A DNA stretch of 64,000 bases from Portibacter marinus (GCF_021533195.1 NZ_JAJNKB010000003.1:335001-399000); one strand, 5' to 3'; counted from the stretch's first letter, positions 1-64,000 are shown. Made by a program: numbers and translations. Notes: a model not told the origin generated them from the sequence alone.

Positions 1-1162
1 TTTCAGCTTCACTGTCAGGTAAATCAGGTGCAATGGGCATCAATAAAAATACATTTTCCATACCCTTGGGCGCAACGCTAGCGTCTGTTCGAGATGGTAC
101 ACATGCATAAAATAGGGGATCTCTGGGCCACCTTGGCTCTTCGTAAATATCAACAGCATGTTGATCAAAGTCCTTATCAAAGAAAAGATTATGATGTTTT
201 AGCCGATCTAACTTTTTGTTTATTCCCAAATAAAACAACAAACTTGACGGTGCCATTGCTCTATTGTCCCAATAGGTGGCATCGTACTTACGATAAGGTT
301 CATCTAGGAGGTGCTGCTCGATATGTCTGTAATCTGCCGAACCTACTACGAAATCGCAGGGAAAGTCTCCGTGATTGGTACGAACAGTATTCGCTTTATT
401 TTTATAAATGTCAATGTGACTGACTTCATGATCCAGCTTTATCTTCACCCCAAGCTCTTCTGCCAGTGAAACCATTCCTTCTATGATTTTATGCATTCCA
501 CCCATCGGATACCAAGTACCCAAAGCAAGATCTGCGTGATTCATGAGGCTATATAGTGCAGGTGTCTTCTGAGGGGTTGCTCCAAGAAATAAAACAGGAA
601 ACTCCAATAATTGAATTAATCTGTCATCCTTAAACAAGCTACGAACTTGCTTGCTTATAGAAGAAAACATTTGAAGACGAATAGCAGACTTCGCAATTCT
701 CAGATCCATAAATTCAGTGATGGAATGAGAAGGTTTCCAAACAAACTCCTCCATACCCACTTTATACTTGTAAGCTGCTTCATTCAGAAACTTCCTTAGC
801 TTGTCTGCACTTCCTTTCTCTATGGATTCAAACAGCTCATATAGATCATCAAGCTTTGCAGGAACTTCTAGCGTATCATCTTTATAATAAATTCTATAGG
901 AAGGATCAAGCCTAACCAAATCATAATAATCACTTACCTTCTTGCCAAATTTTGAAAAATAGTCTTCAAATACCTCTGGCATCCAATACCAACTTGGACC
1001 CATATCAAATGTAAATCCGTCCACCTCAAATTTCCTGGCTCTTCCCCCGGGACTACTATTTTTTTCCAGAATGGTTACGTCATACCCGTCATCAGCAAGA
1101 CAGCTGGCTGCTGCCAGTCCTGAAAAACCTGATCCGATGACGATGACTTTTTTCATTTTCAT
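1..1162 (-). CDS. crtI: CrtI-type phytoene desaturase family FAD oxidoreductase, cut by the left window edge
   Basis: The reading frame is open from the ATG at 1162 (a second in-frame ATG at 1156) to the window edge, so about 387 residues are present and the C-terminus is missing. The N-terminus reads MKKVIVIGSGFSGLAAA, a Rossmann dinucleotide-binding GxGxxG with the following acidic residue in ILEKN, then SPGGRARKFEVDGFTFDMGP, which is the classic CrtI signature. Later segments such as GTWYPMGGM and FYLGINKK also fit. In this family the enzyme introduces double bonds into phytoene-type carotenes at the membrane. A partner such as crtB would lie outside the window. CrtI paralogues include desaturases, ketolases (CrtO-like) and retinol-saturase-like proteins, so the exact substrate is not settled. 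Confidence 0.85.
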   Translation of the reverse strand, partial: MKMKKVIVIGSGFSGLAAASCLADDGYDVTILEKNSSPGGRARKFEVDGFTFDMGPSWYWMPEVFEDYFSKFGKKVSDYYDLVRLDPSYRIYYKDDTLEVPAKLDDLYELFESIEKGSADKLRKFLNEAAYKYKVGMEEFVWKPSHSITEFMDLRIAKSAIRLQMFSSISKQVRSLFKDDRLIQLLEFPVLFLGATPQKTPALYSLMNHADLALGTWYPMGGMHKIIEGMVSLAEELGVKIKLDHEVSHIDIYKNKANTVRTNHGDFPCDFVVGSADYRHIEQHLLDEPYRKYDATYWDNRAMAPSSLLFYLGINKKLDRLKHHNLFFDKDFDQHAVDIYEEPRWPRDPLFYACVPSRTDASVAPKGMENVFLLMPIAPDLPDSEAE

Positions 1163-1522
1163 GATTCTGAAGATTGTCCTCCAGGTGACCTTATTAACAA
1201 GGTAAGTAAGGATTTGTTCTTTTATGCCAATAAATGTGTAAAAATTACGCTTTGGTAGTGCTTTAACTTACCTGATATATTTTAAAGCACATAATGATAT
1301 TCCGCAGTAAAACATGGGTATGCAATATTTAACTAAAATGGTCTTGATTTTAACATTGGTCTCTGAAGAAGGTTACACAGCATCTTTATAAATGACACAC
1401 ATGTTTTTAGTCGAATCGTGCTGTCAATTAAAAACTGTTTGCACAATGGCTTGTCTTTTACCAAAAGAATAAATAGGTTGTTATATTTAAAGGTATTCAG
1501 ATAAATCATCAAAACTTATGAA
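1163..1522. other. Intergenic region between divergent crtI and GH43 genes
   Basis: A 360-base AT-rich divergent spacer. It should carry promoters for both flanking genes, but I see no convincing TTG/TAnnTTTG pair. A 25-codon ATG-initiated frame at 1314-1391 has no supporting features. No repeat or RNA structure was recognised. Confidence 0.5.
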
Positions 1523-2539
1523 ATGATAAAGTTTTTAACTTCTAGCCTATTATTCGCCCTTGCCTTTAACGCATTGGCACAAAATCATTCTTCAAATGGT
1601 AATCCCATCACCGACGAATGGTACGCCGATCCAGAAGGTGCTATTTTCGATAGTACTTATTGGATTTATCCTACTTATAGCGATGATTATGAAAAACAAC
1701 TTCACTTTGATGCCTTTTCGTCGAAGGACCTGATAAATTGGCAAAAACACGAAAGAATCATTGACACTTCGCAAATTTCCTGGCTCCGACAAGCACTTTG
1801 GGCTCCATCAATTATCGAAAAAAATGGAAGATATTGGCTTTTTTTCGGTGCCAATGATGTTCAGCGACCCAGTAGGAATGGTTACGACCCGAATAACGAT
1901 ATTAACCATTATGGAGGCATAGGTATTGCCGTAGCTGATCAGCCCGCTGGACCTTTTGAAGATTATTTGGGTAAGCCTCTAATTGACACATTTTATAATG
2001 ATGCGCAACCCATTGATCAATTTGTCTTTAAAGATGTAGATGGTACGCACTACTTTTTTTACGGAGGTTGGAGTCATTGCAATCTTGGCAAGTTGAATGA
2101 CGATTTTACAGGTTTTATTCCTTGGGAAGAGGGAAACTTATTTAAAGAAATTACACCTGAAGGTTATGTAGAGGGACCTTTTATGTTTTTAAGAGACGGT
2201 GTATACTATTTTATGTGGTCAGAAGGAGGTTGGACCAATGGGACATATCGCGTCGCGTACGCGATGGCTGAAAGTGCAACAGGACCTTATGAAAGAAAAG
2301 GTGTGATCCTGCAAACTTCTGAGGGTGATATCGCAACCGGTGCGGGTCACCACTCTGTCATCCAGCGACTGGATAATCATGAATACATCATGGTGTACCA
2401 CCGACGCCCTATCCCTAATGAGGACCGGGATCATCGGGTTATATGCCTGGATAAACTGGAGTTTAATTCAGATGGAACCATTAAGCCAGTTGTCATGACC
2501 TGGGAAGGCGTAGAAAAAGATACGCGTAATAATAATTGA
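1523..2539 (+). CDS. Secreted glycoside hydrolase family 43 protein (arabinosidase/xylosidase type)
   Basis: 338 residues with a signal peptide ending NALA|Q around residue 19, so it is periplasmic or exported. The five-bladed propeller pattern of GH43 is visible: the catalytic base in WYADPEG (Asp36), the blade motif LWAPSIIEKNGRYWLFF, an aspartate in FKDVDGTHYFFYGG that fits the pKa-modulating position, and a general acid Glu in VEGPFMFLRDGVYYFMWS. Family members cleave arabinan, arabinoxylan or related side chains. No T9SS tail or carbohydrate-binding module is present, and the length is that of a single catalytic domain. The ATG at 1523 is used because the ATG four bases upstream runs directly into TGA. 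The gene stands alone with no SusC/SusD pair beside it, so polysaccharide specificity cannot be inferred from context. Confidence 0.88.
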   Translation: MIKFLTSSLLFALAFNALAQNHSSNGNPITDEWYADPEGAIFDSTYWIYPTYSDDYEKQLHFDAFSSKDLINWQKHERIIDTSQISWLRQALWAPSIIEKNGRYWLFFGANDVQRPSRNGYDPNNDINHYGGIGIAVADQPAGPFEDYLGKPLIDTFYNDAQPIDQFVFKDVDGTHYFFYGGWSHCNLGKLNDDFTGFIPWEEGNLFKEITPEGYVEGPFMFLRDGVYYFMWSEGGWTNGTYRVAYAMAESATGPYERKGVILQTSEGDIATGAGHHSVIQRLDNHEYIMVYHRRPIPNEDRDHRVICLDKLEFNSDGTIKPVVMTWEGVEKDTRNNN

Positions 2540-2732
2540 TTTTGGTATAGGCATCGTTTTAGGAAATCAATGAAATGAACCTGTTTTCATGGGTATTTGA
2601 AGATTTGATCTTGAATGTTTGTTCAGCACTTAGTGATAAAACTCTTATATAATGAGTGTATTGAATATTCGCTTGATGAGATAAATAGTTTTGAGTACAG
2701 GTATGGGAGTGAAACGAAACCCATTGTGTAGG

Positions 2733-2804
2733 CTCGGACTAAAGCTAATGCTACGTAGACACAGACTGAAGTCAATGCTGTACAGGCTCAAGCTAAAGTC
2801 CGAG
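2733..2804. repeat. Intergenic inverted-repeat element with CTCGGACT / AGTCCGAG arms
   Basis: Eight-base arms CTCGGACT (2733-2740) and AGTCCGAG (2797-2804) enclose short degenerate repeats (ACTAAAGCTAATGCT, then ACTGAAGTCAATGCT). The same two arms occur at 54913-54950. It lies in the 276-base gap between GH43 and the convergent M14 gene, next to both gene ends. A 63-codon open frame across it (2691-2882) looks spurious. Confidence 0.5.
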
Positions 2805-2815
2805 GTACTGGATGA

Positions 2816-5431
2816 CTACCTGTTCAAGAAAAAAGCTGCATTCTGTAAAACCCTGCTCGGTCCTCTCCAAAACATCCTATAGTGTGGATTATCCAATAAG
2901 TAAACAATTCCACCTCGCCCCATAGGTAAAAACCCAACACTCGTATTTCCTGTCAATAGGTCAATGTTATCCTGATCTATAAATCCCGCAGACAGTATCT
3001 GATCACTCTCATCTGAATATCTTATAACAGAGTGAAGTGCCGAAGAAGGCTTCAACGCATCTGAACTGAACTTCAAGGTATAGACCGTAGGCTCCAGACC
3101 AAATCCGAGAGGATGACTAGTGTCTACTGTGCTGTTGACCGCTGTTCCCGGAATTCTCTTGTGCCCAAAATACTTTTCACGGTCTTCAAACGAGAGCGTG
3201 GCTACTTCTTTGGAGGTGTCTTTTTCCGGTGTGAGAAGCTCCACAGACGTCATCTTTGAATTATCCTTAGTCAAGAAAGATGCCGCTGACTCCTCTGCGA
3301 TGAGTATACCACCTGCTTGCACCCATTGTTTCCATTCCTTTTGATTTTCTTCATCCAACAATTGACCTAAACCTCCACCTCCTCCCGGTAGAATGATGAC
3401 ATCATAATCTCGAATGGTTGCTAACCCATAACGCTGACCAAACTTAGGCATTGCCGTTTCAGAAAGCACCTCAGTTCGAATACGCTCAATAGGATAGGCA
3501 GTCTCCTGATCAAAAAGAAAATAAATTTGACCAGAAGTATAGGTGTTGAATGGGGGACCAACCAACATTGCTACTTTATTGGCATTAATAGGGCGCATAC
3601 TATTGCTCGCAAGATCAATACCATCTTCTACTCTACCCGTTTGGTGTGTTATCATTTCAACATTTGCAGCCATCGCTACTTCATTTAAGTCATCTTGCAT
3701 ACGATCTCTGCGGTCCAGATTCCTACCTACAAGCAAAATCAATGTCCCGGGCATATTTACTTGACCATCTTTAGTGAAAGATTCTGTCGCAACTCTAACC
3801 CGATAACCCTTCTGAAGAAGCATGGATAGTGCCTTGGGAGCATGTCGCTGCTTCCAATCAATAGATACAGCATAGGTATAGTCATCTACTACAATAGATG
3901 GGCGGCCCTGGGTCATCTCCTCCAAGTCTTCTACATTATTGACATTAGAAAAAACCTCATAAGCTTCCAGATTATAAGCTATAGGTAATGACCAGCTCGA
4001 CATATCATACATGACTGAATCTTCAATTTCCATGGTCCTTCCCATCACGGAATGAATGAAGAGATGTTTATTTTGATCACCAGAAACAACGTAATCTCCT
4101 GATTGGAAAGATGTACTTTGGGAGGCTCCATTAGTATACGAGGTAGCCTGGATGTTTTGATCAGACTGTAGTCTGCCAACTTCTACACCATGATGATTCA
4201 AGATTCTTAAAAAATCGTCTAAATATGGGTTGCCGTTGTTTTTGACAACGTAGGCTTTTGCAGAGGCTTTAGAATTAGCAGGGTCATTTGCCTTTCGACT
4301 ATAGTCAATAAACATCTCTTTCCTTTCTGCGGCTTTGGCCAAAGTGGCGATAGAAGTTCTATAGTGATCGTAAACTCTTTGTTGCAAAGTAAGAATATAT
4401 CCATCATTAGATTCCACTGCCCGTCCCCCACTTATTCCACCTTGTTCCACTAACATGCCGATGGCTCCCAAAACACTTGGGTAGCTTGATCCATATCCCG
4501 GATAGAAAAAGTCAAATGCTTCACGTGTGAAATAATTGACTTTATATTCATTGAAAGCTTTAATGTTGGCTGTGCCAATGGTATCTGACAGTGGCTCATA
4601 GTCATCTGGAAGTAATTTATTCCTTGGTGTAGTTCCTGGCATGGTGAAATAATTCGAATTGTAACCCATTTCATGGTAGTCCGTATGCAAATGCGGCATC
4701 CATCTAAGGTATTCCGCTGTATGGCCACGAGATTCCGGATGTACTCCCCAAATCCAATCCCGGTTCAAGTCAAACCAATAGTGATTCGTTCTTCCATTGG
4801 GCCATGGTGCATAATGTTCCAGGTCACTGGGCTCCTTACCTAAAACGGATCGCTTGCTTCCCTTGTACCAATATACGTATCTGTCCCTTCCGTCGGGATT
4901 GATACATGGATAGATGATCGTTACTGCATTTTGCAGCATATTTAAAGTAGCCTCATCATTTGCTGCAGCCAATCTATAGATGACCTGCATCGCTGCTTCC
5001 GTTGAAGAAGTTTCATTGCCATGGATATTATAACTAAATGACATGAAAACAGGTGCATCTTCTATTGATACATCAGGATGATTGACAGGATCCATAATTC
5101 GAAGATTCGACTGTCTGATATCTTCTATATTTTGCATATTTTCTTCTGAGGATATGACTAAACGATACAACTTTCTGCCCTCATAAGTCTCACCATACTC
5201 CGCGATATCTACTCTTTCCGATAGCGAAGCTACCTCTTTAATATATTGTTCTACATGTGCATATAGAGTGAGTTCTTCCCCTAATTGATACCCAAGAAAA
5301 TCTGCAGGAGAGGGAATATCAGAACTATAATTTAAGTCGTCTTCAAATTTGAAACGGTCTGTAAGAAGTTGGTCCTGTGCAAAAAAAGTTGTGACGCACA
5401 TCAACAGTGCCATCATTAGCAATAGTCTCAT
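2816..5431 (-). CDS. Large secreted M14-family zinc carboxypeptidase
   Basis: 871 residues with an N-terminal signal peptide (hydrophobic stretch ending FFAQ near residue 19). The M14 zinc site is intact: NIHGNE gives His137 and Glu140, and HTDYHEMG gives His253. NPDGRDRY (about 179-185) and DLNRDW (221-226) are the substrate-binding region, and MLVEQGG is a candidate for the catalytic glutamate. After the peptidase domain (about 50-400) there are about 450 further residues, ending in a region with ILPGGGGGLGQLL and GILIAEE that resembles a class I glutamine-amidotransferase-like fold. Bacteroidota commonly encode such long M14 proteins for extracellular protein degradation. No T9SS tail is evident at the C-terminus (FFLNR), so it may be periplasmic. 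It reads towards the GH43 gene and shares no operon with it. Confidence 0.88.
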   Translation of the reverse strand: MRLLLMMALLMCVTTFFAQDQLLTDRFKFEDDLNYSSDIPSPADFLGYQLGEELTLYAHVEQYIKEVASLSERVDIAEYGETYEGRKLYRLVISSEENMQNIEDIRQSNLRIMDPVNHPDVSIEDAPVFMSFSYNIHGNETSSTEAAMQVIYRLAAANDEATLNMLQNAVTIIYPCINPDGRDRYVYWYKGSKRSVLGKEPSDLEHYAPWPNGRTNHYWFDLNRDWIWGVHPESRGHTAEYLRWMPHLHTDYHEMGYNSNYFTMPGTTPRNKLLPDDYEPLSDTIGTANIKAFNEYKVNYFTREAFDFFYPGYGSSYPSVLGAIGMLVEQGGISGGRAVESNDGYILTLQQRVYDHYRTSIATLAKAAERKEMFIDYSRKANDPANSKASAKAYVVKNNGNPYLDDFLRILNHHGVEVGRLQSDQNIQATSYTNGASQSTSFQSGDYVVSGDQNKHLFIHSVMGRTMEIEDSVMYDMSSWSLPIAYNLEAYEVFSNVNNVEDLEEMTQGRPSIVVDDYTYAVSIDWKQRHAPKALSMLLQKGYRVRVATESFTKDGQVNMPGTLILLVGRNLDRRDRMQDDLNEVAMAANVEMITHQTGRVEDGIDLASNSMRPINANKVAMLVGPPFNTYTSGQIYFLFDQETAYPIERIRTEVLSETAMPKFGQRYGLATIRDYDVIILPGGGGGLGQLLDEENQKEWKQWVQAGGILIAEESAASFLTKDNSKMTSVELLTPEKDTSKEVATLSFEDREKYFGHKRIPGTAVNSTVDTSHPLGFGLEPTVYTLKFSSDALKPSSALHSVIRYSDESDQILSAGFIDQDNIDLLTGNTSVGFLPMGRGGIVYLLDNPHYRMFWRGPSRVLQNAAFFLNR

Positions 5432-5474
5432 AAAAATTCAATTTTAGCAATCGCTAATATAAATGAATAAATCT

Positions 5475-6126
5475 TTAATTTCCTACAAGGATACCATTCG
5501 TAAAATCAGGCACATTAAATGTTGTACTGCCATCACCTACGCCGTAATAAGTACCAATGGTATTAAATAAGTCTTCATAGGTGGTTCTTGAAACAGCGCT
5601 AAGGTCTTAAGAGTATAACCGATGAAGGTAGGTCCAACATTTTGACCTACCACTGTACTATCATGCATGGCGAATACACCAATGGCCTCTTGTTTATCCC
5701 TGAAAGATTAGACACTTGAGAATCATTGCCAATGACCATATTTCGTTCTTCGAAGTTCAGGTTCTGCAATGCCTGAAATCCAAAGTCAGCATTAACACTT
5801 TGCGAAGTGACCATGCTCAGAGCATCCTCACCAGCATAAGTATTGTGAAAAATATCAAAGTGAACAACGTCGACCACCGGTTACCATTCATCGAAAGTAT
5901 AGTAGTAAAATGTTTTTGCTCCAGTATAATAGATTAGGGCACCTCCTACTTTCAAGGCTTTTTCTTAATCAGATATAAAGGAAACTAAAATTCCCTGATC
6001 ATTCGAAGGTAAGGCAATGTGCAGAGCTACATTGGGATGAGGGGTGTCGGTGTTTATGCCAATGATTTGGGCGTAACCAATATTAATTATCAAAAACAAA
6101 AATAGTATTAGAATATTAGCTCTCAT
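5475..6126 (-). pseudogene. Decayed phage-tail-collar-like secreted protein gene
   Basis: It begins at the ATG at 6126 with a good signal peptide (MRANILILFLFLIINIGYAQ) followed by IGINTDTPHPNVALHI, the usual N-terminus of Bacteroidota fibre-like proteins. The frame is then broken by TAA at 5965-5967 and TAA at 5881-5883. Coding continues in the same frame, shifts near 5690-5703 (giving KQEAIGVFAMHDSTVVGQN) and shifts again near 5595-5612. The last segment reads TYEDLFNTIGTYYGVGDGST then TFNVPDF, an unmistakable tail-collar domain, and ends at TAA 5475-5477. Two stops plus two frameshifts make sequencing error an unlikely explanation. Collar domains in bacteria occur in phage fibres and in exported structural proteins. 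It is the last gene of the minus-strand fibre cluster. Confidence 0.8.
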
Positions 6127-6237
6127 ATCCGTTCTCCTTCTATATATTATGAAATTATGAAGATTCACACTTTGGTTAAAAAAATGGTGCTAGCCTGGAA
6201 AAGAGAAATTTACATTACGATGGAGACCACTTCAGTA

Positions 6238-7110
6238 TCATATTCTGAAGCTTATTCCTGAAAGACTGATAAAAATAAAGCTACCGCTTTGCTCGCATGC
6301 GATGACACGTACCTCTCCTGTTGACAAAATGTCAATGCGGCAGCCAGTCGTACCTTGTCTTCCCTCAAAAAGATGCGCTTTTGCCGGTCTGTATCCTAGC
6401 GGAAGTGTGAAAATGGTTTGATTATTAATAACACCGGCAGCTCTTCCCGCAACCCCTTCAATAAATACTCTACCATTGTGTTTATAGTAGGACACGTCCT
6501 GAAATCCAGATCCATAGTGGGTATAGTTATTAGAAAAAGTAGTCACCAGAATTGAGCTTTCGGGTCCGTTGATGCTGGAAAGTGCTTGCCAGGACGCGTT
6601 ACCTTCGGCGTCTGAAAGTAAAATTCTATCCTGCCCTTCATTGCCATCCTCGAATCTAAGTGTACCATTGACATGTAGAGTAGCTGTTGGATTGGTTACT
6701 CCCACTCCTACACCACATACGCCCAGGTTGCATGGTTGTGTGGCTGAAGGTTTATCTTCCGAACAATAACAGTCATCTAATACTATCCCTTCTGTGCTCT
6801 CACAATAAACTTCACGTGTTTGAACACCATCTCCACATTCAACGGAACATGAAGACCAATCACCCACCACCCAAACATATTCACCTTCGGGCGCACAAGA
6901 CTGAATAGTAGCTGGTTTAGTGCTTGAATCACAGTTTATATCCGGCACTGTTTCCCCGTCACATTGGCAAATCACGTTCCTGGTTTGCATTTCAGACCCA
7001 CATTCACCCTCACAGGGCCCCCAGTCATCTGCTCTCCATTCACAAGCTTGACTGTAGGATTCTATATTGCTGATTAATAAAAGGATGGCGATTAGAGGTA
7101 AATATTTCAT
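6238..7110 (-). CDS. Secreted protein with two thrombospondin type-1 repeats and a fibre-like C-terminus
   Basis: 290 residues with a signal peptide (ISNIESYS|QA near residue 20). Residues 23-72 and 80-132 are two TSP1 repeats, each with six cysteines and the diagnostic pattern: WRADDWGPC then CGSEMQTRNVIC, and WVVGDWSSCSVECGDGVQTR. These are followed by VGVGVTNPTATLHVNGTL, the entry motif of fibre-like proteins, and a C-terminal region of about 100 residues (HYGSGFQDVSYYKHNGRVFI onward) resembling a phage fibre head. TSP1 repeats bind glycans and matrix proteins in animals; they are uncommon in bacteria. I infer a surface adhesin. It lies 208 bases downstream of the DUF2059 gene in the same orientation. 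Confidence 0.8.
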   Translation of the reverse strand: MKYLPLIAILLLISNIESYSQACEWRADDWGPCEGECGSEMQTRNVICQCDGETVPDINCDSSTKPATIQSCAPEGEYVWVVGDWSSCSVECGDGVQTREVYCESTEGIVLDDCYCSEDKPSATQPCNLGVCGVGVGVTNPTATLHVNGTLRFEDGNEGQDRILLSDAEGNASWQALSSINGPESSILVTTFSNNYTHYGSGFQDVSYYKHNGRVFIEGVAGRAAGVINNQTIFTLPLGYRPAKAHLFEGRQGTTGCRIDILSTGEVRVIACEQSGSFIFISLSGISFRI

Positions 7111-7318
7111 AATTAATGGGTTATACCTCTAAATATAAGTATATTTTATAATGTTGATTCAAAAAAAATACCCTGCAGCAGCCTTTAAGACATGATGTGT
7201 ATTTTGCCAATTGCATTCCGTTTTCACCTAGTTTTTTACTTTGACAACCAGGTTATGACAATCCAACCTCAATCTTCATTGATGATCTGATGGTCGACAA
7301 CAGGTAGGCTTCACCTTC

Positions 7319-7768
7319 TTAATTTTGCCTTAATTTCTCAGCAATATTCACCTTGAATTCTTCCATGTACTTCGTCATCATCAACTGATTAATTTCCTGG
7401 GTAATCAAAGGTTGCATTTGTCTAAATCGCTTACCTGTTTCACTACCATAAAAATCAATCAAATCTTGAATTTCATTTTCTGTCAAATACTTGGCATAAA
7501 TCACTTTCAAATCATTTTCGAGAAATCTGTGAACCAAATCTAAAGATTCTTCCCTCATCAATTTAATATTTGAGTCAGTCAGATTATCTCCGTATTTCTT
7601 GATTAGATTATCTAGTCCAACATTGATAAAAGCCTGGTATTGTTCTTCCGACCCTAAAATTTCCACCAATTCGTCAATCTTTTTTTCTTTAGAAGTTTTC
7701 TGAACGGGTGATTGTGACATTAGAAAACTAGCTGATAATAAAAATAAGCACAAAATTCTAAAAAGCAT
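7319..7768 (-). CDS. Secreted DUF2059-domain protein
   Basis: 149 residues with a signal peptide (LFLLSASFLMSQ). The body is helical and ends with the family core: AKYLTENEIQDLIDFYGSET followed by GKRFRQMQPLITQE, which matches the conserved motif of DUF2059, a small periplasmic family of unknown function. It starts 11 bases after the 1021-residue fibre gene ends, so the two are very probably co-transcribed with the small T9SS protein upstream of that. No catalytic residues are recognisable. A chaperone or assembly role for the neighbouring fibre is possible but is only inferred from position. Confidence 0.75.
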   Translation of the reverse strand: MLFRILCLFLLSASFLMSQSPVQKTSKEKKIDELVEILGSEEQYQAFINVGLDNLIKKYGDNLTDSNIKLMREESLDLVHRFLENDLKVIYAKYLTENEIQDLIDFYGSETGKRFRQMQPLITQEINQLMMTKYMEEFKVNIAEKLRQN

Positions 7769-7779
7769 ATTTCTTTCCT

Positions 7780-10700
7780 TTAGTTACAATTTACAGATTT
7801 ACAGAGGTTTGGAAATTGAATTTGTAGTTTTTTATTCTCAACAAATGGCATATCATCCACATTGAAATTAATATCAGGTAAAAATCCAAATGGACAGACT
7901 CTAAATCCTTCGCAACCTAATTCACCGAAACAAAGCTCGGCTTTAATGCAAACATTACTTAAGGTAGAAAGGCTTCCCACAAAAAAGTCAACAGTTTCTA
8001 TAAAGAAGTCCACAGGTACATTAATGGCGTTAACAATGTCATCAGGTGTAACAGGCAATTCGTCTAGCTTATCGCAAATCTCACAAGTTGCTTCATCTAT
8101 AAGTTCGAAAACTTCTCCCAAGATATCATTAACTATCTGACCAGAGTTTTCCATTAATCCGAATATCGGCAGAATCTCATTAATCTTATTCTGTAACATC
8201 ATTTTCTCATTGGATGTAAATTGCGGCCCTGAAGCAATCTCATTGATCAATTTACGTTTTACGCTTAGTATTTCATTTGCAACAACTTGCACCGCCTCTG
8301 AAACAGCGTCTCTAGTTATTTCTTTGAATTCCGCAACATAGTCTGTATTTAAAATGTCGAGAGCCATATCTTCTATTTTATTTAGGTTGGCAGTGGAGCT
8401 ATTTTGACCGAATAAACTAAGATCCAGATTATGCTCACTATCAATCATATTCAACATAGATATTGTCTGAGAATGATCCATTGGCAAACTACTAACCCCT
8501 CCATTTCTACCCTGATAATTTTGAATAATACCAAAAAGATCATTTATTTCAAGCTGTTTGCTTAAGTTGGCCTGCGAAGCGATGGTCAAGTCCCTGTTAA
8601 AAGCAGCTAATAAATCTTCATCGTAGTCCAATTTTCGACCAGCTTTAGCCTCCGCATAGCCTGGAACTAAATCAGATAGTAGAGCTTCATTATCTGAGAT
8701 GTATTTTTTTATCTCATTCATTTCCACCTTTAGCTTCTCCATCTCCTTTACCTGATTCTCTAATAATGGTATGACATCATTATTATTTAATCCAATAGCA
8801 GTATTGACAAAGTTAGTACCTTTTAATTCTGAGCTACCCCATGAAATACCCACGATTTTTTTGCAATCGTTCAAAGTCAAATCCTTAGGGCTTACAGCCT
8901 TTGCAAATCCAGGGTTTTCTTCATCGGCAATCAGGTAGTCGCCGGAGTTTACGGCTCCTTTGACCTTAACAGGAACCTGTCCCATAAAGGCCACCTTTTC
9001 ATAAAATTGTTCATCTCCGGATAATGGCATATTACCTAATACAAGTGGGTCAGAAGAAATCACCATAAGTTGGGTTGCCTGAGAAATATCCTTAGTGATC
9101 TTGCCATTGACAACTCCTACAACATCGCCTGGATAAAATGTTTCAAGCATATTGATTTTTGGTAAGTATTCCGCATAATCAGCAGATCCCGAGGAAAATG
9201 TAGATCCGGAGTTTAAAAAAGTTAATATTTGATACTGAACCATATTTGCTACGTTGGTTGCTGCGTCAAATGCTGTTACAGTCATGTCTACGAGGTTTCC
9301 TGCTATACCACCACCTAATTGAATAGATGAATAAGTTAAATCTATTGCAGCTATGGCAGTCACACAAACCAAATCTCCTACTCCTGCACCGGCCTCGACC
9401 GATCCAAAAGCAGCACCCACTATTGCTAGGGTGTGGTTAACCAAATCTACTACCACACCTCCAACATCTAGAGCCAAATTAACATTTGCCGCAGCTTGTG
9501 AAGCGAAAGATCCAATGGAACTAGCGATTGCTGCACTTTGAAAAGTCGTTTCTACAATCCATTCCTCACTTTCAAGGATATCTATTTTCGTTTGTCCCTC
9601 TATTCGTCCAACTGCATCATAATTCTCATCAAAGAAAGTAATAAAGTTATTCTTTGCATCTGGCTCATCCAATTTGATAGCTATTCCTTGCTCTTTCGCA
9701 TCGATTTGTACTGGATAGCTTCCCCAGTTACCATCAGATCCTGTTCTATTGACATCAGTGATAATAAGCCCCGGACCAATTAAATCTCCACCCGTTTGAA
9801 GTTCACCACCTACATTCAAATTCATTTCTATTCCTACACCTCCTTCGACTACCAATGAACCGTCGTCTTTAGAGGTAGAATTCGTAGTATTAGTAATATT
9901 TACCTGTCCCAATGTAGCAAAATCATCAGGGTCATCCTGTCTCATGTCACCTCCTATAGTGACATCCTTTTCGACACCTACTCCCCCTTCTACCACTAAA
10001 GCACCTTCATCTTTCGAGTCGGAATTCGTTGTATTCGTCACGAATACCTGACCAAGAGTAGCTGTATCTTCCTCATCATCTTGTGCAATATTTCCTCCGA
10101 TATTAACATCTTTTTCAATACCTACGCCACCTTCTACGATTAATGCGCCATCATCTTTGGAGGTCGAATTTGTGGTATTATTAAATCTACCTATACCGGA
10201 AACAATAAGATCCGTACCAATTATAAAATTACCGTAGAATTCAACATCCCCATTGGCATAAATCCTACCCCTTTCGATATCTGAGGTAATGAAAATGAGA
10301 TCACGCTCGTTTATCGTTCCAAGACGCCCTTCCTCATGTGTTCTATCTAATTCATTACCATCCACGGTCCAGAAAGGATAAACATCATTTCCATTTCCAT
10401 TGCCGTTGCTTCTGTTACCACTATTAAACTCCTTACTTATTTTATCTGCTTCCAACGCATATAAAGCGTAAGGAACGGCCAGGAGTTGAGTATAATTTTC
10501 AATGTCATATTCGCGGTCCAGATCTGTGTCCATGGCGACATGAATCCAAACACTCTTGGTTCTCCATGGCACTTCTTTAAAATTTCCAAGGGTGGGTTTT
10601 CCTTTACCAATGACTGTGTTAATGATTCCGTTCTTGTTACTACTTAAAATGTGCTCCTCTTCATAATACACAGACCCTCCATTTACATCTGATAAGAGCG

Positions 10701-10845
10701 TAAGCTTTAATATTAATTCTTGATCTCTGAGAATATTACCCTCTTCATCCATGGCTACAGCCTGATATTTGAATCCCATATCAACCTGTGCAACGGCAGT
10801 ACTTAGGAAGAGTGTTATGAACGATAAGGTGAAGATTGTTTTCAT
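7780..10845 (-). CDS. 1021-residue fibre-like surface protein with tandem repeats and a cysteine-rich tail
   Basis: Signal peptide (LFLSTAVAQ), then a Bacteroidota N-terminal domain at about 23-135 (MGFKYQAVAMDEEGNI, ending LLAVPYALYALEA). Three tandem units of about 46 residues follow at roughly 218-355, each carrying TNSTSKDDGALIVEGGVG-like sequence with the next G-x-I-x-x-D turns, suggesting a triple-stranded beta fibre. An Ala/Gly/Val-rich stretch occupies about 440-545. From about residue 556, ADYAEYLP leads a module (GDVVGVVNG, VAFMGQVPVKVKG, SGDYLI) that resembles phage fibre chaperone modules such as Peptidase G2; this assignment is tentative. A coiled-coil-like segment and a C-terminal region with eight cysteines end the protein. 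Its start overlaps the upstream T9SS gene stop (ATGA). It is paralogous to the protein at 24473-27166 in its N-terminal and YAE modules. Confidence 0.8.
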   Translation of the reverse strand: MKTIFTLSFITLFLSTAVAQVDMGFKYQAVAMDEEGNILRDQELILKLTLLSDVNGGSVYYEEEHILSSNKNGIINTVIGKGKPTLGNFKEVPWRTKSVWIHVAMDTDLDREYDIENYTQLLAVPYALYALEADKISKEFNSGNRSNGNGNGNDVYPFWTVDGNELDRTHEEGRLGTINERDLIFITSDIERGRIYANGDVEFYGNFIIGTDLIVSGIGRFNNTTNSTSKDDGALIVEGGVGIEKDVNIGGNIAQDDEEDTATLGQVFVTNTTNSDSKDEGALVVEGGVGVEKDVTIGGDMRQDDPDDFATLGQVNITNTTNSTSKDDGSLVVEGGVGIEMNLNVGGELQTGGDLIGPGLIITDVNRTGSDGNWGSYPVQIDAKEQGIAIKLDEPDAKNNFITFFDENYDAVGRIEGQTKIDILESEEWIVETTFQSAAIASSIGSFASQAAANVNLALDVGGVVVDLVNHTLAIVGAAFGSVEAGAGVGDLVCVTAIAAIDLTYSSIQLGGGIAGNLVDMTVTAFDAATNVANMVQYQILTFLNSGSTFSSGSADYAEYLPKINMLETFYPGDVVGVVNGKITKDISQATQLMVISSDPLVLGNMPLSGDEQFYEKVAFMGQVPVKVKGAVNSGDYLIADEENPGFAKAVSPKDLTLNDCKKIVGISWGSSELKGTNFVNTAIGLNNNDVIPLLENQVKEMEKLKVEMNEIKKYISDNEALLSDLVPGYAEAKAGRKLDYDEDLLAAFNRDLTIASQANLSKQLEINDLFGIIQNYQGRNGGVSSLPMDHSQTISMLNMIDSEHNLDLSLFGQNSSTANLNKIEDMALDILNTDYVAEFKEITRDAVSEAVQVVANEILSVKRKLINEIASGPQFTSNEKMMLQNKINEILPIFGLMENSGQIVNDILGEVFELIDEATCEICDKLDELPVTPDDIVNAINVPVDFFIETVDFFVGSLSTLSNVCIKAELCFGELGCEGFRVCPFGFLPDINFNVDDMPFVENKKLQIQFPNLCKSVNCN

Positions 10846-11369
10846 TGTTTGACGATCTTGTTTAATGAGGTTAAATGATTGGTTGTATTATAGATATAGA
10901 TCACGTAAAGCCCGTTTGGCAATTCATCCATTTTCAATTCCTTTTGGCCCAATTGAAAACTTCCCGCAGCACACAACTTTCCCTGGCTATTAAAAATTGA
11001 ATATCGAGGCAAACTCTTTTCGTAAAATTGGTGAGGCAAAAGAATACTGACCTTCCCCAAAGTAGGGTTTGGATAAATTTTAAATTCCTTGTCAGGCTCT
11101 TCGTCTTTATCTACTTCCGGATTAAAAGTTGAATAGGGTTGCAATAAACTGGTTTGTAAAAAACCCTCCTGAACGGCCAGTTCATCATCTTGCATAAATT
11201 GTACAAAAGATTCGCCTATCGTGAAATACATGTTTTCTTCAAAGGCCGATGCACTTGATATTAACTCCAAAGTACCCCTGGTCTGATGAGAACTTTGTGC
11301 GATTAAACTGTTTATACCAAAACAAAATAAAATAAAGTACAGGGAGTGGAAGGGCAGAATGGGGGGCAT
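10842..11369 (-). CDS. Small secreted protein with T9SS type A sorting domain
   Basis: 175 residues: signal peptide (FGINSLIAQ), a short domain with the sequence MYFTIGESFVQFMQ and AVQEGFLQ, then a T9SS type A tail beginning FKIYPNPTLGKVSILL and ending LPNGLYVIYI with a basic final segment (NKIVKQ). The tail is recognised by the type IX translocon, so the protein should reach the cell surface or medium. Its stop overlaps the start of the 1021-residue fibre gene by four bases, which implies translational coupling. The same arrangement recurs at 23956-27166. Confidence 0.85.
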   Translation of the reverse strand: MPPILPFHSLYFILFCFGINSLIAQSSHQTRGTLELISSASAFEENMYFTIGESFVQFMQDDELAVQEGFLQTSLLQPYSTFNPEVDKDEEPDKEFKIYPNPTLGKVSILLPHQFYEKSLPRYSIFNSQGKLCAAGSFQLGQKELKMDELPNGLYVIYIYNTTNHLTSLNKIVKQ

Positions 11370-11500
11370 AGCTTTTTTGGGTTTGGTTAACTAAATATAA
11401 AAAGTAAAAATGATATCGACAATCAAAAAAAATGTAAACTGACAAATATTTGCTAATTCTTGGAAACAAAAGCAATGCAGAAGGAGAGACACATTAATGC

Positions 11501-11533
11501 AAAAAGCCCGAACACTTTCGTATTCAGGCTTTT
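11501..11533 (-). terminator. Intrinsic terminator after rpsA
   Basis: On the minus strand a 14-bp stem (AAAAGCCTGAATAC with its partner, two G-U pairs) closes a GAAA tetraloop and runs into a run of T residues. It lies about 25 bases past the rpsA stop codon, in the expected orientation. Confidence 0.85.
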
Positions 11534-11556
11534 ATACTCTCTAAACTTCAGAAAAA

Positions 11557-13779
11557 TTACTTTCTCCCTCCGTCTAATTCTCCTTGCAATTTCTCCAGCT
11601 CGTCCCACTTGTCAGCAGCTGCAAGCTCTGCTTGCTGCGGCCAGGTGGTAGGATCGTGCATTTTGTATCTAGGTCCAGCCTCTTCAAGAATTTCATTCAA
11701 CTTGTCTACCTCTGCGGCAGCCAGCTCTGAAAAAGTATTGATTCCTGCTTCACCCAGCTTCTCAGCGATCTTCGGTCCGATGCCTTCTATCTTCTTCAGA
11801 TCATCGGCTTTGTCCTCAGATTTTTCAGCTTCCTTTTTAGGAGCTTCTTTTGTTTTTGCTTCAGCTTTCTTAGCCTCTTTCTCCGGAGCAGCTTTCTTAG
11901 CTGGAGCATCTGCCTCAGCCAACTGATCTTTCAATTGAGAAAATACGTTCAAGTCACCAAGCGTAGTTCGCTCAACACCTGCATTTCTAGTCTGCACCAT
12001 ATTGCGGGTTTCTTGTCTTTCTCTCCTCTTTTCGCCCTTCACCTGATCGTCAGCTTCTCTTTGTATATCTTCAAGATATCTTGTATGAGAAACTAAGATC
12101 CGCTTATCGTCTCTGTTAAATTCAATAACTTTGAAAGTTAAATTGTCATCTACATTCGCAAAAGTACCGTCTTCCTTCTTCAAGTGCTTTGCAGGTGCAA
12201 AGGCTTCTAATCCATATGGCAACTGTACAATCGATCCTCTGTCTTCTTTCTTGACAATGGTTGCTTCATGATAAGAGCCTTGAGGGAAAACTTGTGCAAA
12301 TGTATCCCATGGATTCTCCTCAATCTGCTTGTGACCAAGTGAAAGCTTTCTATCCTGCTTATCTATTTCAAGTATCACACATTCGATCTCTTCACCTACC
12401 TTGGTAAATTCTGATGGATGAGAATATCTCTTCGTCCATGAAAGATCTGAAATGTGCACCATTCCACCAATGCCCTCTTCTAGTTCAACAAAAACACCGT
12501 AAGGCGTCAAATTTTTGACAATTCCTGTGTGTCTGCTGTCAACCGGGAATTTCTTTTCAATCCCATCCCATGGATCTTCAGAAAGTTGCTTGATAGAAAG
12601 AGACATTTTTCTTTCGTCTCTGTCAATGGTGACCACTTTCGCATCGTATTCCTGGTCAAGTGTAAAGAACTCTCTGGCATTTACCGGCTGTGTTCTCCAA
12701 CTCACCTCTGAAACGTGAATCAAACCTTCTACTCCAGGACTGATTTCCAGGAATGCTCCGTAATCCTCAATGTTTACGATCTTTCCTTTGACTTCAGACC
12801 CTTCTTTGATCTCTTCTCCTAAAACTTCCCATGGATGAGGCTGTAATTGCTTCAATCCAAGAGAAATTCTCTTCTTATTTTCGTCGAAGTCTAAAACTAC
12901 AACATTTAGTTTCTGATTCAACTCAAGCACTTCATTAGGATGGTTAATTCTACCCCACGAAATATCTGTGATGTAAAGTAGACCATCGACACCTCCAAGG
13001 TCCATAAAAGCACCGAAGTCAGTAATGTTTTTCACAATACCTTCAAGTACCTGACCTTTTTCTAGTGATTGGATGATGGCTTCTCTCTGATCAGCAAGAT
13101 CACTTTCGATTAGTGCCTTGTGAGAAATCACCGCATTCTTAATGGCTTCATTGATTTTCACCACCTTGAACTCCATCGTCTTACCTACATACTGATCGTA
13201 ATCAATAATAGGTTTAATGTCAATTTGTGATCCTGGCAAGAATGTCTCTAATCCACCACAATCTGCAATCAGACCACCCTTGGTTTTACTAATAATGGTA
13301 CCTGTAATAATCGTACCATTCTTGTAAGAATCAACGATATTTTCCCAAGCTTTAAATAACTTGGCTTTTCTTCTCGATAATACTAACTGTCCTCTCTCAT
13401 CTTCCTGACTCTCAACATAAACATCAACTTCGTCTCCTACTTTGATTTCGTCCATGTCTCTGAACTCGGAAAGGGATACAATACCATCTGATTTGAAATT
13501 AATGTCTAATACAACATCACTTTCAGAAACGGACGTCACCTTACCTTTAATGATTTCATTCTCATTAACAGTAGTTAGTGTATTTTCGTACTCCTGGAGA
13601 TATTTTTCGATTTCTTCTTCAGAATAACTGATCGCGTTCTTGTGGCTAACGCTCCAATCGAAATCATCATGTGCGCCTTTGGGTTCTTCTGTCTGAACCG
13701 GCTCTTGCTCGGCAACTGCAGTTTCTTCAACTACTTCCGCCGATTCTTGTGCTTCAGCACTTTTATCATCTGACATCAT
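11557..13779 (-). CDS. rpsA: 30S ribosomal protein S1 with C-terminal helix-hairpin-helix extension
   Basis: 740 residues. Six S1 RNA-binding domains are visible in order, with the conserved turns in domains 3-5 (ITDFGAFMDLGGVDGLLYIT, IEDYGAFLEISPGVEGLIHV, LTPYGVFVELEEGIGGMVHI) and a more divergent sixth. S1 recruits mRNA to the 30S subunit. After domain 6 there is a Lys/Ala/Glu-rich linker (about 625-658) and then IEGIGPKIAEKLGEAGINTF, a helix-hairpin-helix motif, with a short conserved tail to residue 740. This is longer than the proteobacterial protein by a nucleic-acid-binding module. The gene stands as a single unit with its own terminator. Start: ATGATG at 13779; the second ATG could equally be used. 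Confidence 0.93.
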   Translation of the reverse strand: MMSDDKSAEAQESAEVVEETAVAEQEPVQTEEPKGAHDDFDWSVSHKNAISYSEEEIEKYLQEYENTLTTVNENEIIKGKVTSVSESDVVLDINFKSDGIVSLSEFRDMDEIKVGDEVDVYVESQEDERGQLVLSRRKAKLFKAWENIVDSYKNGTIITGTIISKTKGGLIADCGGLETFLPGSQIDIKPIIDYDQYVGKTMEFKVVKINEAIKNAVISHKALIESDLADQREAIIQSLEKGQVLEGIVKNITDFGAFMDLGGVDGLLYITDISWGRINHPNEVLELNQKLNVVVLDFDENKKRISLGLKQLQPHPWEVLGEEIKEGSEVKGKIVNIEDYGAFLEISPGVEGLIHVSEVSWRTQPVNAREFFTLDQEYDAKVVTIDRDERKMSLSIKQLSEDPWDGIEKKFPVDSRHTGIVKNLTPYGVFVELEEGIGGMVHISDLSWTKRYSHPSEFTKVGEEIECVILEIDKQDRKLSLGHKQIEENPWDTFAQVFPQGSYHEATIVKKEDRGSIVQLPYGLEAFAPAKHLKKEDGTFANVDDNLTFKVIEFNRDDKRILVSHTRYLEDIQREADDQVKGEKRRERQETRNMVQTRNAGVERTTLGDLNVFSQLKDQLAEADAPAKKAAPEKEAKKAEAKTKEAPKKEAEKSEDKADDLKKIEGIGPKIAEKLGEAGINTFSELAAAEVDKLNEILEEAGPRYKMHDPTTWPQQAELAAADKWDELEKLQGELDGGRK

Positions 13780-14104
13780 CAGATTTAAAATTTGTATGCA
13801 TCTGAACTTGTATCGATGCAGTGGTTAAAAAATAAATTTAATACTTAGAAATAGCCTGGCTAAAGCCACCAATTGCTAAGGGGCTGCAAATGTAAGGATA
13901 ATTTTTTTATCAGGAATGATATTAATGAAAAATATTGAAGTGCAAAATAGTCTAATCCCATATATTTTAAAACCTTTCTAGCCATTATAGCCCTTAAAGA
14001 GCTTTGAGCTCTTTAAGGGCTTAGCTTAGGCTCAGGCTCAGGCTGCAAAGACTTCAGCTTAATAAACTCCCAAAACAAAAGGTTAACAAGTTGAGACCTA
14101 AATA
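13780..14104. other. Intergenic region upstream of rpsA, holding a palindromic element
   Basis: 325 bases between rpsA and the end of the kinase/aminotransferase fusion gene, both on the minus strand. It must contain the rpsA promoter and leader (about 13780-13900), though no clear TAnnTTTG was found. It also contains the perfect palindrome at 13989-14021, followed by tandem AGGCTC units at about 14028-14043. No open frame of note. Confidence 0.6.
13989..14021. repeat. Perfect 15-bp-stem palindrome, copy 1
   Basis: AGCCCTTAAAGAGCT (13989-14003) and its exact reverse complement AGCTCTTTAAGGGCT (14007-14021) flank the loop TTG. The same two arms occur at 40747-40779 with loop TGA. No T-run follows on either strand, so a repeat element rather than a conventional terminator is favoured, although it sits 84 bases beyond a gene end. 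Confidence 0.85.
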
Positions 14105-16972
14105 TTAAATGTATGGCATCACTTCTTTCATCATAGCCAGCATATATTCTGCATGAGATTGAGTGAAGACCATCGGGGGCTTGAACTTGATCACATTGTG
14201 GTACGGACCATCCGTACTCAGCAAAACGCCATACCTTTTCATTTCATTGACAAAATAAGAGGCTTTGTGAGCCAATGGTGATTTAGTCACCGGATCAGCA
14301 AATTCCCAACCTAGAAAAAGCCCTCTGCCCCGAACATCAACTATGGATGGATATTGTTTGGCAATCTCCTTTAGTTCAGTCGTGATCCATTGACCTAATA
14401 CCCAGCCATGATTCTGCAGCTCACTATCTTCAATGATATCCAGCACTTCCAGTCCAATAGCACAGCTAACTGGATTGCCCCCGAATGTGTTAAAATACTC
14501 CATTCCGTTGTGGAAACGATCTGCAATCTCCTCCGTGCAAACAACTGCAGCAAGTGGATGGCCATTTCCGAATGGCTTACCTATGGTGACCACATCCGGT
14601 CGAAGTCCTTCCGCCTCAAACGCCCACATGTGGGAGCCAACCCTTCCCAGGCCGGTCTGCACCTCATCTGCAATCATCACCATTCCTTTAGTGCGAAAGT
14701 CTTCATATAAAGACCCGTAAAAGCCATCCGGCATCACTACCTGACCACCACAACTCAAGATACTTTCATGAATGAAAGCAGCTGGCAGCTCCATCTGTTC
14801 ATCCAATTTAAATCCTTTAGTACCGTCAGAACCTCTAACCGGATCTGGCATAGGAACGATCTGAACAAAGTCTTTCTGCCCCTGTCCACCTTTGCCCTCA
14901 AATTTATAGGAGCTGATGTCTACACAAAGCGAAGTATTGCCATGATAACCATGTTCCATAGCCACCACACCATTTCGTCCAGTTGCTATACGTGCCATTC
15001 GAATGGCCAATTCATTGGCTTCCGATCCTGAATTGACAAAATGGCAAACCGAAAGGTGATTTGGAAGTGTCCTGGTCAACTTATCAGCAAGCTCAACGAT
15101 ATTACGATGTAAATATCTCGTATTCGTATTCAAAAGTTGGGCCTGCTCCGAAGCCGCTTCGACCACTCTAATATTTTGATGGCCAACATGTGGAACATTG
15201 TTAACGCAGTCCAGGTATTTTCTTCCACTTGAATCATACAGGTATACACCATGTGCTCTCACGATGTGTAAGGGCTCGTCATAAGAAAGTGAATAAGACC
15301 TGCCCAGCTTTTCTCGCCTTTGTTGCTGTATTTTTGCTCTTGTCCATGAATGATTATCTTTTATTTCAAGACCCAGAAATGGTCGTGGATCCGGACTGAT
15401 TTGTTTCCATACTTCGCGTTCCTCCATGAAGCAAACACCTGGAAAGTCATCTTCATAATCTAACATATCCAGGATGATCTGAAAGTGAAGATGTGGCGCC
15501 CAATTCCCGTTCTCGTGAGGCTCACCTAACCAACCGATGAGTTGGCCCGCTGTAACTTCCTGTCCTATTTGCATGTTTTCCAATGTGGCAGAAGAGAGGT
15601 GGCCGTATAAGGTATAAAATCCTTTGTGCTCCAAGATGACTGTGTTACCGTAATTCTTATCACCCTCATTGTTTTTTGAGGCGTGCACTCTTCCATGCGC
15701 GAAAGCATACACTTCACACCCTGCCTCATTGAAGAAATCTAGCCCTATATGCACAGTTCTCCATCTCTGCCCTTCATTTCCATATTCCGTAAAATCATCC
15801 GAGCTGTAAAGTGGTCTGATTTCATCGTAACTGCCAATCGCAAATGTCTTTTGGTGGATAGCCAAAAGATGATTGATTCTTCGCTGATGCTCCTTCGCAT
15901 CATTGTAATAATGCTCATGCCCCAGTTCAGTGCTGCCTACAGTGAGGTCCAAAGTATAGTAATCGCCCTCTTGCACGGGAACTACCATTGCTGTTTTCAT
16001 ATATGACAAAAGGTTTTTCAGATCATTTTCTTCAAATAGTTGATGTCCCGCAGCGTCGAGGAATCGATAATTAGTCCACTTTTCTCCTTTTTCAGCAAGT
16101 CTTCGGATGAGTTTCAAGGCTGGTTGCCTGCTGATTTGTAGATAAACATTTTCAGGTTGATCTTGAAGATTTTTTGCAGAAGTCACCAGGCTAACTGCAA
16201 GTCGCATGCCTATTAATGTATGAAGACACAAAATCTCTTCCCTGCTAAGTTCCTGTATCTTGGAAAAGCCTTTAACAATGTGCACTCCTGAATCTAGAGG
16301 TGAAGCCTGATCCATCATGCCATATGTTAGTAGAATCGCCAATTCATTAATGCGTTGACTATGGCACATGTCTCCGTAATCAATAAAGCCTGAAACCTCT
16401 CCGTCTTTGACCAATATGTTATAGTCATTGAGATCATTATGTATAGTGGTTTTAGGAAATTGATCATACATTGGCATTAGTTCTTCAAAGCGCTCTATAA
16501 AAAGGTCTACGATCGTTTTGATGTCATCGGCAAGCAGACCAGTAAGTGGTTTGATCCAAAGTGCTTGCGCCAAATCCCACCGGAATTCGTGGCGATGGAG
16601 TGCGTCATCACTAAAAGTAGCTATTGTTTGATAATGCCGGGCTGCCTTTATACCAAGGTCTTGATACAGTTCTGGAGTTCTAGGTCTGAAATCAGCCCAT
16701 GGAATACCAGGAGTCCATGGTAGTAAAGTCCACCTTTGACCATTTTCCTCCTTTGTTTTTGTGGGCATGCCAATGTGGCCATAAACCTGGTCTAAAACAC
16801 TTTGAAAACCATGATTACTCTTTGCAGAACACTTTAGTAAGAAAGCTTCACCGCTTTTGGTCAATAGATGAAAATTTTGATCTTCAAAGCCTGCTAGCTG
16901 TTTAGCAGATACCTGTAGTCTCCAGTGTCTGGATGCGAAACTTTCAGCCTGTTGAGGAGTAATGTTATTCAT
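14105..16972 (-). CDS. Three-domain fusion: APH-type kinase, LytM (M23) domain, class III aminotransferase
   Basis: 955 residues, no signal peptide. Residues 1-300 form an aminoglycoside-phosphotransferase-fold kinase with HNDLNDYN (178-185, catalytic Asp180, Asn185) and the metal-binding IDYGD (197-201). Residues about 380-540 are a LytM domain with every zinc and catalytic residue: His408, Asp412, YGHL (His458) and HLH (His494/His496). Residues about 565-955 are a class III PLP aminotransferase with NSGSEAN (647-653), IADEVQTG (Asp769) and the PLP lysine in IGKPFGNG (Lys799). Kinase plus class III 'aminotransferase' fusions are known in bacteria and relate to hydroxylysine or ethanolamine kinase coupled to phospho-lyases (AGXT2L1/AGXT2L2 relatives). 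I infer phosphorylation of an amino alcohol or hydroxy-amino acid followed by beta-elimination of phosphate. The role of a peptidase fold in a cytoplasmic enzyme is unclear. Confidence 0.88.
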
Positions 16973-17120
16973 ACCATAAACATACAGAATCGAATCTCAA
17001 ATTTAATGATGTGTTAACAAGTGAGTGGTGGTTTTCTACGAATTTTATGAGCAGTTTCATAAGAATCACTCTTGTTTTCCTGATCATTTTGTAAGTATCG
17101 CGTTAGGGATAGGAGGTGTT

Positions 17121-17185
17121 GTCTGAACGGAGCGAATGCGAAGAGAGTACCGGATAGCCCGACCCGACGCAGGAGGGTAACGCCC
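17121..17185. other. GC-rich intergenic segment
   Basis: 41 of 65 bases are G or C, against a strongly AT-rich surround. It includes CGGATAGCCCGACCCGACGC and ends AGGAGGGTAACGCCC. It abuts the stop of the M29 gene. It has the look of a dispersed genomic element, but only one copy is in this window, so that cannot be shown here. Confidence 0.35.
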
Positions 17186-17190
17186 AAATC

Positions 17191-18279
17191 TCAAATCAAA
17201 AATTGGCCATTCTCATAAATTAATTCGTCATCTGCGAATATCTGACCTCCATTTTTCATATCTGAAATCATATCCCAGTGCACAGCTGACTCGTTTTTGC
17301 CACCACACTGACCGTATGATTGCCCCACCGCCATGTGGATAGAGCCACCAATTTTCTCATCGAACAGAATATTTTTTGTGGCTTGCTGAATTCCGTAATT
17401 CATACCGATAGCAACTTCCCCAAAATAGTTAGCCCCCGGAATGGCAAATACCTGATCCAGAAGATCCTGACCATGTTCAGCTGACCACTCCACAATCTGA
17501 CCATCTTTGACTTTAAGCCGGATCCCTCTGGCTTCCTGTCCCATATAAATCGCAGGGTAATCAAACGTCATTTCACCATTTACGGAATCTTCGACAGGAG
17601 CAGAAAACACCTCCCCTGAAGGCATGTTGTTCATACCATCAGAATTAATCCAGGTCCGTCCTTTCACTGAAAATACTATATCTGAATCTGGGCGTTTATA
17701 TCTGATCTCTGACTTCTGATTCAAAAAGTCGACAATTTTTTGTTGTGATTTTCGAACCTCTAACCAGGCAGCGACCGGATCATCCTGATCTAATTTGCAT
17801 GCATTAAAAACAAAGGTTTCATATTCCTCCAGTGACATCTCAGCTTCCTGGGCATTCGCTTGTGTGGGATATTGACACAAGGAGCGCTTCAGCGAACCGT
17901 CTGCCAACCGATCAAAGTAAATTTTCTGAAGATTATTGTTGGCCTTAGCGCGCTTTCTTCTTTTTAAGGGATCTATATTTTTGTCAGCTTTGAGATTAAA
18001 AGGGGCCCTGATGTATAGATAAGCGTCGCAATCCTCCATAGCTTTGACAGAGGTTGGCGATATGTATTCTAACTGATCATCATTGGCATGGTCCATAAAG
18101 ATTTTAGACTGTCCCTGGAAGCTCATATCTACCGTTACATGGGCACCTATTTTAATGGCTTCACGATAGACTTCACGGATCAGTGGTTCAGCTAAGGTGG
18201 TAGATTTAATGTAGAGCTTTTCACCTGCCTTTAAATCCAGGGAGTATCCTGTCAGGAGTCGAGCGTATTTATTTAGCAT
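17191..18279 (-). CDS. M29-family metallo-aminopeptidase (AmpS/PepS type)
   Basis: 362 residues from the ATG at 18279 (MLNKYARLLTGYSLDLKAGE, the usual N-terminus of the family); a TTG 30 bases upstream would add ten residues but is less likely. The catalytic core is visible: NMPSGEVFSAPVEDSVNG, GEVAIGMN, and HMAVGQSYGQCGGKN then SAVHWDM, which provide the glutamate, histidine and aspartate ligands of the two-metal centre. It is a cytoplasmic exopeptidase that removes N-terminal residues, probably in peptide recycling. It is a single gene, divergent from the large T9SS protein. Confidence 0.9.
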   Translation of the reverse strand: MLNKYARLLTGYSLDLKAGEKLYIKSTTLAEPLIREVYREAIKIGAHVTVDMSFQGQSKIFMDHANDDQLEYISPTSVKAMEDCDAYLYIRAPFNLKADKNIDPLKRRKRAKANNNLQKIYFDRLADGSLKRSLCQYPTQANAQEAEMSLEEYETFVFNACKLDQDDPVAAWLEVRKSQQKIVDFLNQKSEIRYKRPDSDIVFSVKGRTWINSDGMNNMPSGEVFSAPVEDSVNGEMTFDYPAIYMGQEARGIRLKVKDGQIVEWSAEHGQDLLDQVFAIPGANYFGEVAIGMNYGIQQATKNILFDEKIGGSIHMAVGQSYGQCGGKNESAVHWDMISDMKNGGQIFADDELIYENGQFLI

Positions 18280-18395
18280 AACGTTTGCTTTAGAAAATGG
18301 AAGATACAATAAATGAAAAATTTTCCTATTTCTTTAGTGCGTCTGCATGTCAATGAAATAGATACTATATTTATCATCTAATAAAACTCAGGATC

Positions 18396-21300
18396 TTGCT
18401 TAAGACATTCTTTATTTGCATTTCTATACTTTTTCCTATTCTCATCCAAGCTACTGATTATTACTGGGTTGGAGGAAGCGGAAACTGGTCCGATATTTCT
18501 CATTGGGCAACGACTTCAGGCGGAAATACTACCCATGCTCAGGCACCCGGATCAGAAGACAACGTATTTTTTGACAACAATTCATTCAGCGGGCTTAACC
18601 AGACTGTAACCTTGAATACAGACATTGTTTTTTGCAGAGATATGAATTGGACGGGAGTCTCGAATAATCCTGCAATCGTGGGAAGTGCATCAAGTACACT
18701 TAATATTCTTGGGAGTTTAGCACTTTCACCCAATATGGATTTTGACTTTCAAGGAATTACCCGATTTCTGGGGGCTGATATGAATTTAACTGTTGATTAT
18801 GCAGGTCACAGTGCCGGATTACTGGTTATTTTTGAGGGTAATGGAGGCTGGCAGTTTGAGAGTTCAGTGGTGATTGATAGCACATTGAGTTTACGAAGTG
18901 GGACACTAAATACTAATGACCAGACGATTACCAGTCGATTCTTGTATGTGGAGGGCAATGGAGAAAAGTCATTGATGTTGGGTTCTTCTGTAATTACGTT
19001 GACAGGAAAGTTTTTAGACACTTACCGCTTTGATGATGAGGACATCAAAAGTTTGTCAATTCATGTAGAGAATGTCAACATTGATCCCGGGACATCTTCT
19101 ATTATAATGACTGCCAAAGATCCCGGGTTTTGGATTACAGGAACGGGAAATTTATCGCTTTACGATGTAACATTCAGTTCAGCAGCCGGCCGGGCCCTGA
19201 TGTCAAATAGTTATTTCGAAAACAACATTAACCTCAATGAGTTGACCGCTCTATCAAGTACTACTTTTCTTACCGACTTCGATGCTAATTACCTGATATT
19301 AACCGGAGGCAATGTTTACGAATTTAAATCTGGTGAGACCTATGAACTGGAGAATATCAGCGGTGATGGTGATTGTGCCCAGGGTGTTATTATGACCTCT
19401 ACAGAAAATGGTAATCATACTACTTTTAGTGTTAATTCAGGGAGTGTAGATATGGCCTTTGTAACCCTTAGAGACATTCATGCTTCGGGATCAGCATCGT
19501 TTACTGCCTCCCAGGGAGTGGATTTGGGCAACAATAATGGATGGAGTTTTACCAATTCAATGAGCCAGGATTTTTTCTGGATCAATGGGCAGGGCAACTG
19601 GACCGACCCTGGTCACTGGTCCTTTTCCAGTGGTGGTCCATCCAGCGGTTGTGTTCCATCTGGAAAAGACAACGTTTTCTTTGATGCAAACTCTTTTAAT
19701 GTAGCTGGACAGAAAGTGGTCATTGACATCCCTAACGTATATATGCATGATATGACCTGGCGTGGAATTACGAATAATGGCGGTATGGAAGGAGATTTAG
19801 ATTACAGAATTCGAATTACCGGGTCTTTAGAATTTGATGCCACCATGGAACATACATTTGAAGGCCACTATCATTTCGAAACCTCTGAAGCCGGCAATAC
19901 CATTCAGACTAATGGTATCATGTTCAATAGAGAAATGTTCTTCAGCGGCCTTACGGGTGAATGGACTTTCTTAGATGATGTGGAGATGGTTTGGAATTTA
20001 AATCTATTATCTGGAACCTTAAATACCAATGGCAAAAAGGTAACGATGCGCGCATTTTTAAGTAGGAGTATGGTGCCTCGGTCTCTGAATATAGAAGAAA
20101 GCCACCTGATTCTAAGGCCGGTAATGTTTTACGAACCATCATGGGAAGTAGAGAATGAGGGTTATCAATTGTCTGCAAATGGATCAAAGATAGAGTTTGA
20201 GTCGCATCATGGAAATTTTGGACATTATGGGTATTCTGAAACACCTGTTCAAAGCTACGATACGGTTTTATTTACGACCAATGAAGCCTACTTAAGTAGT
20301 TACAATTGGTTTTTGAGTGAGGACACACCAGCCCTGGAAATAGATCATCTACTTTTCCGTGGAAACGGGTACATTGATGGTAGTTCCCATTTCAGAGAGA
20401 TGAATTTGGCCGCTGGGCATCATTATTTGTTTGACGCTAATGAACAGCGGGCACAGAGAGTGGATGAACTGGTGACATCAGGTGATTGTGATTCGGGATT
20501 GACACAGATGTTTAGTACCATCAGGAGTCAAAGAGCTCGCATTTTTATAAATCAGAATTATACGCTGGACAGGATGCATATCACTGATGTACAATTTGCG
20601 GGAGCAACGGTAATTGCGGACAACTCTTTGGATGGGGGAAATAATCTGGGTGTTACATTCAATGAAATAACAGCAAGAACACTGTACTGGGTGGGAGATG
20701 GGGGTTTCTGGCAGGATCCATTGCACTGGTCCTTAAGCAGTGGTGGTCCAGGTGGAGAATGTGTTCCTACTTCGATCGATGACGTCATCTTTGATGTCAA
20801 TTCATTTTCAATACCCAATCAGCAAGTGGATTCTTATGGTACCAGATATAGGAATTGTCACAATATCACCTGGACGGGCACTACCAATCAACCGTCCTTT
20901 GTTAATTGGTTTGTTAACCCCACGGGTGACTTGACCTATGATGATAGTTTTAATAATTATGTTTGGAGGACTGTATTCTCTGGTGAAGAGTTACAGACCG
21001 TAAGCAGCGGTGGTCAAATGTTCAACTGGATAGAACTGAAGCACTTAGGAGAAGTAGAATTTATCGACGACTTGAGTCTATATCTATTCACCCAAACATC
21101 TGGTTCGTTTTCATTCAAGGATATCAATGTTCAAACCAATGAATTGTACTTTGAGCATAATGTACCCAAATCTGCCAGCTTCGGAAACAGCTATATTACG
21201 ATTAATGGTGAAGGCAGTTTTGACAATCCTCCATTTTCGGGATTTAGTGAACAAGTGACCTTGGATGCGGGAAACTCGACAGTAGACTTTACTGGGGTGA

Positions 21301-23753
21301 ATACCGGCTTTCAGGATTATAGTCAATTGAGTTTTAACAAAGTCATCTTCTCTAATCCGCAAGCCACTGGAATCATGAAAAATCGAAGGCCCTGGGAAGA
21401 AGATAGTACCCAAAGAACCAATACCTTCCGCAGCGTGGAATTTACCTGTAACGGTGAAACCTATGGTAATTTCTTAACGGATACTTTGATTGGTGCCCCA
21501 GGTAAGACTTATATTTTCGATGCTGACAGAAACATGGATGTTGATGCATATCTACAGATGATCGGTAATAACTGTACGCCGATAGAGATGAGGTCCTCTT
21601 CTCCTGGAACAAAGGCAAAGATGGTGATGCCATCCTCTGGAGAGGTGGTGGTTGATTTTGTGCAAATGCGAGATATTCAAGCAAGTGGTGGCGCTGATTT
21701 TAATGCCGGAGCAAGAAGTACAGATATTGCAAATAGCAATATCGGCTGGACCTTTGAGGATGCTCCTGACTTTGTCGAATCCGGATTTCTGGGACCAGAT
21801 CGTGCGCTTTGTACTGGTGAAGATTTAATCCTTGATGCCTACAGTTTTAGTCCTAATGAAAGATACAGTTGGAATGACAACAGTTCGGATTCCATCTTAA
21901 CGGTCAATATGCCGGGGACTTACTTTGTGGAGGTTGAGTTTCAATCTTCTTGCATATTACGAGATACCGTAGAAATCTTTACTGCACAGGATGTTCAAGC
22001 CATGTTGCCTGAGACCAGCAGTATTTGTCAGGGCACAGCCTTGGTTTTGGATGCAGAAGTCCCTATCGCCACAGCGGCTTACAATTGGAACACTGGAGAA
22101 TCCCAGGCGAGTATTGAAGTCTCGGAATCTGGCATCTATGTTATCAACATTGATGTTGATGGCTGTATCTCTTCCGACACTTCTTTAGTAAATGTAGTAG
22201 AAAATCCAGGCCTGGATCTGGGTGGGGATAGATCAGTTTGCGAAGATGAGATGTTTACTCTGGAGACTGATATTATTGCAGATGCCTATTTATGGCAGGA
22301 TGGAAGCACTGAACCTTCTATCACATCTGTTCTCGGGGGTTTATATCAACTCTATATAAATTATGAGAATTGTAGTTTTAGTGATAGCGTGATGATTGAT
22401 ATCACGGAAAGGCCATTGGTCAATATTTTTGGACCCAGTAGTGTTTGCAGCAACGAACAAGCGGTATTGCTTGTAAGCAATCCCAACAACTACCCGGTGA
22501 CCTGGCAAGATGGTTCCATTAATGAAAGTATAGCTATTAGCGAATCAGGTCTATACACAGTTACCTTGAGTGACAATGGTTGTACAGGAGAAGCCTCCAG
22601 GCTTGTCGAAGTTTTTGAAGCACCAACCTTAGATTTAGGAGAAGATCTCGAGGTTTGCGAAGACAGTGTGATCGTTCTGGAATCCAGCATAGATGGCATT
22701 TCATATCTATGGAGTAACGGTGACATCACTAAAAGCATTGACATACTAGCTACTACCAGTTCGACATATACGTTAAGTGTGACAAATGATCAGGGATGTG
22801 AAGCAAGTGATGAAGTAAATATTACCGTATTTGAATATCCTGAAGTGGATTTAGGTCCATTGATGCAAAACGTTTGTAATAATGAAATGCTTATTCTGAA
22901 TGCCGGACAGGAAGGCACTTGGCAAGATGGTTCTTTAGCTGAGAGTTTTGATGTTCTTGAGAATGGCACATATAGTGTTACAGTCAGCAACAATGGATGT
23001 AATACTGAGGCTTTAACCGAAATCACCTTTGTCGAAGCCCCTATGGTGGACCTGGGAGAGGACATCACAGCGTGTGAAGGTGAAGAGATCATAGTTTCTG
23101 TCCCAGAATCCTCGATGAACTTCCAGTGGGCGGACGGAAGTATAATAGCAGAACGTATCATTAACGAAGCGGGAACTTACACCTTGATTGTACAAGAGAA
23201 CGGGTGCACCGAACGGGATAGTATAGAAGTAGCATTTAACGAAACACCAGTTCTCGATCTAGGTACTGACACCACCGTATGTGATGATTTACCTTATGTG
23301 ATTTTACCCAATGTCAGGACTGATGGTGAATTGCAATGGTCAGACGGTAGTACTGCGAATTCATTTACGCTAGAATCATCTGATCAAATTTTTGCCACCC
23401 TTACCAAAGGTATTTGTTCAACTAATGACTCTATACAGGTCAACTTTAAGGAATGTGTTTACTTTGAATCGTTTATCCCTAACGCCTTCTCACCCAATCA
23501 AGACGGGATTAATGATGTAATGGAAATCTACTTTTCAGAAGGCTTGATCGTAGAGTCTTTTGATATCACGGTTTTTGATCGTTGGGGGAATCGTGTATTT
23601 AAAACCGAAGTCCTAGAGGACTACTGGGATGGCAGGTTGGACGGTCAATATTTAGATGAAGGGGTATATATGTACTTTGTCAATGTTAGCTATATTGATG
23701 ATCTTGGACCAGGGACTCAATTAATCAAAGGTGATGTGACCCTCATCAAATAA
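18396..23753 (+). CDS. Giant T9SS-secreted repeat protein with gliding-associated (CHU_C) C-terminus
   Basis: 1785 residues. The only start compatible with the signal peptide MLKTFFICISILFPILIQA is TTG at 18396; the frame has a TGA at 18354 and no intervening ATG. Three modules of about 370 residues begin with YYWVGGSGNWSDISHW (residue 22), FFWINGQGNWTDPGHW (about 390) and LYWVGDGGFWQDPLHW (about 762), each followed by SSGG and an F-D-x-N-S-F motif. Residues about 1130-1685 hold a series of Ig/PKD-like repeats, several opening with VDLGED or LDLGED plus a Cys pair and centred on W-x-DGS. The last 100 residues (FIPNAFSPNQDGINDVMEIY, then FDRWGNRVF and YWDGR) are the CHU_C-type T9SS sorting domain. 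I infer a cell-surface or secreted adhesive protein. It precedes the small T9SS/fibre module by 202 bases. Confidence 0.88.
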   Translation: MLKTFFICISILFPILIQATDYYWVGGSGNWSDISHWATTSGGNTTHAQAPGSEDNVFFDNNSFSGLNQTVTLNTDIVFCRDMNWTGVSNNPAIVGSASSTLNILGSLALSPNMDFDFQGITRFLGADMNLTVDYAGHSAGLLVIFEGNGGWQFESSVVIDSTLSLRSGTLNTNDQTITSRFLYVEGNGEKSLMLGSSVITLTGKFLDTYRFDDEDIKSLSIHVENVNIDPGTSSIIMTAKDPGFWITGTGNLSLYDVTFSSAAGRALMSNSYFENNINLNELTALSSTTFLTDFDANYLILTGGNVYEFKSGETYELENISGDGDCAQGVIMTSTENGNHTTFSVNSGSVDMAFVTLRDIHASGSASFTASQGVDLGNNNGWSFTNSMSQDFFWINGQGNWTDPGHWSFSSGGPSSGCVPSGKDNVFFDANSFNVAGQKVVIDIPNVYMHDMTWRGITNNGGMEGDLDYRIRITGSLEFDATMEHTFEGHYHFETSEAGNTIQTNGIMFNREMFFSGLTGEWTFLDDVEMVWNLNLLSGTLNTNGKKVTMRAFLSRSMVPRSLNIEESHLILRPVMFYEPSWEVENEGYQLSANGSKIEFESHHGNFGHYGYSETPVQSYDTVLFTTNEAYLSSYNWFLSEDTPALEIDHLLFRGNGYIDGSSHFREMNLAAGHHYLFDANEQRAQRVDELVTSGDCDSGLTQMFSTIRSQRARIFINQNYTLDRMHITDVQFAGATVIADNSLDGGNNLGVTFNEITARTLYWVGDGGFWQDPLHWSLSSGGPGGECVPTSIDDVIFDVNSFSIPNQQVDSYGTRYRNCHNITWTGTTNQPSFVNWFVNPTGDLTYDDSFNNYVWRTVFSGEELQTVSSGGQMFNWIELKHLGEVEFIDDLSLYLFTQTSGSFSFKDINVQTNELYFEHNVPKSASFGNSYITINGEGSFDNPPFSGFSEQVTLDAGNSTVDFTGVNTGFQDYSQLSFNKVIFSNPQATGIMKNRRPWEEDSTQRTNTFRSVEFTCNGETYGNFLTDTLIGAPGKTYIFDADRNMDVDAYLQMIGNNCTPIEMRSSSPGTKAKMVMPSSGEVVVDFVQMRDIQASGGADFNAGARSTDIANSNIGWTFEDAPDFVESGFLGPDRALCTGEDLILDAYSFSPNERYSWNDNSSDSILTVNMPGTYFVEVEFQSSCILRDTVEIFTAQDVQAMLPETSSICQGTALVLDAEVPIATAAYNWNTGESQASIEVSESGIYVINIDVDGCISSDTSLVNVVENPGLDLGGDRSVCEDEMFTLETDIIADAYLWQDGSTEPSITSVLGGLYQLYINYENCSFSDSVMIDITERPLVNIFGPSSVCSNEQAVLLVSNPNNYPVTWQDGSINESIAISESGLYTVTLSDNGCTGEASRLVEVFEAPTLDLGEDLEVCEDSVIVLESSIDGISYLWSNGDITKSIDILATTSSTYTLSVTNDQGCEASDEVNITVFEYPEVDLGPLMQNVCNNEMLILNAGQEGTWQDGSLAESFDVLENGTYSVTVSNNGCNTEALTEITFVEAPMVDLGEDITACEGEEIIVSVPESSMNFQWADGSIIAERIINEAGTYTLIVQENGCTERDSIEVAFNETPVLDLGTDTTVCDDLPYVILPNVRTDGELQWSDGSTANSFTLESSDQIFATLTKGICSTNDSIQVNFKECVYFESFIPNAFSPNQDGINDVMEIYFSEGLIVESFDITVFDRWGNRVFKTEVLEDYWDGRLDGQYLDEGVYMYFVNVSYIDDLGPGTQLIKGDVTLIK

Positions 23754-23874
23754 GATCATCAAATCTTACTGCAATCCATCTGCGGAAGCAAATTGGTCTA
23801 TCAGACTTTATGTCCCTATCTTTTAATAAGGTGCTTCCATAAAAGTTAGGTAGTACCAAACTTTTCTGACTGCT

Positions 23875-23893
23875 TCTACCATGAATATGGGAT
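23875..23893 (+). promoter_or_regulatory. Recurrent dyad motif, site 1 (candidate operator)
   Basis: TCTACCATGAATATGGGAT, identical over 19 bases to 31407-31425 and 15 of 17 to 36576-36592. It has imperfect dyad symmetry, TACCAT-N4-ATGGGA. It lies 62 bases upstream of the T9SS gene start, exactly 22 bases before a candidate -7 element, where an activator would bind. An ATG inside the motif could give a longer gene start, but that N-terminus lacks an export signal. Confidence 0.6.
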
Positions 23894-23895
23894 TG

Positions 23896-23922
23896 TTTGC
23901 TTTTCAGGTGTGCGTTATCTTG
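23896..23922 (+). promoter_or_regulatory. Candidate Bacteroidota promoter for the second T9SS/fibre module
   Basis: TTTG at 23896-23899 and TATCTTG at 23916-23922 with a 16-base spacer approximate the phylum's -33/-7 consensus (TTTG / TAnnTTTG). The spacer is slightly short. It sits just downstream of the dyad motif and would give a leader of roughly 25-30 bases. Confidence 0.4.
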
Positions 23923-23955
23923 AGGAAAATCCAATTATTAATAAAATCTACAGTT

Positions 23956-24447
23956 ATGAAAACCTCAAACATGTTCTATTCACTGATCATCCTACTTGTG
24001 GTTTCTGCGCAGTGTTACGCCCAAAGCGTCGTAGCTTCTGCCGGAGAAACCAGCACACCGAAACAGCTTGTGTGGAGCTGGACCCTGGGAGAAAGTGCCA
24101 TTGCAACCACGCAAAATGACCATTTACTCTTTACAGAAGGGTTTCAGCAACCTAATATTGTTGTTGAGGAGATTTTTGCGACGACCAGATCAAATGCTGA
24201 AATTTCCATCCAACCCAATCCTACAGCTGATGAAGTTACCATCCGAAGCAAGGATCTGGATATGACGACGACCACATTGTTCTTATACGATCAAAGCGGC
24301 CGAAGAAATATGATAAGAGCTGAGCAAACTCTGACGAATGAGATGAAGATAAATTTAAGCAATTTACCCTCTGGCATCTATCTCCTCCACTTAATGGATC
24401 AAGAGGCCCAATTGCTGCATACTTCAAAGATTATTAAAACCAATTGA
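23956..24447 (+). CDS. Small secreted protein with T9SS type A sorting domain (second copy of module)
   Basis: 163 residues from the ATG at 23956. That start gives a proper signal peptide (MKTSNMFYSLIILLVVSAQ, then CYAQ), whereas the longer frame from 23881 puts 25 unrelated residues ahead of it. The mid-section has LVWSWTLGESAIATTQNDH and LLFTEGFQQP, the same pattern as the protein at 10842-11369. The T9SS type A tail runs from ISIQPNPTADEVTI to LPSGIYLLHLMD with a basic end. It is followed after 25 bases by the 897-residue fibre gene, repeating the layout at 7780-11369. It should be exported to the surface and may be attached there. Confidence 0.85.
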   Translation: MKTSNMFYSLIILLVVSAQCYAQSVVASAGETSTPKQLVWSWTLGESAIATTQNDHLLFTEGFQQPNIVVEEIFATTRSNAEISIQPNPTADEVTIRSKDLDMTTTTLFLYDQSGRRNMIRAEQTLTNEMKINLSNLPSGIYLLHLMDQEAQLLHTSKIIKTN

Positions 24448-24472
24448 TTCTAAACCTCAAAACTTTTTTACA

Positions 24473-27166
24473 ATGAAAAATATAATTCGAACACTAGTAA
24501 TACTATTATTGACCACAATTACCATTTACGGACAGAAAGGTCCCAAAGGCATGAACTACCAGGCTGTTGTCAGAAGTCTTGATGGTCAGGTGATGGCCCA
24601 AAAAAACATTGACCTAAAAATTACCTTATACTCAGGCCAGGCAAGGACTGCAGTATATACCGAAGAACACCATCTTTCAAGTAATCGTCTTGGACAGATA
24701 TCGCTGGTCATCGGTGAAGGTGCAAGCCGAAGTGGTACGCTTGAAAGAGTACCATGGGCCAACGATGACATCTGGATGTCGGTTGAATTCAAAACCAACA
24801 CTATGAAAGGATATGCAGCTTTAAGTGATACAAAGTTGCTTGCTGTTCCTTATGCCTACCATGCTGTTACCGCTGAACAGTTGACACGTAAATACCGTTC
24901 TCAGGATGACGGTGTGCCTTCCAATACCTGGTCTCTTTTTGGAAATTCCAACGTGAATGATCAAAAGGATAGGTTGGGGACTACAGATATGGCGGACCTA
25001 GTTTTGATCACTAACAATGTGGAGCGAATGAGAATACTAGAGAGTGGAGATATTTCGATCGAAAACAATCTCGGAATAGGTGCTGACCTGGATATAGCTA
25101 ATGATCTGAACGTAGGCAATAATTTGGATGTGGGACAAAATGTCAATTTGAATACCAGCGGTGGTTCGACTACAGTCAATGGTGATCTCGATGTGGCTAA
25201 TATGAGTTCTACAGTTCTGACCGGGACTCTGAACGTTCAGAAGAACTCGGATTTGGATGCTGATTTGAATGTAGATGGGAACAGTACTTTGGTAGGTACA
25301 TTAAATGTTAACGGAGATACAGATTTGGATTCAGATTTAAATGTAGATGGTAATTCGACTTTGGTGGGTTCTCTGAACACGCAAGGTGATACGGACTTAG
25401 ATGGCATGCTCAATGTGGATGGGGCCACTGAATTAAATAGTAATTTAACTGTGACTGGAATGAGTTCTACTTTATTGACAGGGACTTTAAATGTCAATAA
25501 GAATACCACAATAGATGAGGATCTTACTGTAGGAGGAACGACAAGTTTCAACGGTGATCTGGATGTGGGTGGTGCATCTACTTTGAATAGTTTGACAGTA
25601 GAAGGAGATTCGGAATTACAGGGGACACTAGATGTGGATGGAGCTTCGACTTTAAAGAGTACCTTAAATGTGATGGGAAATACGGTCCTGGATTCGGATT
25701 TGAATGTGATGGGGAATACAGGATTAGCTGCTGATCTTGTTGTAGATGGAGCAAGCACCCTAAACAGTAACTTAACCGTGGCAGGGATGTCAACGACTAC
25801 CTTAACTGGAGATCTTAACGTAAATAAGAATTCAAATTTGGATGGTACTTTAAATGTGGATGGAGCCACAACACTAGGAGGATCGCTGGACGTCGATGGT
25901 GATGCAACTTTCAATTCCGATTTAGAAACTTCAGGTGAAATAGCTGCTGCTTCCGCAAAATTTGAAGGGCCGGCAATCTATACTATATCTAATAAGAAGT
26001 TTGTAGCTCACATTAATAATACTGATGATTCAGATGATGGAACCAATGGTCTCGCCATCCAAATCGGTACCACTTCAGACTTTCATAATAGTGGAGAAAA
26101 CGATTATGTCAGTTTTTTTAATGGTAATGGAACATTGACCGGAGCAATTGAAGGTTTTGAGCTTGGGACAGACGATCCTTTAAGTACCTATAATGATGTA
26201 TTTCCTTTTTCATTTAAAGACTTTTTCAGTTTAGGATCTTTTACGGGTAGTTTCTTTAGTCCAGCTGATCTACCAGATAATGTACTTTCATTCTCGGAAG
26301 GAAGTCTTTCATTTGATTTTCCTTTTATTGGAGACGGTGATGTAAATTTTGTAAAGCCAAACTTGGCTAAGAACTTTAGCAACTTTGTTGGAGGATCATT
26401 CAATCCTATCGAATTATTGACTGATTTTGCTCCATTAAGTCCATCAGGTGAAGATAAGTTAAAGGAACTAATTTGCTGGGCACTTGGAAATGGGTTAGAA
26501 TCGCTGATTACAACCAATCCATTTGATCTTGCTTTGGCTGCTACTATTATTCAAGCCACTCAAGAGTGCAAAGAAGGTAGCGAAGGAGGTGTCACTTATG
26601 TTTCATTTGGTGCTGACTATGCAGAATGGCTACCTCGTGCAGATATCAACGAGGGTATGAAAAATGGGATGATTGTTGGTGTTACCAATGGTAAAATTTC
26701 TCGTCAGACAGAAGGCGCAGATCAGATTCTCGCTATTTCCACTAATCCAATTGTACTTGGAAACAAACCCATACCAGGTAAAGAAGCTGAATACGAAAAA
26801 ATTGCATTTATGGGTCAGGTGCCTGTCTTAACGAGAGGTAAAGTGGAAATTGGGGACTACATCCTACCGTCCGGAAGAAATGATGGATTCGGACGCGCTG
26901 TTAAACCTGAAGATTTGCAAATTTCCGATTTAACCCAAATTGTAGGAAGGGCTTGGAGTGCTTCACAGAATGAGTGGATGGGTTATGTCAATGTTGCTAT
27001 TGGACTTAATCGTAATGACGTTGCTAAAATCGTTGCTAAGCAGCAAGAAGATTTACTTGCACTAAAAGATGAAATCTCTGACCTAAAGCAAGGCTTGCAA
27101 AGTCAGATTAGTGATCTAAGTGCGAAGATAGACAAGAATAGAAGGCCAATTGAAATAGCAGAATAA
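24473..27166 (+). CDS. 897-residue fibre-like surface protein with long tandem repeats
   Basis: Signal peptide (LLLTTITIYGQ), N-terminal domain KGMNYQAVVRSLDGQVMAQ to LLAVPYAYHAVTAEQL (about 24-140), then about 265 residues (nt 25140-25935) of short imperfect repeats of the form LNVDGNSTLVG, LDVDGASTL, LNVNKNS, with a 9- to 18-residue rhythm that predicts a beta-helical or trimeric fibre. After a Phe/Ser-rich stretch, ADYAEWLP (about residue 716) starts the module shared with the 1021-residue protein: GMIVGVTNGKISRQ, IAFMGQVPVLTRGKVEIGDY and FGRAVKPEDL. It ends with a coiled coil (residues about 845-890). The cysteine-rich C-terminal extension of the paralogue is absent. No T9SS tail, so export to the surface may depend on another route or on the small partner. 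A terminator follows at 27191. Confidence 0.82.
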   Translation: MKNIIRTLVILLLTTITIYGQKGPKGMNYQAVVRSLDGQVMAQKNIDLKITLYSGQARTAVYTEEHHLSSNRLGQISLVIGEGASRSGTLERVPWANDDIWMSVEFKTNTMKGYAALSDTKLLAVPYAYHAVTAEQLTRKYRSQDDGVPSNTWSLFGNSNVNDQKDRLGTTDMADLVLITNNVERMRILESGDISIENNLGIGADLDIANDLNVGNNLDVGQNVNLNTSGGSTTVNGDLDVANMSSTVLTGTLNVQKNSDLDADLNVDGNSTLVGTLNVNGDTDLDSDLNVDGNSTLVGSLNTQGDTDLDGMLNVDGATELNSNLTVTGMSSTLLTGTLNVNKNTTIDEDLTVGGTTSFNGDLDVGGASTLNSLTVEGDSELQGTLDVDGASTLKSTLNVMGNTVLDSDLNVMGNTGLAADLVVDGASTLNSNLTVAGMSTTTLTGDLNVNKNSNLDGTLNVDGATTLGGSLDVDGDATFNSDLETSGEIAAASAKFEGPAIYTISNKKFVAHINNTDDSDDGTNGLAIQIGTTSDFHNSGENDYVSFFNGNGTLTGAIEGFELGTDDPLSTYNDVFPFSFKDFFSLGSFTGSFFSPADLPDNVLSFSEGSLSFDFPFIGDGDVNFVKPNLAKNFSNFVGGSFNPIELLTDFAPLSPSGEDKLKELICWALGNGLESLITTNPFDLALAATIIQATQECKEGSEGGVTYVSFGADYAEWLPRADINEGMKNGMIVGVTNGKISRQTEGADQILAISTNPIVLGNKPIPGKEAEYEKIAFMGQVPVLTRGKVEIGDYILPSGRNDGFGRAVKPEDLQISDLTQIVGRAWSASQNEWMGYVNVAIGLNRNDVAKIVAKQQEDLLALKDEISDLKQGLQSQISDLSAKIDKNRRPIEIAE

Positions 27167-27190
27167 GACATCATATAGTAGGTTGGAAAA

Positions 27191-27219
27191 AAAAAGAGAC
27201 TGCCAGACAGTCTCTTTTT
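27191..27219. terminator. Bidirectional intrinsic terminator
   Basis: AAAAAGAGACTG, loop CCAGA, CAGTCTCTTTTT: a perfect 12-bp stem with A-run and T-run flanks, between two convergent genes. Confidence 0.9.
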
Positions 27220-27231
27220 CAATAATTAATT

Positions 27232-27816
27232 TCACAATCTAAATTTGGCGTCCTTTATGACGATGGTTTCGGGTTCATTATAATCGAAAACAGGTTGTTC
27301 ACATCGTTGTAATTTTCCATCACTAGTATAATTACACCACCTCCTGGTCAGTTTTATCTGAAAGTGACCTTCTACAACGCTCGAATCAAGTGATATATAG
27401 TCGAACCTGATGAAATTTTCAAAATCGGGGGTGACGATAAGTGAATCGTATCTTGAGGAAGTAACAACTTCTTCGAATGCACCATAATGGAAATAAGCAG
27501 AGGTTGAATCTATAATCTGTTTATCAAAACTGATTTTAAGTTCATGTAATTCTAGCTGAAAATCCAGCAAATTACATTCATTGTATCTTACTAAACCTAT
27601 TGATCCAACAGGTTGATCATTCTCATGCCTATAACCAAAATAGCCTGCATCAAACTCTGCTTTTTCTCCATTATATATTGATTTTGCACAAAAATCTTCT
27701 TCAAAAAATATTGCTTCTTCATCATACCCCATCGTATCGCAAATTGCAGGTATTCTGTCTTCTTTGGAACACGCGAATAACAATACTAATATTATTAAAT
27801 AAGTAAATCTATTCAT
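27232..27816 (-). CDS. Lipoprotein of unknown function
   Basis: 194 residues from the ATG at 27816 (MNRFTYLIILVLLFACSKED); the frame extends 34 codons further upstream but only this start gives a signal peptide with lipobox LFAC. I recognise no family. The mature protein is acidic, with cysteines at ICDTMGYDEE, DFCAKS, NECNLLD, RRWCNYTS and QRCEQP, and looks beta-rich. It probably sits in the outer or inner membrane facing the periplasm. It lies downstream of the broken metalloprotease in the same orientation, separated by 46 bases, so they may share a transcript. Confidence 0.7.
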   Translation of the reverse strand: MNRFTYLIILVLLFACSKEDRIPAICDTMGYDEEAIFFEEDFCAKSIYNGEKAEFDAGYFGYRHENDQPVGSIGLVRYNECNLLDFQLELHELKISFDKQIIDSTSAYFHYGAFEEVVTSSRYDSLIVTPDFENFIRFDYISLDSSVVEGHFQIKLTRRWCNYTSDGKLQRCEQPVFDYNEPETIVIKDAKFRL

Positions 27817-27862
27817 TAAATTGTATTTGTGAATATGTCTCAAACCGATTGTAGTTTTAAAT

Positions 27863-29756
27863 TTAAAGTGTGACAAAATGTATTGATTTAATGTAATCTT
27901 TGCTTCTAACCGTAACATGTTTCAATCCAGTTGTAAGATTTTCAACATTAACCTTTAAATTATATTTACCTTTTCTATAATACTTATTCTTTCTTATGAC
28001 TTTCTCCAAACTTCCATATTGGTTATAGATATAGACAGAGAGATCCAAGTCCAAAGGTATTTCAAGTTTTAAAGTCATTTCATTTGATACTATCGGATTT
28101 GGAAATACCTCAATGCCCAATGCTTTTCGGATTTCTCCAGTATTCTCTGAAAGGGTAACAGATTCTATTTTCTCAGAATAATAAATAGATTCTTGTTCAT
28201 TTTGAACTGACTTGACCTCAGTCACTGTCTGTCCATTTGAGAAACTCGCAATTAGCCGTATAAAAATAGTTGGAGCATCATCTTTAGGTGGAAAAGTACT
28301 ACCATTTACTACAAGATCACTACTATTTGAGCCAATATTATAATAAGTCCAACCATCCTGACTCCATGACCATTGATAATTGGTAATTATTTCATTGCAT
28401 GTATTTCCTGTCCAAGTATAGGTCTGCCCTTCATCGTATATTGTAGAAGGTCCGTCAATTGTAAGTGCAACAGGATCATCGCCAGTTTCATAATCATCAA
28501 TTCTCCAAGCCGCCAATCTTAATTGCCTTGCATTGTCCCTACTATTATTTTCTCCGGTACTTTCATTATTAAAAAAAATAGTTGGATTAGCAAAATTTTG
28601 GATTCTATTAACTGGACCATTCACCATAATTGTTGCATTATCATTAGCTAAAAGATTCCCTCGGGCATAAAAATTTAAGTTCTCCACCCCACCGTCTCTA
28701 TTATCATTATCATGTTTGCACCCGAAATTATGTGCAATTTCATGCACAAAGACAAATCTGTTTAAATTTACTCCTATTTGTACTATAGCATGAGCTTCTG
28801 CGCTATCATCATTATTGTGTACGAAAGCCGCTCCTTCTATTCCATCAAAAAAAGGACTATCTGTTAATAGTACGACTAGGTCTGCATTTTCATTATCTCT
28901 GATATTCTCAGAGCTATTGTATTTTGTGCAATTGCATCTCTCATGGCAATAATATTATCAGCTCCGGGAGTGAGAGAATTAGGATTAGCTCTATCAATTT
29001 GATCACTGACACCGTTAAATAATTGAGCATCTGCTAAGTCAAATGTCAGCTGTTCTGCATTAATTCCACTATTTCGTAGAGCTTGGTTCGCTTGATTGAT
29101 ATACGTTATTGCTGCTTGATTACCATCTTGAATGTTATTTGCAGCGGTGGTAAATAAAACTAAAACTCTTACATTTCTAGGACATGAAAAATTTCTTTGG
29201 TAACTAGTTCCCTCTGAATTTCCTTTCATACCATCGTGATCAGTATTATGGTTAGCGCATCGGTAGCCTTTTGTTAATTCATTATTTTTCTCAATAAGAA
29301 TACTTATCCTGTTTCCATTCTTTGAAGTTAAAGATTTACCTAAATCTTCTATCACAAAAGATCTTTCGCCAACATTGATATTACCAAATAATGCTCCTTC
29401 TACCTCTGCAAGTGAAACTGTTCCTACATTAATATTTTGCCTGTCTACGACTTCTCCTTGCCACTCATAATTATTAATATCATCTACTTTGACATATTTA
29501 GATTGAGCTTTATAAACAGAATTATCATTTGGGATTCTAAAACTAAAGTTTCCATTTGAACTAATAATGGAATTAATACTATTAATATTTATCCTATTTA
29601 CACTTAAATTTAGAGAACTAGATGTACGAAGTTCTAATTTCTCTTCGATGTCAGCGTTGACTTTCATAGGGTTATTATCCATCGTAAACAGTCCTTGACA
29701 AAAATATTAATGGATAAAAATAAGGCGGTAAATGACGTAATTAAAATACGTTTTTG
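27863..29756 (-). pseudogene. M12B-like (reprolysin) metalloprotease with T9SS tail, interrupted by two frameshifts
   Basis: Three adjacent pieces on the minus strand add up to one secreted protease. A signal peptide (KRILITSFTALFLSINIF) reads from about 29751 to 29700. The propeptide and first part of the catalytic domain are in another frame (29682-28876, including RVLVLFTTAANNIQDGN). The remainder (about 28905-27863) begins NSSENIRDNENADLVVLLTD and contains VHEIAHNFGCKHDN, the HExxHxxGxxH-D metzincin zinc site at about 28712-28747. The C-terminus (GIEVFPNPIVSNEMTLKLEI onward) is a T9SS type A tail. One missing T in the T5 run at 29700-29704 and one missing A in the A4 run at 28922-28925 would join all three. 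It is either a recent pseudogene or two assembly errors. No usable in-frame ATG was found ahead of the signal peptide: the nearest (29765) is followed at once by TGA. Confidence 0.72.
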
Positions 29757-30123
29757 ATATCACATAAATCTTTTGTAATAAAGTTTTTCCTACTTCTTTT
29801 TATAGTAGTTTTTCAGTTTGCAATATTGCATTCCTACTATGGTTTCTAAAGGAGATTCTTCTAATGAAGAGTAATTAGACAAATTTGACCTAAACAAAAA
29901 TTAAATTGATTAGATTGCTCGCATCCTAGTTCAATTTAAGAATATTTATGAATTTTGCAAATTTTAGCTCATAAAATTTATTTTTCTATCACCTTTGTCC
30001 TTAAATTCCTTGTAATCAAGAGCTATTTATGTGCTAATAAGATTATTGAAACACGTATGTGAATTGCATATTTTTTTAGGAAGTACAAAATTCTTTACAT
30101 TTAAGTGAAGAATTACAGGACTT
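29757..30123. other. AT-rich divergent intergenic region
   Basis: About 370 very AT-rich bases between the metalloprotease and the class V aminotransferase gene, which diverge. It presumably carries both promoters. A TACATTTA at about 30097-30104 is a weak -7 candidate for the rightward gene. No open frame, repeat or RNA structure stands out. Confidence 0.5.
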
Positions 30124-31398
30124 ATGACCAACCGCAGAAATTTCTTAAAACACACTTCGAGAGCAGCGATGGTGCTGCCCTTCATTAAATTAGAGCGTAA
30201 AGCTATAGGCTTAAATGCACTAAATACTGCAAAGCTCGAAGACGATGACTATTGGAATTTGGTCCGGAAGCAATTTCCGCTAAAAGAAGGCCAAACCTAC
30301 TTCAACAACGGCACCATGGGACCGCCATCCAGCTACGTTCTGTATAAAATGATGGAGCACATGATGCATTATGCTAAAGAGGCAGCTACCATTGACTATA
30401 AGAATGGTTCGGGTCCGGCGCTTTTAAGTGGTTATTTCCCTTGCGTGGAGTTAAGAGAAAAATTGGGAGCAATTATTAACTGCGATTACAAGGAAATTTC
30501 ATTGACCCAAAACGCAACCCATGGAATGAATTTCGTGGGAAACGGTTTGGATCTCAGGGAGGGCGACGAATTGATCAATACCAATCAGGAGCATGGTGGT
30601 GGCTTTGGTGCCTGGCAATTGCTGGCTAAGAGAAAAGGTTGTATCTACAAGCAGGCAGTGATGCCAGAACCGGCGAATGATCCTCAGGAAATTATTGATG
30701 CGATCTTTAAGGAAGTTACGCCACGAACAAAGGTCATTGCAGTTCCACACATCATTTCTGTTTATGGTACAGTGATGCCAGTGAAAGAAATATGTGCCGA
30801 AGCTCGTAGAAGAGGCATCTTCACCGTTCTGGATGGGGCGCAATGCGTCGGACATGTCAAAGTTGACGTTAAGGATATCGGATGTGATGCTTATTACTCA
30901 AGTCTACATAAGTGGTTATTGGCTCCCGCTGGCAGTGGTTTACTGTATATCAATAAAGATGTGGTGGGAGATATTTGGACTACTCTAGCGAGCTATAACT
31001 GGGATAATGAAGAAGATCATGGTTTTAGGTTGATGCAATCCGGGACAGGTAATCCGGCGCAGATGGTTGGATATGAGGCAGCCGTTGATTTTTTTAATAC
31101 GATCGGGGAAGAAAAGTGGTTGAGCAGAATTCATGAATTGGGTGCATATCTTCGCGAAGGTTTAAAGTCCATGAACCATGTAACCATTCATTCTTCGACT
31201 AATGAGAACATGGCCGCTGGAATCACGACTTATTCTGTGGAGGGCCTGACCGGGCCTGAACTTCAGAAAACAATGTGGGAAAAGGAACGATTGCAACCTC
31301 GATCTGTAGGGCAGGAATTCCTACGGCATTCTACACATATCTATAATTCTAAAGCAGAAATAGACAAGGCTTTAGAGGTCTTAGCAGATCTTGCTTAG
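30124..31398 (+). CDS. Tat-exported class V aminotransferase-fold protein (isopenicillin-N-epimerase/SufS-like)
   Basis: 424 residues. The N-terminus MTNRRNFLKHTSRAAMVLPF carries a twin-arginine motif (RRNFLK), so a folded, cofactor-loaded protein is probably exported. The PLP fold of class V aminotransferases is visible: YFNNGTMGPPS, SLTQNATHGMNFV, AVPHIISVYGTVMP, TVLDGAQCVGHVKVDV (the PLP-contacting Asp) and the Schiff-base lysine in YYSSLHKWLLAPAGSG. Family members include cysteine desulfurases and isopenicillin-N epimerases; the catalytic cysteine loop of desulfurases is not apparent, so the reaction is unknown. It stands 81 bases upstream of the YadA/S74 fibre gene, but the intervening dyad motif suggests a separate promoter for that gene. 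Confidence 0.85.
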   Translation: MTNRRNFLKHTSRAAMVLPFIKLERKAIGLNALNTAKLEDDDYWNLVRKQFPLKEGQTYFNNGTMGPPSSYVLYKMMEHMMHYAKEAATIDYKNGSGPALLSGYFPCVELREKLGAIINCDYKEISLTQNATHGMNFVGNGLDLREGDELINTNQEHGGGFGAWQLLAKRKGCIYKQAVMPEPANDPQEIIDAIFKEVTPRTKVIAVPHIISVYGTVMPVKEICAEARRRGIFTVLDGAQCVGHVKVDVKDIGCDAYYSSLHKWLLAPAGSGLLYINKDVVGDIWTTLASYNWDNEEDHGFRLMQSGTGNPAQMVGYEAAVDFFNTIGEEKWLSRIHELGAYLREGLKSMNHVTIHSSTNENMAAGITTYSVEGLTGPELQKTMWEKERLQPRSVGQEFLRHSTHIYNSKAEIDKALEVLADLA

Positions 31399-31406
31399 TG
31401 AATTCG

Positions 31407-31425
31407 TCTACCATGAATATGGGAT
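31407..31425 (+). promoter_or_regulatory. Recurrent dyad motif, site 2 (candidate operator)
   Basis: Identical over 19 bases to site 1 (23875-23893). Again 22 bases separate its end from a candidate -7 box, TAAATTAG at 31448-31455. It is 54 bases upstream of the ATG of the YadA/S74 fibre gene and 8 bases past the preceding stop codon. Confidence 0.6.
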
Positions 31426-31479
31426 GGTATAGGTGGTCAATGTTTCGTAAATTAGAGGTTCACTCTAAAATACAATCAG

Positions 31480-33492
31480 ATGAACTACCTAAAAATTTCA
31501 GTGATTTTACTATTAGGCTTCAGTGCCATCACCTTAGGAGCCCAACAAGTGATCATTTCCGAAGACGCGAATCCTAGTGGTCACCCTTCAGCCATTCTCG
31601 ATATTCAGTCTGATGATAAAGGACTGCTGATTCCCAGAGTGACCACTGCTGTAAGAGATACTATGAATTCAGCGCCTGATGGAATGTTGGTCTTCGATAC
31701 TGATCTGGGAGCGCTTTTCTGTAAGTCTGGAGGAGCGTGGGAGAAGTTGGAGATGCCGAATAATGTATTTGAGAAAGTAGTGGATACTATAAGACAAACG
31801 CAGGGTTATCTCAACAGTGATTTTGTAATTGGATCTCCCACTCTCGATCATCAGGATAATCCCGACTACTACAACAGGTTGTTTTTTGATAAATCCAAAG
31901 CTGCATTTAGAGTAGGATTTGAATATGGAAATGAATGGAAGGATGACAGCATTGGTATACATTCTTTTGCAGCTGGCTCACTGTCCAGAGCTTCCGGATC
32001 TGCAAGTACAGCGTTTGGATCGGATACTAGAGCAGTAGGAGATTACAGTACTGCACTAGGGACTGGAACTCTTGCAAGTGGAAATCAGAGCCTTAGTTAC
32101 GGTTCTTCATCAAAAGCTTCCGGAAACTATTCTACAGCGGGTGGTTGGCTAACCGAAGCCAGTGGAGAAGCTAGTGTAGCATTCGGAGAGAGCAGCAAAG
32201 CCAGTAATTTACATAGTTTTGCAGCAGGAAAGAGTTCAATAGCTTCAGGAGTTCAGAGCACTGCATTCGGCAACTCTACTACAGCATCAGGTGCGGTAAG
32301 TACTGCTTTTGGAACTTCTACGCAAGCTATCGGCGAATCTAGCGTAGCCTTTGGAAATGAGAGTCAAGCCAACGGATTGAATAGTGCGTCCTTCGGATTT
32401 CAGAGCATTGCCTCCGGAGATCAATCCTTTGCTGGTGGGAATCAATCCATAGCATCAGGTATCAATAGTTTCGCACACGGGGAAAATGCAAAAGCCACAG
32501 GTGATCATAGTTTCGCTCATGGATTTGGTGCTGAAGCGAATGCGTTTGCGAGTTCGTCATTGGGATTTTCTACACTTGCCAACACACCTAATGCTACTGC
32601 TGTGGGCACGCATAACGATCCAATCTTTGACCCTCTTGAATTCTGCTCAGATTGTCCTATTTTTATGGTGGGAAACGGATTGCCTGGCATGCCAGGTTTT
32701 CCACCCCAACCTGATATTCCTGAAATTAGATCGAATGCTCTGACGGTATATAGTAGTGGTTGGACTGCATTAGGAAACATAACTCCCACTGAGCAACTTC
32801 ACATTACTGAAAATATGCAAGCGGATGGTAAGATTACCATAGGTTCCGGAAGTTATTCCGGCCTTTCTTCTAGCAAGCTAGACATCTATGACGGTAATAT
32901 TACGATTTCTGAAGGCAAGGGTCTATTTACGCTTAATAATACAGGTACCATTATATCAAGAGTTCAATATATCAGCCAGCAACTTAGATTCCAGGCCGGA
33001 ACAGGTACACTACCAGATATGATCTTGACCGATGCTGGAAGACTCGGAATCGGAGAATTTGTTGACCCAACCGCGAAATTACAGGTGGGATTAAATGGAG
33101 ACGGTACTTTTGCATTGGCCAATGCCTGGAACACCTTCTCAGACAGAAGATACAAACATAACATATTGCCCATCGGTAGCGCGCTGTCTATGATCTTGAA
33201 CATGAATGGCAGAAGATTTACCTGGAATACTTCCGGTAAAAAAGACATCGGATTCATTGCACAAGAATTAGAAGAAATAATACCGGAAGTGGTAAGAACT
33301 GCAGAAGACGGATACAAATCAGTAGATTATGCTCGAATTAATGCGGTCCTCGTAGAAGCGCTAAAAGAACAACAGAAAATGATCGAAGATTTACGGAAAA
33401 TAAATGACCTGCATTCCCACAAACTAGAAGAGCAAGAGAAAAAAATGAACGAATTGAATCGTCAAGTACGACTTTTGATGAAAAGCAACTGA
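31480..33492 (+). CDS. Trimeric fibre protein with YadA-type head repeats and Peptidase S74 intramolecular chaperone
   Basis: 670 residues with a signal peptide (LGFSAITLGAQ). The entry domain includes ANPSGHPSAILDIQSDDKGL and LIPRVT, typical of Bacteroidota fibre proteins. Residues about 160-360 are 14-residue head repeats of the form A-x-G-x-x-S-x-A-x-G (for example RASGSASTAFGSDTRAVGDY), the left-handed beta-roll of YadA-type trimeric adhesins. The C-terminus is a Peptidase S74 domain: SDRRYKHNILPIGSAL with the catalytic Ser-Asp dyad, FTWNTSGKKDIGFIAQELEE, VDYARINAVLVEALKEQQ, then a coiled coil. In phage endosialidases this domain drives trimerisation and cleaves itself off. I infer a surface-exposed trimeric fibre. 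A strong terminator follows, and the dyad motif precedes it. Confidence 0.88.
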   Translation: MNYLKISVILLLGFSAITLGAQQVIISEDANPSGHPSAILDIQSDDKGLLIPRVTTAVRDTMNSAPDGMLVFDTDLGALFCKSGGAWEKLEMPNNVFEKVVDTIRQTQGYLNSDFVIGSPTLDHQDNPDYYNRLFFDKSKAAFRVGFEYGNEWKDDSIGIHSFAAGSLSRASGSASTAFGSDTRAVGDYSTALGTGTLASGNQSLSYGSSSKASGNYSTAGGWLTEASGEASVAFGESSKASNLHSFAAGKSSIASGVQSTAFGNSTTASGAVSTAFGTSTQAIGESSVAFGNESQANGLNSASFGFQSIASGDQSFAGGNQSIASGINSFAHGENAKATGDHSFAHGFGAEANAFASSSLGFSTLANTPNATAVGTHNDPIFDPLEFCSDCPIFMVGNGLPGMPGFPPQPDIPEIRSNALTVYSSGWTALGNITPTEQLHITENMQADGKITIGSGSYSGLSSSKLDIYDGNITISEGKGLFTLNNTGTIISRVQYISQQLRFQAGTGTLPDMILTDAGRLGIGEFVDPTAKLQVGLNGDGTFALANAWNTFSDRRYKHNILPIGSALSMILNMNGRRFTWNTSGKKDIGFIAQELEEIIPEVVRTAEDGYKSVDYARINAVLVEALKEQQKMIEDLRKINDLHSHKLEEQEKKMNELNRQVRLLMKSN

Positions 33493-33520
33493 ATCTGCAA
33501 AATTTTCATGGTGTGTTAAA

Positions 33521-33560
33521 GGGCATGACTCTTCACCTCGAAGTGTTGTGCCCGATTTTT
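33521..33560 (+). terminator. Intrinsic terminator after the YadA/S74 gene
   Basis: GGGCATGACTCTTC, loop ACCTC, GAAGTGTTGTGCCC: a 14-position stem with one T-T mismatch and two G-U pairs, followed by GATTTTTT. It separates the fibre gene from the sensor kinase gene 40 bases downstream. Confidence 0.85.
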
Positions 33561-33593
33561 TCCGTTTTATCAAGGGAAGTACTATTTTAAAGT

Positions 33594-36575
33594 ATGCGGA
33601 AGCAGATATTACTGATAATAACCATTTTTAATCTTTCCTTGACCGCTCAACAGAGTTTTGATTACTTCAATATCAATCCTGAAATGGGTCTGTCGAATAG
33701 GAAAGTATCTTTTGCTACTCGAGACGCAAATCAATTTCTTTGGATTGTTAATTCTGATATCGAATATTTCGATGGTCACCGCTTTATTCGCTACACAAAG
33801 TCAGACCCCAATCATTATATACCACTTACTAACCTCAACTCTGCCTTCACTTTAGGAGATACGGCGCTTTTAGCTACTAATGGTAAAGAGATGATGCAGT
33901 TTTCTTTTAAAACCAGAAAGTCCAAAATGGTGGAATTACCATTCTCTGACCAATTGGATTCTTTTTCTGTAACCAAAATGTATAAAGCTCCAGACTCTGA
34001 CTATAAAGTTGTTTTTATTGATAATTCAGAGAAAATCAAAGCCCTGGTCTACAATAAAAACTGGGATCTAATCTCAAGTTTTATTGCTGAATCGAACAGT
34101 TGGATTCATATCCATCTCACTCGTTCTTTCGCGCTGTCCAATAATGGGCAACTATACGTAAAAGATGAAGAAAACGAAAAAATCTTGGTGATTGACCATG
34201 ACCAATCAGTTTCATATCACTTTCCTTCACCTGGTGAAACTTTAGACTATCATCTTAGAATAGTTGCCCACCCAAGATTTGGACCACTAATCATTCATTC
34301 TTATGGAAAGATATATGCGCTAAACAATGATCAAAAATTTGAAGAGTTATTGGAATTTTCCAAGAGACCCATTGACATAAAAACCTCGCACCTTAAAAAG
34401 GATAATCAATTGCTCATATTCTTTCAAGGTGGACTGTACAATATCAACACTGTTAATTGGCAGTATACCGTCTACAGCGGCAAGGTTTTCGAAGGAAAAA
34501 GCCCGGACATTTACTACACTTTCGACGACGGTGAAAGCATTACATGGCTTTGTACTGAGTTAGGACTGATTAAAACCAATCTGATGTTAAATCCTTTCTT
34601 TGCTACCACCTATGCCGAGAAGGATGAGCAAAATATTCAATATAGAGAAATTTTTGAACTAGGAAAAGACAGCATCGTAGCACGCCTGGCAGACAGGAAG
34701 AGACATCTGGTAAAATTTATTTTCAATGAAAATGGCACCGTTGATACCACACACTTGTTCAATGATGTGAAAGGAAACAGTCTCTTGAACAGATATGGCG
34801 ACTATTTGGTCTTGACCCCCAGGGAGTCCAAAACGATTAAATATTATAACTTGAATGACAACAGTCTCACAACGAAGCGCATTCCTGAAGAAACCTCTTC
34901 AAGTTTCAGGAATCTTTCAACGATAAAAGAGGATACTCTTCATTATTTTACTGCAGAACATGATATCATAAAGTTCAATTTGAAGAATAGCGGTTATTCC
35001 AAATTGGAGATAAAGGAAAAACCACCGAAGAATACCTATTACAGTAAGTTTGTAGAATATCTAGATGGTAAATATATCTATGGAGGCATCTATGGACTTT
35101 TTGTGCAAAATGCCAGCACCGGAGAATTGATGTACAAAGTAACACAGGAAACTTTTCCGGAACTTTTAAGTACCTATTTTAACTGCCTGGCAATAGATCA
35201 GAGTATTTATTGGCTGGGAACACTGGGAGGCGGATTGTGTAAAATAGACACCGATAATAATGAGCTTAAGATTTATTCTACTCAGAACGGATTACCTGAC
35301 GATTTCATAGCTTCCATTGAAATCGATCATGATGGATATCTGTGGATAGGAACTTACAACGGTCTGGTAAGATTAAATCCTGAAGAGGAGCAGTTTCATA
35401 CTTTCACCAAGGAGGATGGTCTTCCAGACAATGAATTTAACTACCTCTCATCTTTATACACTGAATCCGGCGATATGTACTTTGGTACCTTTAATGGTCT
35501 TGTTAAATTTAGACCTGATCAGATATTCAGTGAAAATCAGCTGCCCGAGGTTATCATCAATTCAGTTTCACGCTATAACAGAATCAGCGACAGCTCGGTG
35601 CACCAGCTGGCACATTTAAAAACAATTGACAAAACTGAAATATATCCCAGTGACAATTATATAGACCTGGAATTTTCGGTACCAAGTTATATAGGAATTG
35701 GTAACTTTAATTATGAAGTTAGATTAAGTGATCTAGAGGAGCAGTGGCAGAATATTGGTGAAAACGCTAGTATACGATATCAAAAGCTTCCGGCTGGTCA
35801 TTACGATTTTCAGGTTAGAGCACGGGACTCAAAGGGTCGAAGATCCCCTCATTATACTACCTTGGGTATTGAAGTTTTGCAGCCTTTTTATAAAGCGTGG
35901 TGGTTTCTGTTATTGGTTTTTTCTTCAGCGACCGTGTTGATCTATTTATTATATCGGTACAGAATTAATCTGATCCGTAAAGAATCTGAAACCAGAACGA
36001 GAATCGCAGCTGACCTTCACGATGAAATAGGAAGTTCGATGACTAGAATATCGATGCAGCTACAGTTATTAGAACCATCAATAGGCGATCCGCATAGGAG
36101 CACCATTCAAAAGTTGAATAAAGTAGTGGATCTTTCTATAAATAAAGTACGAGATTTAGTGTGGTCCATTGACATGAGCAGTGACACCTGGCAGGATATG
36201 ATCGATCGAATGGAAGATTATGCCTATGACACCTTGGCACCTGCAGAGATTGCATTCATATTGAATACAGAAAATATTGCACCCTCTAAAGAACTCAAAC
36301 CGGTGGTCAAGAGGAATCTATTCTTGATTTTCAAGGAGGCCATCAATAATATTGCAAAGCATTCCAATGGTCATGAGGCACAAGTGCTTTTGAGAAATGA
36401 TAGAGGTAAATTTACCATGGAAATTTCTGACAATGGTAGTAGTGAACAGAGTCTAAACGGTGGACATGGGATGCAAACAATGAAAATGAGGGCCGGCAAA
36501 ATGCATGGAACCTTAGAAATCAGGTCTGGAATTGAAGGTTTCACCGTTATCTTGACACTTGAAAAATCCATTTAG
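33594..36575 (+). CDS. Two-component sensor histidine kinase with periplasmic beta-propeller and Y_Y_Y domain
   Basis: 993 residues: signal peptide (LSLTAQ), a periplasmic propeller built of weak repeats ending with FIASIEIDHDGYLWIGTYNG and LVKFRPDQIF, a Y_Y_Y domain (about 690-760, with NFNYEVRLSDLEEQWQNIG and YDFQVRARDSKG), one transmembrane helix (AWWFLLLVFSSATVLIYLLY, about 763-783), a HisKA_3 dimerisation domain with ADLHDEIGSSMTRISMQ (phospho-acceptor His809) and a HATPase with NLFLIFKEAINNIAKHS and GGHGMQTMKMRAG. This is the NarL-partner kinase type. The response regulator gene follows 54 bases later, with a dyad motif in between. The periplasmic ligand is unknown. In this phylum such sensors often read polysaccharide fragments, but no SusCD pair is adjacent. 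Confidence 0.92.
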   Translation: MRKQILLIITIFNLSLTAQQSFDYFNINPEMGLSNRKVSFATRDANQFLWIVNSDIEYFDGHRFIRYTKSDPNHYIPLTNLNSAFTLGDTALLATNGKEMMQFSFKTRKSKMVELPFSDQLDSFSVTKMYKAPDSDYKVVFIDNSEKIKALVYNKNWDLISSFIAESNSWIHIHLTRSFALSNNGQLYVKDEENEKILVIDHDQSVSYHFPSPGETLDYHLRIVAHPRFGPLIIHSYGKIYALNNDQKFEELLEFSKRPIDIKTSHLKKDNQLLIFFQGGLYNINTVNWQYTVYSGKVFEGKSPDIYYTFDDGESITWLCTELGLIKTNLMLNPFFATTYAEKDEQNIQYREIFELGKDSIVARLADRKRHLVKFIFNENGTVDTTHLFNDVKGNSLLNRYGDYLVLTPRESKTIKYYNLNDNSLTTKRIPEETSSSFRNLSTIKEDTLHYFTAEHDIIKFNLKNSGYSKLEIKEKPPKNTYYSKFVEYLDGKYIYGGIYGLFVQNASTGELMYKVTQETFPELLSTYFNCLAIDQSIYWLGTLGGGLCKIDTDNNELKIYSTQNGLPDDFIASIEIDHDGYLWIGTYNGLVRLNPEEEQFHTFTKEDGLPDNEFNYLSSLYTESGDMYFGTFNGLVKFRPDQIFSENQLPEVIINSVSRYNRISDSSVHQLAHLKTIDKTEIYPSDNYIDLEFSVPSYIGIGNFNYEVRLSDLEEQWQNIGENASIRYQKLPAGHYDFQVRARDSKGRRSPHYTTLGIEVLQPFYKAWWFLLLVFSSATVLIYLLYRYRINLIRKESETRTRIAADLHDEIGSSMTRISMQLQLLEPSIGDPHRSTIQKLNKVVDLSINKVRDLVWSIDMSSDTWQDMIDRMEDYAYDTLAPAEIAFILNTENIAPSKELKPVVKRNLFLIFKEAINNIAKHSNGHEAQVLLRNDRGKFTMEISDNGSSEQSLNGGHGMQTMKMRAGKMHGTLEIRSGIEGFTVILTLEKSI

Positions 36576-36592
36576 TACCATGTTTATGGGAT
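36576..36592 (+). promoter_or_regulatory. Recurrent dyad motif, site 3 (candidate autoregulatory operator)
   Basis: TACCATGTTTATGGGAT matches sites 1 and 2 at 15 of 17 positions; the two differences fall in the central spacer, leaving the dyad arms unchanged. It starts immediately after the kinase stop codon and is 37 bases upstream of the response regulator start. No clear -7 element is found at the 22-base spacing seen for the other two sites. Confidence 0.5.
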
Positions 36593-36629
36593 ACCTTATT
36601 TAAATTTTTATTCTCACTTTTACCTATAG

Positions 36630-37256
36630 ATGAAAGATATAAAAATTGCAATGGTTGAAGATGACCCGCACATCCGTGCTCTGGTCAGTCAATACCTCAA
36701 TCAGCAGGATCACTTGCAATGTCTGATATTGGCATCATCTGTAGAGGAATTCTTTGAAACAGTTTCACCGAAAGCTCAAATTGACGTGCTAATTCAGGAC
36801 ATCAGCTTACCCGGCATAAGTGGTCTTGAAGCCATACATAAAATAAAAAATAAATTCCCCAATACAGAGATCCTCATGTTTACGATTCACGATGATGCCT
36901 CGCGGGTTTTTAAGGCATTAAGTGCTGGTGCTTCCGGATATCTCTTAAAGAATACTAAACTCGAGCAGATTAAAAAAGCGATCATTGATATCAATAATGG
37001 AAAAGCGGCAATGTCTCCTTCAGTCGCTAAGAAAGTCATCAATTATTTCCGGCCCAAGCCCAATAAAGATGTTCTGACTGATAAAGAAACCCAGGTCGTC
37101 CAGTTGTTAGCCGATGGTCTGTCTTATAAGATGATTGCTGACCGTTTGCAAATTAAATTTCAGACTGTCCAGTCTCACATTAAGAATATTTACAAGAAGC
37201 TCCATGTACATTCGAAAGCTGAAGTGATTTCTAAGCATTTGAGAGGGGAATTATAA
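36630..37256 (+). CDS. LuxR/NarL-family response regulator
   Basis: 208 residues. Receiver domain at 1-120: acidic pocket in MVEDDPHIRAL, phospho-acceptor Asp57 in LIQDISLPGISG, the Thr of MFTIHDD and Lys of YLLKNTKL. LuxR-type helix-turn-helix at about 143-205: LTDKETQVVQLLADGLSYK, MIADRLQIKFQTVQSHIKNI, YKKLHVHSKAEV. It is the natural partner of the upstream NarL-type kinase. Such regulators dimerise on dyad-symmetric sites, which is why the TACCAT-N4-ATGGGA motif found here and upstream of two surface-protein genes is a reasonable candidate target. That link is inference. Confidence 0.93.
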   Translation: MKDIKIAMVEDDPHIRALVSQYLNQQDHLQCLILASSVEEFFETVSPKAQIDVLIQDISLPGISGLEAIHKIKNKFPNTEILMFTIHDDASRVFKALSAGASGYLLKNTKLEQIKKAIIDINNGKAAMSPSVAKKVINYFRPKPNKDVLTDKETQVVQLLADGLSYKMIADRLQIKFQTVQSHIKNIYKKLHVHSKAEVISKHLRGEL

Positions 37257-37408
37257 AATTACCATTGCAGATTCCACCAACTCAGCCATAGTCACCTACC
37301 TATAATGGAATTGCAAAACCAATGAGAATATCCCACGAAATTGCCCTGGCAAGTATACGTACGCGAACAAAAATTTATGTTCTGAGGTATCATATTAAAA
37401 TCAAAAAC

Positions 37409-38185
37409 ATGTTAGAAAAACTAAGAGAATCCGGATTGTACACCAAGGCAGTACTATATATCCTAATTGGAATTTTAGCATTAATGGCTGTTTTTTCAGG
37501 TGACGGTAAAATGACCAGTAAAACTGGGGTGATTGATTATCTTCAGAACCAACCGTTCGGACAGGTCATTGTACTCGTCATAGGTTTAGGTCTGGCGTTT
37601 TATTCTATATGGAGGATGTCTTCTGCATTTCTGGATACGAAAAACGAAGGTAACGATAAGGAAGGAGCTGTCAAGAGAACAGGGTATTTTGTCAATGGCC
37701 TCATCTATGGTGCTATTGCATTTACAGTATTAAGGTCTTTTTTCATGTCCGTAGGAAGTAGTGGAGGAGGAGGTTCCAAGCAATCCCTTGCTCAAAGGGT
37801 TTTAGAACTCTCTTATGGCCAGACACTTATGTTTATTGTAGCGTTGATCCTTTTCGGAGTAGGCGTGTATCAATTTTATAAGGGCATCACTCAGAAATTT
37901 CTGGAAGAAATTGAACAGTCGGGAAGCGTTGAGTCTAAGGAGTTGCTAAAAAAATCTGGAACGATAGGATTTATTTCAAGGGGCATCTGTTTTTTCATAT
38001 TTGCTTACTTTGTTGGACTGGCTGCTTGGCAGGACAATAGTGATGCTGTTAGGGGATTAGGTGGCTTGTTTGAGTTTCTTCAATCTCTAACGATGGGAAC
38101 TGTTTTAACAGTACTGATGTCACTTGGTCTGGTAGCTTATGGTATTTTTCAATACTTCCTGGCAAGGTATAGTTCAGTGTATTAA
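37409..38185 (+). CDS. DUF1206-family integral membrane protein
   Basis: 258 residues from the ATG at 37409 (MLEKLRESGLYTKAVLYILI); the frame opens 29 codons earlier, but those codons do not look like protein. Six hydrophobic segments form three similar pairs: VLYILIGILALMAVFSG then VIVLVIGLGLAFYSIWRM, GYFVNGLIYGAIAFTVLRSF then TLMFIVALILFGVGVYQFYK, and ISRGICFFIFAYFVGLAAW then GTVLTVLMSLGLVAYGIFQY. This triple-repeat layout is that of DUF1206, a membrane family of unknown function. It follows the response regulator by 152 bases. Confidence 0.8.
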   Translation: MLEKLRESGLYTKAVLYILIGILALMAVFSGDGKMTSKTGVIDYLQNQPFGQVIVLVIGLGLAFYSIWRMSSAFLDTKNEGNDKEGAVKRTGYFVNGLIYGAIAFTVLRSFFMSVGSSGGGGSKQSLAQRVLELSYGQTLMFIVALILFGVGVYQFYKGITQKFLEEIEQSGSVESKELLKKSGTIGFISRGICFFIFAYFVGLAAWQDNSDAVRGLGGLFEFLQSLTMGTVLTVLMSLGLVAYGIFQYFLARYSSVY

Positions 38186-38200
38186 ATTGCAATACAAGTT

Positions 38201-40609
38201 TTAGAAATCAAATACAAAACTCAGAACAGGTATAAAATCACCACCATCAAAATTTCTGAATTCTAATTCATTGGTTTCAGCATTGTAGGCCACTCTATTC
38301 GGACTTTTTCGATTGGTCAGGTTTTGAATATCCAGACTGATGGCACCACTGTATCTTTTCTTGTTGTATCGATAGGCGATTCGCGAATCAATCCGAGAGT
38401 AGGGAGAAACTTGTTCAGACCAAAAAGATCCAGCCAGGGGAACGAACCTGTTCTCAGCAGCAGACAAGATCGGGTCATAAGGCGTATATCTATACCCTCC
38501 ATTGTACATGATCCTGGCTCCAAACTGCAGTGCTCCACCTTTTTTAAATTCTATTTCTCTACCCAGCGTAAAAGTGGAAATCCATTTGGTGGAATATCTG
38601 GTTGGACTTTTTAATCCTTCTCTTGAAATACTGTTGGATTCAAAAAAGGAAGCGGTCAATAAAAAATACACCTTATTGCTGAAAAACTTCTCCAACGCAA
38701 GATCTACTCCATAGTTTTCTCCTTTACCTTTACTCACCGTATTGAAATCCGGAAATTCTCCTTGATTGTTTAGCATCCAGTATCCATCTCCTGTTTCAAC
38801 AGCTCGTACCGGAACATCTGATAAACGCTGATAATATAATTCAGCATTCAATTTAATCAACCGTGGACTCACATACGTGTAGCTCAAAATATAATGATCC
38901 GCCTTCAGATAAGGAGCATCAAAATTTGGTCTTATTTTATGGTTGCTCTGAGGACTTTCTTTTTCCTCATAAAAATAAGCTGCAAGCGGGAGGGTCTGAC
39001 TGTGTCTTCCGATGGCTAAGCCCAGGCTTTGATTGTTGGTCAATGCATATTTAAGTGACAATCTGGGATCAAGCGCCACCCGGTTATTGATTCCAAGAAA
39101 CATGCTGTGGAGTCCTACGTTGATATCCAATTGCTGTGAAGGCGAATACTGTACCAGCCCATAAACCTGAGCTGTAAAGCTGATTCCTCCACCATCTAGA
39201 TTGATGTTTCGGTTGAAATCAATGATGTTTGAAGTATTTCTCCGAGCTTTCGTTTCTTTGAAAAAATCATAATTGATGCCGTGCAGAATGGTCCCGGCTT
39301 TAAATTTAGTTTGCTTTTTCATTTCGTACCAATAAGACCAGGCTGAAGAAAGTCTGGAATCTACATATTGTTGAGTTTCATATCGATATCGTTCGTTGTC
39401 AAGGGAAAGCGTATCGTAGATGCGTTCTATGTTACTATACATCAATGTTGTCGTTCCCTTGATGTAAGACTTACTATTCAAGATCTTCTTATAGGTGACA
39501 CCTGTTACAGCCACATCGCTAATATTGTATCGGTCTTCCCAATGATTCGAAACTCCAATTTCCCTTTCTGCTGGTGGTTTAGGGGAATAATGTTCCTCAG
39601 AGATACCGCCAATTCCAAACACAGTCCATTGAACACCCGGTTGCTTTCCTTCAAAGGCCAGATTGAATGAAATATCTTGAAAATTGTTACTGACCCTTTC
39701 TCCAACCAATTCAAATCCCAAACTATTCAATAAGCCCAGTGTCGAATATCGATAGTTCACCAAATAACTGGATTTATCTCGCTTAATCGGACCTTCTGTG
39801 GCGAAATCCAAACCTAATAATCCGATTCTAATGCGATGCTGCCGTGCCAGGTTGTTTCCTTTTCTAAAATGCACGTCGAATGCACCGGAAAGTGCATTTC
39901 CAAATTCAGCAGGCATGCCACCGGTATAAAAATCAGATTTATCCAGCAATTGGGCGCTGAAAACAGTAATGCCTCCTCCAGAAGTCCCTGGACGTGCAAA
40001 GTGATTTGGATTGGGAATATCCATGCCTTCCAGTCTCCATAATATACCAACACTGGAATTGCCCCTTACAATGATATCATTTTCTGTGTCATTGGCGCCT
40101 TGTTGAACGCCTGGATAGGAAAGAGCCATACGGCCCATATCATTGACACCAGCTGGAATGCGTTCTGTTTCTTCTACACTAAATGATCGCGCACTCACCA
40201 CAGCCAGTTCATTAACAGGAGCATTGATGTTTCCATCTGCGATGATCTGAACATTGTCCAATAACAAACCTTCCGTCAATGCAATTTCCAGATATTCGGC
40301 ACGATTTGCATTGATAATGATACCTTCTGTGATAAACGGTTGATATCCAATGTACGAGAATTGAAACTGCTGTCTTCCAACAGGCACATTGGTCAATGTA
40401 AAACTGCCGTCTACTCCCGTAGTTGAGCCAATATCCACATGATCAACCAAAGATACCGTAACACCTACGAGGGGCTCACTGGACACTTTGTCCATAACCT
40501 TACCTCTGACTTCGACTTTAATAGGATCCTGGGCAAAAGTTTTCAGGCCCATAACAAAAAGCATAAAAGCAAAAGCCAACAAGTATTTCAAGTTAAATCG
40601 CACAACCAT
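38201..40609 (-). CDS. TonB-dependent outer membrane receptor with carboxypeptidase-regulatory domain
   Basis: 802 residues from the ATG at 40609 (a TTG 30 bases upstream is less likely because the signal peptide, ending GLKTFAQ, is then displaced). A CarboxypepD_reg-like domain follows: VRGKVMDKVSSEPLVGVTVS and GSFTLTNVPVGRQQFQFSYI, then a plug with ERIPAGVNDMGRMALSYPGV and NDIIVRGNSSVGILWRLEG, then a beta-barrel that ends in VLSFVFDF with a terminal Phe. It imports a ligand using TonB energy. The plug starts in a way seen in non-SusC receptors, and no SusD partner is adjacent, so the substrate is unknown. The stop codon is only 15 bases from the convergent DUF1206 gene. Confidence 0.9.
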   Translation of the reverse strand: MVVRFNLKYLLAFAFMLFVMGLKTFAQDPIKVEVRGKVMDKVSSEPLVGVTVSLVDHVDIGSTTGVDGSFTLTNVPVGRQQFQFSYIGYQPFITEGIIINANRAEYLEIALTEGLLLDNVQIIADGNINAPVNELAVVSARSFSVEETERIPAGVNDMGRMALSYPGVQQGANDTENDIIVRGNSSVGILWRLEGMDIPNPNHFARPGTSGGGITVFSAQLLDKSDFYTGGMPAEFGNALSGAFDVHFRKGNNLARQHRIRIGLLGLDFATEGPIKRDKSSYLVNYRYSTLGLLNSLGFELVGERVSNNFQDISFNLAFEGKQPGVQWTVFGIGGISEEHYSPKPPAEREIGVSNHWEDRYNISDVAVTGVTYKKILNSKSYIKGTTTLMYSNIERIYDTLSLDNERYRYETQQYVDSRLSSAWSYWYEMKKQTKFKAGTILHGINYDFFKETKARRNTSNIIDFNRNINLDGGGISFTAQVYGLVQYSPSQQLDINVGLHSMFLGINNRVALDPRLSLKYALTNNQSLGLAIGRHSQTLPLAAYFYEEKESPQSNHKIRPNFDAPYLKADHYILSYTYVSPRLIKLNAELYYQRLSDVPVRAVETGDGYWMLNNQGEFPDFNTVSKGKGENYGVDLALEKFFSNKVYFLLTASFFESNSISREGLKSPTRYSTKWISTFTLGREIEFKKGGALQFGARIMYNGGYRYTPYDPILSAAENRFVPLAGSFWSEQVSPYSRIDSRIAYRYNKKRYSGAISLDIQNLTNRKSPNRVAYNAETNELEFRNFDGGDFIPVLSFVFDF

Positions 40610-40705
40610 CTGTTTAGTTTCAGAAGTTGATCTCAACAAATCTTCAATAAAATTTTGCTGTCTACGCTAAGCGCTCTAAGCCTTTAAGCCTTTTAAGCCT
40701 TTAAA

Positions 40706-40741
40706 CCATTTAAGCTCTCTAAGCCATTTAAGCTCTCTAAG
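40706..40741. repeat. Two tandem 18-bp units beside palindrome copy 2
   Basis: CCATTTAAGCTCTCTAAG occurs twice head to tail (40706-40723, 40724-40741). Upstream, about 40670-40705, looser AAGCCTTTTAAGCCTTTAA units continue the pattern. It is part of the roughly 240-base non-coding gap between the TonB receptor and the dihaem cytochrome genes. Confidence 0.75.
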
Positions 40742-40746
40742 CCCTA

Positions 40747-40779
40747 AGCCCTTAAAGAGCTTGAAGCTCTTTAAGGGCT
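40747..40779. repeat. Perfect 15-bp-stem palindrome, copy 2
   Basis: AGCCCTTAAAGAGCT (40747-40761), loop TGA, AGCTCTTTAAGGGCT (40765-40779). Both arms match copy 1 at 13989-14021 exactly. It is followed by GCTAGACT-type direct repeats at about 40778-40800. There is no T-run next to it. Confidence 0.85.
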
Positions 40780-40847
40780 AGACTATGCTAGACTAGGTTG
40801 CGCTAGCTTAATATTTTTTTCAAACATTTATTAACATCAATCAATCA

Positions 40848-41882
40848 TTAATTACAATTTTCATCCTTTAAACCGTTGATCCAAGCTCCTACAATCTTCA
40901 ATCCTTCTTGATGGACCAAGCTTCTTCCTACTTCCGGCATCATAACTCCAGGATCAAGGGAGGCCATCCGATGATACAAAATTGAGGAATCAGCACTTCC
41001 AGGAAGTATATCAAACTGCCTACCGCCAGAGCCTTTGCCGGCCGCAACTGGTGCCTTACAAAAACCAAGGTGATTGGTTCTGGTTTCGTCATATTGCAGG
41101 TACAAGCCGGAAGTATTACCAGGACCCTCAGGTCTGTGACAATGACCACAGTTTATATCAAGATACGCAAGTGCTCTGTCCTGAATTGGTTGGTTGACAT
41201 CGCGGTATGAAATCATGGTTTTGCCTTGAGGTACAATATCCGCTACAGTAATAATACCTTTGCCTTCCAGCCTTTGTAATTGACCATCTACTCCTCCCAA
41301 ATTAGCGTACTTGAACCCTAGTGGATCAATACTTTCATTGTGATTATGACAGGATTTACATTGGTTTTTGTTGGGAATAACATAGTCGAATGACTCATTA
41401 TGCAAATTCAGCTTAATGATATCTCCCACCTTAGTAATTTTAGCATCCCTTTGTTTCTCATCCCACTTGTAAGAAACAGCCTTCCAACTATCTGCTTCTT
41501 TAATCAGCAAGCGCGTTTCAATCAACTGATCCGAGCCTATTTGCTCCTTTGAATATCCAAAATTCTTAACCAGCATGGCACCCTCAGGCCATTCGAAAAA
41601 ACCATCCGCTTTCAACTTGGCCTGCTTACCTGCTGGCATATAGACATATCTGTCTTTCATTGCATAATCCGTAAAAAGTTCATTGGTCACTTCGTAACGA
41701 ACCAATTTTGGATGCGGTTCCTGGTCATGCCCTAGAATACCATACTCACTTATTTGATCAAAAAATACTCCCTGATTAGGAATAGAGATACCATCTGCCT
41801 TAGCAGGCGCACAGGCTTCATACATGAAAAGGAGGGTTGCTAGGAGCAGCACACCTATTATTTTATTTCTAAATGCACTCAT
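40848..41882 (-). CDS. Dihaem c-type cytochrome lipoprotein of the SO2930/HNE_0200 type
   Basis: 344 residues from the ATG at 41882. A TTG nine bases upstream would add three residues. Signal peptide with lipobox (LLFMYEAC, Cys24) indicates lipid anchoring. Two CxxCH haem sites are present: QCKSCHNHNE (Cys175-His179) and NCGHCHRPEG (Cys245-His249). The pattern matches the family in which a dihaem protein is always paired with a parallel beta-helix protein. That partner is the upstream gene here, with which it overlaps by 14 bases. The family's role is not established; the pairing suggests periplasmic or surface electron transfer tied to the helix protein. Confidence 0.85.
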   Translation of the reverse strand: MSAFRNKIIGVLLLATLLFMYEACAPAKADGISIPNQGVFFDQISEYGILGHDQEPHPKLVRYEVTNELFTDYAMKDRYVYMPAGKQAKLKADGFFEWPEGAMLVKNFGYSKEQIGSDQLIETRLLIKEADSWKAVSYKWDEKQRDAKITKVGDIIKLNLHNESFDYVIPNKNQCKSCHNHNESIDPLGFKYANLGGVDGQLQRLEGKGIITVADIVPQGKTMISYRDVNQPIQDRALAYLDINCGHCHRPEGPGNTSGLYLQYDETRTNHLGFCKAPVAAGKGSGGRQFDILPGSADSSILYHRMASLDPGVMMPEVGRSLVHQEGLKIVGAWINGLKDENCN

Positions 41883-43059
41883 AAGGATCAAGTGACCGAT
41901 CTACATTATCAAAATCATTTGCTGCATCAATATTGGCAAATCTCAGGTCCTCAACTTTATTATTTTTAATACAAATATTCATAGGATTACTTCCATCCCG
42001 GCCCTCCTTCGTGATTCCGTCGTACAATATATCTTGTGGTTTGCCAGGGAAAAGCAGGTTGACCATTTGGCCAAACTTCTTACTAACATCAGGCATTGTA
42101 GATTTACGTTCAATGGTGTTATCATGAATGCTCACATTATATGTAAACGGATCATATCGCTCATCTTTCCATGGCAATTCAGTCATATGAAAGCTGGTAA
42201 TACCAATGCCCAGGGTTTTGTGATCTAAAATCTCATTGTTGTAAATTTCAACATCTTTTGCTGCCAAAAGAATGATTCCTGATCCAGGAGGAACGATGGC
42301 CACCATATTTCCTTCAGCTGCAAAGTTTTTAAGATTATTGCTTACGATCTTATTGTTATAAACTTTACAATTGTTGCCGTTTACTACTTCTAGATCTGGT
42401 AAGTCAAAAACAAGAATTCCACCAGTATTATTTTCTGCAATGTTATCATACACCTCAGCATCGACGCAGTTTTCAATTTCTATTCCCGCTACGTTGTGAT
42501 GCGCGTGGCAGTTTTTCACCACAACATTTCTGGACTGGCCCACATAGATGCCAGCATCAGAAGCAAAGGCAGCTTCACAATTATCGATTACCACGTCTTC
42601 ACACTGAACAGGGTACAGTCCGTATCCTCCATTGGTTGATTTGGCTCCTTGCGTCCAAGTCGTTTTGACACCCATGACGTTCACACCTTTACAATCCTGC
42701 AATTTAATGGCATCCCCCTTGGCATCGGCGACCGTAAAATCCAGCAAGGTGATGGAGTCTGCGGTAATTCTAAGCCCTTCAGCGCCGCTGGTCTGTTCAA
42801 GAAAGGAAAGAATGGTTTCTTCCTTGCCCTCACCTTTTATGGTTACGTTGGGAATACCGTCCAGGCTGATGGAGCGGTTGATTTTGTAAAGTCCACGAGG
42901 CAAAATGATGGTCTCCCCACGTTGCGCATCCAGAAGTTTTTCCTGAATGATTTCGTAGCCATTCTCATGAATGATATCATGACCAACTTCGTCTTTAATA
43001 TTATTTGAGCAAGCGTTAAAAAGCAATGCCAGGAGAACAATAAAATATAATCTTTCCAT
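41869..43059 (-). CDS. Parallel beta-helix lipoprotein, partner of the dihaem cytochrome
   Basis: 396 residues with lipobox LFNAC (Cys17), so exported and lipid-anchored. The body is a right-handed beta-helix with about 22-residue rungs: for example YEIIQEKLLDAQRGETIILP, IDNCEAAFASDAGIYVGQS, NVVVKNCHAHHNVAGIEIEN, and DAEVYDNIAENNTGGILVFD. Such folds are carbohydrate-binding or lyase-like, and active-site residues cannot be picked out by eye. This protein family and the dihaem family at 40848 are known to occur together. Translation of the two is probably coupled by the 14-base overlap. Confidence 0.85.
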   Translation of the reverse strand: MERLYFIVLLALLFNACSNNIKDEVGHDIIHENGYEIIQEKLLDAQRGETIILPRGLYKINRSISLDGIPNVTIKGEGKEETILSFLEQTSGAEGLRITADSITLLDFTVADAKGDAIKLQDCKGVNVMGVKTTWTQGAKSTNGGYGLYPVQCEDVVIDNCEAAFASDAGIYVGQSRNVVVKNCHAHHNVAGIEIENCVDAEVYDNIAENNTGGILVFDLPDLEVVNGNNCKVYNNKIVSNNLKNFAAEGNMVAIVPPGSGIILLAAKDVEIYNNEILDHKTLGIGITSFHMTELPWKDERYDPFTYNVSIHDNTIERKSTMPDVSKKFGQMVNLLFPGKPQDILYDGITKEGRDGSNPMNICIKNNKVEDLRFANIDAANDFDNVDRSLDPYECI

Positions 43060-43225
43060 ACCCCAAAGTTAATGTTCTAAAGATAGCAGCCGGATGCGAT
43101 TATTCAAATTATATTTAGGGTCAATATCGTCTCCTTTGACCAGGAATGTCCAAACCCTCGGCGCGCCCGTCGCGAGTTCGCCCCAGTAACAAATCTTCGG
43201 CGCTATTCCTTTGGGTTGGTCACTT

Positions 43226-44437
43226 CTACCATCTTTTAGGCATGTACGGATATCTGATTTGATATTGACTTAAAACCATAGACCCTAAAACATCTCTTAA
43301 CTGGTCAATATTCTCTTTGGTATGAGCTGAAACCAACAAGCTTGTAGAGCCGTAATCATTTTCGAGGTGTTTTTTGATGCTGGATTCAATTTCCTGTCGC
43401 TCCTCCTCAGTAAGCAAGTCATCGAAATTTTTCTCGCGATACAAATCAAGTTTATTAAACACCATAAGGGTAGGCTTATCTTCTACACCCAAATCTGATA
43501 AAGTGCTATTCACAGTGGCAATATGATCCTCATATTCCGTATGTGCCATATCCACTACATGCATTAAGATGTCACACTCTCTTACCTCATCCAATGTCGA
43601 TTTAAAGCTCTCGATTAAGTGAGTAGGAAGTTTTCTTATGAATCCCACCGTATCCGAAAGTAAGAAAGGCATAGTTCCAAATACCACTTTCCGTACTGTA
43701 GTGTCCAGCGTTGCAAACAATTTATTTTCAGCAAAAACTTCAGACTTGCTCAGTAAGTTCATCAGGGTCGATTTCCCCACATTGGTATAACCCACTAAAG
43801 CGACTCTAATGAGGTCCCCTCGATTCTTTCGTTGGGTTTGATTTTGCTTATCGATTTTCTCCAACCGATCTTTAAGTTTGGAAATCTTATCACGCACAAT
43901 CCTTCTATCCGTCTCAATCTCCATCTCACCGGGGCCCCGCATTCCAATACCCCCACGTTGTCTTTCCAGGTGTGTCCACAAACCTCTCAGTCGAGGAAGC
44001 AAGTATTGCATTTGAGCCAGCTCAACCTGGGTTTTAGCTTGAGCGGTCTGAGCGCGTCCTGCAAAAATATCGAGAATCAAAGAAGATCGATCGACGATCT
44101 TTACTTTTAGTTCTTCCTCTATAATATTGGTCTGCTTTCCGGTCAGGTCATCGTCAAAAATCACAAGACTTACATCCTTATCCTCTATAAACTCTTTGAT
44201 CTCCTCCAATTTTCCAGATCCTATGAAAGTTCTTGGATGAGGCTGCTTCATCTTTTGCGTGAATACTTTTAAGGTTTCTGCACCTGCTGTTCTGGCCAGA
44301 AATTCTAATTCATCCAAGTATTCATTGACCTGCTCCTCTGTCTGATCATCTCTAATTACACCGACCAAAACCGTTTTTTCTGTTTCTTTTTTGAGGCCTT
44401 TCGTTCGCTCTTTTCCTATATTCCAATTATCGCTCAT
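43226..44437 (-). CDS. hflX: Ribosome-associated GTPase HflX
   Basis: 403 residues. The N-terminal HflX domain is evident (HPRTFIGSGKLEEI, IFDDDLTGKQ, RIVDRSSLILDIF-like VDRSSLILDIFAGRAQTAQA), followed by the Gly-rich RGGIGMRGPGEMEIETDRR linker and coiled coil. The G domain has P-loop GYTNVGKST (216-224), switch and G3 in LLSDTVGFIRKLPTHLIESF, and NKLD for G4. HflX splits stalled 70S ribosomes under stress. It is a single gene, divergent from the hybrid sensor kinase. Confidence 0.96.
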   Translation of the reverse strand: MSDNWNIGKERTKGLKKETEKTVLVGVIRDDQTEEQVNEYLDELEFLARTAGAETLKVFTQKMKQPHPRTFIGSGKLEEIKEFIEDKDVSLVIFDDDLTGKQTNIIEEELKVKIVDRSSLILDIFAGRAQTAQAKTQVELAQMQYLLPRLRGLWTHLERQRGGIGMRGPGEMEIETDRRIVRDKISKLKDRLEKIDKQNQTQRKNRGDLIRVALVGYTNVGKSTLMNLLSKSEVFAENKLFATLDTTVRKVVFGTMPFLLSDTVGFIRKLPTHLIESFKSTLDEVRECDILMHVVDMAHTEYEDHIATVNSTLSDLGVEDKPTLMVFNKLDLYREKNFDDLLTEEERQEIESSIKKHLENDYGSTSLLVSAHTKENIDQLRDVLGSMVLSQYQIRYPYMPKRW

Positions 44438-44603
44438 AAATTACACACTATGCTTTTCATTCAGAACACGAAACTACTGAAAATTGATCGGGAAACTAGA
44501 ATACTAAATCGATAAGGCAGAGTTGGTCAAAAAAAATATGTTACTTTAGTAAATTAAGAGCATTTAAGGTCACCTTTGAAGTATACTTTAACCCCTATAC
44601 CCA

Positions 44604-47435
44604 ATGACCAGCTATTTCAAAAGGAATGTAATTTTGTGGGCATTACTCATTTTGCCCTTTCACTGTGATGCAGGTATTCCAACTATTGAGTTATTCTCCC
44701 CGATCGACAGCTTTATTGAGATTAGTGACTTTGCCCAGGTTTACGTCGAACCAAAAGGTCACTCAGACTGGAATGAAGTTTATCAAAATATCCAGGGATC
44801 TGAAACTTACAGAACTGACGACCTGCCAAATTTCGGTAAATTCAATCAAAGCAGATACGCTTATTGGGTCTATTTTAAGATCAATACTTCAACAAGTTTT
44901 CCTTCGTCACACTACTATCTGAAGACCAAGTCCAGGGGGCTGATGCAACTGTTTCAAATTCACGAAGACGAGCTTGTCCATTCTGCAAAAAGTGGTTTCT
45001 ATGTCAAGCGTTCTGAACATCCTAAGCATGTCAATATGAATGATAAGTTTGCGCTTCCATTTAAACTTGAACCGGGAAGTAACTATGAATTTCTTTTACA
45101 TCTAGAAAGTACTGTCAACTTTAATAAAAATTTTGACATAGCGCTATACGCCGAAGATTATAATGACTCAGGAAATCGGAGTTATCGTGTGGCAGCCTAC
45201 TTTATTCTGGGTGGTTTTTTAGTAACATTGACCATCATAGCCTTACTTGCATTCTCCATTTTTATCTACAATAAAGAAAGAGCATTTCTTTTTTATGCGC
45301 TATACATTGCTGCAATAGTTGCCTTTTATGTGCGATTATACAGCATGCAGAATCCTGACTGGTTCATTCTTCCTCATTATCTTCATTACTATTGGGTTTA
45401 TTTGCCCATATTATTTGCAAGCTATTTTGCCTATTCCTTTTTCATCATGTATTTTCTGGAAACCAGGAAGAAATATCCAAAGTTTCATAAATTGATCAAG
45501 TATTTTCTTTGGTCGTTAATAGCTGTATTCACTATTGACAGAATACTCATTTTAGTTGATACCAACTGGTCATACCGCTTTATTTATTTTTCCAGATACG
45601 TCATTCACCTTTGTACGGTCCTCTTTTTGCTTTACTTGTTGACCATTCATAAAAACAAACTGGTTTGGTTCATTGTATCCGGCACGTCCATCTTGTTGTT
45701 TTCGCTTCTGGTTTCCCAATCCCTTTCATACCAAAAAGTTTTCATGGCGGGATTTCTGGACTCATCAGACATTCCGATGATGGTTGGAATCTTACTGGAA
45801 ATCTTTTGCCTCTTTCTAGGATTGGGATATAAGTCCAAACTTGTCGAAAAAGAGAAAAATAAAGCGATGAGTACCCTCCAATTGATTGAACAAAAGTCGA
45901 AGTATCTGCAGGAAATGAACGAAATGCGTAATCATCTTTATACTGGAATTACCCATGAATTCCGAACTCCTCTAACGCTTATATTAGGATTATCAGAAAA
46001 GTTGAAAGTAAATAGCAACGGCATCAATAATAAACAGGACCTCCAAATGATCCATAGGAATGGCAAGCAATTGCTGGACTTGATCAATAAAATTCTGGAA
46101 GTATCCAAAATAGATGAAAATGGTATCCAACCTCATTATGGAAATGGCAATATCGCAACCTATATTCGTTATTTGGTCGATAGTCTATCTTCATTAGGTC
46201 ATAGAAAAAATATTGAAGTGGTGTTTTATTCTGAACAGGATGAAATCTATATGGATTATGATCGGGAGATGATCTGTACCATCATTGAAAATTTAATTGC
46301 CAATGCTGTCAAGTTTTCACCCAAAGATTCTCGCATCATCATTCATTTGAAGGCTCAAGAGGAAAAAGCGCTGACTATTAATGTAAAGGATCGAGGAATT
46401 GGCATTTCAGAAAAGGATTTGCCATTCGTCTTTGACAAATACTTTCGCGTTGAACAAAAGAAATTGACCACAGGTACAGGCTTAGGACTTTCACTGGTTA
46501 AATCATATGTGGAGACACTTGGCGGAAAAATTCAGGTGAAAAGTAAATTGGGAATTGGAAGTGTTTTTACCGTAAGTCTACCCATACGGAATGAGTCAGA
46601 ATTACTATTTGATGAAGCTGCTTTGGACGAAACTAGCCCAACATCTTTAGCAAAACCGATCCACTCCAGTTTTATGATGCAGGAGGATCAACCTTGCATA
46701 TTAGTCGTGGAAGATAGTGAAGATGTAACCTATTTTGTAGCTCAATGTCTGAATGAATATTCCGTCATTTTTGCAAAAAATGGGAGGGAGGGACTTTCCA
46801 AGATAAAAGAAATGAAACCTGATCTAATCATTTCCGACATCATGATGCCGATCATGGATGGCATTGAGTTTTGCAAAGAAGTTAAGACCAATACTTCTAC
46901 CAGTGATATTCCAATCATTTTACTGACTGCCAAAACTAAGGACTCTGACAGGCTCTTTGCATACACACAAGGTGCTGATGCTTATATATCAAAACCTTTC
47001 TCAAAAGTAGAACTACTAACCAGAGTCAAACAACTGATAGCTTCAACAAAGCGATACAAAGCTCAAAAAGACCCATTGCTCCGAAAGTTTAATAAAGATA
47101 AAGTTAATGATGATGATTCTATGTTTCTGCAAAAAGCCGTTAAGGTGATCAGAGATAATTTAGATAACCATGTTTTTGGACCTCCACTTTTTGCCAAACT
47201 CATGGGAATGAGTGACTCATTACTTTATAAAAAGTTAAAAGGAATAAGTGGAAAATCAACTGCTTTGTTTATCAGGTCTGTGAGATTAGATCACGCGCGT
47301 TCCTTACTCATGAAAACCCATTTAAATGTATCAGAAGTAGCCCGGAATTGTGGATTTAAAGACGTTTCCTGGTTCAGCAGAGCATTTAAAAAAGAATTTG
47401 GATATTCTCCCAGTGAAATTAAGACGGAACACTAG
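44604..47435 (+). CDS. Hybrid sensor kinase with 7TMR-DISM input, receiver and AraC-type output
   Basis: 943 residues. Signal peptide, a periplasmic 7TMR-DISM extracellular domain (about 30-190), seven transmembrane helices (about 195-410, starting VAAYFILGGFLVTLTIIALL), a HisKA domain with GITHEFRTPLT (His451), a HATPase with NLIANAVKFSP and GTGLGLSLVKSYVE, a receiver with DLIISDIMMPIMDG (Asp745) and a C-terminal AraC helix-turn-helix (LDHARSLLMKTHLNVSEVAR, GFKDVSWFSRAFKKEFGYSP). A single protein therefore senses, phosphorylates and binds DNA, as in Bacteroides hybrid two-component systems, but with a membrane 7TM input. The TonB receptor gene 207 bases downstream is a plausible target. Confidence 0.93.
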   Translation: MTSYFKRNVILWALLILPFHCDAGIPTIELFSPIDSFIEISDFAQVYVEPKGHSDWNEVYQNIQGSETYRTDDLPNFGKFNQSRYAYWVYFKINTSTSFPSSHYYLKTKSRGLMQLFQIHEDELVHSAKSGFYVKRSEHPKHVNMNDKFALPFKLEPGSNYEFLLHLESTVNFNKNFDIALYAEDYNDSGNRSYRVAAYFILGGFLVTLTIIALLAFSIFIYNKERAFLFYALYIAAIVAFYVRLYSMQNPDWFILPHYLHYYWVYLPILFASYFAYSFFIMYFLETRKKYPKFHKLIKYFLWSLIAVFTIDRILILVDTNWSYRFIYFSRYVIHLCTVLFLLYLLTIHKNKLVWFIVSGTSILLFSLLVSQSLSYQKVFMAGFLDSSDIPMMVGILLEIFCLFLGLGYKSKLVEKEKNKAMSTLQLIEQKSKYLQEMNEMRNHLYTGITHEFRTPLTLILGLSEKLKVNSNGINNKQDLQMIHRNGKQLLDLINKILEVSKIDENGIQPHYGNGNIATYIRYLVDSLSSLGHRKNIEVVFYSEQDEIYMDYDREMICTIIENLIANAVKFSPKDSRIIIHLKAQEEKALTINVKDRGIGISEKDLPFVFDKYFRVEQKKLTTGTGLGLSLVKSYVETLGGKIQVKSKLGIGSVFTVSLPIRNESELLFDEAALDETSPTSLAKPIHSSFMMQEDQPCILVVEDSEDVTYFVAQCLNEYSVIFAKNGREGLSKIKEMKPDLIISDIMMPIMDGIEFCKEVKTNTSTSDIPIILLTAKTKDSDRLFAYTQGADAYISKPFSKVELLTRVKQLIASTKRYKAQKDPLLRKFNKDKVNDDDSMFLQKAVKVIRDNLDNHVFGPPLFAKLMGMSDSLLYKKLKGISGKSTALFIRSVRLDHARSLLMKTHLNVSEVARNCGFKDVSWFSRAFKKEFGYSPSEIKTEH

Positions 47436-47642
47436 ATACACTGAACCTTTTATCTTCCTTAAAAATATTGACAAACTGTGGGTTAACTTTCATCAAAACA
47501 GCTGAATTACAGAATAGTACAAGAAAAATAGAAGTATTATGAAATACGTCATTAATCATAATGAATAGTGAAACTGAGTTTTCACCTAATCATCTAGCTT
47601 TACTGTATTGGAAGTTGTTATAACCCTAATAAACCAAGCCCA

Positions 47643-50036
47643 ATGAAAACCAAGATGTACGCTTTTACATCAGTTTTGCTAAAACTGATGCTCTTTTCTC
47701 AATTACTGAGCGCTCAAAATATTTCAGGAAAAGTATTACAGGAGGATGATGCTCCTTTAGAGTTTGCTAATGTTATTCTTTTTCAATCCGTGGATTCCAC
47801 ATTGTATAAAGGCGCAATCACTGATGCCAATGGCGAATTTAACGTTTCAATTCTACCAGGTCAATACATACTGCGGATCAGTATGATTGGATTTGTAGAA
47901 AGCTCAAGTCCTATAGAAATTGTTCAGAGTGACCAGAACATCAACATTGGCACACATATTTTAATGACAGATCACACCCAATTAGATGAAGTAACTGTCT
48001 CGGCCAAAAAAGTGCTCTTTGAAAAAAAAGCTGATAGAACTACGATTAACGTTCAAAGTAATGCTATCAATAAAGGGAGTTCGGTACTTGAAGTTTTATC
48101 CATGAGTCCCGGAGTCACGGTGACGAGGGAAAGCATTAGCATGGGAGGCAAGACAGGTGTCAATGTGATGCTCAATGAAAAGATCGTCAGACTACCTATA
48201 GATGCCGTCATTTCATTGCTCGACGGCATGAGTGCTGACAATGTAGAAGAGATAGAATTAATTACTAATCCTGGCTCCGAATATGAAGCAGAAGGGAATG
48301 CCGGGTATATTAACATACGAACTAAAAAAGATCAAGACTTAGGGACCAGAGGCAGGATGGTAATCGGCAGTGGTTATAACAGAGGACCAAATGTCAATCT
48401 TGCAGGTAATCTTTCTCATAAAATGGAAAAATTTTACATAGATGGCGATTACTCTTACTCTTATGATAAAAACATTTTTCAATTTAATACAGCCAGTGTA
48501 CTTAGAGGAAATGGACAGATTTATGAAAGTGAAAGCAAAAACAAAAGAAATCCCTATACTCAGTTCCACAACTATAATCTTGGATTCAATTGGAGTGCAA
48601 CACCAGACACAGAAGTCAGTCTTAATCTTTCTGGAATAAACAGATTTTGGGTTACGAATGATACTGTAAATGCTTTTGAAGTAATTGATGGCAATCTCAT
48701 TACAGATTCTGATATCTATATTTTTGAGAAAAATACCTGGCTGAATTTCTCAAGCAGCCTTGGATTCAGGCATCAAATCAATGATAATCAGTCTATCAAA
48801 GGCTTCTACGATTATCTATACTATCAGAACAATCAACCCACTGAGTACACTTTAATAGAGCAGTTGATGGATGCGCGCAGTATGCTATTTCTTGAGAAGT
48901 ATACACCCATCCGCTTTCACATAGGAAATGTAGATTATACCAATCAGATGAATTCTGACTTTCAATTAAAAATGGGTGGCAAGATCGCCATCAGTAATTT
49001 CGATAATGATATTGATTCACGAGAGTCAGGGTCTGCGTACAGTCAAATTATCGATGAATTAGCAGCACAGGCCACGATGGATGAAAACATCATAGGAGTA
49101 TATTCTAGTGTAAGCTATCAGATCAGCCCATTTGATCAACTGAACGCGGGTATAAGATATGAGCATACCATTACACAACTGAGTTCCGATACTGAAGCTA
49201 ATTTTGTGGACAGGAACTACGGAAACTGGTTCCCTAACATCAATTACTCACATCGTTTTGATGCTCAAAATGCTATCAATTTAGCTTTAAACAGCAGAGT
49301 AACCAGACCCACTTATACAGACTTGGCACCTTTTGTTTTCTTTCTATCTCCCAGTGTATTGGTACAAGGGAACTCATCCTTATTGCCGGCAATTACCCAT
49401 GGAGTAGATGTGAGTTATACCTATAAGAGCTATTGGATTTCTTTAAAATACAATCGAATCCAAAATTTGATCGTTGGTTTCCAACCAGCAACCGGCGGCT
49501 CAGATCAATATATCGTGTGGGCGCCACAGAATATTCCTCAAAGCAACGCATATATCGCCGAATTGACAGTACCTTTTAATCTGACAGATTGGTGGACGGT
49601 TAATAACACTTTGTTGGCCAGCAGAACAGAATTGATTTTAGGAGACGACAGATCGTCTATTATTCAGGACAATTTTACAATTAATCACTCGCAGCAAATC
49701 AGCTTATCAAAGGCTTTCAGCCTGAATTTATCTGCCAACTACATACATAATAATTTCTGGGGAATCAGTGTATTTGAACCTTTAATGATGGTTAATATTG
49801 GTGTGAGTAAAAAAATGAAGAATGGAGCCAATTTAGCGCTTCGCGGTTCAGACATATTTCACACTTTTATTTGGAGATCGTCAACTGAAACGGAGCAGAA
49901 CGACTACTTTATAGACTTTGATGTCAGTCTTCGATCCATTGACTTAACGTATACATATCCCTTTGGTAATAATAAGGCTAAGCAAGTGCAAATTGAAACC
50001 GGCTCTTCTGAAGAGAGAAGCAGGGTGAGTTTTTAA
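47643..50036 (+). CDS. TonB-dependent receptor family outer membrane protein
   Basis: 797 residues. Signal peptide (MLFSQLLSAQ), CarboxypepD_reg-like domain (ISGKVLQEDDAPLEFANVIL, YILRISMIGFVESSSPI), plug region (GSSVLEVLSMSPGVTVTRES, ADNVEEIELITNPGSEYEAE) and a C-terminal beta-barrel of the OMP_b-brl_3 type with N-x-S-x-R-V-T-R-P-T-Y (about residues 553-563). This subgroup resembles FecA-like or FusA-like receptors rather than SusC; the ligand is unknown. It is probably controlled by the adjacent hybrid kinase. Its terminator is at 50064-50099. Confidence 0.88.
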   Translation: MKTKMYAFTSVLLKLMLFSQLLSAQNISGKVLQEDDAPLEFANVILFQSVDSTLYKGAITDANGEFNVSILPGQYILRISMIGFVESSSPIEIVQSDQNINIGTHILMTDHTQLDEVTVSAKKVLFEKKADRTTINVQSNAINKGSSVLEVLSMSPGVTVTRESISMGGKTGVNVMLNEKIVRLPIDAVISLLDGMSADNVEEIELITNPGSEYEAEGNAGYINIRTKKDQDLGTRGRMVIGSGYNRGPNVNLAGNLSHKMEKFYIDGDYSYSYDKNIFQFNTASVLRGNGQIYESESKNKRNPYTQFHNYNLGFNWSATPDTEVSLNLSGINRFWVTNDTVNAFEVIDGNLITDSDIYIFEKNTWLNFSSSLGFRHQINDNQSIKGFYDYLYYQNNQPTEYTLIEQLMDARSMLFLEKYTPIRFHIGNVDYTNQMNSDFQLKMGGKIAISNFDNDIDSRESGSAYSQIIDELAAQATMDENIIGVYSSVSYQISPFDQLNAGIRYEHTITQLSSDTEANFVDRNYGNWFPNINYSHRFDAQNAINLALNSRVTRPTYTDLAPFVFFLSPSVLVQGNSSLLPAITHGVDVSYTYKSYWISLKYNRIQNLIVGFQPATGGSDQYIVWAPQNIPQSNAYIAELTVPFNLTDWWTVNNTLLASRTELILGDDRSSIIQDNFTINHSQQISLSKAFSLNLSANYIHNNFWGISVFEPLMMVNIGVSKKMKNGANLALRGSDIFHTFIWRSSTETEQNDYFIDFDVSLRSIDLTYTYPFGNNKAKQVQIETGSSEERSRVSF

Positions 50037-50063
50037 GGAAATATGAAGCAAATTTTTCCATTG

Positions 50064-50099
50064 GTCTCCCGTTATTGAACGCCAGTTCTAGCGGGAGAC
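50064..50099. terminator. Bidirectional hairpin terminator
   Basis: GTCTCCCG (50064-50071) pairs with CGGGAGAC (50092-50099), and an inner GAAC/GTTC stem closes the loop; TCTATTTTA follows. It lies between the convergent TonB receptor and EnvC-like genes. Confidence 0.7.
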
Positions 50100-50105
50100 T
50101 CTATT

Positions 50106-51278
50106 TTAATTACTCAACCACACCTGTGGATTCTGGGTTTTATTATCCTTCCATATCTCGAAATGAAATTCGCTGCTGTCATCTTTCACTTCGAGTCTTC
50201 CCAGCACTTGATCTTTGCTGACCTGGTCACCTTTCTTTACAAAAGCTTCACCAAGCCTTGAGTAAACTGTATAATATTTTCCATGTTCTAAAATGACAGT
50301 CACCCCGAAACCTGACATTTGGGAAACACTCACCACCTTTCCTTCATAAACAGCCATAACCTCTGCATTTAAAGGCGCTCTCATATCAACCCCATTGTTA
50401 CTGATGGTGATGTTTTTCATGGTGGGGTGTGGCTGTTTGCCATACTTTGAGGTAATGACACCACCCCTAACCGGAGCAGTCATATTACCTCTCAGTTGAT
50501 CAAAAGCTGAATCCGTCGAGCTTATTTCTTTTGATGCTTTCAATTCTGATTTTAACACGGTCTCAATTTCTGCATTCATCCTTTCCCGATCCTTTCTTTG
50601 CTTATCCAAATTTTCCCTTAATAGACTTTCGTCTTCCTGTAACGAAGCGATCATTACATTCTGTCTTGCCTGTTCATTTTCAAGCTTTGCAGACTGTTCC
50701 GCAATCCTTTTAAGTGCATCTCTTTTTTGATCCTTGTCCTGGCTCATGGAGGCAATTTGAGATTCCAATAAGGCCTGCTCTTTTTTGATGTAGGCCAATT
50801 TATCACCAACGTATTCCTGGAGTCTGTAGTATACATTAGCTCGGAGTAAACCCTGGCTGACGGATTCTGAGGATAGTAGAGCCAATATGGGGTTATGAAG
50901 AGCCCTTTGTCTGTATACAGCCCTAAGCACCTTATTATATTGAAGTTTTAGAGAATCAACCTTCCTTTGCTTCTCCTCCTGTTCAAAAGCATGGCTTAAA
51001 ATATCTTTCTCTATCAGCTCTATTTCTTCACTTACCTGCTCCAAGAGTAGCTTTCTATTTGCTATCTGAGATTCAATAATGACCAGGTCTGATAGTATGA
51101 CCTTTTTATTTTGAGCAGTCTCTTTCAGAAGTTCATTGGTATCATCGATCTTTTGAATGATGTCGTTTCTTCTCTGTTCAAGATCTTCTCTGGATTGACC
51201 ATTGACCTTAAAACTCGCGAGGAGAATAAGAAGAAGGTATAGAAAACCTGATGTCTTTTTCAACGTTAAGTTCCACAT
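50106..51278 (-). CDS. EnvC-like murein hydrolase activator with degenerate LytM domain
   Basis: 390 residues from the ATG at 51278, chosen because it opens a signal peptide (KKTSGFLYLLLILLASFKVNGQ-type, residues 7-28 region); the frame extends further upstream only as antisense-like sequence. Long coiled coil at about 30-260, then a LytM domain at about 270-390. The catalytic site is missing: the usual HxGxD reads NNGVDM and the HxH reads EFHFEIW, as in EnvC-type activators that switch on amidases at the division site instead of cleaving peptidoglycan. It overlaps the upstream DUF4292 gene by 71 bases and is the last gene of a three-gene envelope operon. Confidence 0.88.
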   Translation of the reverse strand: MWNLTLKKTSGFLYLLLILLASFKVNGQSREDLEQRRNDIIQKIDDTNELLKETAQNKKVILSDLVIIESQIANRKLLLEQVSEEIELIEKDILSHAFEQEEKQRKVDSLKLQYNKVLRAVYRQRALHNPILALLSSESVSQGLLRANVYYRLQEYVGDKLAYIKKEQALLESQIASMSQDKDQKRDALKRIAEQSAKLENEQARQNVMIASLQEDESLLRENLDKQRKDRERMNAEIETVLKSELKASKEISSTDSAFDQLRGNMTAPVRGGVITSKYGKQPHPTMKNITISNNGVDMRAPLNAEVMAVYEGKVVSVSQMSGFGVTVILEHGKYYTVYSRLGEAFVKKGDQVSKDQVLGRLEVKDDSSEFHFEIWKDNKTQNPQVWLSN

Positions 51279-51963
51279 CTTTAAAGGAGATAGAAAGCTC
51301 ATTTTCATTATCAACGACAATTTTACGAAAGTAGGCAAATATCTGACTATCTGAAGTCGAATTATATTCATCCAGATCCATGACGACTGCGGTTTTGGTA
51401 GCTTCGTCTCTGACCGTGGTTCGGACCAATCGGAAGTTTCCATTGGTAAATGTATGCGCAATACGATACTCATCGAATGCCGGATAAATCTGCAAACTAT
51501 CCCGATCAAAGTAAGTGACGGTATTATCAACGGGATGGAGGTAAGGATTTCCGATCATGAGGTCCTGTATCATTTCGAAGTCCAGGTCAACACCGGCTAA
51601 TTTCGAAATTTCATCTATTGATTCTCTGATAAAAGTCTTTTGCAAGCGCTCAATAACGAAAACAGAATCCTGCGTAATCAATACCCGACCTACTTCGAAT
51701 CCCAGTTTGGACGCAGACATCCAGATGGCGCTGTCTTTAACCATTCTAATTTTAGCACTTACAGACCCATTGAACATATCTGATTTAATGCCCAGGTTTG
51801 TATCTGCATTTAACCGATCGAAACTAAATCTTCCGGCTTGAACTCTTTTGATGGTCTCAGCCGCCGAAAGTTCCTTCATTCCTGAGGTTCCTTTTCCTGC
51901 TTTTTTGGCTCCAGTACAGGAAACCACCAGTAAAAGACTAATTATTAAGATTTGCTTCACCAC
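51208..51963 (-). CDS. DUF4292-family lipoprotein
   Basis: 251 residues. Only GTG codons (51963, 51960) are available to start the signal peptide MVKQILIISLLLVVSCTG, with lipobox VVSC. The remainder (RFSFDRLNADTNLGIKSDMF, ISVEKLGFEVGRVLI-like ASKLGFEVGRVLITQDSVFV) matches DUF4292, a family that resembles the LolA/LppX fold and may carry lipids across the periplasm. It overlaps both neighbours (26 bases with the TPR gene, 71 with envC-like), indicating tight translational coupling. Function in this operon is unproven. Confidence 0.8.
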   Translation of the reverse strand: MVKQILIISLLLVVSCTGAKKAGKGTSGMKELSAAETIKRVQAGRFSFDRLNADTNLGIKSDMFNGSVSAKIRMVKDSAIWMSASKLGFEVGRVLITQDSVFVIERLQKTFIRESIDEISKLAGVDLDFEMIQDLMIGNPYLHPVDNTVTYFDRDSLQIYPAFDEYRIAHTFTNGNFRLVRTTVRDEATKTAVVMDLDEYNSTSDSQIFAYFRKIVVDNENELSISFKDVELNVEKDIRFSIPSSYSPREF

Positions 51964-53431
51964 TTATTTTTTTGTTGATCCGATCAGGGTTACCGCCTGC
52001 CTTAATGGCCATTTTCCAACTTTCCTTTGCAGCCGATTGTTCGTCTAATGCCCAGAGGACATCACCTTGATGCTCCAGCATTCTGGGATTACTGGCTGTG
52101 GCCCCACTTATCGCTTTTTTGATCAGTTCCAGTGAAGAATCGTAGTCCTTCTCATTAAATTTGATTTTGCTTTCCAGTAAATTTATTTCAGGAGTCACCG
52201 CCGGATTATTGCCGGAAACCATCCTGGCCTCAGCAGCTGACATTTGGGCTTCCCCTAAATCACCAATTTCCAAATAGGAGACACTATTATAGTAGTAAGC
52301 TAATGCTTGATTAGGATAAACATCGATGGCCTTCTCACTATATTCCCTCATGGTCTTAAAATCCTGAATAAGATCTAAGGTCAGAAATAATTGTGACCAA
52401 ACCGTCCAAATCGATTTATCTATGTCCACAGATGCAGCATATGCCTCACTTGCATTCTCCAGCTTTTGTGAATAGAAGTAAATATCTCCTAATATGCTTT
52501 TCACTTTGGCATTCTTAGGATAGATTTCATCCATGATCAGCGTAATGTCCAGTAAACTCTGACCCAATTCGTCTTCGCTTGTATTTGCAAATTCCTGCAA
52601 ATATGGAATCAATTCAATAACCTTTTTGTCGAGATCAATTCTCTGATCCTTGATGACCGGCACCAATGATCTCAGGTAATTCGCATCTTTGTTTTTACCA
52701 GAAGATTTTGAAAAAAGGAGAGCCGTTTCGTCGTCAGGATCTATCTCTAGGATCCTGGTCATCACCTTATTAGCATCACTTTCTTTGTCCATTGACCTCA
52801 GATATCCGGCGATATTGTGTAAGTATCTGGTTTCAGAAGGATACATTTCGCTCAACTTCTCTAGTTCTTTGAGCGCATCTTTTTCCTTCCCCATGACGTC
52901 ATAGATTTCAAACTTTCTCTGAATAATCTCCTCCGTTATACCTCTGTTCTCCTCTAGTTTATCTAATATCTTGATGGCATCTTTAGGCTGATCTGCCTTT
53001 AAGTAATGGTAACTCGCTTGTAAATAATGATATTCATTAAGCGGGTCTTCCTGCGTATACTTTTCGTATAGCTTGGCAGCCTCTTCATCATTATTGTTGA
53101 GACTAAGCAAATCGGTCAGCTGAATTAAATACCATTGATTGGAAGGTTCCGCGTCATAAGCTCTCTGTGCATATGTCAACGCAGTAGAAAAGTCATCATT
53201 TTTTACATAGATGCGCGAAAGTTCGTAGGCTGCAGCTATTTCGTTATGTTCTTCCAGTAATCTCTTGTATATTTTTACCGCTTCTTCCAAGTCGCCCAGC
53301 AAAACCTCTTTTTTCGCTGCGATCAAAAGGTCTTGAGCAGCAATATCTGATTCCGTATATATTCCCTGCGAAATACTACTTGTAATGCCCATCACCAGTA
53401 AGAAAATGACCAGTTTAAATTTAATGTACAT
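51938..53431 (-). CDS. Exported tetratricopeptide-repeat protein
   Basis: 497 residues with a signal peptide (LLVMGITSSISQG). Tandem TPRs run through most of the length: AAYELSRIYVKNDDFSTALT YAQ in the first third, NEYHYLQASYHYLKADQPKD, TRYLHNIAGYLRSMDKESDA, LAYYYNSVSYLEIGDLGEAQ and MLEHQGDVLWALDEQSAAKE. TPR arrays assemble protein complexes. It is the first gene of the operon with the DUF4292 lipoprotein and the EnvC-like activator, which suggests a periplasmic role in cell-envelope maintenance. Confidence 0.85.
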   Translation of the reverse strand: MYIKFKLVIFLLVMGITSSISQGIYTESDIAAQDLLIAAKKEVLLGDLEEAVKIYKRLLEEHNEIAAAYELSRIYVKNDDFSTALTYAQRAYDAEPSNQWYLIQLTDLLSLNNNDEEAAKLYEKYTQEDPLNEYHYLQASYHYLKADQPKDAIKILDKLEENRGITEEIIQRKFEIYDVMGKEKDALKELEKLSEMYPSETRYLHNIAGYLRSMDKESDANKVMTRILEIDPDDETALLFSKSSGKNKDANYLRSLVPVIKDQRIDLDKKVIELIPYLQEFANTSEDELGQSLLDITLIMDEIYPKNAKVKSILGDIYFYSQKLENASEAYAASVDIDKSIWTVWSQLFLTLDLIQDFKTMREYSEKAIDVYPNQALAYYYNSVSYLEIGDLGEAQMSAAEARMVSGNNPAVTPEINLLESKIKFNEKDYDSSLELIKKAISGATASNPRMLEHQGDVLWALDEQSAAKESWKMAIKAGGNPDRINKKISGEANLNN

Positions 53432-53482
53432 CTAATGTGTTTTCTTGTAATCGTAAATATAACGTGCGCAAAACGTAAAAGA

Positions 53483-53510
53483 TTGGTCTTTGGGGTTTTT
53501 ATTACCTTTG
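53483..53510 (+). promoter_or_regulatory. Bacteroidota-type promoter for rlmN
   Basis: TTGG at 53483 and a perfect TACCTTTG (TAnnTTTG) at 53503-53510, separated by about 17 bases. The ATG of rlmN is at 53515, four bases beyond the -7 element, so the transcript would begin at or within a base or two of the start codon. Confidence 0.65.
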
Positions 53511-53514
53511 CATC

Positions 53515-54567
53515 ATGTCAGAAACAGTCATTAAAGCAGATATTCGAAAGTTTTCGGTGGAAGATTTGAAAGTGCTCATGAAAGAACAAGGGGAACCAGC
53601 TTTTAGGGCTAAGCAAATATATGAGTGGTTGTGGAAAAAAGGTGCTGTTGGTTTTGACCAAATGACCAATCTTTCTAAAGGTTTGCGTGAATTTTTGAAG
53701 GAGAATTTCATCATTAATGCCATTTCGCTCGATAAGTTTCAGCGCTCCAATGACGGCACCATTAAATCCAGATTCAAACTTCATGATGAACATTTTATCG
53801 AATCAGTGTTGATTCCTGTACCTGATGATCGCAGGTTTACTGTTTGTGTTTCTTCCCAGGTGGGTTGTAGTCTTACCTGCAAATTTTGCGCGACGGGTCA
53901 AATGAAACGGATGCGAAATCTGGATGCCGGAGAGATCTATGATCAGGTGGTTAAGGTCAATCAGCAAAGTCTGGAAACCTTTGATCACCCATTAACCAAT
54001 ATCGTTTATATGGGTATGGGTGAGCCTTTATTAGCCTATAAGAATGTATTGGAGAGTGTGGAATTGATTACCGGAGATCACGGGCTCAATATGTCACCTC
54101 GAAGGATCACAGTCAGTACAGCAGGTATCGCCAAAATGATCCGGAAATTGGCTGATGATGGTGTCAAATTTAATTTGGCTTTATCCTTACATGCCGCTGA
54201 CGATATGAAGAGAAACGAAATCATGCCCATTAATGAAACCAATACCCTTGAAGCACTGATGGATGCTTTGGATTATTTTTATCAGAAAACGAGGAATAAA
54301 ATCAGTTACGAATACATAGCCTTCAAAAACTTTAATGATTCGCTGGAAGACGCGAAAAATCTGTCCAGACTTTGTAAACGTTTTCCCGTCAATGTGAACA
54401 TTATTGAATATAATCCTATAGATGGAGTGGAATTTGTTAAAAGTAAAGAAGATGCTGTCGATGAATTTGCATCTTATCTTAGAAAGCAGGATATTATGGT
54501 GACCATTAGAAGGAGTCGAGGTAAAGATATTGATGCAGCATGTGGGCAGTTAGCAAATAAAGATTAG
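53515..54567 (+). CDS. rlmN: Dual-specificity rRNA/tRNA methyltransferase RlmN
   Basis: 350 residues. Radical-SAM cluster motif CSLTCKFCATG (Cys118, Cys122, Cys125), preceded by RFTVCVSSQVGC and followed by NIVYMGMGEPLLAYKNVLES. The second catalytic cysteine, which forms the methylene-bridged intermediate, is Cys343 in DIDAACGQLA. The N-terminal helix-rich accessory domain (PAFRAKQIYEWLWKKGA) is intact. RlmN methylates C2 of A2503 in 23S rRNA and A37 in some tRNAs. An 85-residue unknown protein begins four bases after its stop, so the two are co-transcribed. Confidence 0.97.
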   Translation: MSETVIKADIRKFSVEDLKVLMKEQGEPAFRAKQIYEWLWKKGAVGFDQMTNLSKGLREFLKENFIINAISLDKFQRSNDGTIKSRFKLHDEHFIESVLIPVPDDRRFTVCVSSQVGCSLTCKFCATGQMKRMRNLDAGEIYDQVVKVNQQSLETFDHPLTNIVYMGMGEPLLAYKNVLESVELITGDHGLNMSPRRITVSTAGIAKMIRKLADDGVKFNLALSLHAADDMKRNEIMPINETNTLEALMDALDYFYQKTRNKISYEYIAFKNFNDSLEDAKNLSRLCKRFPVNVNIIEYNPIDGVEFVKSKEDAVDEFASYLRKQDIMVTIRRSRGKDIDAACGQLANKD

Positions 54568-54571
54568 TAAG

Positions 54572-54829
54572 ATGGAGCATTACGAGCACGATCTTGAATC
54601 GTTTAACATCCTGGACATGGATGAGCAGTTGAATATCGCGAAACACAAAGCTTCTAAAGTGGAAAGCATAGAAAGTGAGGAAGTACGAATAGACTTATAC
54701 AGCTATTGCGATTTTTTCATAGAATTGGTATTCAGAAAAGAGTTAAGAATTATAAAGGCCATCCGTGGTATTGATGCCATGGAATATGCTGAGAAATATA
54801 TTGAGTTAGAAGATTTGAACAGTTATTAA
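54572..54829 (+). CDS. Small acidic protein co-transcribed with rlmN
   Basis: 85 residues, no signal peptide or transmembrane segment. It is acidic and helical (MDEQLNIAKHKASKVESIES; YCDFFIELVFRKELRIIKAI). No family recognised. The four-base gap after rlmN and an ordinary amino-acid composition argue for a real gene that shares the rlmN transcript. Confidence 0.65.
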   Translation: MEHYEHDLESFNILDMDEQLNIAKHKASKVESIESEEVRIDLYSYCDFFIELVFRKELRIIKAIRGIDAMEYAEKYIELEDLNSY

Positions 54830-54874
54830 TTTTTGGGCTGGCTAGAAGCTGGTGTTTTAACACTGGATGATCTT

Positions 54875-54950
54875 GGACTTAATTTCAAGTTCTGTCCATT
54901 TAGACTACAAGTCTCGGACTGCAGCCCTAAATTCCATCATTAAGTCCGAG
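54875..54950. repeat. Intergenic inverted-repeat element, second copy of the CTCGGACT arms
   Basis: CTCGGACT at 54913-54920 and AGTCCGAG at 54943-54950 repeat the arms found at 2733-2804, here with a 22-base loop. A second nested pair, GGACTTAAT (54875-54883) and ATTAAGTCC (54939-54947), can form an alternative hairpin. It lies between two convergent small genes. Confidence 0.5.
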
Positions 54951-54953
54951 GTC

Positions 54954-55565
54954 CTACTGATCGATTTCTTTTTCGTCTGCTTTCTCTTCCTCTTCTTCTT
55001 CCTCGTCTCTCTTCCCGGCAATGATCCCTGGAGCAGCCATTAAAACCTGATCTTTAAGGCCATCCATGATGACATCAGCACCCTCTTCACCATCTCCTTC
55101 TCCATCGGTCGCTTCCATCTCCAGTTCTCCACTTAGTGAACTCATTGCACCTGCTTGTAATTTCGATTTATATAATTCGATTCTCTCTTGTACATCACCC
55201 AAAATTGCTTCCAGGCTTGCCTCATCCTTTTTCGATAAAGATTCATGACCAAGCTTATCAGCGATTTTTTGATACTCTTCAGTCAGCAGATGTAACTTGA
55301 CTTCATTGGTCTTGTCGATGCGTTCAATCTCATTCGTAGAACCTTTTATTTTCTGGACAAATTCATTGTTTCTGGAGGCATCCTTCTTTTTATCAGGTCT
55401 GGTTTTGTCTTGTGCTGCTTCCGTTTCAAATGGTTTTTCAGGAGGCATAAGAGAAGAAGATTTCTCTAACTGAGTAACGTACTCAGCATTAGACTGGTCA
55501 GTGGAATCCTGAAGCTTATCCTGCCTGTCTCTAATGATACTATCTGATTCTATCCTGTTGGGCAT
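54954..55565 (-). CDS. Charged, coiled-coil-like hypothetical protein
   Basis: 203 residues without a signal peptide. The first third is polar and probably disordered, the middle (KTNEVKLHLLTEEYQKIADK, EAILGDVQERIELYKSKLQA) is helical and coiled-coil-like, and a short Ala/Gly-rich helix (VLMAAPGIIAGKR) precedes a very acidic tail of consecutive glutamates. No family recognised. It lies downstream of ftsH in the same orientation, but a terminator separates them. Confidence 0.55.
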   Translation of the reverse strand: MPNRIESDSIIRDRQDKLQDSTDQSNAEYVTQLEKSSSLMPPEKPFETEAAQDKTRPDKKKDASRNNEFVQKIKGSTNEIERIDKTNEVKLHLLTEEYQKIADKLGHESLSKKDEASLEAILGDVQERIELYKSKLQAGAMSSLSGELEMEATDGEGDGEEGADVIMDGLKDQVLMAAPGIIAGKRDEEEEEEEKADEKEIDQ

Positions 55566-55649
55566 AAGATCTGTAAGTTACTGAATTATTCTAAATGGAT
55601 CAAGCGAAATACTGCAATGATTCGACTGCGTAATTACCTATTAATATCA

Positions 55650-55681
55650 AAAAAGGCCGTCAGAAAACTGGCAGCCTTTTT
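55650..55681 (-). terminator. Intrinsic terminator after ftsH
   Basis: Stem AAAAAGGC...GCCTTTTT with inner CAG/CTG pairing, one C-A mismatch and an AAAA loop on the plus strand. On the minus strand it is followed by a T-run after the stem, 33 bases past the ftsH stop. Confidence 0.8.
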
Positions 55682-55713
55682 ATTTTTTTTAGAGCATCAG
55701 GATGCAAACTTTA

Positions 55714-57660
55714 CTATTCTTTATCGTCTTTCACTCCATTAGAAGTTGCAAAAACCTCCGCTTCCGATGTAGGCTCTGCAGGACGTTCGCCGATCAAGGT
55801 TTCCACATCAGATTTCAGCAAGACCTCTTTCTCAAGTAGGGCCTGAGCTAAAATTTCTAATTCCTGACGCTTGTCTTTAAGAAGCTCCTGAGCTCTGATG
55901 TACTGTGCCTCTACCATTTTTCTTACTTCATCATCTATGAGTGTAGCAGTGTCATCTGAATATGGTTTACTGTATTGGTCTTGAGACATGCCGTAAAAGG
56001 AAACATTTCCAACCTTTTCATTCATTCCGTAGACAGATATCATGCTGTACGCCATTTTGGTCACCTGATCAAGGTCACTTTGGGCACCAGTGGATATCTT
56101 TCCAAAAACCAACTTTTCCGCTGCTCGGCCACCGAATGTCATACACATTCTATCCAGTAATGCCTCAGTTCTGGTAATGTATTCTTCTTTTGGTAAATAC
56201 TGGGCATAACCTAATGTTCCTATTCCTCTGGGAACGATGGTTACTTTGACCAATGGTGATGCATAAGGCAAATACCATCCACATATGGCGTGACCGGCTT
56301 CATGATAGGCAATGATCTGTTTCTCTTTAGGAGAAATCAGTTTGTTCTTTTTCTCTAAACCACCAATTACCCTGTCCAATGCATAATTAAAGTCGTCCAT
56401 ATCGACTTCTTTCTTATTTCTTCTCGCCGCGATCAAAGCTGCTTCATTGCACACATTTGCAATATCCGCTCCAGCAAATCCCGGAGTCATTTCTGATAAC
56501 TCACTCGCATCAATATCTGGACCTGTCTTAATATTCTTCAGATGCACCTTAAAAATAGCCTCTCTTCCTTTGAGATCGGGTCGGTCTATCCCAATTTGGC
56601 GATCAAAACGTCCTGGTCTTAAGAGCGCCGAATCCAATACATCCGGACGGTTCGTGGCAGCCATTAAGATTACACCCTTATCCGTACTAAATCCATCCAT
56701 CTCAACCAAAAGTTGATTCAAGGTATTTTCTCTTTCATCATTTCCACCTTGCATCGCTCCTTTTCCTCTTGCACGACCAATAGCGTCTATCTCATCTATA
56801 AATACAATACATGGGGCTTTCTCCCGCGCTTGCTTAAACAAATCACGTACCCTCGAAGCACCTACCCCCACAAACATCTCAACGAAATCAGAACCAGAGA
56901 TCGAAAAGAATGGAACACCTGCCTCGCCTGCAACGGCTTTAGCAAGAAGTGTCTTACCGGTTCCCGGAGGGCCTACCAGCAGCACTCCTTTCGGTATTTT
57001 ACCACCAAGTGAGGTGTATTTCTTTGGGTTTTTTAGGAAATCGACCACTTCCATGACCTCTTCTTTTGCTTCATCCAAACCGGCTACATCTTTAAAGGAG
57101 ACATTGACCTTCGCATTATTATCAAAGAGTGCAGCCTTAGATTTCCCTATGTTGAAAATCTGAGCTCCAGGCCCTGCTCCACCACCGCCTACGCGACGCA
57201 TAATAAATAGCCAGATAGCAATTAAAATAGCAAACGGTAAGACCCAGCCTAACAATGGTGCTAACCAGGACTCCTTTGTTTTATAAACCGGATCCACAAT
57301 GGTGCCTTCTTCTTTCAATTCAGCAACATATCGATCAAAAGTCTCTACAGATCCAATCTCAAAAGTATAATGGGGATTAACTCCTGTTACAAAATTGTTT
57401 TCTTTAATGTCGCCGTACTTATCAAGGGCTTCTTTCTTCAAGTAAACATTGACTGTTTTACCATTGATTACTTCTACATCCTTAATGTCACCCGCCTTTG
57501 CCATTTCGACAAAGGAATTCAATGTTGTAGTAGGTGCATTGGCACTGCTGTACATAAATATATTGAACACGAGAATCGAAGCAATCAATATCCCGTAAAT
57601 CCAATACGAATTTATCTTTGACTTGTTTTTGTTCTTATTATCGTTTCCTTTTTCACTCAT
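55714..57660 (-). CDS. ftsH: ATP-dependent zinc metalloprotease FtsH
   Basis: 648 residues. Two transmembrane helices (about 20-37 and 140-155) flank a periplasmic domain. Walker A GPPGTGKT (230-237), Walker [12 protein letters not shown] (284-294), second region of homology [20 protein letters not shown], and the zinc site HEAGH (453-457) with the downstream Asp in [11 protein letters not shown]. FtsH extracts and degrades membrane and short-lived cytoplasmic proteins. The preceding gene rsfS is 23 bases upstream, so they form an operon. Confidence 0.97.
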
Positions 57661-57683
57661 AACTTAGCCTCAGGCTCATTTAA

Positions 57684-58067
57684 TTACAAATTCTGAAATT
57701 CTGTAAAGTCGGCATCGCTCCAAAGGTCTTCAAGATCGTATAAAGCTCTGGTTTCCGGATAGAAAACATGAACGATTGTATCGAAATAGTCTACTAAAAC
57801 CCAGGTAGAAGCTTCCTGACCTTCTCTATGTGGGATGAATCCCATTTCATCCTTAACCCTTTTGTACACATTACCCGCTATTGCTGAAACTTGTGTTGTG
57901 GAATCGCCTTCGCAAATGATAAAATAATCGGCAGGAGCCTCAGGTAAAGAGCGTAGATCAATTTTAACAATATTCTTTCCCTTGATGTCTTGTATAGAAT
58001 CTATGATCAACTCATTCAGCTCGGAGGTATCCGAAACGGCCTGAGTTGCTTGCTTTGTATTATTCAA
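57684..58067 (-). CDS. rsfS: Ribosomal silencing factor RsfS
   Basis: 127 residues. The Iojap/RsfS core is clear: DYFIICEGDSTTQVSAIAG, FIPHREGQEASTWVLVDYFD, VHVFYPETRALYDLEDLWSD. It binds ribosomal protein L14 and blocks subunit joining when nutrients are short. The only start in the frame is TTG at 58067; TAA lies 15 bases upstream and there is no ATG before the conserved core. It is the first gene of the rsfS-ftsH operon, divergent from birA. Confidence 0.94.
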   Translation of the reverse strand: MNNTKQATQAVSDTSELNELIIDSIQDIKGKNIVKIDLRSLPEAPADYFIICEGDSTTQVSAIAGNVYKRVKDEMGFIPHREGQEASTWVLVDYFDTIVHVFYPETRALYDLEDLWSDADFTEFQNL

Positions 58068-58169
58068 ATTGTTATTTAATTATTTGTTAGGCAAAGTTTT
58101 AATCACCCTAAGTTGTTATTATCTTTACCTGTTCATTGTTACAAACAAAACTACTAAATAAATAGTTTA

Positions 58170-58928
58170 TTGCCTACTAAATTAGACAGCCTATTCGCCG
58201 GCGCTAAGCACTATCACTTTAAGGAGACAGACTCTACTAACAAATACGCGCTTAATCTTATATCAAAAAACGCTCCAGCAGAAGGAACTGTGATTTCGGC
58301 TGACTTTCAGACATATGGTAGAGGACAATATGGCAGACAATGGATGTCAGAATCTACAAAAAACTTACTTTCATCGATAATCCTTTATCCCGAATTTCTT
58401 CCTGTTCATGAACAATTTTCATTGAGTAAGGCCATTTCACTTGCCGTGCAAAATACCCTACATTCTTTTTTGGCCTCCAAAGAAGTTAAAATTAAATGGC
58501 CTAATGATATATACTGCGGTCCCAAAAAAATAGGAGGAATACTGATTCAAAATATTATTGCTGGAAGTAGAATGAATGCCTCAGTGATCGGCTTAGGCAT
58601 TAATGTCAATCAGAAGAAATTTCCTGCTGATTTGAATGCAACTTCATTAGCACTGGAGTTAGGAGTGGATTTTGATAAAAGGGAACTGCTCGACTTTTTA
58701 TTGGTCGATATCAAAACAGAATACATGCTGCTTCAAAGGAATCTCCAGATCCAGGACAAAAGATACAACGATCATCTATATGCCAAGAATGAAATCCGTT
58801 TTTTCGAAGATCAGGAAAACAACCTTTTCTCTGCCAAGGTTTTATTTGTAAACCGGGAAGGCAATCTCATCGTGGAGCAAGATGGAGCTTATAAAGCCTA
58901 CAGCTTTGGAGAATTGAAATGGGTCTAA
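58170..58928 (+). CDS. birA: Biotin--[acetyl-CoA-carboxylase] ligase
   Basis: 252 residues, the catalytic-only form without the repressor helix-turn-helix. Motifs: ETDSTNKYALNLI, FQTYGRGQYGRQWMSESTKN (biotinyl-AMP loop) and VKIKWPNDIYCGPKKIGGIL. It attaches biotin to carboxylase carrier proteins. The start is TTG at 58170; TAA at 58155 closes the frame upstream and no ATG precedes the conserved first helix. It is divergent from rsfS, whose start is also TTG. Confidence 0.94.
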   Translation: MPTKLDSLFAGAKHYHFKETDSTNKYALNLISKNAPAEGTVISADFQTYGRGQYGRQWMSESTKNLLSSIILYPEFLPVHEQFSLSKAISLAVQNTLHSFLASKEVKIKWPNDIYCGPKKIGGILIQNIIAGSRMNASVIGLGINVNQKKFPADLNATSLALELGVDFDKRELLDFLLVDIKTEYMLLQRNLQIQDKRYNDHLYAKNEIRFFEDQENNLFSAKVLFVNREGNLIVEQDGAYKAYSFGELKWV

Positions 58929-59036
58929 CAATTTATGCTATTACGGTGCTATCAACTCTTCACGCTACGGAGTTTTAAACTCTTCAAATAATATCATTTC
59001 ATAGATTATTTTGAAAGTCAACAAGTATCACGAAGC

Positions 59037-60170
59037 TTATTTTTTTTCAAAGGTAAACTCTGGCAATTTAATGATTTCTCCACCTTTCAGAGCTGATTCA
59101 TGGGCGAGAATACCAACACAAGTGATATTTGCTGACTGTCTGGCATTAGGGTAAGGTGATTTATTCTCAATTAATGCCGAAATAAATTCGTGTGCCAAAT
59201 GTGGATGTGACCCACCATGTCCTGCACCTTGAGTAAATGATAAGTGTTGATGCTCATCTGAATCATACACGCCTCCTGTGGTAAAAGGTTGTATTTCTTT
59301 AGGCAGAAGTTTCGCATAGTCGGGTGCATCTACGTTTTCAGGAATTTCGGGTTCAGGTTTCTTTGCAGTATGCACTACCAGAGGATTACCTTCTTTCAAT
59401 GGCCATTCCACTGACTTTTTGGACCCATAAACTTCAAAGCTTTCTCGATATTGTCGGGCAACATCAAATAATGATCGATAAACCTGAGCACTTAGGTCTG
59501 AATCTTTAAATTTAATATGTGTCGTTTGTACAGCGAAGGGCGAATCATAATGTGAAATGAGTTCTTTTCTAATCGTTCCTGAACCAAAACAAGATACATA
59601 CTCTGCCTCTCCTCTAGTGAAACCCAAGACAGGACCAACGCAGTGTGTCGCATAATGCATTGGCGGCAACCCCGGCCAATAATTAGGCCATCCATCCATA
59701 TCCTGCTGATGACTAGCCTTTAAAAATTGAACTTTACCAAGCTCTCCTTCTTCATACAATTCTTTCATGAAGAGAAATTCTCTAGCATAAACCACAGTTT
59801 CCATCATCATATAGGTCAAACCTGTTTCCTCTGTGAGATTGACAATCTCCTCACATTCCTTCACTGTAGTCGCCATCGGTACCGTACACGCTACATGTTT
59901 TCCGGCTTTCAATGCTTTGATAGATTGAATCCCATGATCTGGTATTGGCGTATTAATATGTACTGCGTCGATTTCAGGATCTTGAATCAGCTCATCGAAT
60001 GAAGTAAATCGTTTCTCGATTTTAAACTTGTCAGCAATTTCATTCAATGATTGCTCAGATCTCTGACAAACCGCCATCATGTTGGCTTGAGGGTGTCGAA
60101 GGTAAATGGGAATAAACTCTGCACCGAATCCCAATCCCACAATTGCAATATTTATTTGACGATCTTTCAT
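59037..60170 (-). CDS. Gfo/Idh/MocA-family oxidoreductase
   Basis: 377 residues from the ATG at 60170 (a TTG six bases upstream adds two residues). N-terminal NAD(P)-binding fold with IAIVGLGFGAEFIPIYL (GxGxxG), then the family's signature region (HINTPIPDHGIQSIKALKAG KHVACTVPM, with the EK-equivalent motif reading CTVPM) and a C-terminal alpha/beta domain with the substrate-site histidine region (HATHCVGPVLGF-like HYATHCVGPVLGFTRGEAEY). No signal peptide. It oxidises or reduces a sugar or inositol hydroxyl. It follows the TIM-barrel gene by 11 bases in the sugar operon. Confidence 0.9.
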   Translation of the reverse strand: MKDRQINIAIVGLGFGAEFIPIYLRHPQANMMAVCQRSEQSLNEIADKFKIEKRFTSFDELIQDPEIDAVHINTPIPDHGIQSIKALKAGKHVACTVPMATTVKECEEIVNLTEETGLTYMMMETVVYAREFLFMKELYEEGELGKVQFLKASHQQDMDGWPNYWPGLPPMHYATHCVGPVLGFTRGEAEYVSCFGSGTIRKELISHYDSPFAVQTTHIKFKDSDLSAQVYRSLFDVARQYRESFEVYGSKKSVEWPLKEGNPLVVHTAKKPEPEIPENVDAPDYAKLLPKEIQPFTTGGVYDSDEHQHLSFTQGAGHGGSHPHLAHEFISALIENKSPYPNARQSANITCVGILAHESALKGGEIIKLPEFTFEKK

Positions 60171-60181
60171 TTTCAACTCGT

Positions 60182-61042
60182 TTAATTTTTAAAAACTGTT
60201 TTCATGTGTGCCAATCCCTTGGAAGCGAACTCATCCTGATTCTTGGCCAGGTTTTTCCAAATACAAACTGCCGCCGCCAGTTCCTTGTTTTCAGGCGTAA
60301 AACTCTCAATAACTATTGATCCCTGGTAATTAATATCTAATAATCCTTTGGCAAATTCAGACCAGGGAGTCAGCCCTGTGCCGGGGATGCCTCTGTGGTT
60401 TTCGCTGATTTGTATATGGATCAAATGATCACCCACTGTATTGATTGCTTTGCGTATATCACTTTCCTCAATTGTCATATGAAATCCATCGAGAATGACT
60501 TTTGCGGAGGGATGATTGATGTCATTCACCAATTTAAGAACATCATCTGCCGTATTAATTAAGTCGGATTCAAATCGATTCAATGGCTCTAAAGCAATCT
60601 CTTGTCCAAACTGCTCAGCGATGAGGCAAACCTTAGACAGATTTTCAACTGCTCTGGACCACTCCCGATTCCTTTGCTCTTGAGGAACCAATCTAGCCTT
60701 CCCAACAGCAGAATACATTGGCCCCGCCACAAACTTTGTTCCCAAAACATTTCCCAGCTCAAAACATTTACGAAGGTATTTGAAGCAATTTTCATGAAGT
60801 TGTGTATCATCTGCAGTCAAGTCCTTCGTAGGTCCGAAAACCCCGCATATACTTGCTTTCAAATCATTGGCGTTCAAAGCTTCCACAACTTCATTTCCAT
60901 TAATTAATTCCGGGTCCTCAACAGGTATTTCTACCAGATCAAATCCCATTTTCTTGATTTTTGGAAAAAGTGATATGGATGAAGTTTTGAAAGGAGACTC
61001 CCAAAGCCAGGTGCTTACTCCAAAATTGTAGCTTAAACTCAT
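60182..61042 (-). CDS. Sugar phosphate isomerase/epimerase family protein (xylose-isomerase-like TIM barrel)
   Basis: 286 residues. TIM-barrel metal site pattern of the D-tagatose/D-psicose 3-epimerase and IolE/IolI group: ALEPLNRFESDLINTADD (first glutamate), VILDGFHMTIEESDIRKAI (Asp-His), LIHIQISENHRGIPGTGL (His) and GSIVIESFTP (second catalytic Glu). It probably isomerises or epimerises a ketosugar at C3. It starts four bases after the azurin-tailed protein ends and precedes the Gfo/Idh/MocA gene, the standard arrangement of 3-keto-sugar pathways. Confidence 0.9.
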   Translation of the reverse strand: MSLSYNFGVSTWLWESPFKTSSISLFPKIKKMGFDLVEIPVEDPELINGNEVVEALNANDLKASICGVFGPTKDLTADDTQLHENCFKYLRKCFELGNVLGTKFVAGPMYSAVGKARLVPQEQRNREWSRAVENLSKVCLIAEQFGQEIALEPLNRFESDLINTADDVLKLVNDINHPSAKVILDGFHMTIEESDIRKAINTVGDHLIHIQISENHRGIPGTGLTPWSEFAKGLLDINYQGSIVIESFTPENKELAAAVCIWKNLAKNQDEFASKGLAHMKTVFKN

Positions 61043-61046
61043 TTTT

Positions 61047-64000
61047 TTAGATTTCTTCAGAGGGTAAAACTTTCATCACCCCTTGCATCATTCTCCAGTG
61101 ACCGGGGAAAGTACACACAAATGGATATAAACCGGGCTCTGGAGGTGCTGTAAACAACAGGCTTACCTTCTCTTCAGGATCAACAAGATCCGTGGCAAAT
61201 AACACTTCAGGCATATTCGGAACATATCCCATGGCCTCTCCATTTGGGTCTGCCGCCAATTTATCAGCCGCCTGACCCACTTTTTCCAGTGCCCCTCTCG
61301 CTACGATGATAAGATTGTGTTGCATGAAATCGACGTTTTCGAAAACTAGTTTTACCATTTCCCCCGCATTAACCGTAAATTCTGTCATGTCGTATTTCAT
61401 TTCATTTTTCACAGACTTGATCACTACTAATTTTTCTCGAATATTCGTCTCCTCATAATCGGCAATATCAATATCTAATTTCGAAATATTACTTTGCATA
61501 ATAGTCGCCGCTAATTTTGAGCCATCTAGCTTAATCTTATCTTCTGAAAAGTCCGGTTGCTCATCAATATTCGCATTTGGATTATCCTGTAAATAGGCTG
61601 TCGCAAATCCCGGAGCGTGCTGGCTTGCAGCTACATAAACAGCATTGACCAACCAGTGATCTTCGCGAATCGTATTATCCTTTGTGAGTTCATATAATTT
61701 CTGACCTATAGCTTCAGAAGGGCTTTTATCTGCCAATTTTAGAATTGCAATTAAACTCACGGCTGGATCCTCATCCCTATAGATTTCCACTTCATCCATT
61801 TTTTTCAAAACCATTGGAGTCAAAGGAAGGGATTGCAACGCAGCTTTTCGCACAGCTGCAGATCTATGATCTAGCATTTTAACGATCAGCTCCTGTAGTG
61901 CATTATCATTTTGCAGCAAACCCAATCCATCAAGTGTCCATATAGCGTGAATAACTGATTTATCATTACCATTTGATAATGAGATCAGTTCTTTAATACT
62001 ACTTACTTCTTCGATGTTCTCCTTTTCTACCAATAGCCTTTGCGCAGTCAGTCGCCAAAACATATTATCATTACCCAGCATCTTGATTAATTGATCTTCA
62101 TTGTTCTTGTCTAGAGTAATTTGTGGTGCTGCACGATTTTTAGGTACGATTCTCCATATCCGTCCATGTGACTTATCTCTCAATGGATTGACATATGCAT
62201 TCCCCTCACCATTTTCAGCGTCATAACCTCCCCACTCTTCAGAAGGAGTAGGATTATGCTGTACGATAAAATTATACCAATCTGCTACCCATAAGAATCC
62301 ATCAGGACCTACTTTCGCTTCGACAGGAGAAAACCATTCATCAGCACTTGCTACAATATTTCTACCATCTTTCTCTTTATAACCTGCCCCATCCTTTTCT
62401 ATTTTAGCAATATGAACCAATCCACCTGTCGGCTCACAAATAAAAGCTACATTGTTCCAATAAGCCTGAGGATAGGCCCGGGCAGTATAGAAATGATGCC
62501 CGGCGGCTGCTGTAAAGCCTCCGAACACATCCACCTGCCGTACATTTTGGGTAATGGGTTGCATTTCATAATGTCCATCTATCTTTTCACTTCCTTTAAT
62601 ATCAACAGGTCCTATGTCTACTAAGTGACGATTAGGTATTCCGAGATACACACTGTGTGTATTGTTTGCAGTGGACGCAAATATAGAATTGTCTTCAGTG
62701 ATTCCAAGACCCCAGGTATTGTTGCTCGTATTGGTTAGAAACTCAAAAGTATCGACCTTTGGGTTAAACCTGAAGACTCCTTGGCGAAAAGCCAATTCTC
62801 TTCCGAATATTTCTCCTTTAAAGCCAGAATAACCTACTGCACCATACACTTGATTATCTATTCCGTATTGAAGATTAGAAGGCCCAGCATGAGTATCAAA
62901 AGTTCCCCATCCTTCGATCATCACTTCTCTGACATCTGCAATATCATCGCCATCTGTATCTTTTAAGAAAAGGAATTCAGGCGCCTGAGATACAATCACA
63001 CCACCGTCGAAGAAAACAAAACTGGTCGGTATATTCAATTGATCAGCAAATATGATAATAGAGTCAGCTTTCCCATCACCGTCTGTGTCCTCGAGAATTT
63101 TTATGACATCATCACCTTGACCTTTTTGATCTCTGACCGTATTCGGATAATCTACGGTTTCAATCACCCAAAGTCTTCCCCGCTCATCCCAATTCATAGC
63201 GATAGGATTAATGATGTCCGGTTCAGAAGCGAATAATTCCAATTTAAAACCAGGAGGTACCTGAGTCAATTTTTTAGATTCTTGGGCAGAAAGTGGAAGC
63301 TGATATTTAGGAGCAGGATCTCTTTTTTCGTAGTTTGGTATATTAGCAGCCTCTTCATATTTTAATTCGGGGATGTCAGTCACAAATTGATCTCTATTTG
63401 ATCGTACTTCTTCAGATACAGCCCATAAAATGCCATTCTTGACCAACTTTTGAAAACCGGGATGAGACCAGGTGCGTTCATCATGGCCATAAGCCGTATA
63501 AAAAACTTTGCCTTCTCCATATTCTTTAACCCAAGTCCATGGCTCGCTCTTTCCATTATCATCACGAGTCATGAGTACTTCAATGTCATCTGCTAACTTG
63601 TGATGTACATAAGTTTCATCCCAGGTGGTAAAAGACTGAAGATCAGAAATGACTGGATGTGACTGATCTGAAAAATTTGTTGTAAAAGTATCGGTGTCAT
63701 GTGATTTGAATTGACCTCCTATAAGATTGACAACTTCTTCAGAATTTCTAAAACAATAGCTTGCACAGTGTATAGGTATAAATGCATGACCGGATTCAAT
63801 ATATTTCAACAGTGCACTTTCCTGAGGTGTTGTGATAGAATCATGGTTGGCATAAACTAATAAACCATCATATTGATTCAGGTTAGATAAATTAATATCA
63901 TCAGGATCTTCAGTATAGGTAAAATTGATGCCTTCACTTGCTAAGGACGATGCCAGTATCGGCATGTATTGAGCAGAATGATGATGTTCCTGGTCATGGC
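61047..64000 (-). CDS. ThuA - membrane-bound-dehydrogenase-like propeller - HEAT - azurin multidomain protein, cut by the right edge
   Basis: At least 984 residues; the frame is open to the window edge (reading HDQEHHHSAQYMPILASSL before the ATG at 63965), so the N-terminus and signal peptide are outside. Order: ThuA-like domain (FIPIHCASYCF, WVKEYGEGKVFYTAYGHDE), a sorbosone-dehydrogenase-like beta-propeller (PPGFKLELFASEPDI, ILEDTDGDGKADSIIIFADQ, WVADWYNFIVQHNPTPSEE), HEAT-like repeats (about nt 61680-62100) and a C-terminal azurin domain with all blue-copper ligands: His in MQHN and CTFPGHWRMM. Unlike many relatives it has no CxxCH haem site. I infer periplasmic oxidation of a sugar with electrons passed to copper, feeding the epimerase and Gfo/Idh/MocA enzymes encoded downstream. 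Confidence 0.88.
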   Translation of the reverse strand, partial: HDQEHHHSAQYMPILASSLASEGINFTYTEDPDDINLSNLNQYDGLLVYANHDSITTPQESALLKYIESGHAFIPIHCASYCFRNSEEVVNLIGGQFKSHDTDTFTTNFSDQSHPVISDLQSFTTWDETYVHHKLADDIEVLMTRDDNGKSEPWTWVKEYGEGKVFYTAYGHDERTWSHPGFQKLVKNGILWAVSEEVRSNRDQFVTDIPELKYEEAANIPNYEKRDPAPKYQLPLSAQESKKLTQVPPGFKLELFASEPDIINPIAMNWDERGRLWVIETVDYPNTVRDQKGQGDDVIKILEDTDGDGKADSIIIFADQLNIPTSFVFFDGGVIVSQAPEFLFLKDTDGDDIADVREVMIEGWGTFDTHAGPSNLQYGIDNQVYGAVGYSGFKGEIFGRELAFRQGVFRFNPKVDTFEFLTNTSNNTWGLGITEDNSIFASTANNTHSVYLGIPNRHLVDIGPVDIKGSEKIDGHYEMQPITQNVRQVDVFGGFTAAAGHHFYTARAYPQAYWNNVAFICEPTGGLVHIAKIEKDGAGYKEKDGRNIVASADEWFSPVEAKVGPDGFLWVADWYNFIVQHNPTPSEEWGGYDAENGEGNAYVNPLRDKSHGRIWRIVPKNRAAPQITLDKNNEDQLIKMLGNDNMFWRLTAQRLLVEKENIEEVSSIKELISLSNGNDKSVIHAIWTLDGLGLLQNDNALQELIVKMLDHRSAAVRKAALQSLPLTPMVLKKMDEVEIYRDEDPAVSLIAILKLADKSPSEAIGQKLYELTKDNTIREDHWLVNAVYVAASQHAPGFATAYLQDNPNANIDEQPDFSEDKIKLDGSKLAATIMQSNISKLDIDIADYEETNIREKLVVIKSVKNEMKYDMTEFTVNAGEMVKLVFENVDFMQHNLIIVARGALEKVGQAADKLAADPNGEAMGYVPNMPEVLFATDLVDPEEKVSLLFTAPPEPGLYPFVCTFPGHWRMMQGVMKVLPSEEI

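Follow-up and report, generated by a model that had tools for sequence, protein, structure and literature searches.

Three Portibacter marinus genes or gene sets, two encoding surface proteins and one a response regulator, are each preceded by a similar inverted repeat. Are these repeats operators of that regulator? The preliminary description of the window (the whole stretch of DNA analysed, 64,000 nucleotides) proposed that they mark a small regulon with autoregulation. We compared the locus with the rest of the genome and with the surroundings of related regulators.

Three dyads at a sensor and fibre locus

The 19-mer TCTACCATGAATATGGGAT is present in identical form at 23875-23893 and 31407-31425, and TACCATGTTTATGGGAT lies at 36576-36592, all on the + strand and exactly as first reported. 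The arms are indeed constant, and the third site differs in its spacer alone. The three dyads fall within 12.7 kb, all on the coding strand and 38-63 bases 5' of a start codon, and they share no flanking sequence outside the motif. The sites and the genes around them are as follows.

23877-23892, + strand: candidate operator 1, TACCATGAATATGGGA, intergenic, 5' of the T9SS-tail/fibre pair
23956-24447, + strand: secreted protein of 163 aa with a C-terminal Por_Secre_tail domain (profile matches)
24473-27166, + strand: repetitive fibre protein of 897 aa (sub-threshold match to the Bdellovibrio MAT N-terminal domain)
31409-31424, + strand: candidate operator 2, TACCATGAATATGGGA, 5' of the YadA/S74 fibre gene
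31480-33492, + strand: fibre of 670 aa with YadA-head repeats and a C-terminal Peptidase_S74 chaperone (profile matches)
33521-33561, + strand: terminator-like hairpin and T-run in the gap between fibre and kinase genes (z -4.2)
33594-36575, + strand: sensor kinase of 993 aa with Reg_prop propeller, Y_Y_Y, HisKA_3 and HATPase domains (profile matches)
36576-36591, + strand: candidate operator 3, TACCATGTTTATGGGA, right after the kinase stop codon and 5' of the regulator gene
36630-37256, + strand: NarL/LuxR-family response regulator with REC and GerE domains, the proposed operator-binding protein (profile matches)

The first gene carries a T9SS sorting domain that scores above both cut-offs (PF18962, 46.2 bits against 27; TIGR04183, 40.3 against 23). 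Its start at 23881 in the list of open reading frames falls inside the motif and was discarded; a start at 23956, with a signal peptide, is plausible. The second gene begins 25 nt after the first and is probably co-transcribed with it. Its product reached 35 bits against the MAT N-terminal domain (NF053851, cut-off 60), and was not assigned to that family. The product of 31480-33492 is an S74 chaperone fibre (PF13884, 56.2 bits against a cut-off of 22) with SDRRYK as its SDxxxK motif, and was not recognised as a full-length YadA trimeric autotransporter, scoring far under the cut-offs of the NCBIfam autotransporter profiles.

The kinase (HisKA_3, 40.7 bits; H-box DLHDEIG) adjoins the regulator gene, as expected of a cognate HisKA_3 kinase. 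The regulator matched Response_reg (84.4 bits) and GerE (63.0 bits), identifying it as a NarL/FixJ-type response regulator, and its nearest solved chains are VraR, NarL and DesR. It is not NarL itself, as it scored 119 bits against NF007935 (NCBIfam), for which the equivalog cut-off is 250. Candidate operator 3 begins 1 base past the kinase stop codon, which would allow the regulator a promoter of its own.

The exact motif is confined to the locus between genes

A scan of the whole 5.19-Mb genome for TACCATN4ATGGGA, with no mismatch, gave five matches. Two of these (C21:3632 and C44:186640) are inside open reading frames, and the three window sites are the sole intergenic copies. The distribution is thus non-random, with 3/3 intergenic copies at the window locus. 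The exact motif with a suitably spaced -7 box occurred four times in the genome; two of these matches are window sites, and the other two are not 5' of a gene in the right direction.

With one mismatch allowed there were 47 matches in the whole genome, compared to 39 for a reversed control pattern, which is close to chance, and nearly all of the 25 matches inspected were intragenic. We therefore claim no additional targets from the one-mismatch search. The whole-genome scan gave no evidence of a large regulon of the exact operator, and the regulon appears to be local in the P. marinus genome. The perfect dyad TACCATN4ATGGTA, tried separately, had no matches in the loci examined up to then.

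Many related regulators share a similar dyad

No direct orthologue of the locus was found among 60 relatives of the regulator. The best match (G022) is 53% identical and has a weak dyad upstream. The exact sequence TACCATN4ATGGGA was absent from 20 regulator neighbourhoods, comprising relatives and the second copy in the P. marinus genome. We then assembled, from these relatives and from a scan of named genomes, 104 non-redundant regulators, mostly 36-53% identical, from a Bacteroidota/Ignavibacteriota/Calditrichota group, with gene starts assigned mechanically and many loci coming from MAGs, and searched 110 nt upstream of each gene for palindromic motifs.

This de novo search returned ATCCCATnnnnATGGGAT, with a log-likelihood gain of 300. 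Five dinucleotide shuffles reached 41-52, and five sets drawn from the remaining genes of these loci reached 53-75; these statistics are somewhat inflated by the non-independence of related sequences. Examples are ATCCCATGTTCATGGGAT (L139, Marinilabiliaceae), ATCCCATGAATATGGGAT (L138, Bacteroidales) and ATCCCATGAATATGGCAT (L073, from the same family as the window's host). A second operator class has CCC arms, for example TTACCCAATTGGGTGA (L182, Flavobacteriaceae); culturable relatives such as Altibacter and Aequorivita (loci L207 and L191) also belong to the CCC class. About 40% of the regulator relatives have no clear dyad. When scored for dyad and box with no base motif, regulator promoters stood out only weakly from other genes; the base-specific motif did set them apart.

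The dyad lies at a fixed distance from the core promoter

For the two identical sites, the preliminary description gave 22 bases to a TAnnTTTG-like -7 box. This distance held when measured from the end of the 19-mer to TATCTTGA (23916) and TAAATTAG (31448), and corresponds to 23 bases counted from the 16-mer, as used below. A -7 box was called with at least 4/6 matches to TAnnTTTG. The window candidates are:

23916-23923, + strand: candidate -7 box TATCTTGA, 23 nt 3' of candidate operator 1
31448-31455, + strand: candidate -7 box TAAATTAG, 23 nt 3' of candidate operator 2
36615-36622, + strand: weak candidate -7 box CACTTTTA, 23 nt 3' of candidate operator 3

All three are imperfect, with 4, 5 and 4 matches to the six fixed positions at sites 1, 2 and 3, and the poor box at site 3 counts against the operator model.

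Across the relatives the spacing was sharply peaked. A -7 box was found at a gap of 23 in 35/50 regulator promoters (0-10 at other distances) and in 37/61 promoters of neighbouring genes (0-12 at other distances). The neighbouring genes form an independent test set, as the motif was built from regulator promoters alone and then applied to them. In both sets the site is thus placed as in a class II promoter, where an activator-type site closely precedes the core promoter with constant spacing. A TTG exactly 23 nt 5' of the -7 box, overlapping the dyad edge, was present in 49/119 sites. At candidate operator 1 the end of the dyad adjoins a TTG (23893-23895), 20 nt 5' of the -7 box, which fits a -33 element.

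As TAnnTTTG spans -12 to -5 in Flavobacterium (PMC9723704), the dyad should occupy -51 to -36, with its centre at -43.5. The same placement of the box predicts that transcription of the window regulator would start some 3 nt 5' of the ATG. For 19 regulators, the first base of the 18-mer is exactly 52 nt 5' of the ATG, which predicts a transcript beginning with the ATG.

Candidate neighbouring targets and paralogous systems

Within the relatives' loci the motif occurred at 0.48/kb between genes compared to 0.031/kb in genes, and 83 intergenic matches with the real motif compare to 0-6 with column-permuted motifs. Genes with T9SS tails, called with a profile trained on the P. marinus genome alone, made up 12/60 targets compared to 42/728 other genes (4-fold enriched, p=0.00035). 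Kinases were also over-represented (11/60 targets, 65/728 other genes, p=0.036). Pfam/NCBIfam profiles detected T9SS tails at L134, L136, L138, L141, L157, L190, L204, L205, L206 and L209, and OmpA domains at L142, L153, L163 and L198.

Motif and promoter spacing are therefore kept before related regulator genes and their neighbours, as the preliminary description would have it. Together with the genome scan, this conservation supports a small regulon with autoregulation, in which the link from regulator to targets is read from sequence. The regulon idea stands, but its scale had been underestimated: the operator type is common to a broad regulator family.

The genome encodes five HisKA_3 kinases, of which the window kinase and one on contig C22 share the long type. 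The C22 kinase, which belongs to a second set (L078), is 27.6% identical to the window kinase over 471 residues, including part of the sensor, and each of the two adjoins one of the two best-scoring S74 fibres, which are YadA/S74-like. In the second set the kinase is divergent from the fibre-regulator pair, and the promoter of the fibre gene combines AACCCAATCGGGTT with a perfect -7 box, TATTTTTG, at the same 23-nt distance. For the counterpart of this set in G002 (L129), from the same genus, the sequence at this distance is TCACCCTCTAGGGTGA, and in G001 (L130) a regulator and a nearby fibre-like gene have TCACCCTnTTTCGCTAT in common. Each paralogous system seems to be equipped with an operator of its own.

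The arms of the operator, CAT or CCC, largely track regulator clade. The regulators at L077, L078 and L129 belong to the CAT clade and have CCC operators; they carry the CCC-class residues at positions 157 (L) and 199 (A). These parallel changes suggest, short of proof, direct recognition of the dyad by the regulator. A different dyad family, TCACCCN4GGGTGA, occurs at six other intergenic places in the genome, including one 5' of a LytTR gene.

A proposed mechanism and its alternatives

We consider it likely that the dyads are operators of the 36630-37256 product, which, once phosphorylated by the kinase, would act as a class II activator of the fibre genes and of its own gene. The propeller-type kinase (33594-36575) would sense a signal and phosphorylate the regulator. 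A regulator dimer would then bind the dyad centred at about -43.5, just upstream of and partly overlapping the -33 element, and would recruit RNA polymerase; we infer activation rather than repression. The predicted targets are the T9SS-tail/fibre pair (23956-27166) and the YadA/S74 fibre (31480-33492), which may be co-expressed, and activation of the regulator's own gene would provide positive feedback. The three sites would control about four genes, because 24473-27166 starts 25 bases after 23956-24447.

The same operators and regulator could instead work by repression, with negative autoregulation and the fibres off until a signal arrives. Autorepression is common in two-component systems, and many of the dyads reach the -33 TTG, where occlusion of polymerase is conceivable. 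Repressor sites, however, tend to lie on or 3' of the core promoter, while here the dyad is upstream of the promoter at a fixed distance from the -7 box, and the imperfect core boxes in the window give an activator-dependent layout. We regard repression as unlikely. It is somewhat more doubtful still that another regulator, a second NarL-family protein or a LytTR protein, binds the dyads in trans and that 36630-37256 is merely another target. The genome does contain other LuxR-type regulators, as well as the TCACCCN4GGGTGA dyad family with its copy 5' of a LytTR gene. Against this, all three exact intergenic sites surround the kinase-regulator pair, the window operator type adjoins its cognate regulator in many distant genomes, and operator arms largely track regulator clade; the exceptions show parallel changes at two residue positions.

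That the sites are chance matches or a copied intergenic block without regulatory function is highly improbable. Sites 1 and 2 share 19 identical nt, which a recent copy would explain, but their flanks are not shared beyond the motif, site 3 has a changed spacer and the same arms, and motif and spacing are conserved across phyla. Chance or a dispersed repeat was rejected on the basis of the de novo motif scores, the peaks at gap 23 and the permuted-motif controls.

The operator design probably represents a widespread, undescribed means by which a sensor is wired to the surface proteins that belong to it. More generally, we see an even chance that propeller-sensor/NarL-type systems across Bacteroidota and neighbouring phyla each have a private operator at a fixed position before the regulator and adjacent secreted or fibre genes, with positive feedback, an often leaderless regulator mRNA, and paralogues insulated by CAT or CCC arms. 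In this reading each sensor would address a surface protein of its own. Beyond a small number of model Bacteroidota, few operators are known that link a transcription factor directly to surface adhesins or T9SS substrates. With a consensus of ATCCCATN4ATGGGAT, 22 nt and TAnnTTTG, the targets of many uncharacterised sensor-regulator pairs could be read from sequence, and simple reporter tests could ask which signal makes environmental Saprospiraceae display fibres.

Comparison with known systems

In the literature searched, most of it outside subscription journals, we found no description of the operator, its geometry or its link to S74 and T9SS genes. The nearest functional precedent is FimS/FimR of Porphyromonas gingivalis; this LuxR-type two-component system has a small regulon and binds 5' of genes for fimbriae (PMC2637884). 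Like the window pair it joins a kinase and a LuxR-family response regulator to surface appendages; it differs in having fimbriae as its targets, and the likeness noted here is one of function. A published FimR operator was not found in the literature searched.

Mosaic adhesive trimer (MAT) fibres of Bdellovibrio are S74-terminated, trimeric and on the surface, according to the part of PMC10769870 consulted. The window locus resembles them in its S74 fibre and in the MAT-N-like start of 24473-27166, at the sub-threshold score given above. That part of the paper mentions no regulator link of the window kind.

The regulator shares its REC and GerE architecture with those of NarX/NarL, VraSR and DesKR, and the HisKA_3 kinase is related to NarQ, UhpB and MctS. 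The window system is set apart by its large Reg_prop/Y_Y_Y propeller sensor and by its apparent targets, fibres and T9SS substrates. NarL binds 7-2-7 operators with the heptamer consensus TACYYMT. The window half-sites, TACCATG and TCCCATA, do not conform to it, the first departing at positions 5-6. Two-component control tied to type IX secretion is known in Bacteroidota from PorX/PorY-SigP. PorX is not known as a DNA-binding regulator of the GerE type, and the PorXY pair controls the secretion machine by way of an ECF sigma factor. Unlike PorXY, the NarL-type regulator of the window appears to act directly on the substrate genes.

Operator position and related regulons

Among the promoters of related regulators, the operator lies exactly 52 bases upstream of the ATG in 19 (loci L137, L139, L140, L142-L145, L147-L149, L151 and L153, and others), a spacing that predicts leaderless regulator transcripts in these cases. 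A paralogous set of sensor, S74 fibre and regulator was seen in the Portibacter marinus genome itself (contig C22; L078:9309-15127) and in one relative (G002; L129:6110-11991); in both, the kinase gene is divergent from the fibre-regulator operon and the set has its own operator.

In an orthologous regulator group adjoining FabH, ACCCCATN4ATGGGGT sites lie just beyond the kinase gene; positions or contigs listed for the group are L065:13637, L067:6576, L069:6263, G022:C83, G022:C433, G003:C126 and G025:C213. Similar sites occur elsewhere in some genomes, and this group probably governs a regulon with distant targets.

The P. marinus genome also holds a second dyad family, mostly TCACCCN4GGGTGA, every copy of which is intergenic (loci L304, L305 and L307-L310):

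C3:52847
C11:40872
C33:92315
C33:431563
C61:59372
C63:246033

The reversed control pattern gave 0 matches. The TAnnTT box of this family is 1 base nearer to the dyad than in the window sites, and most copies have genes for a LytTR protein, a TPR protein or secreted proteins on their 3' side. This family looks like a dispersed regulon under another regulator.

Genes near the window operators

18396-23753, 1785-aa CHU_C (T9SS) giant protein, directly ahead of the first operator
24473-27166, repetitive fibre
27232-28747, minus strand, two adjoining ORFs of 228 and 294 aa, flanked by the fibre pair and the aminotransferase gene
33594-36575, propeller-sensor kinase

A dyad of the window type was absent upstream of the CHU_C gene, and a Pfam search of the two ORFs gave no match. 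The model of the T9SS protein PorZ matched the kinase's sensor propeller weakly (34.8 bits; cut-off 260). At its N-terminus the fibre is similar to the N-domain of the Bdellovibrio mosaic adhesive trimer (35 bits, under the 60-bit cut-off); as Saprospiraceae include predatory members, a role for this fibre in prey or surface contact is conceivable.
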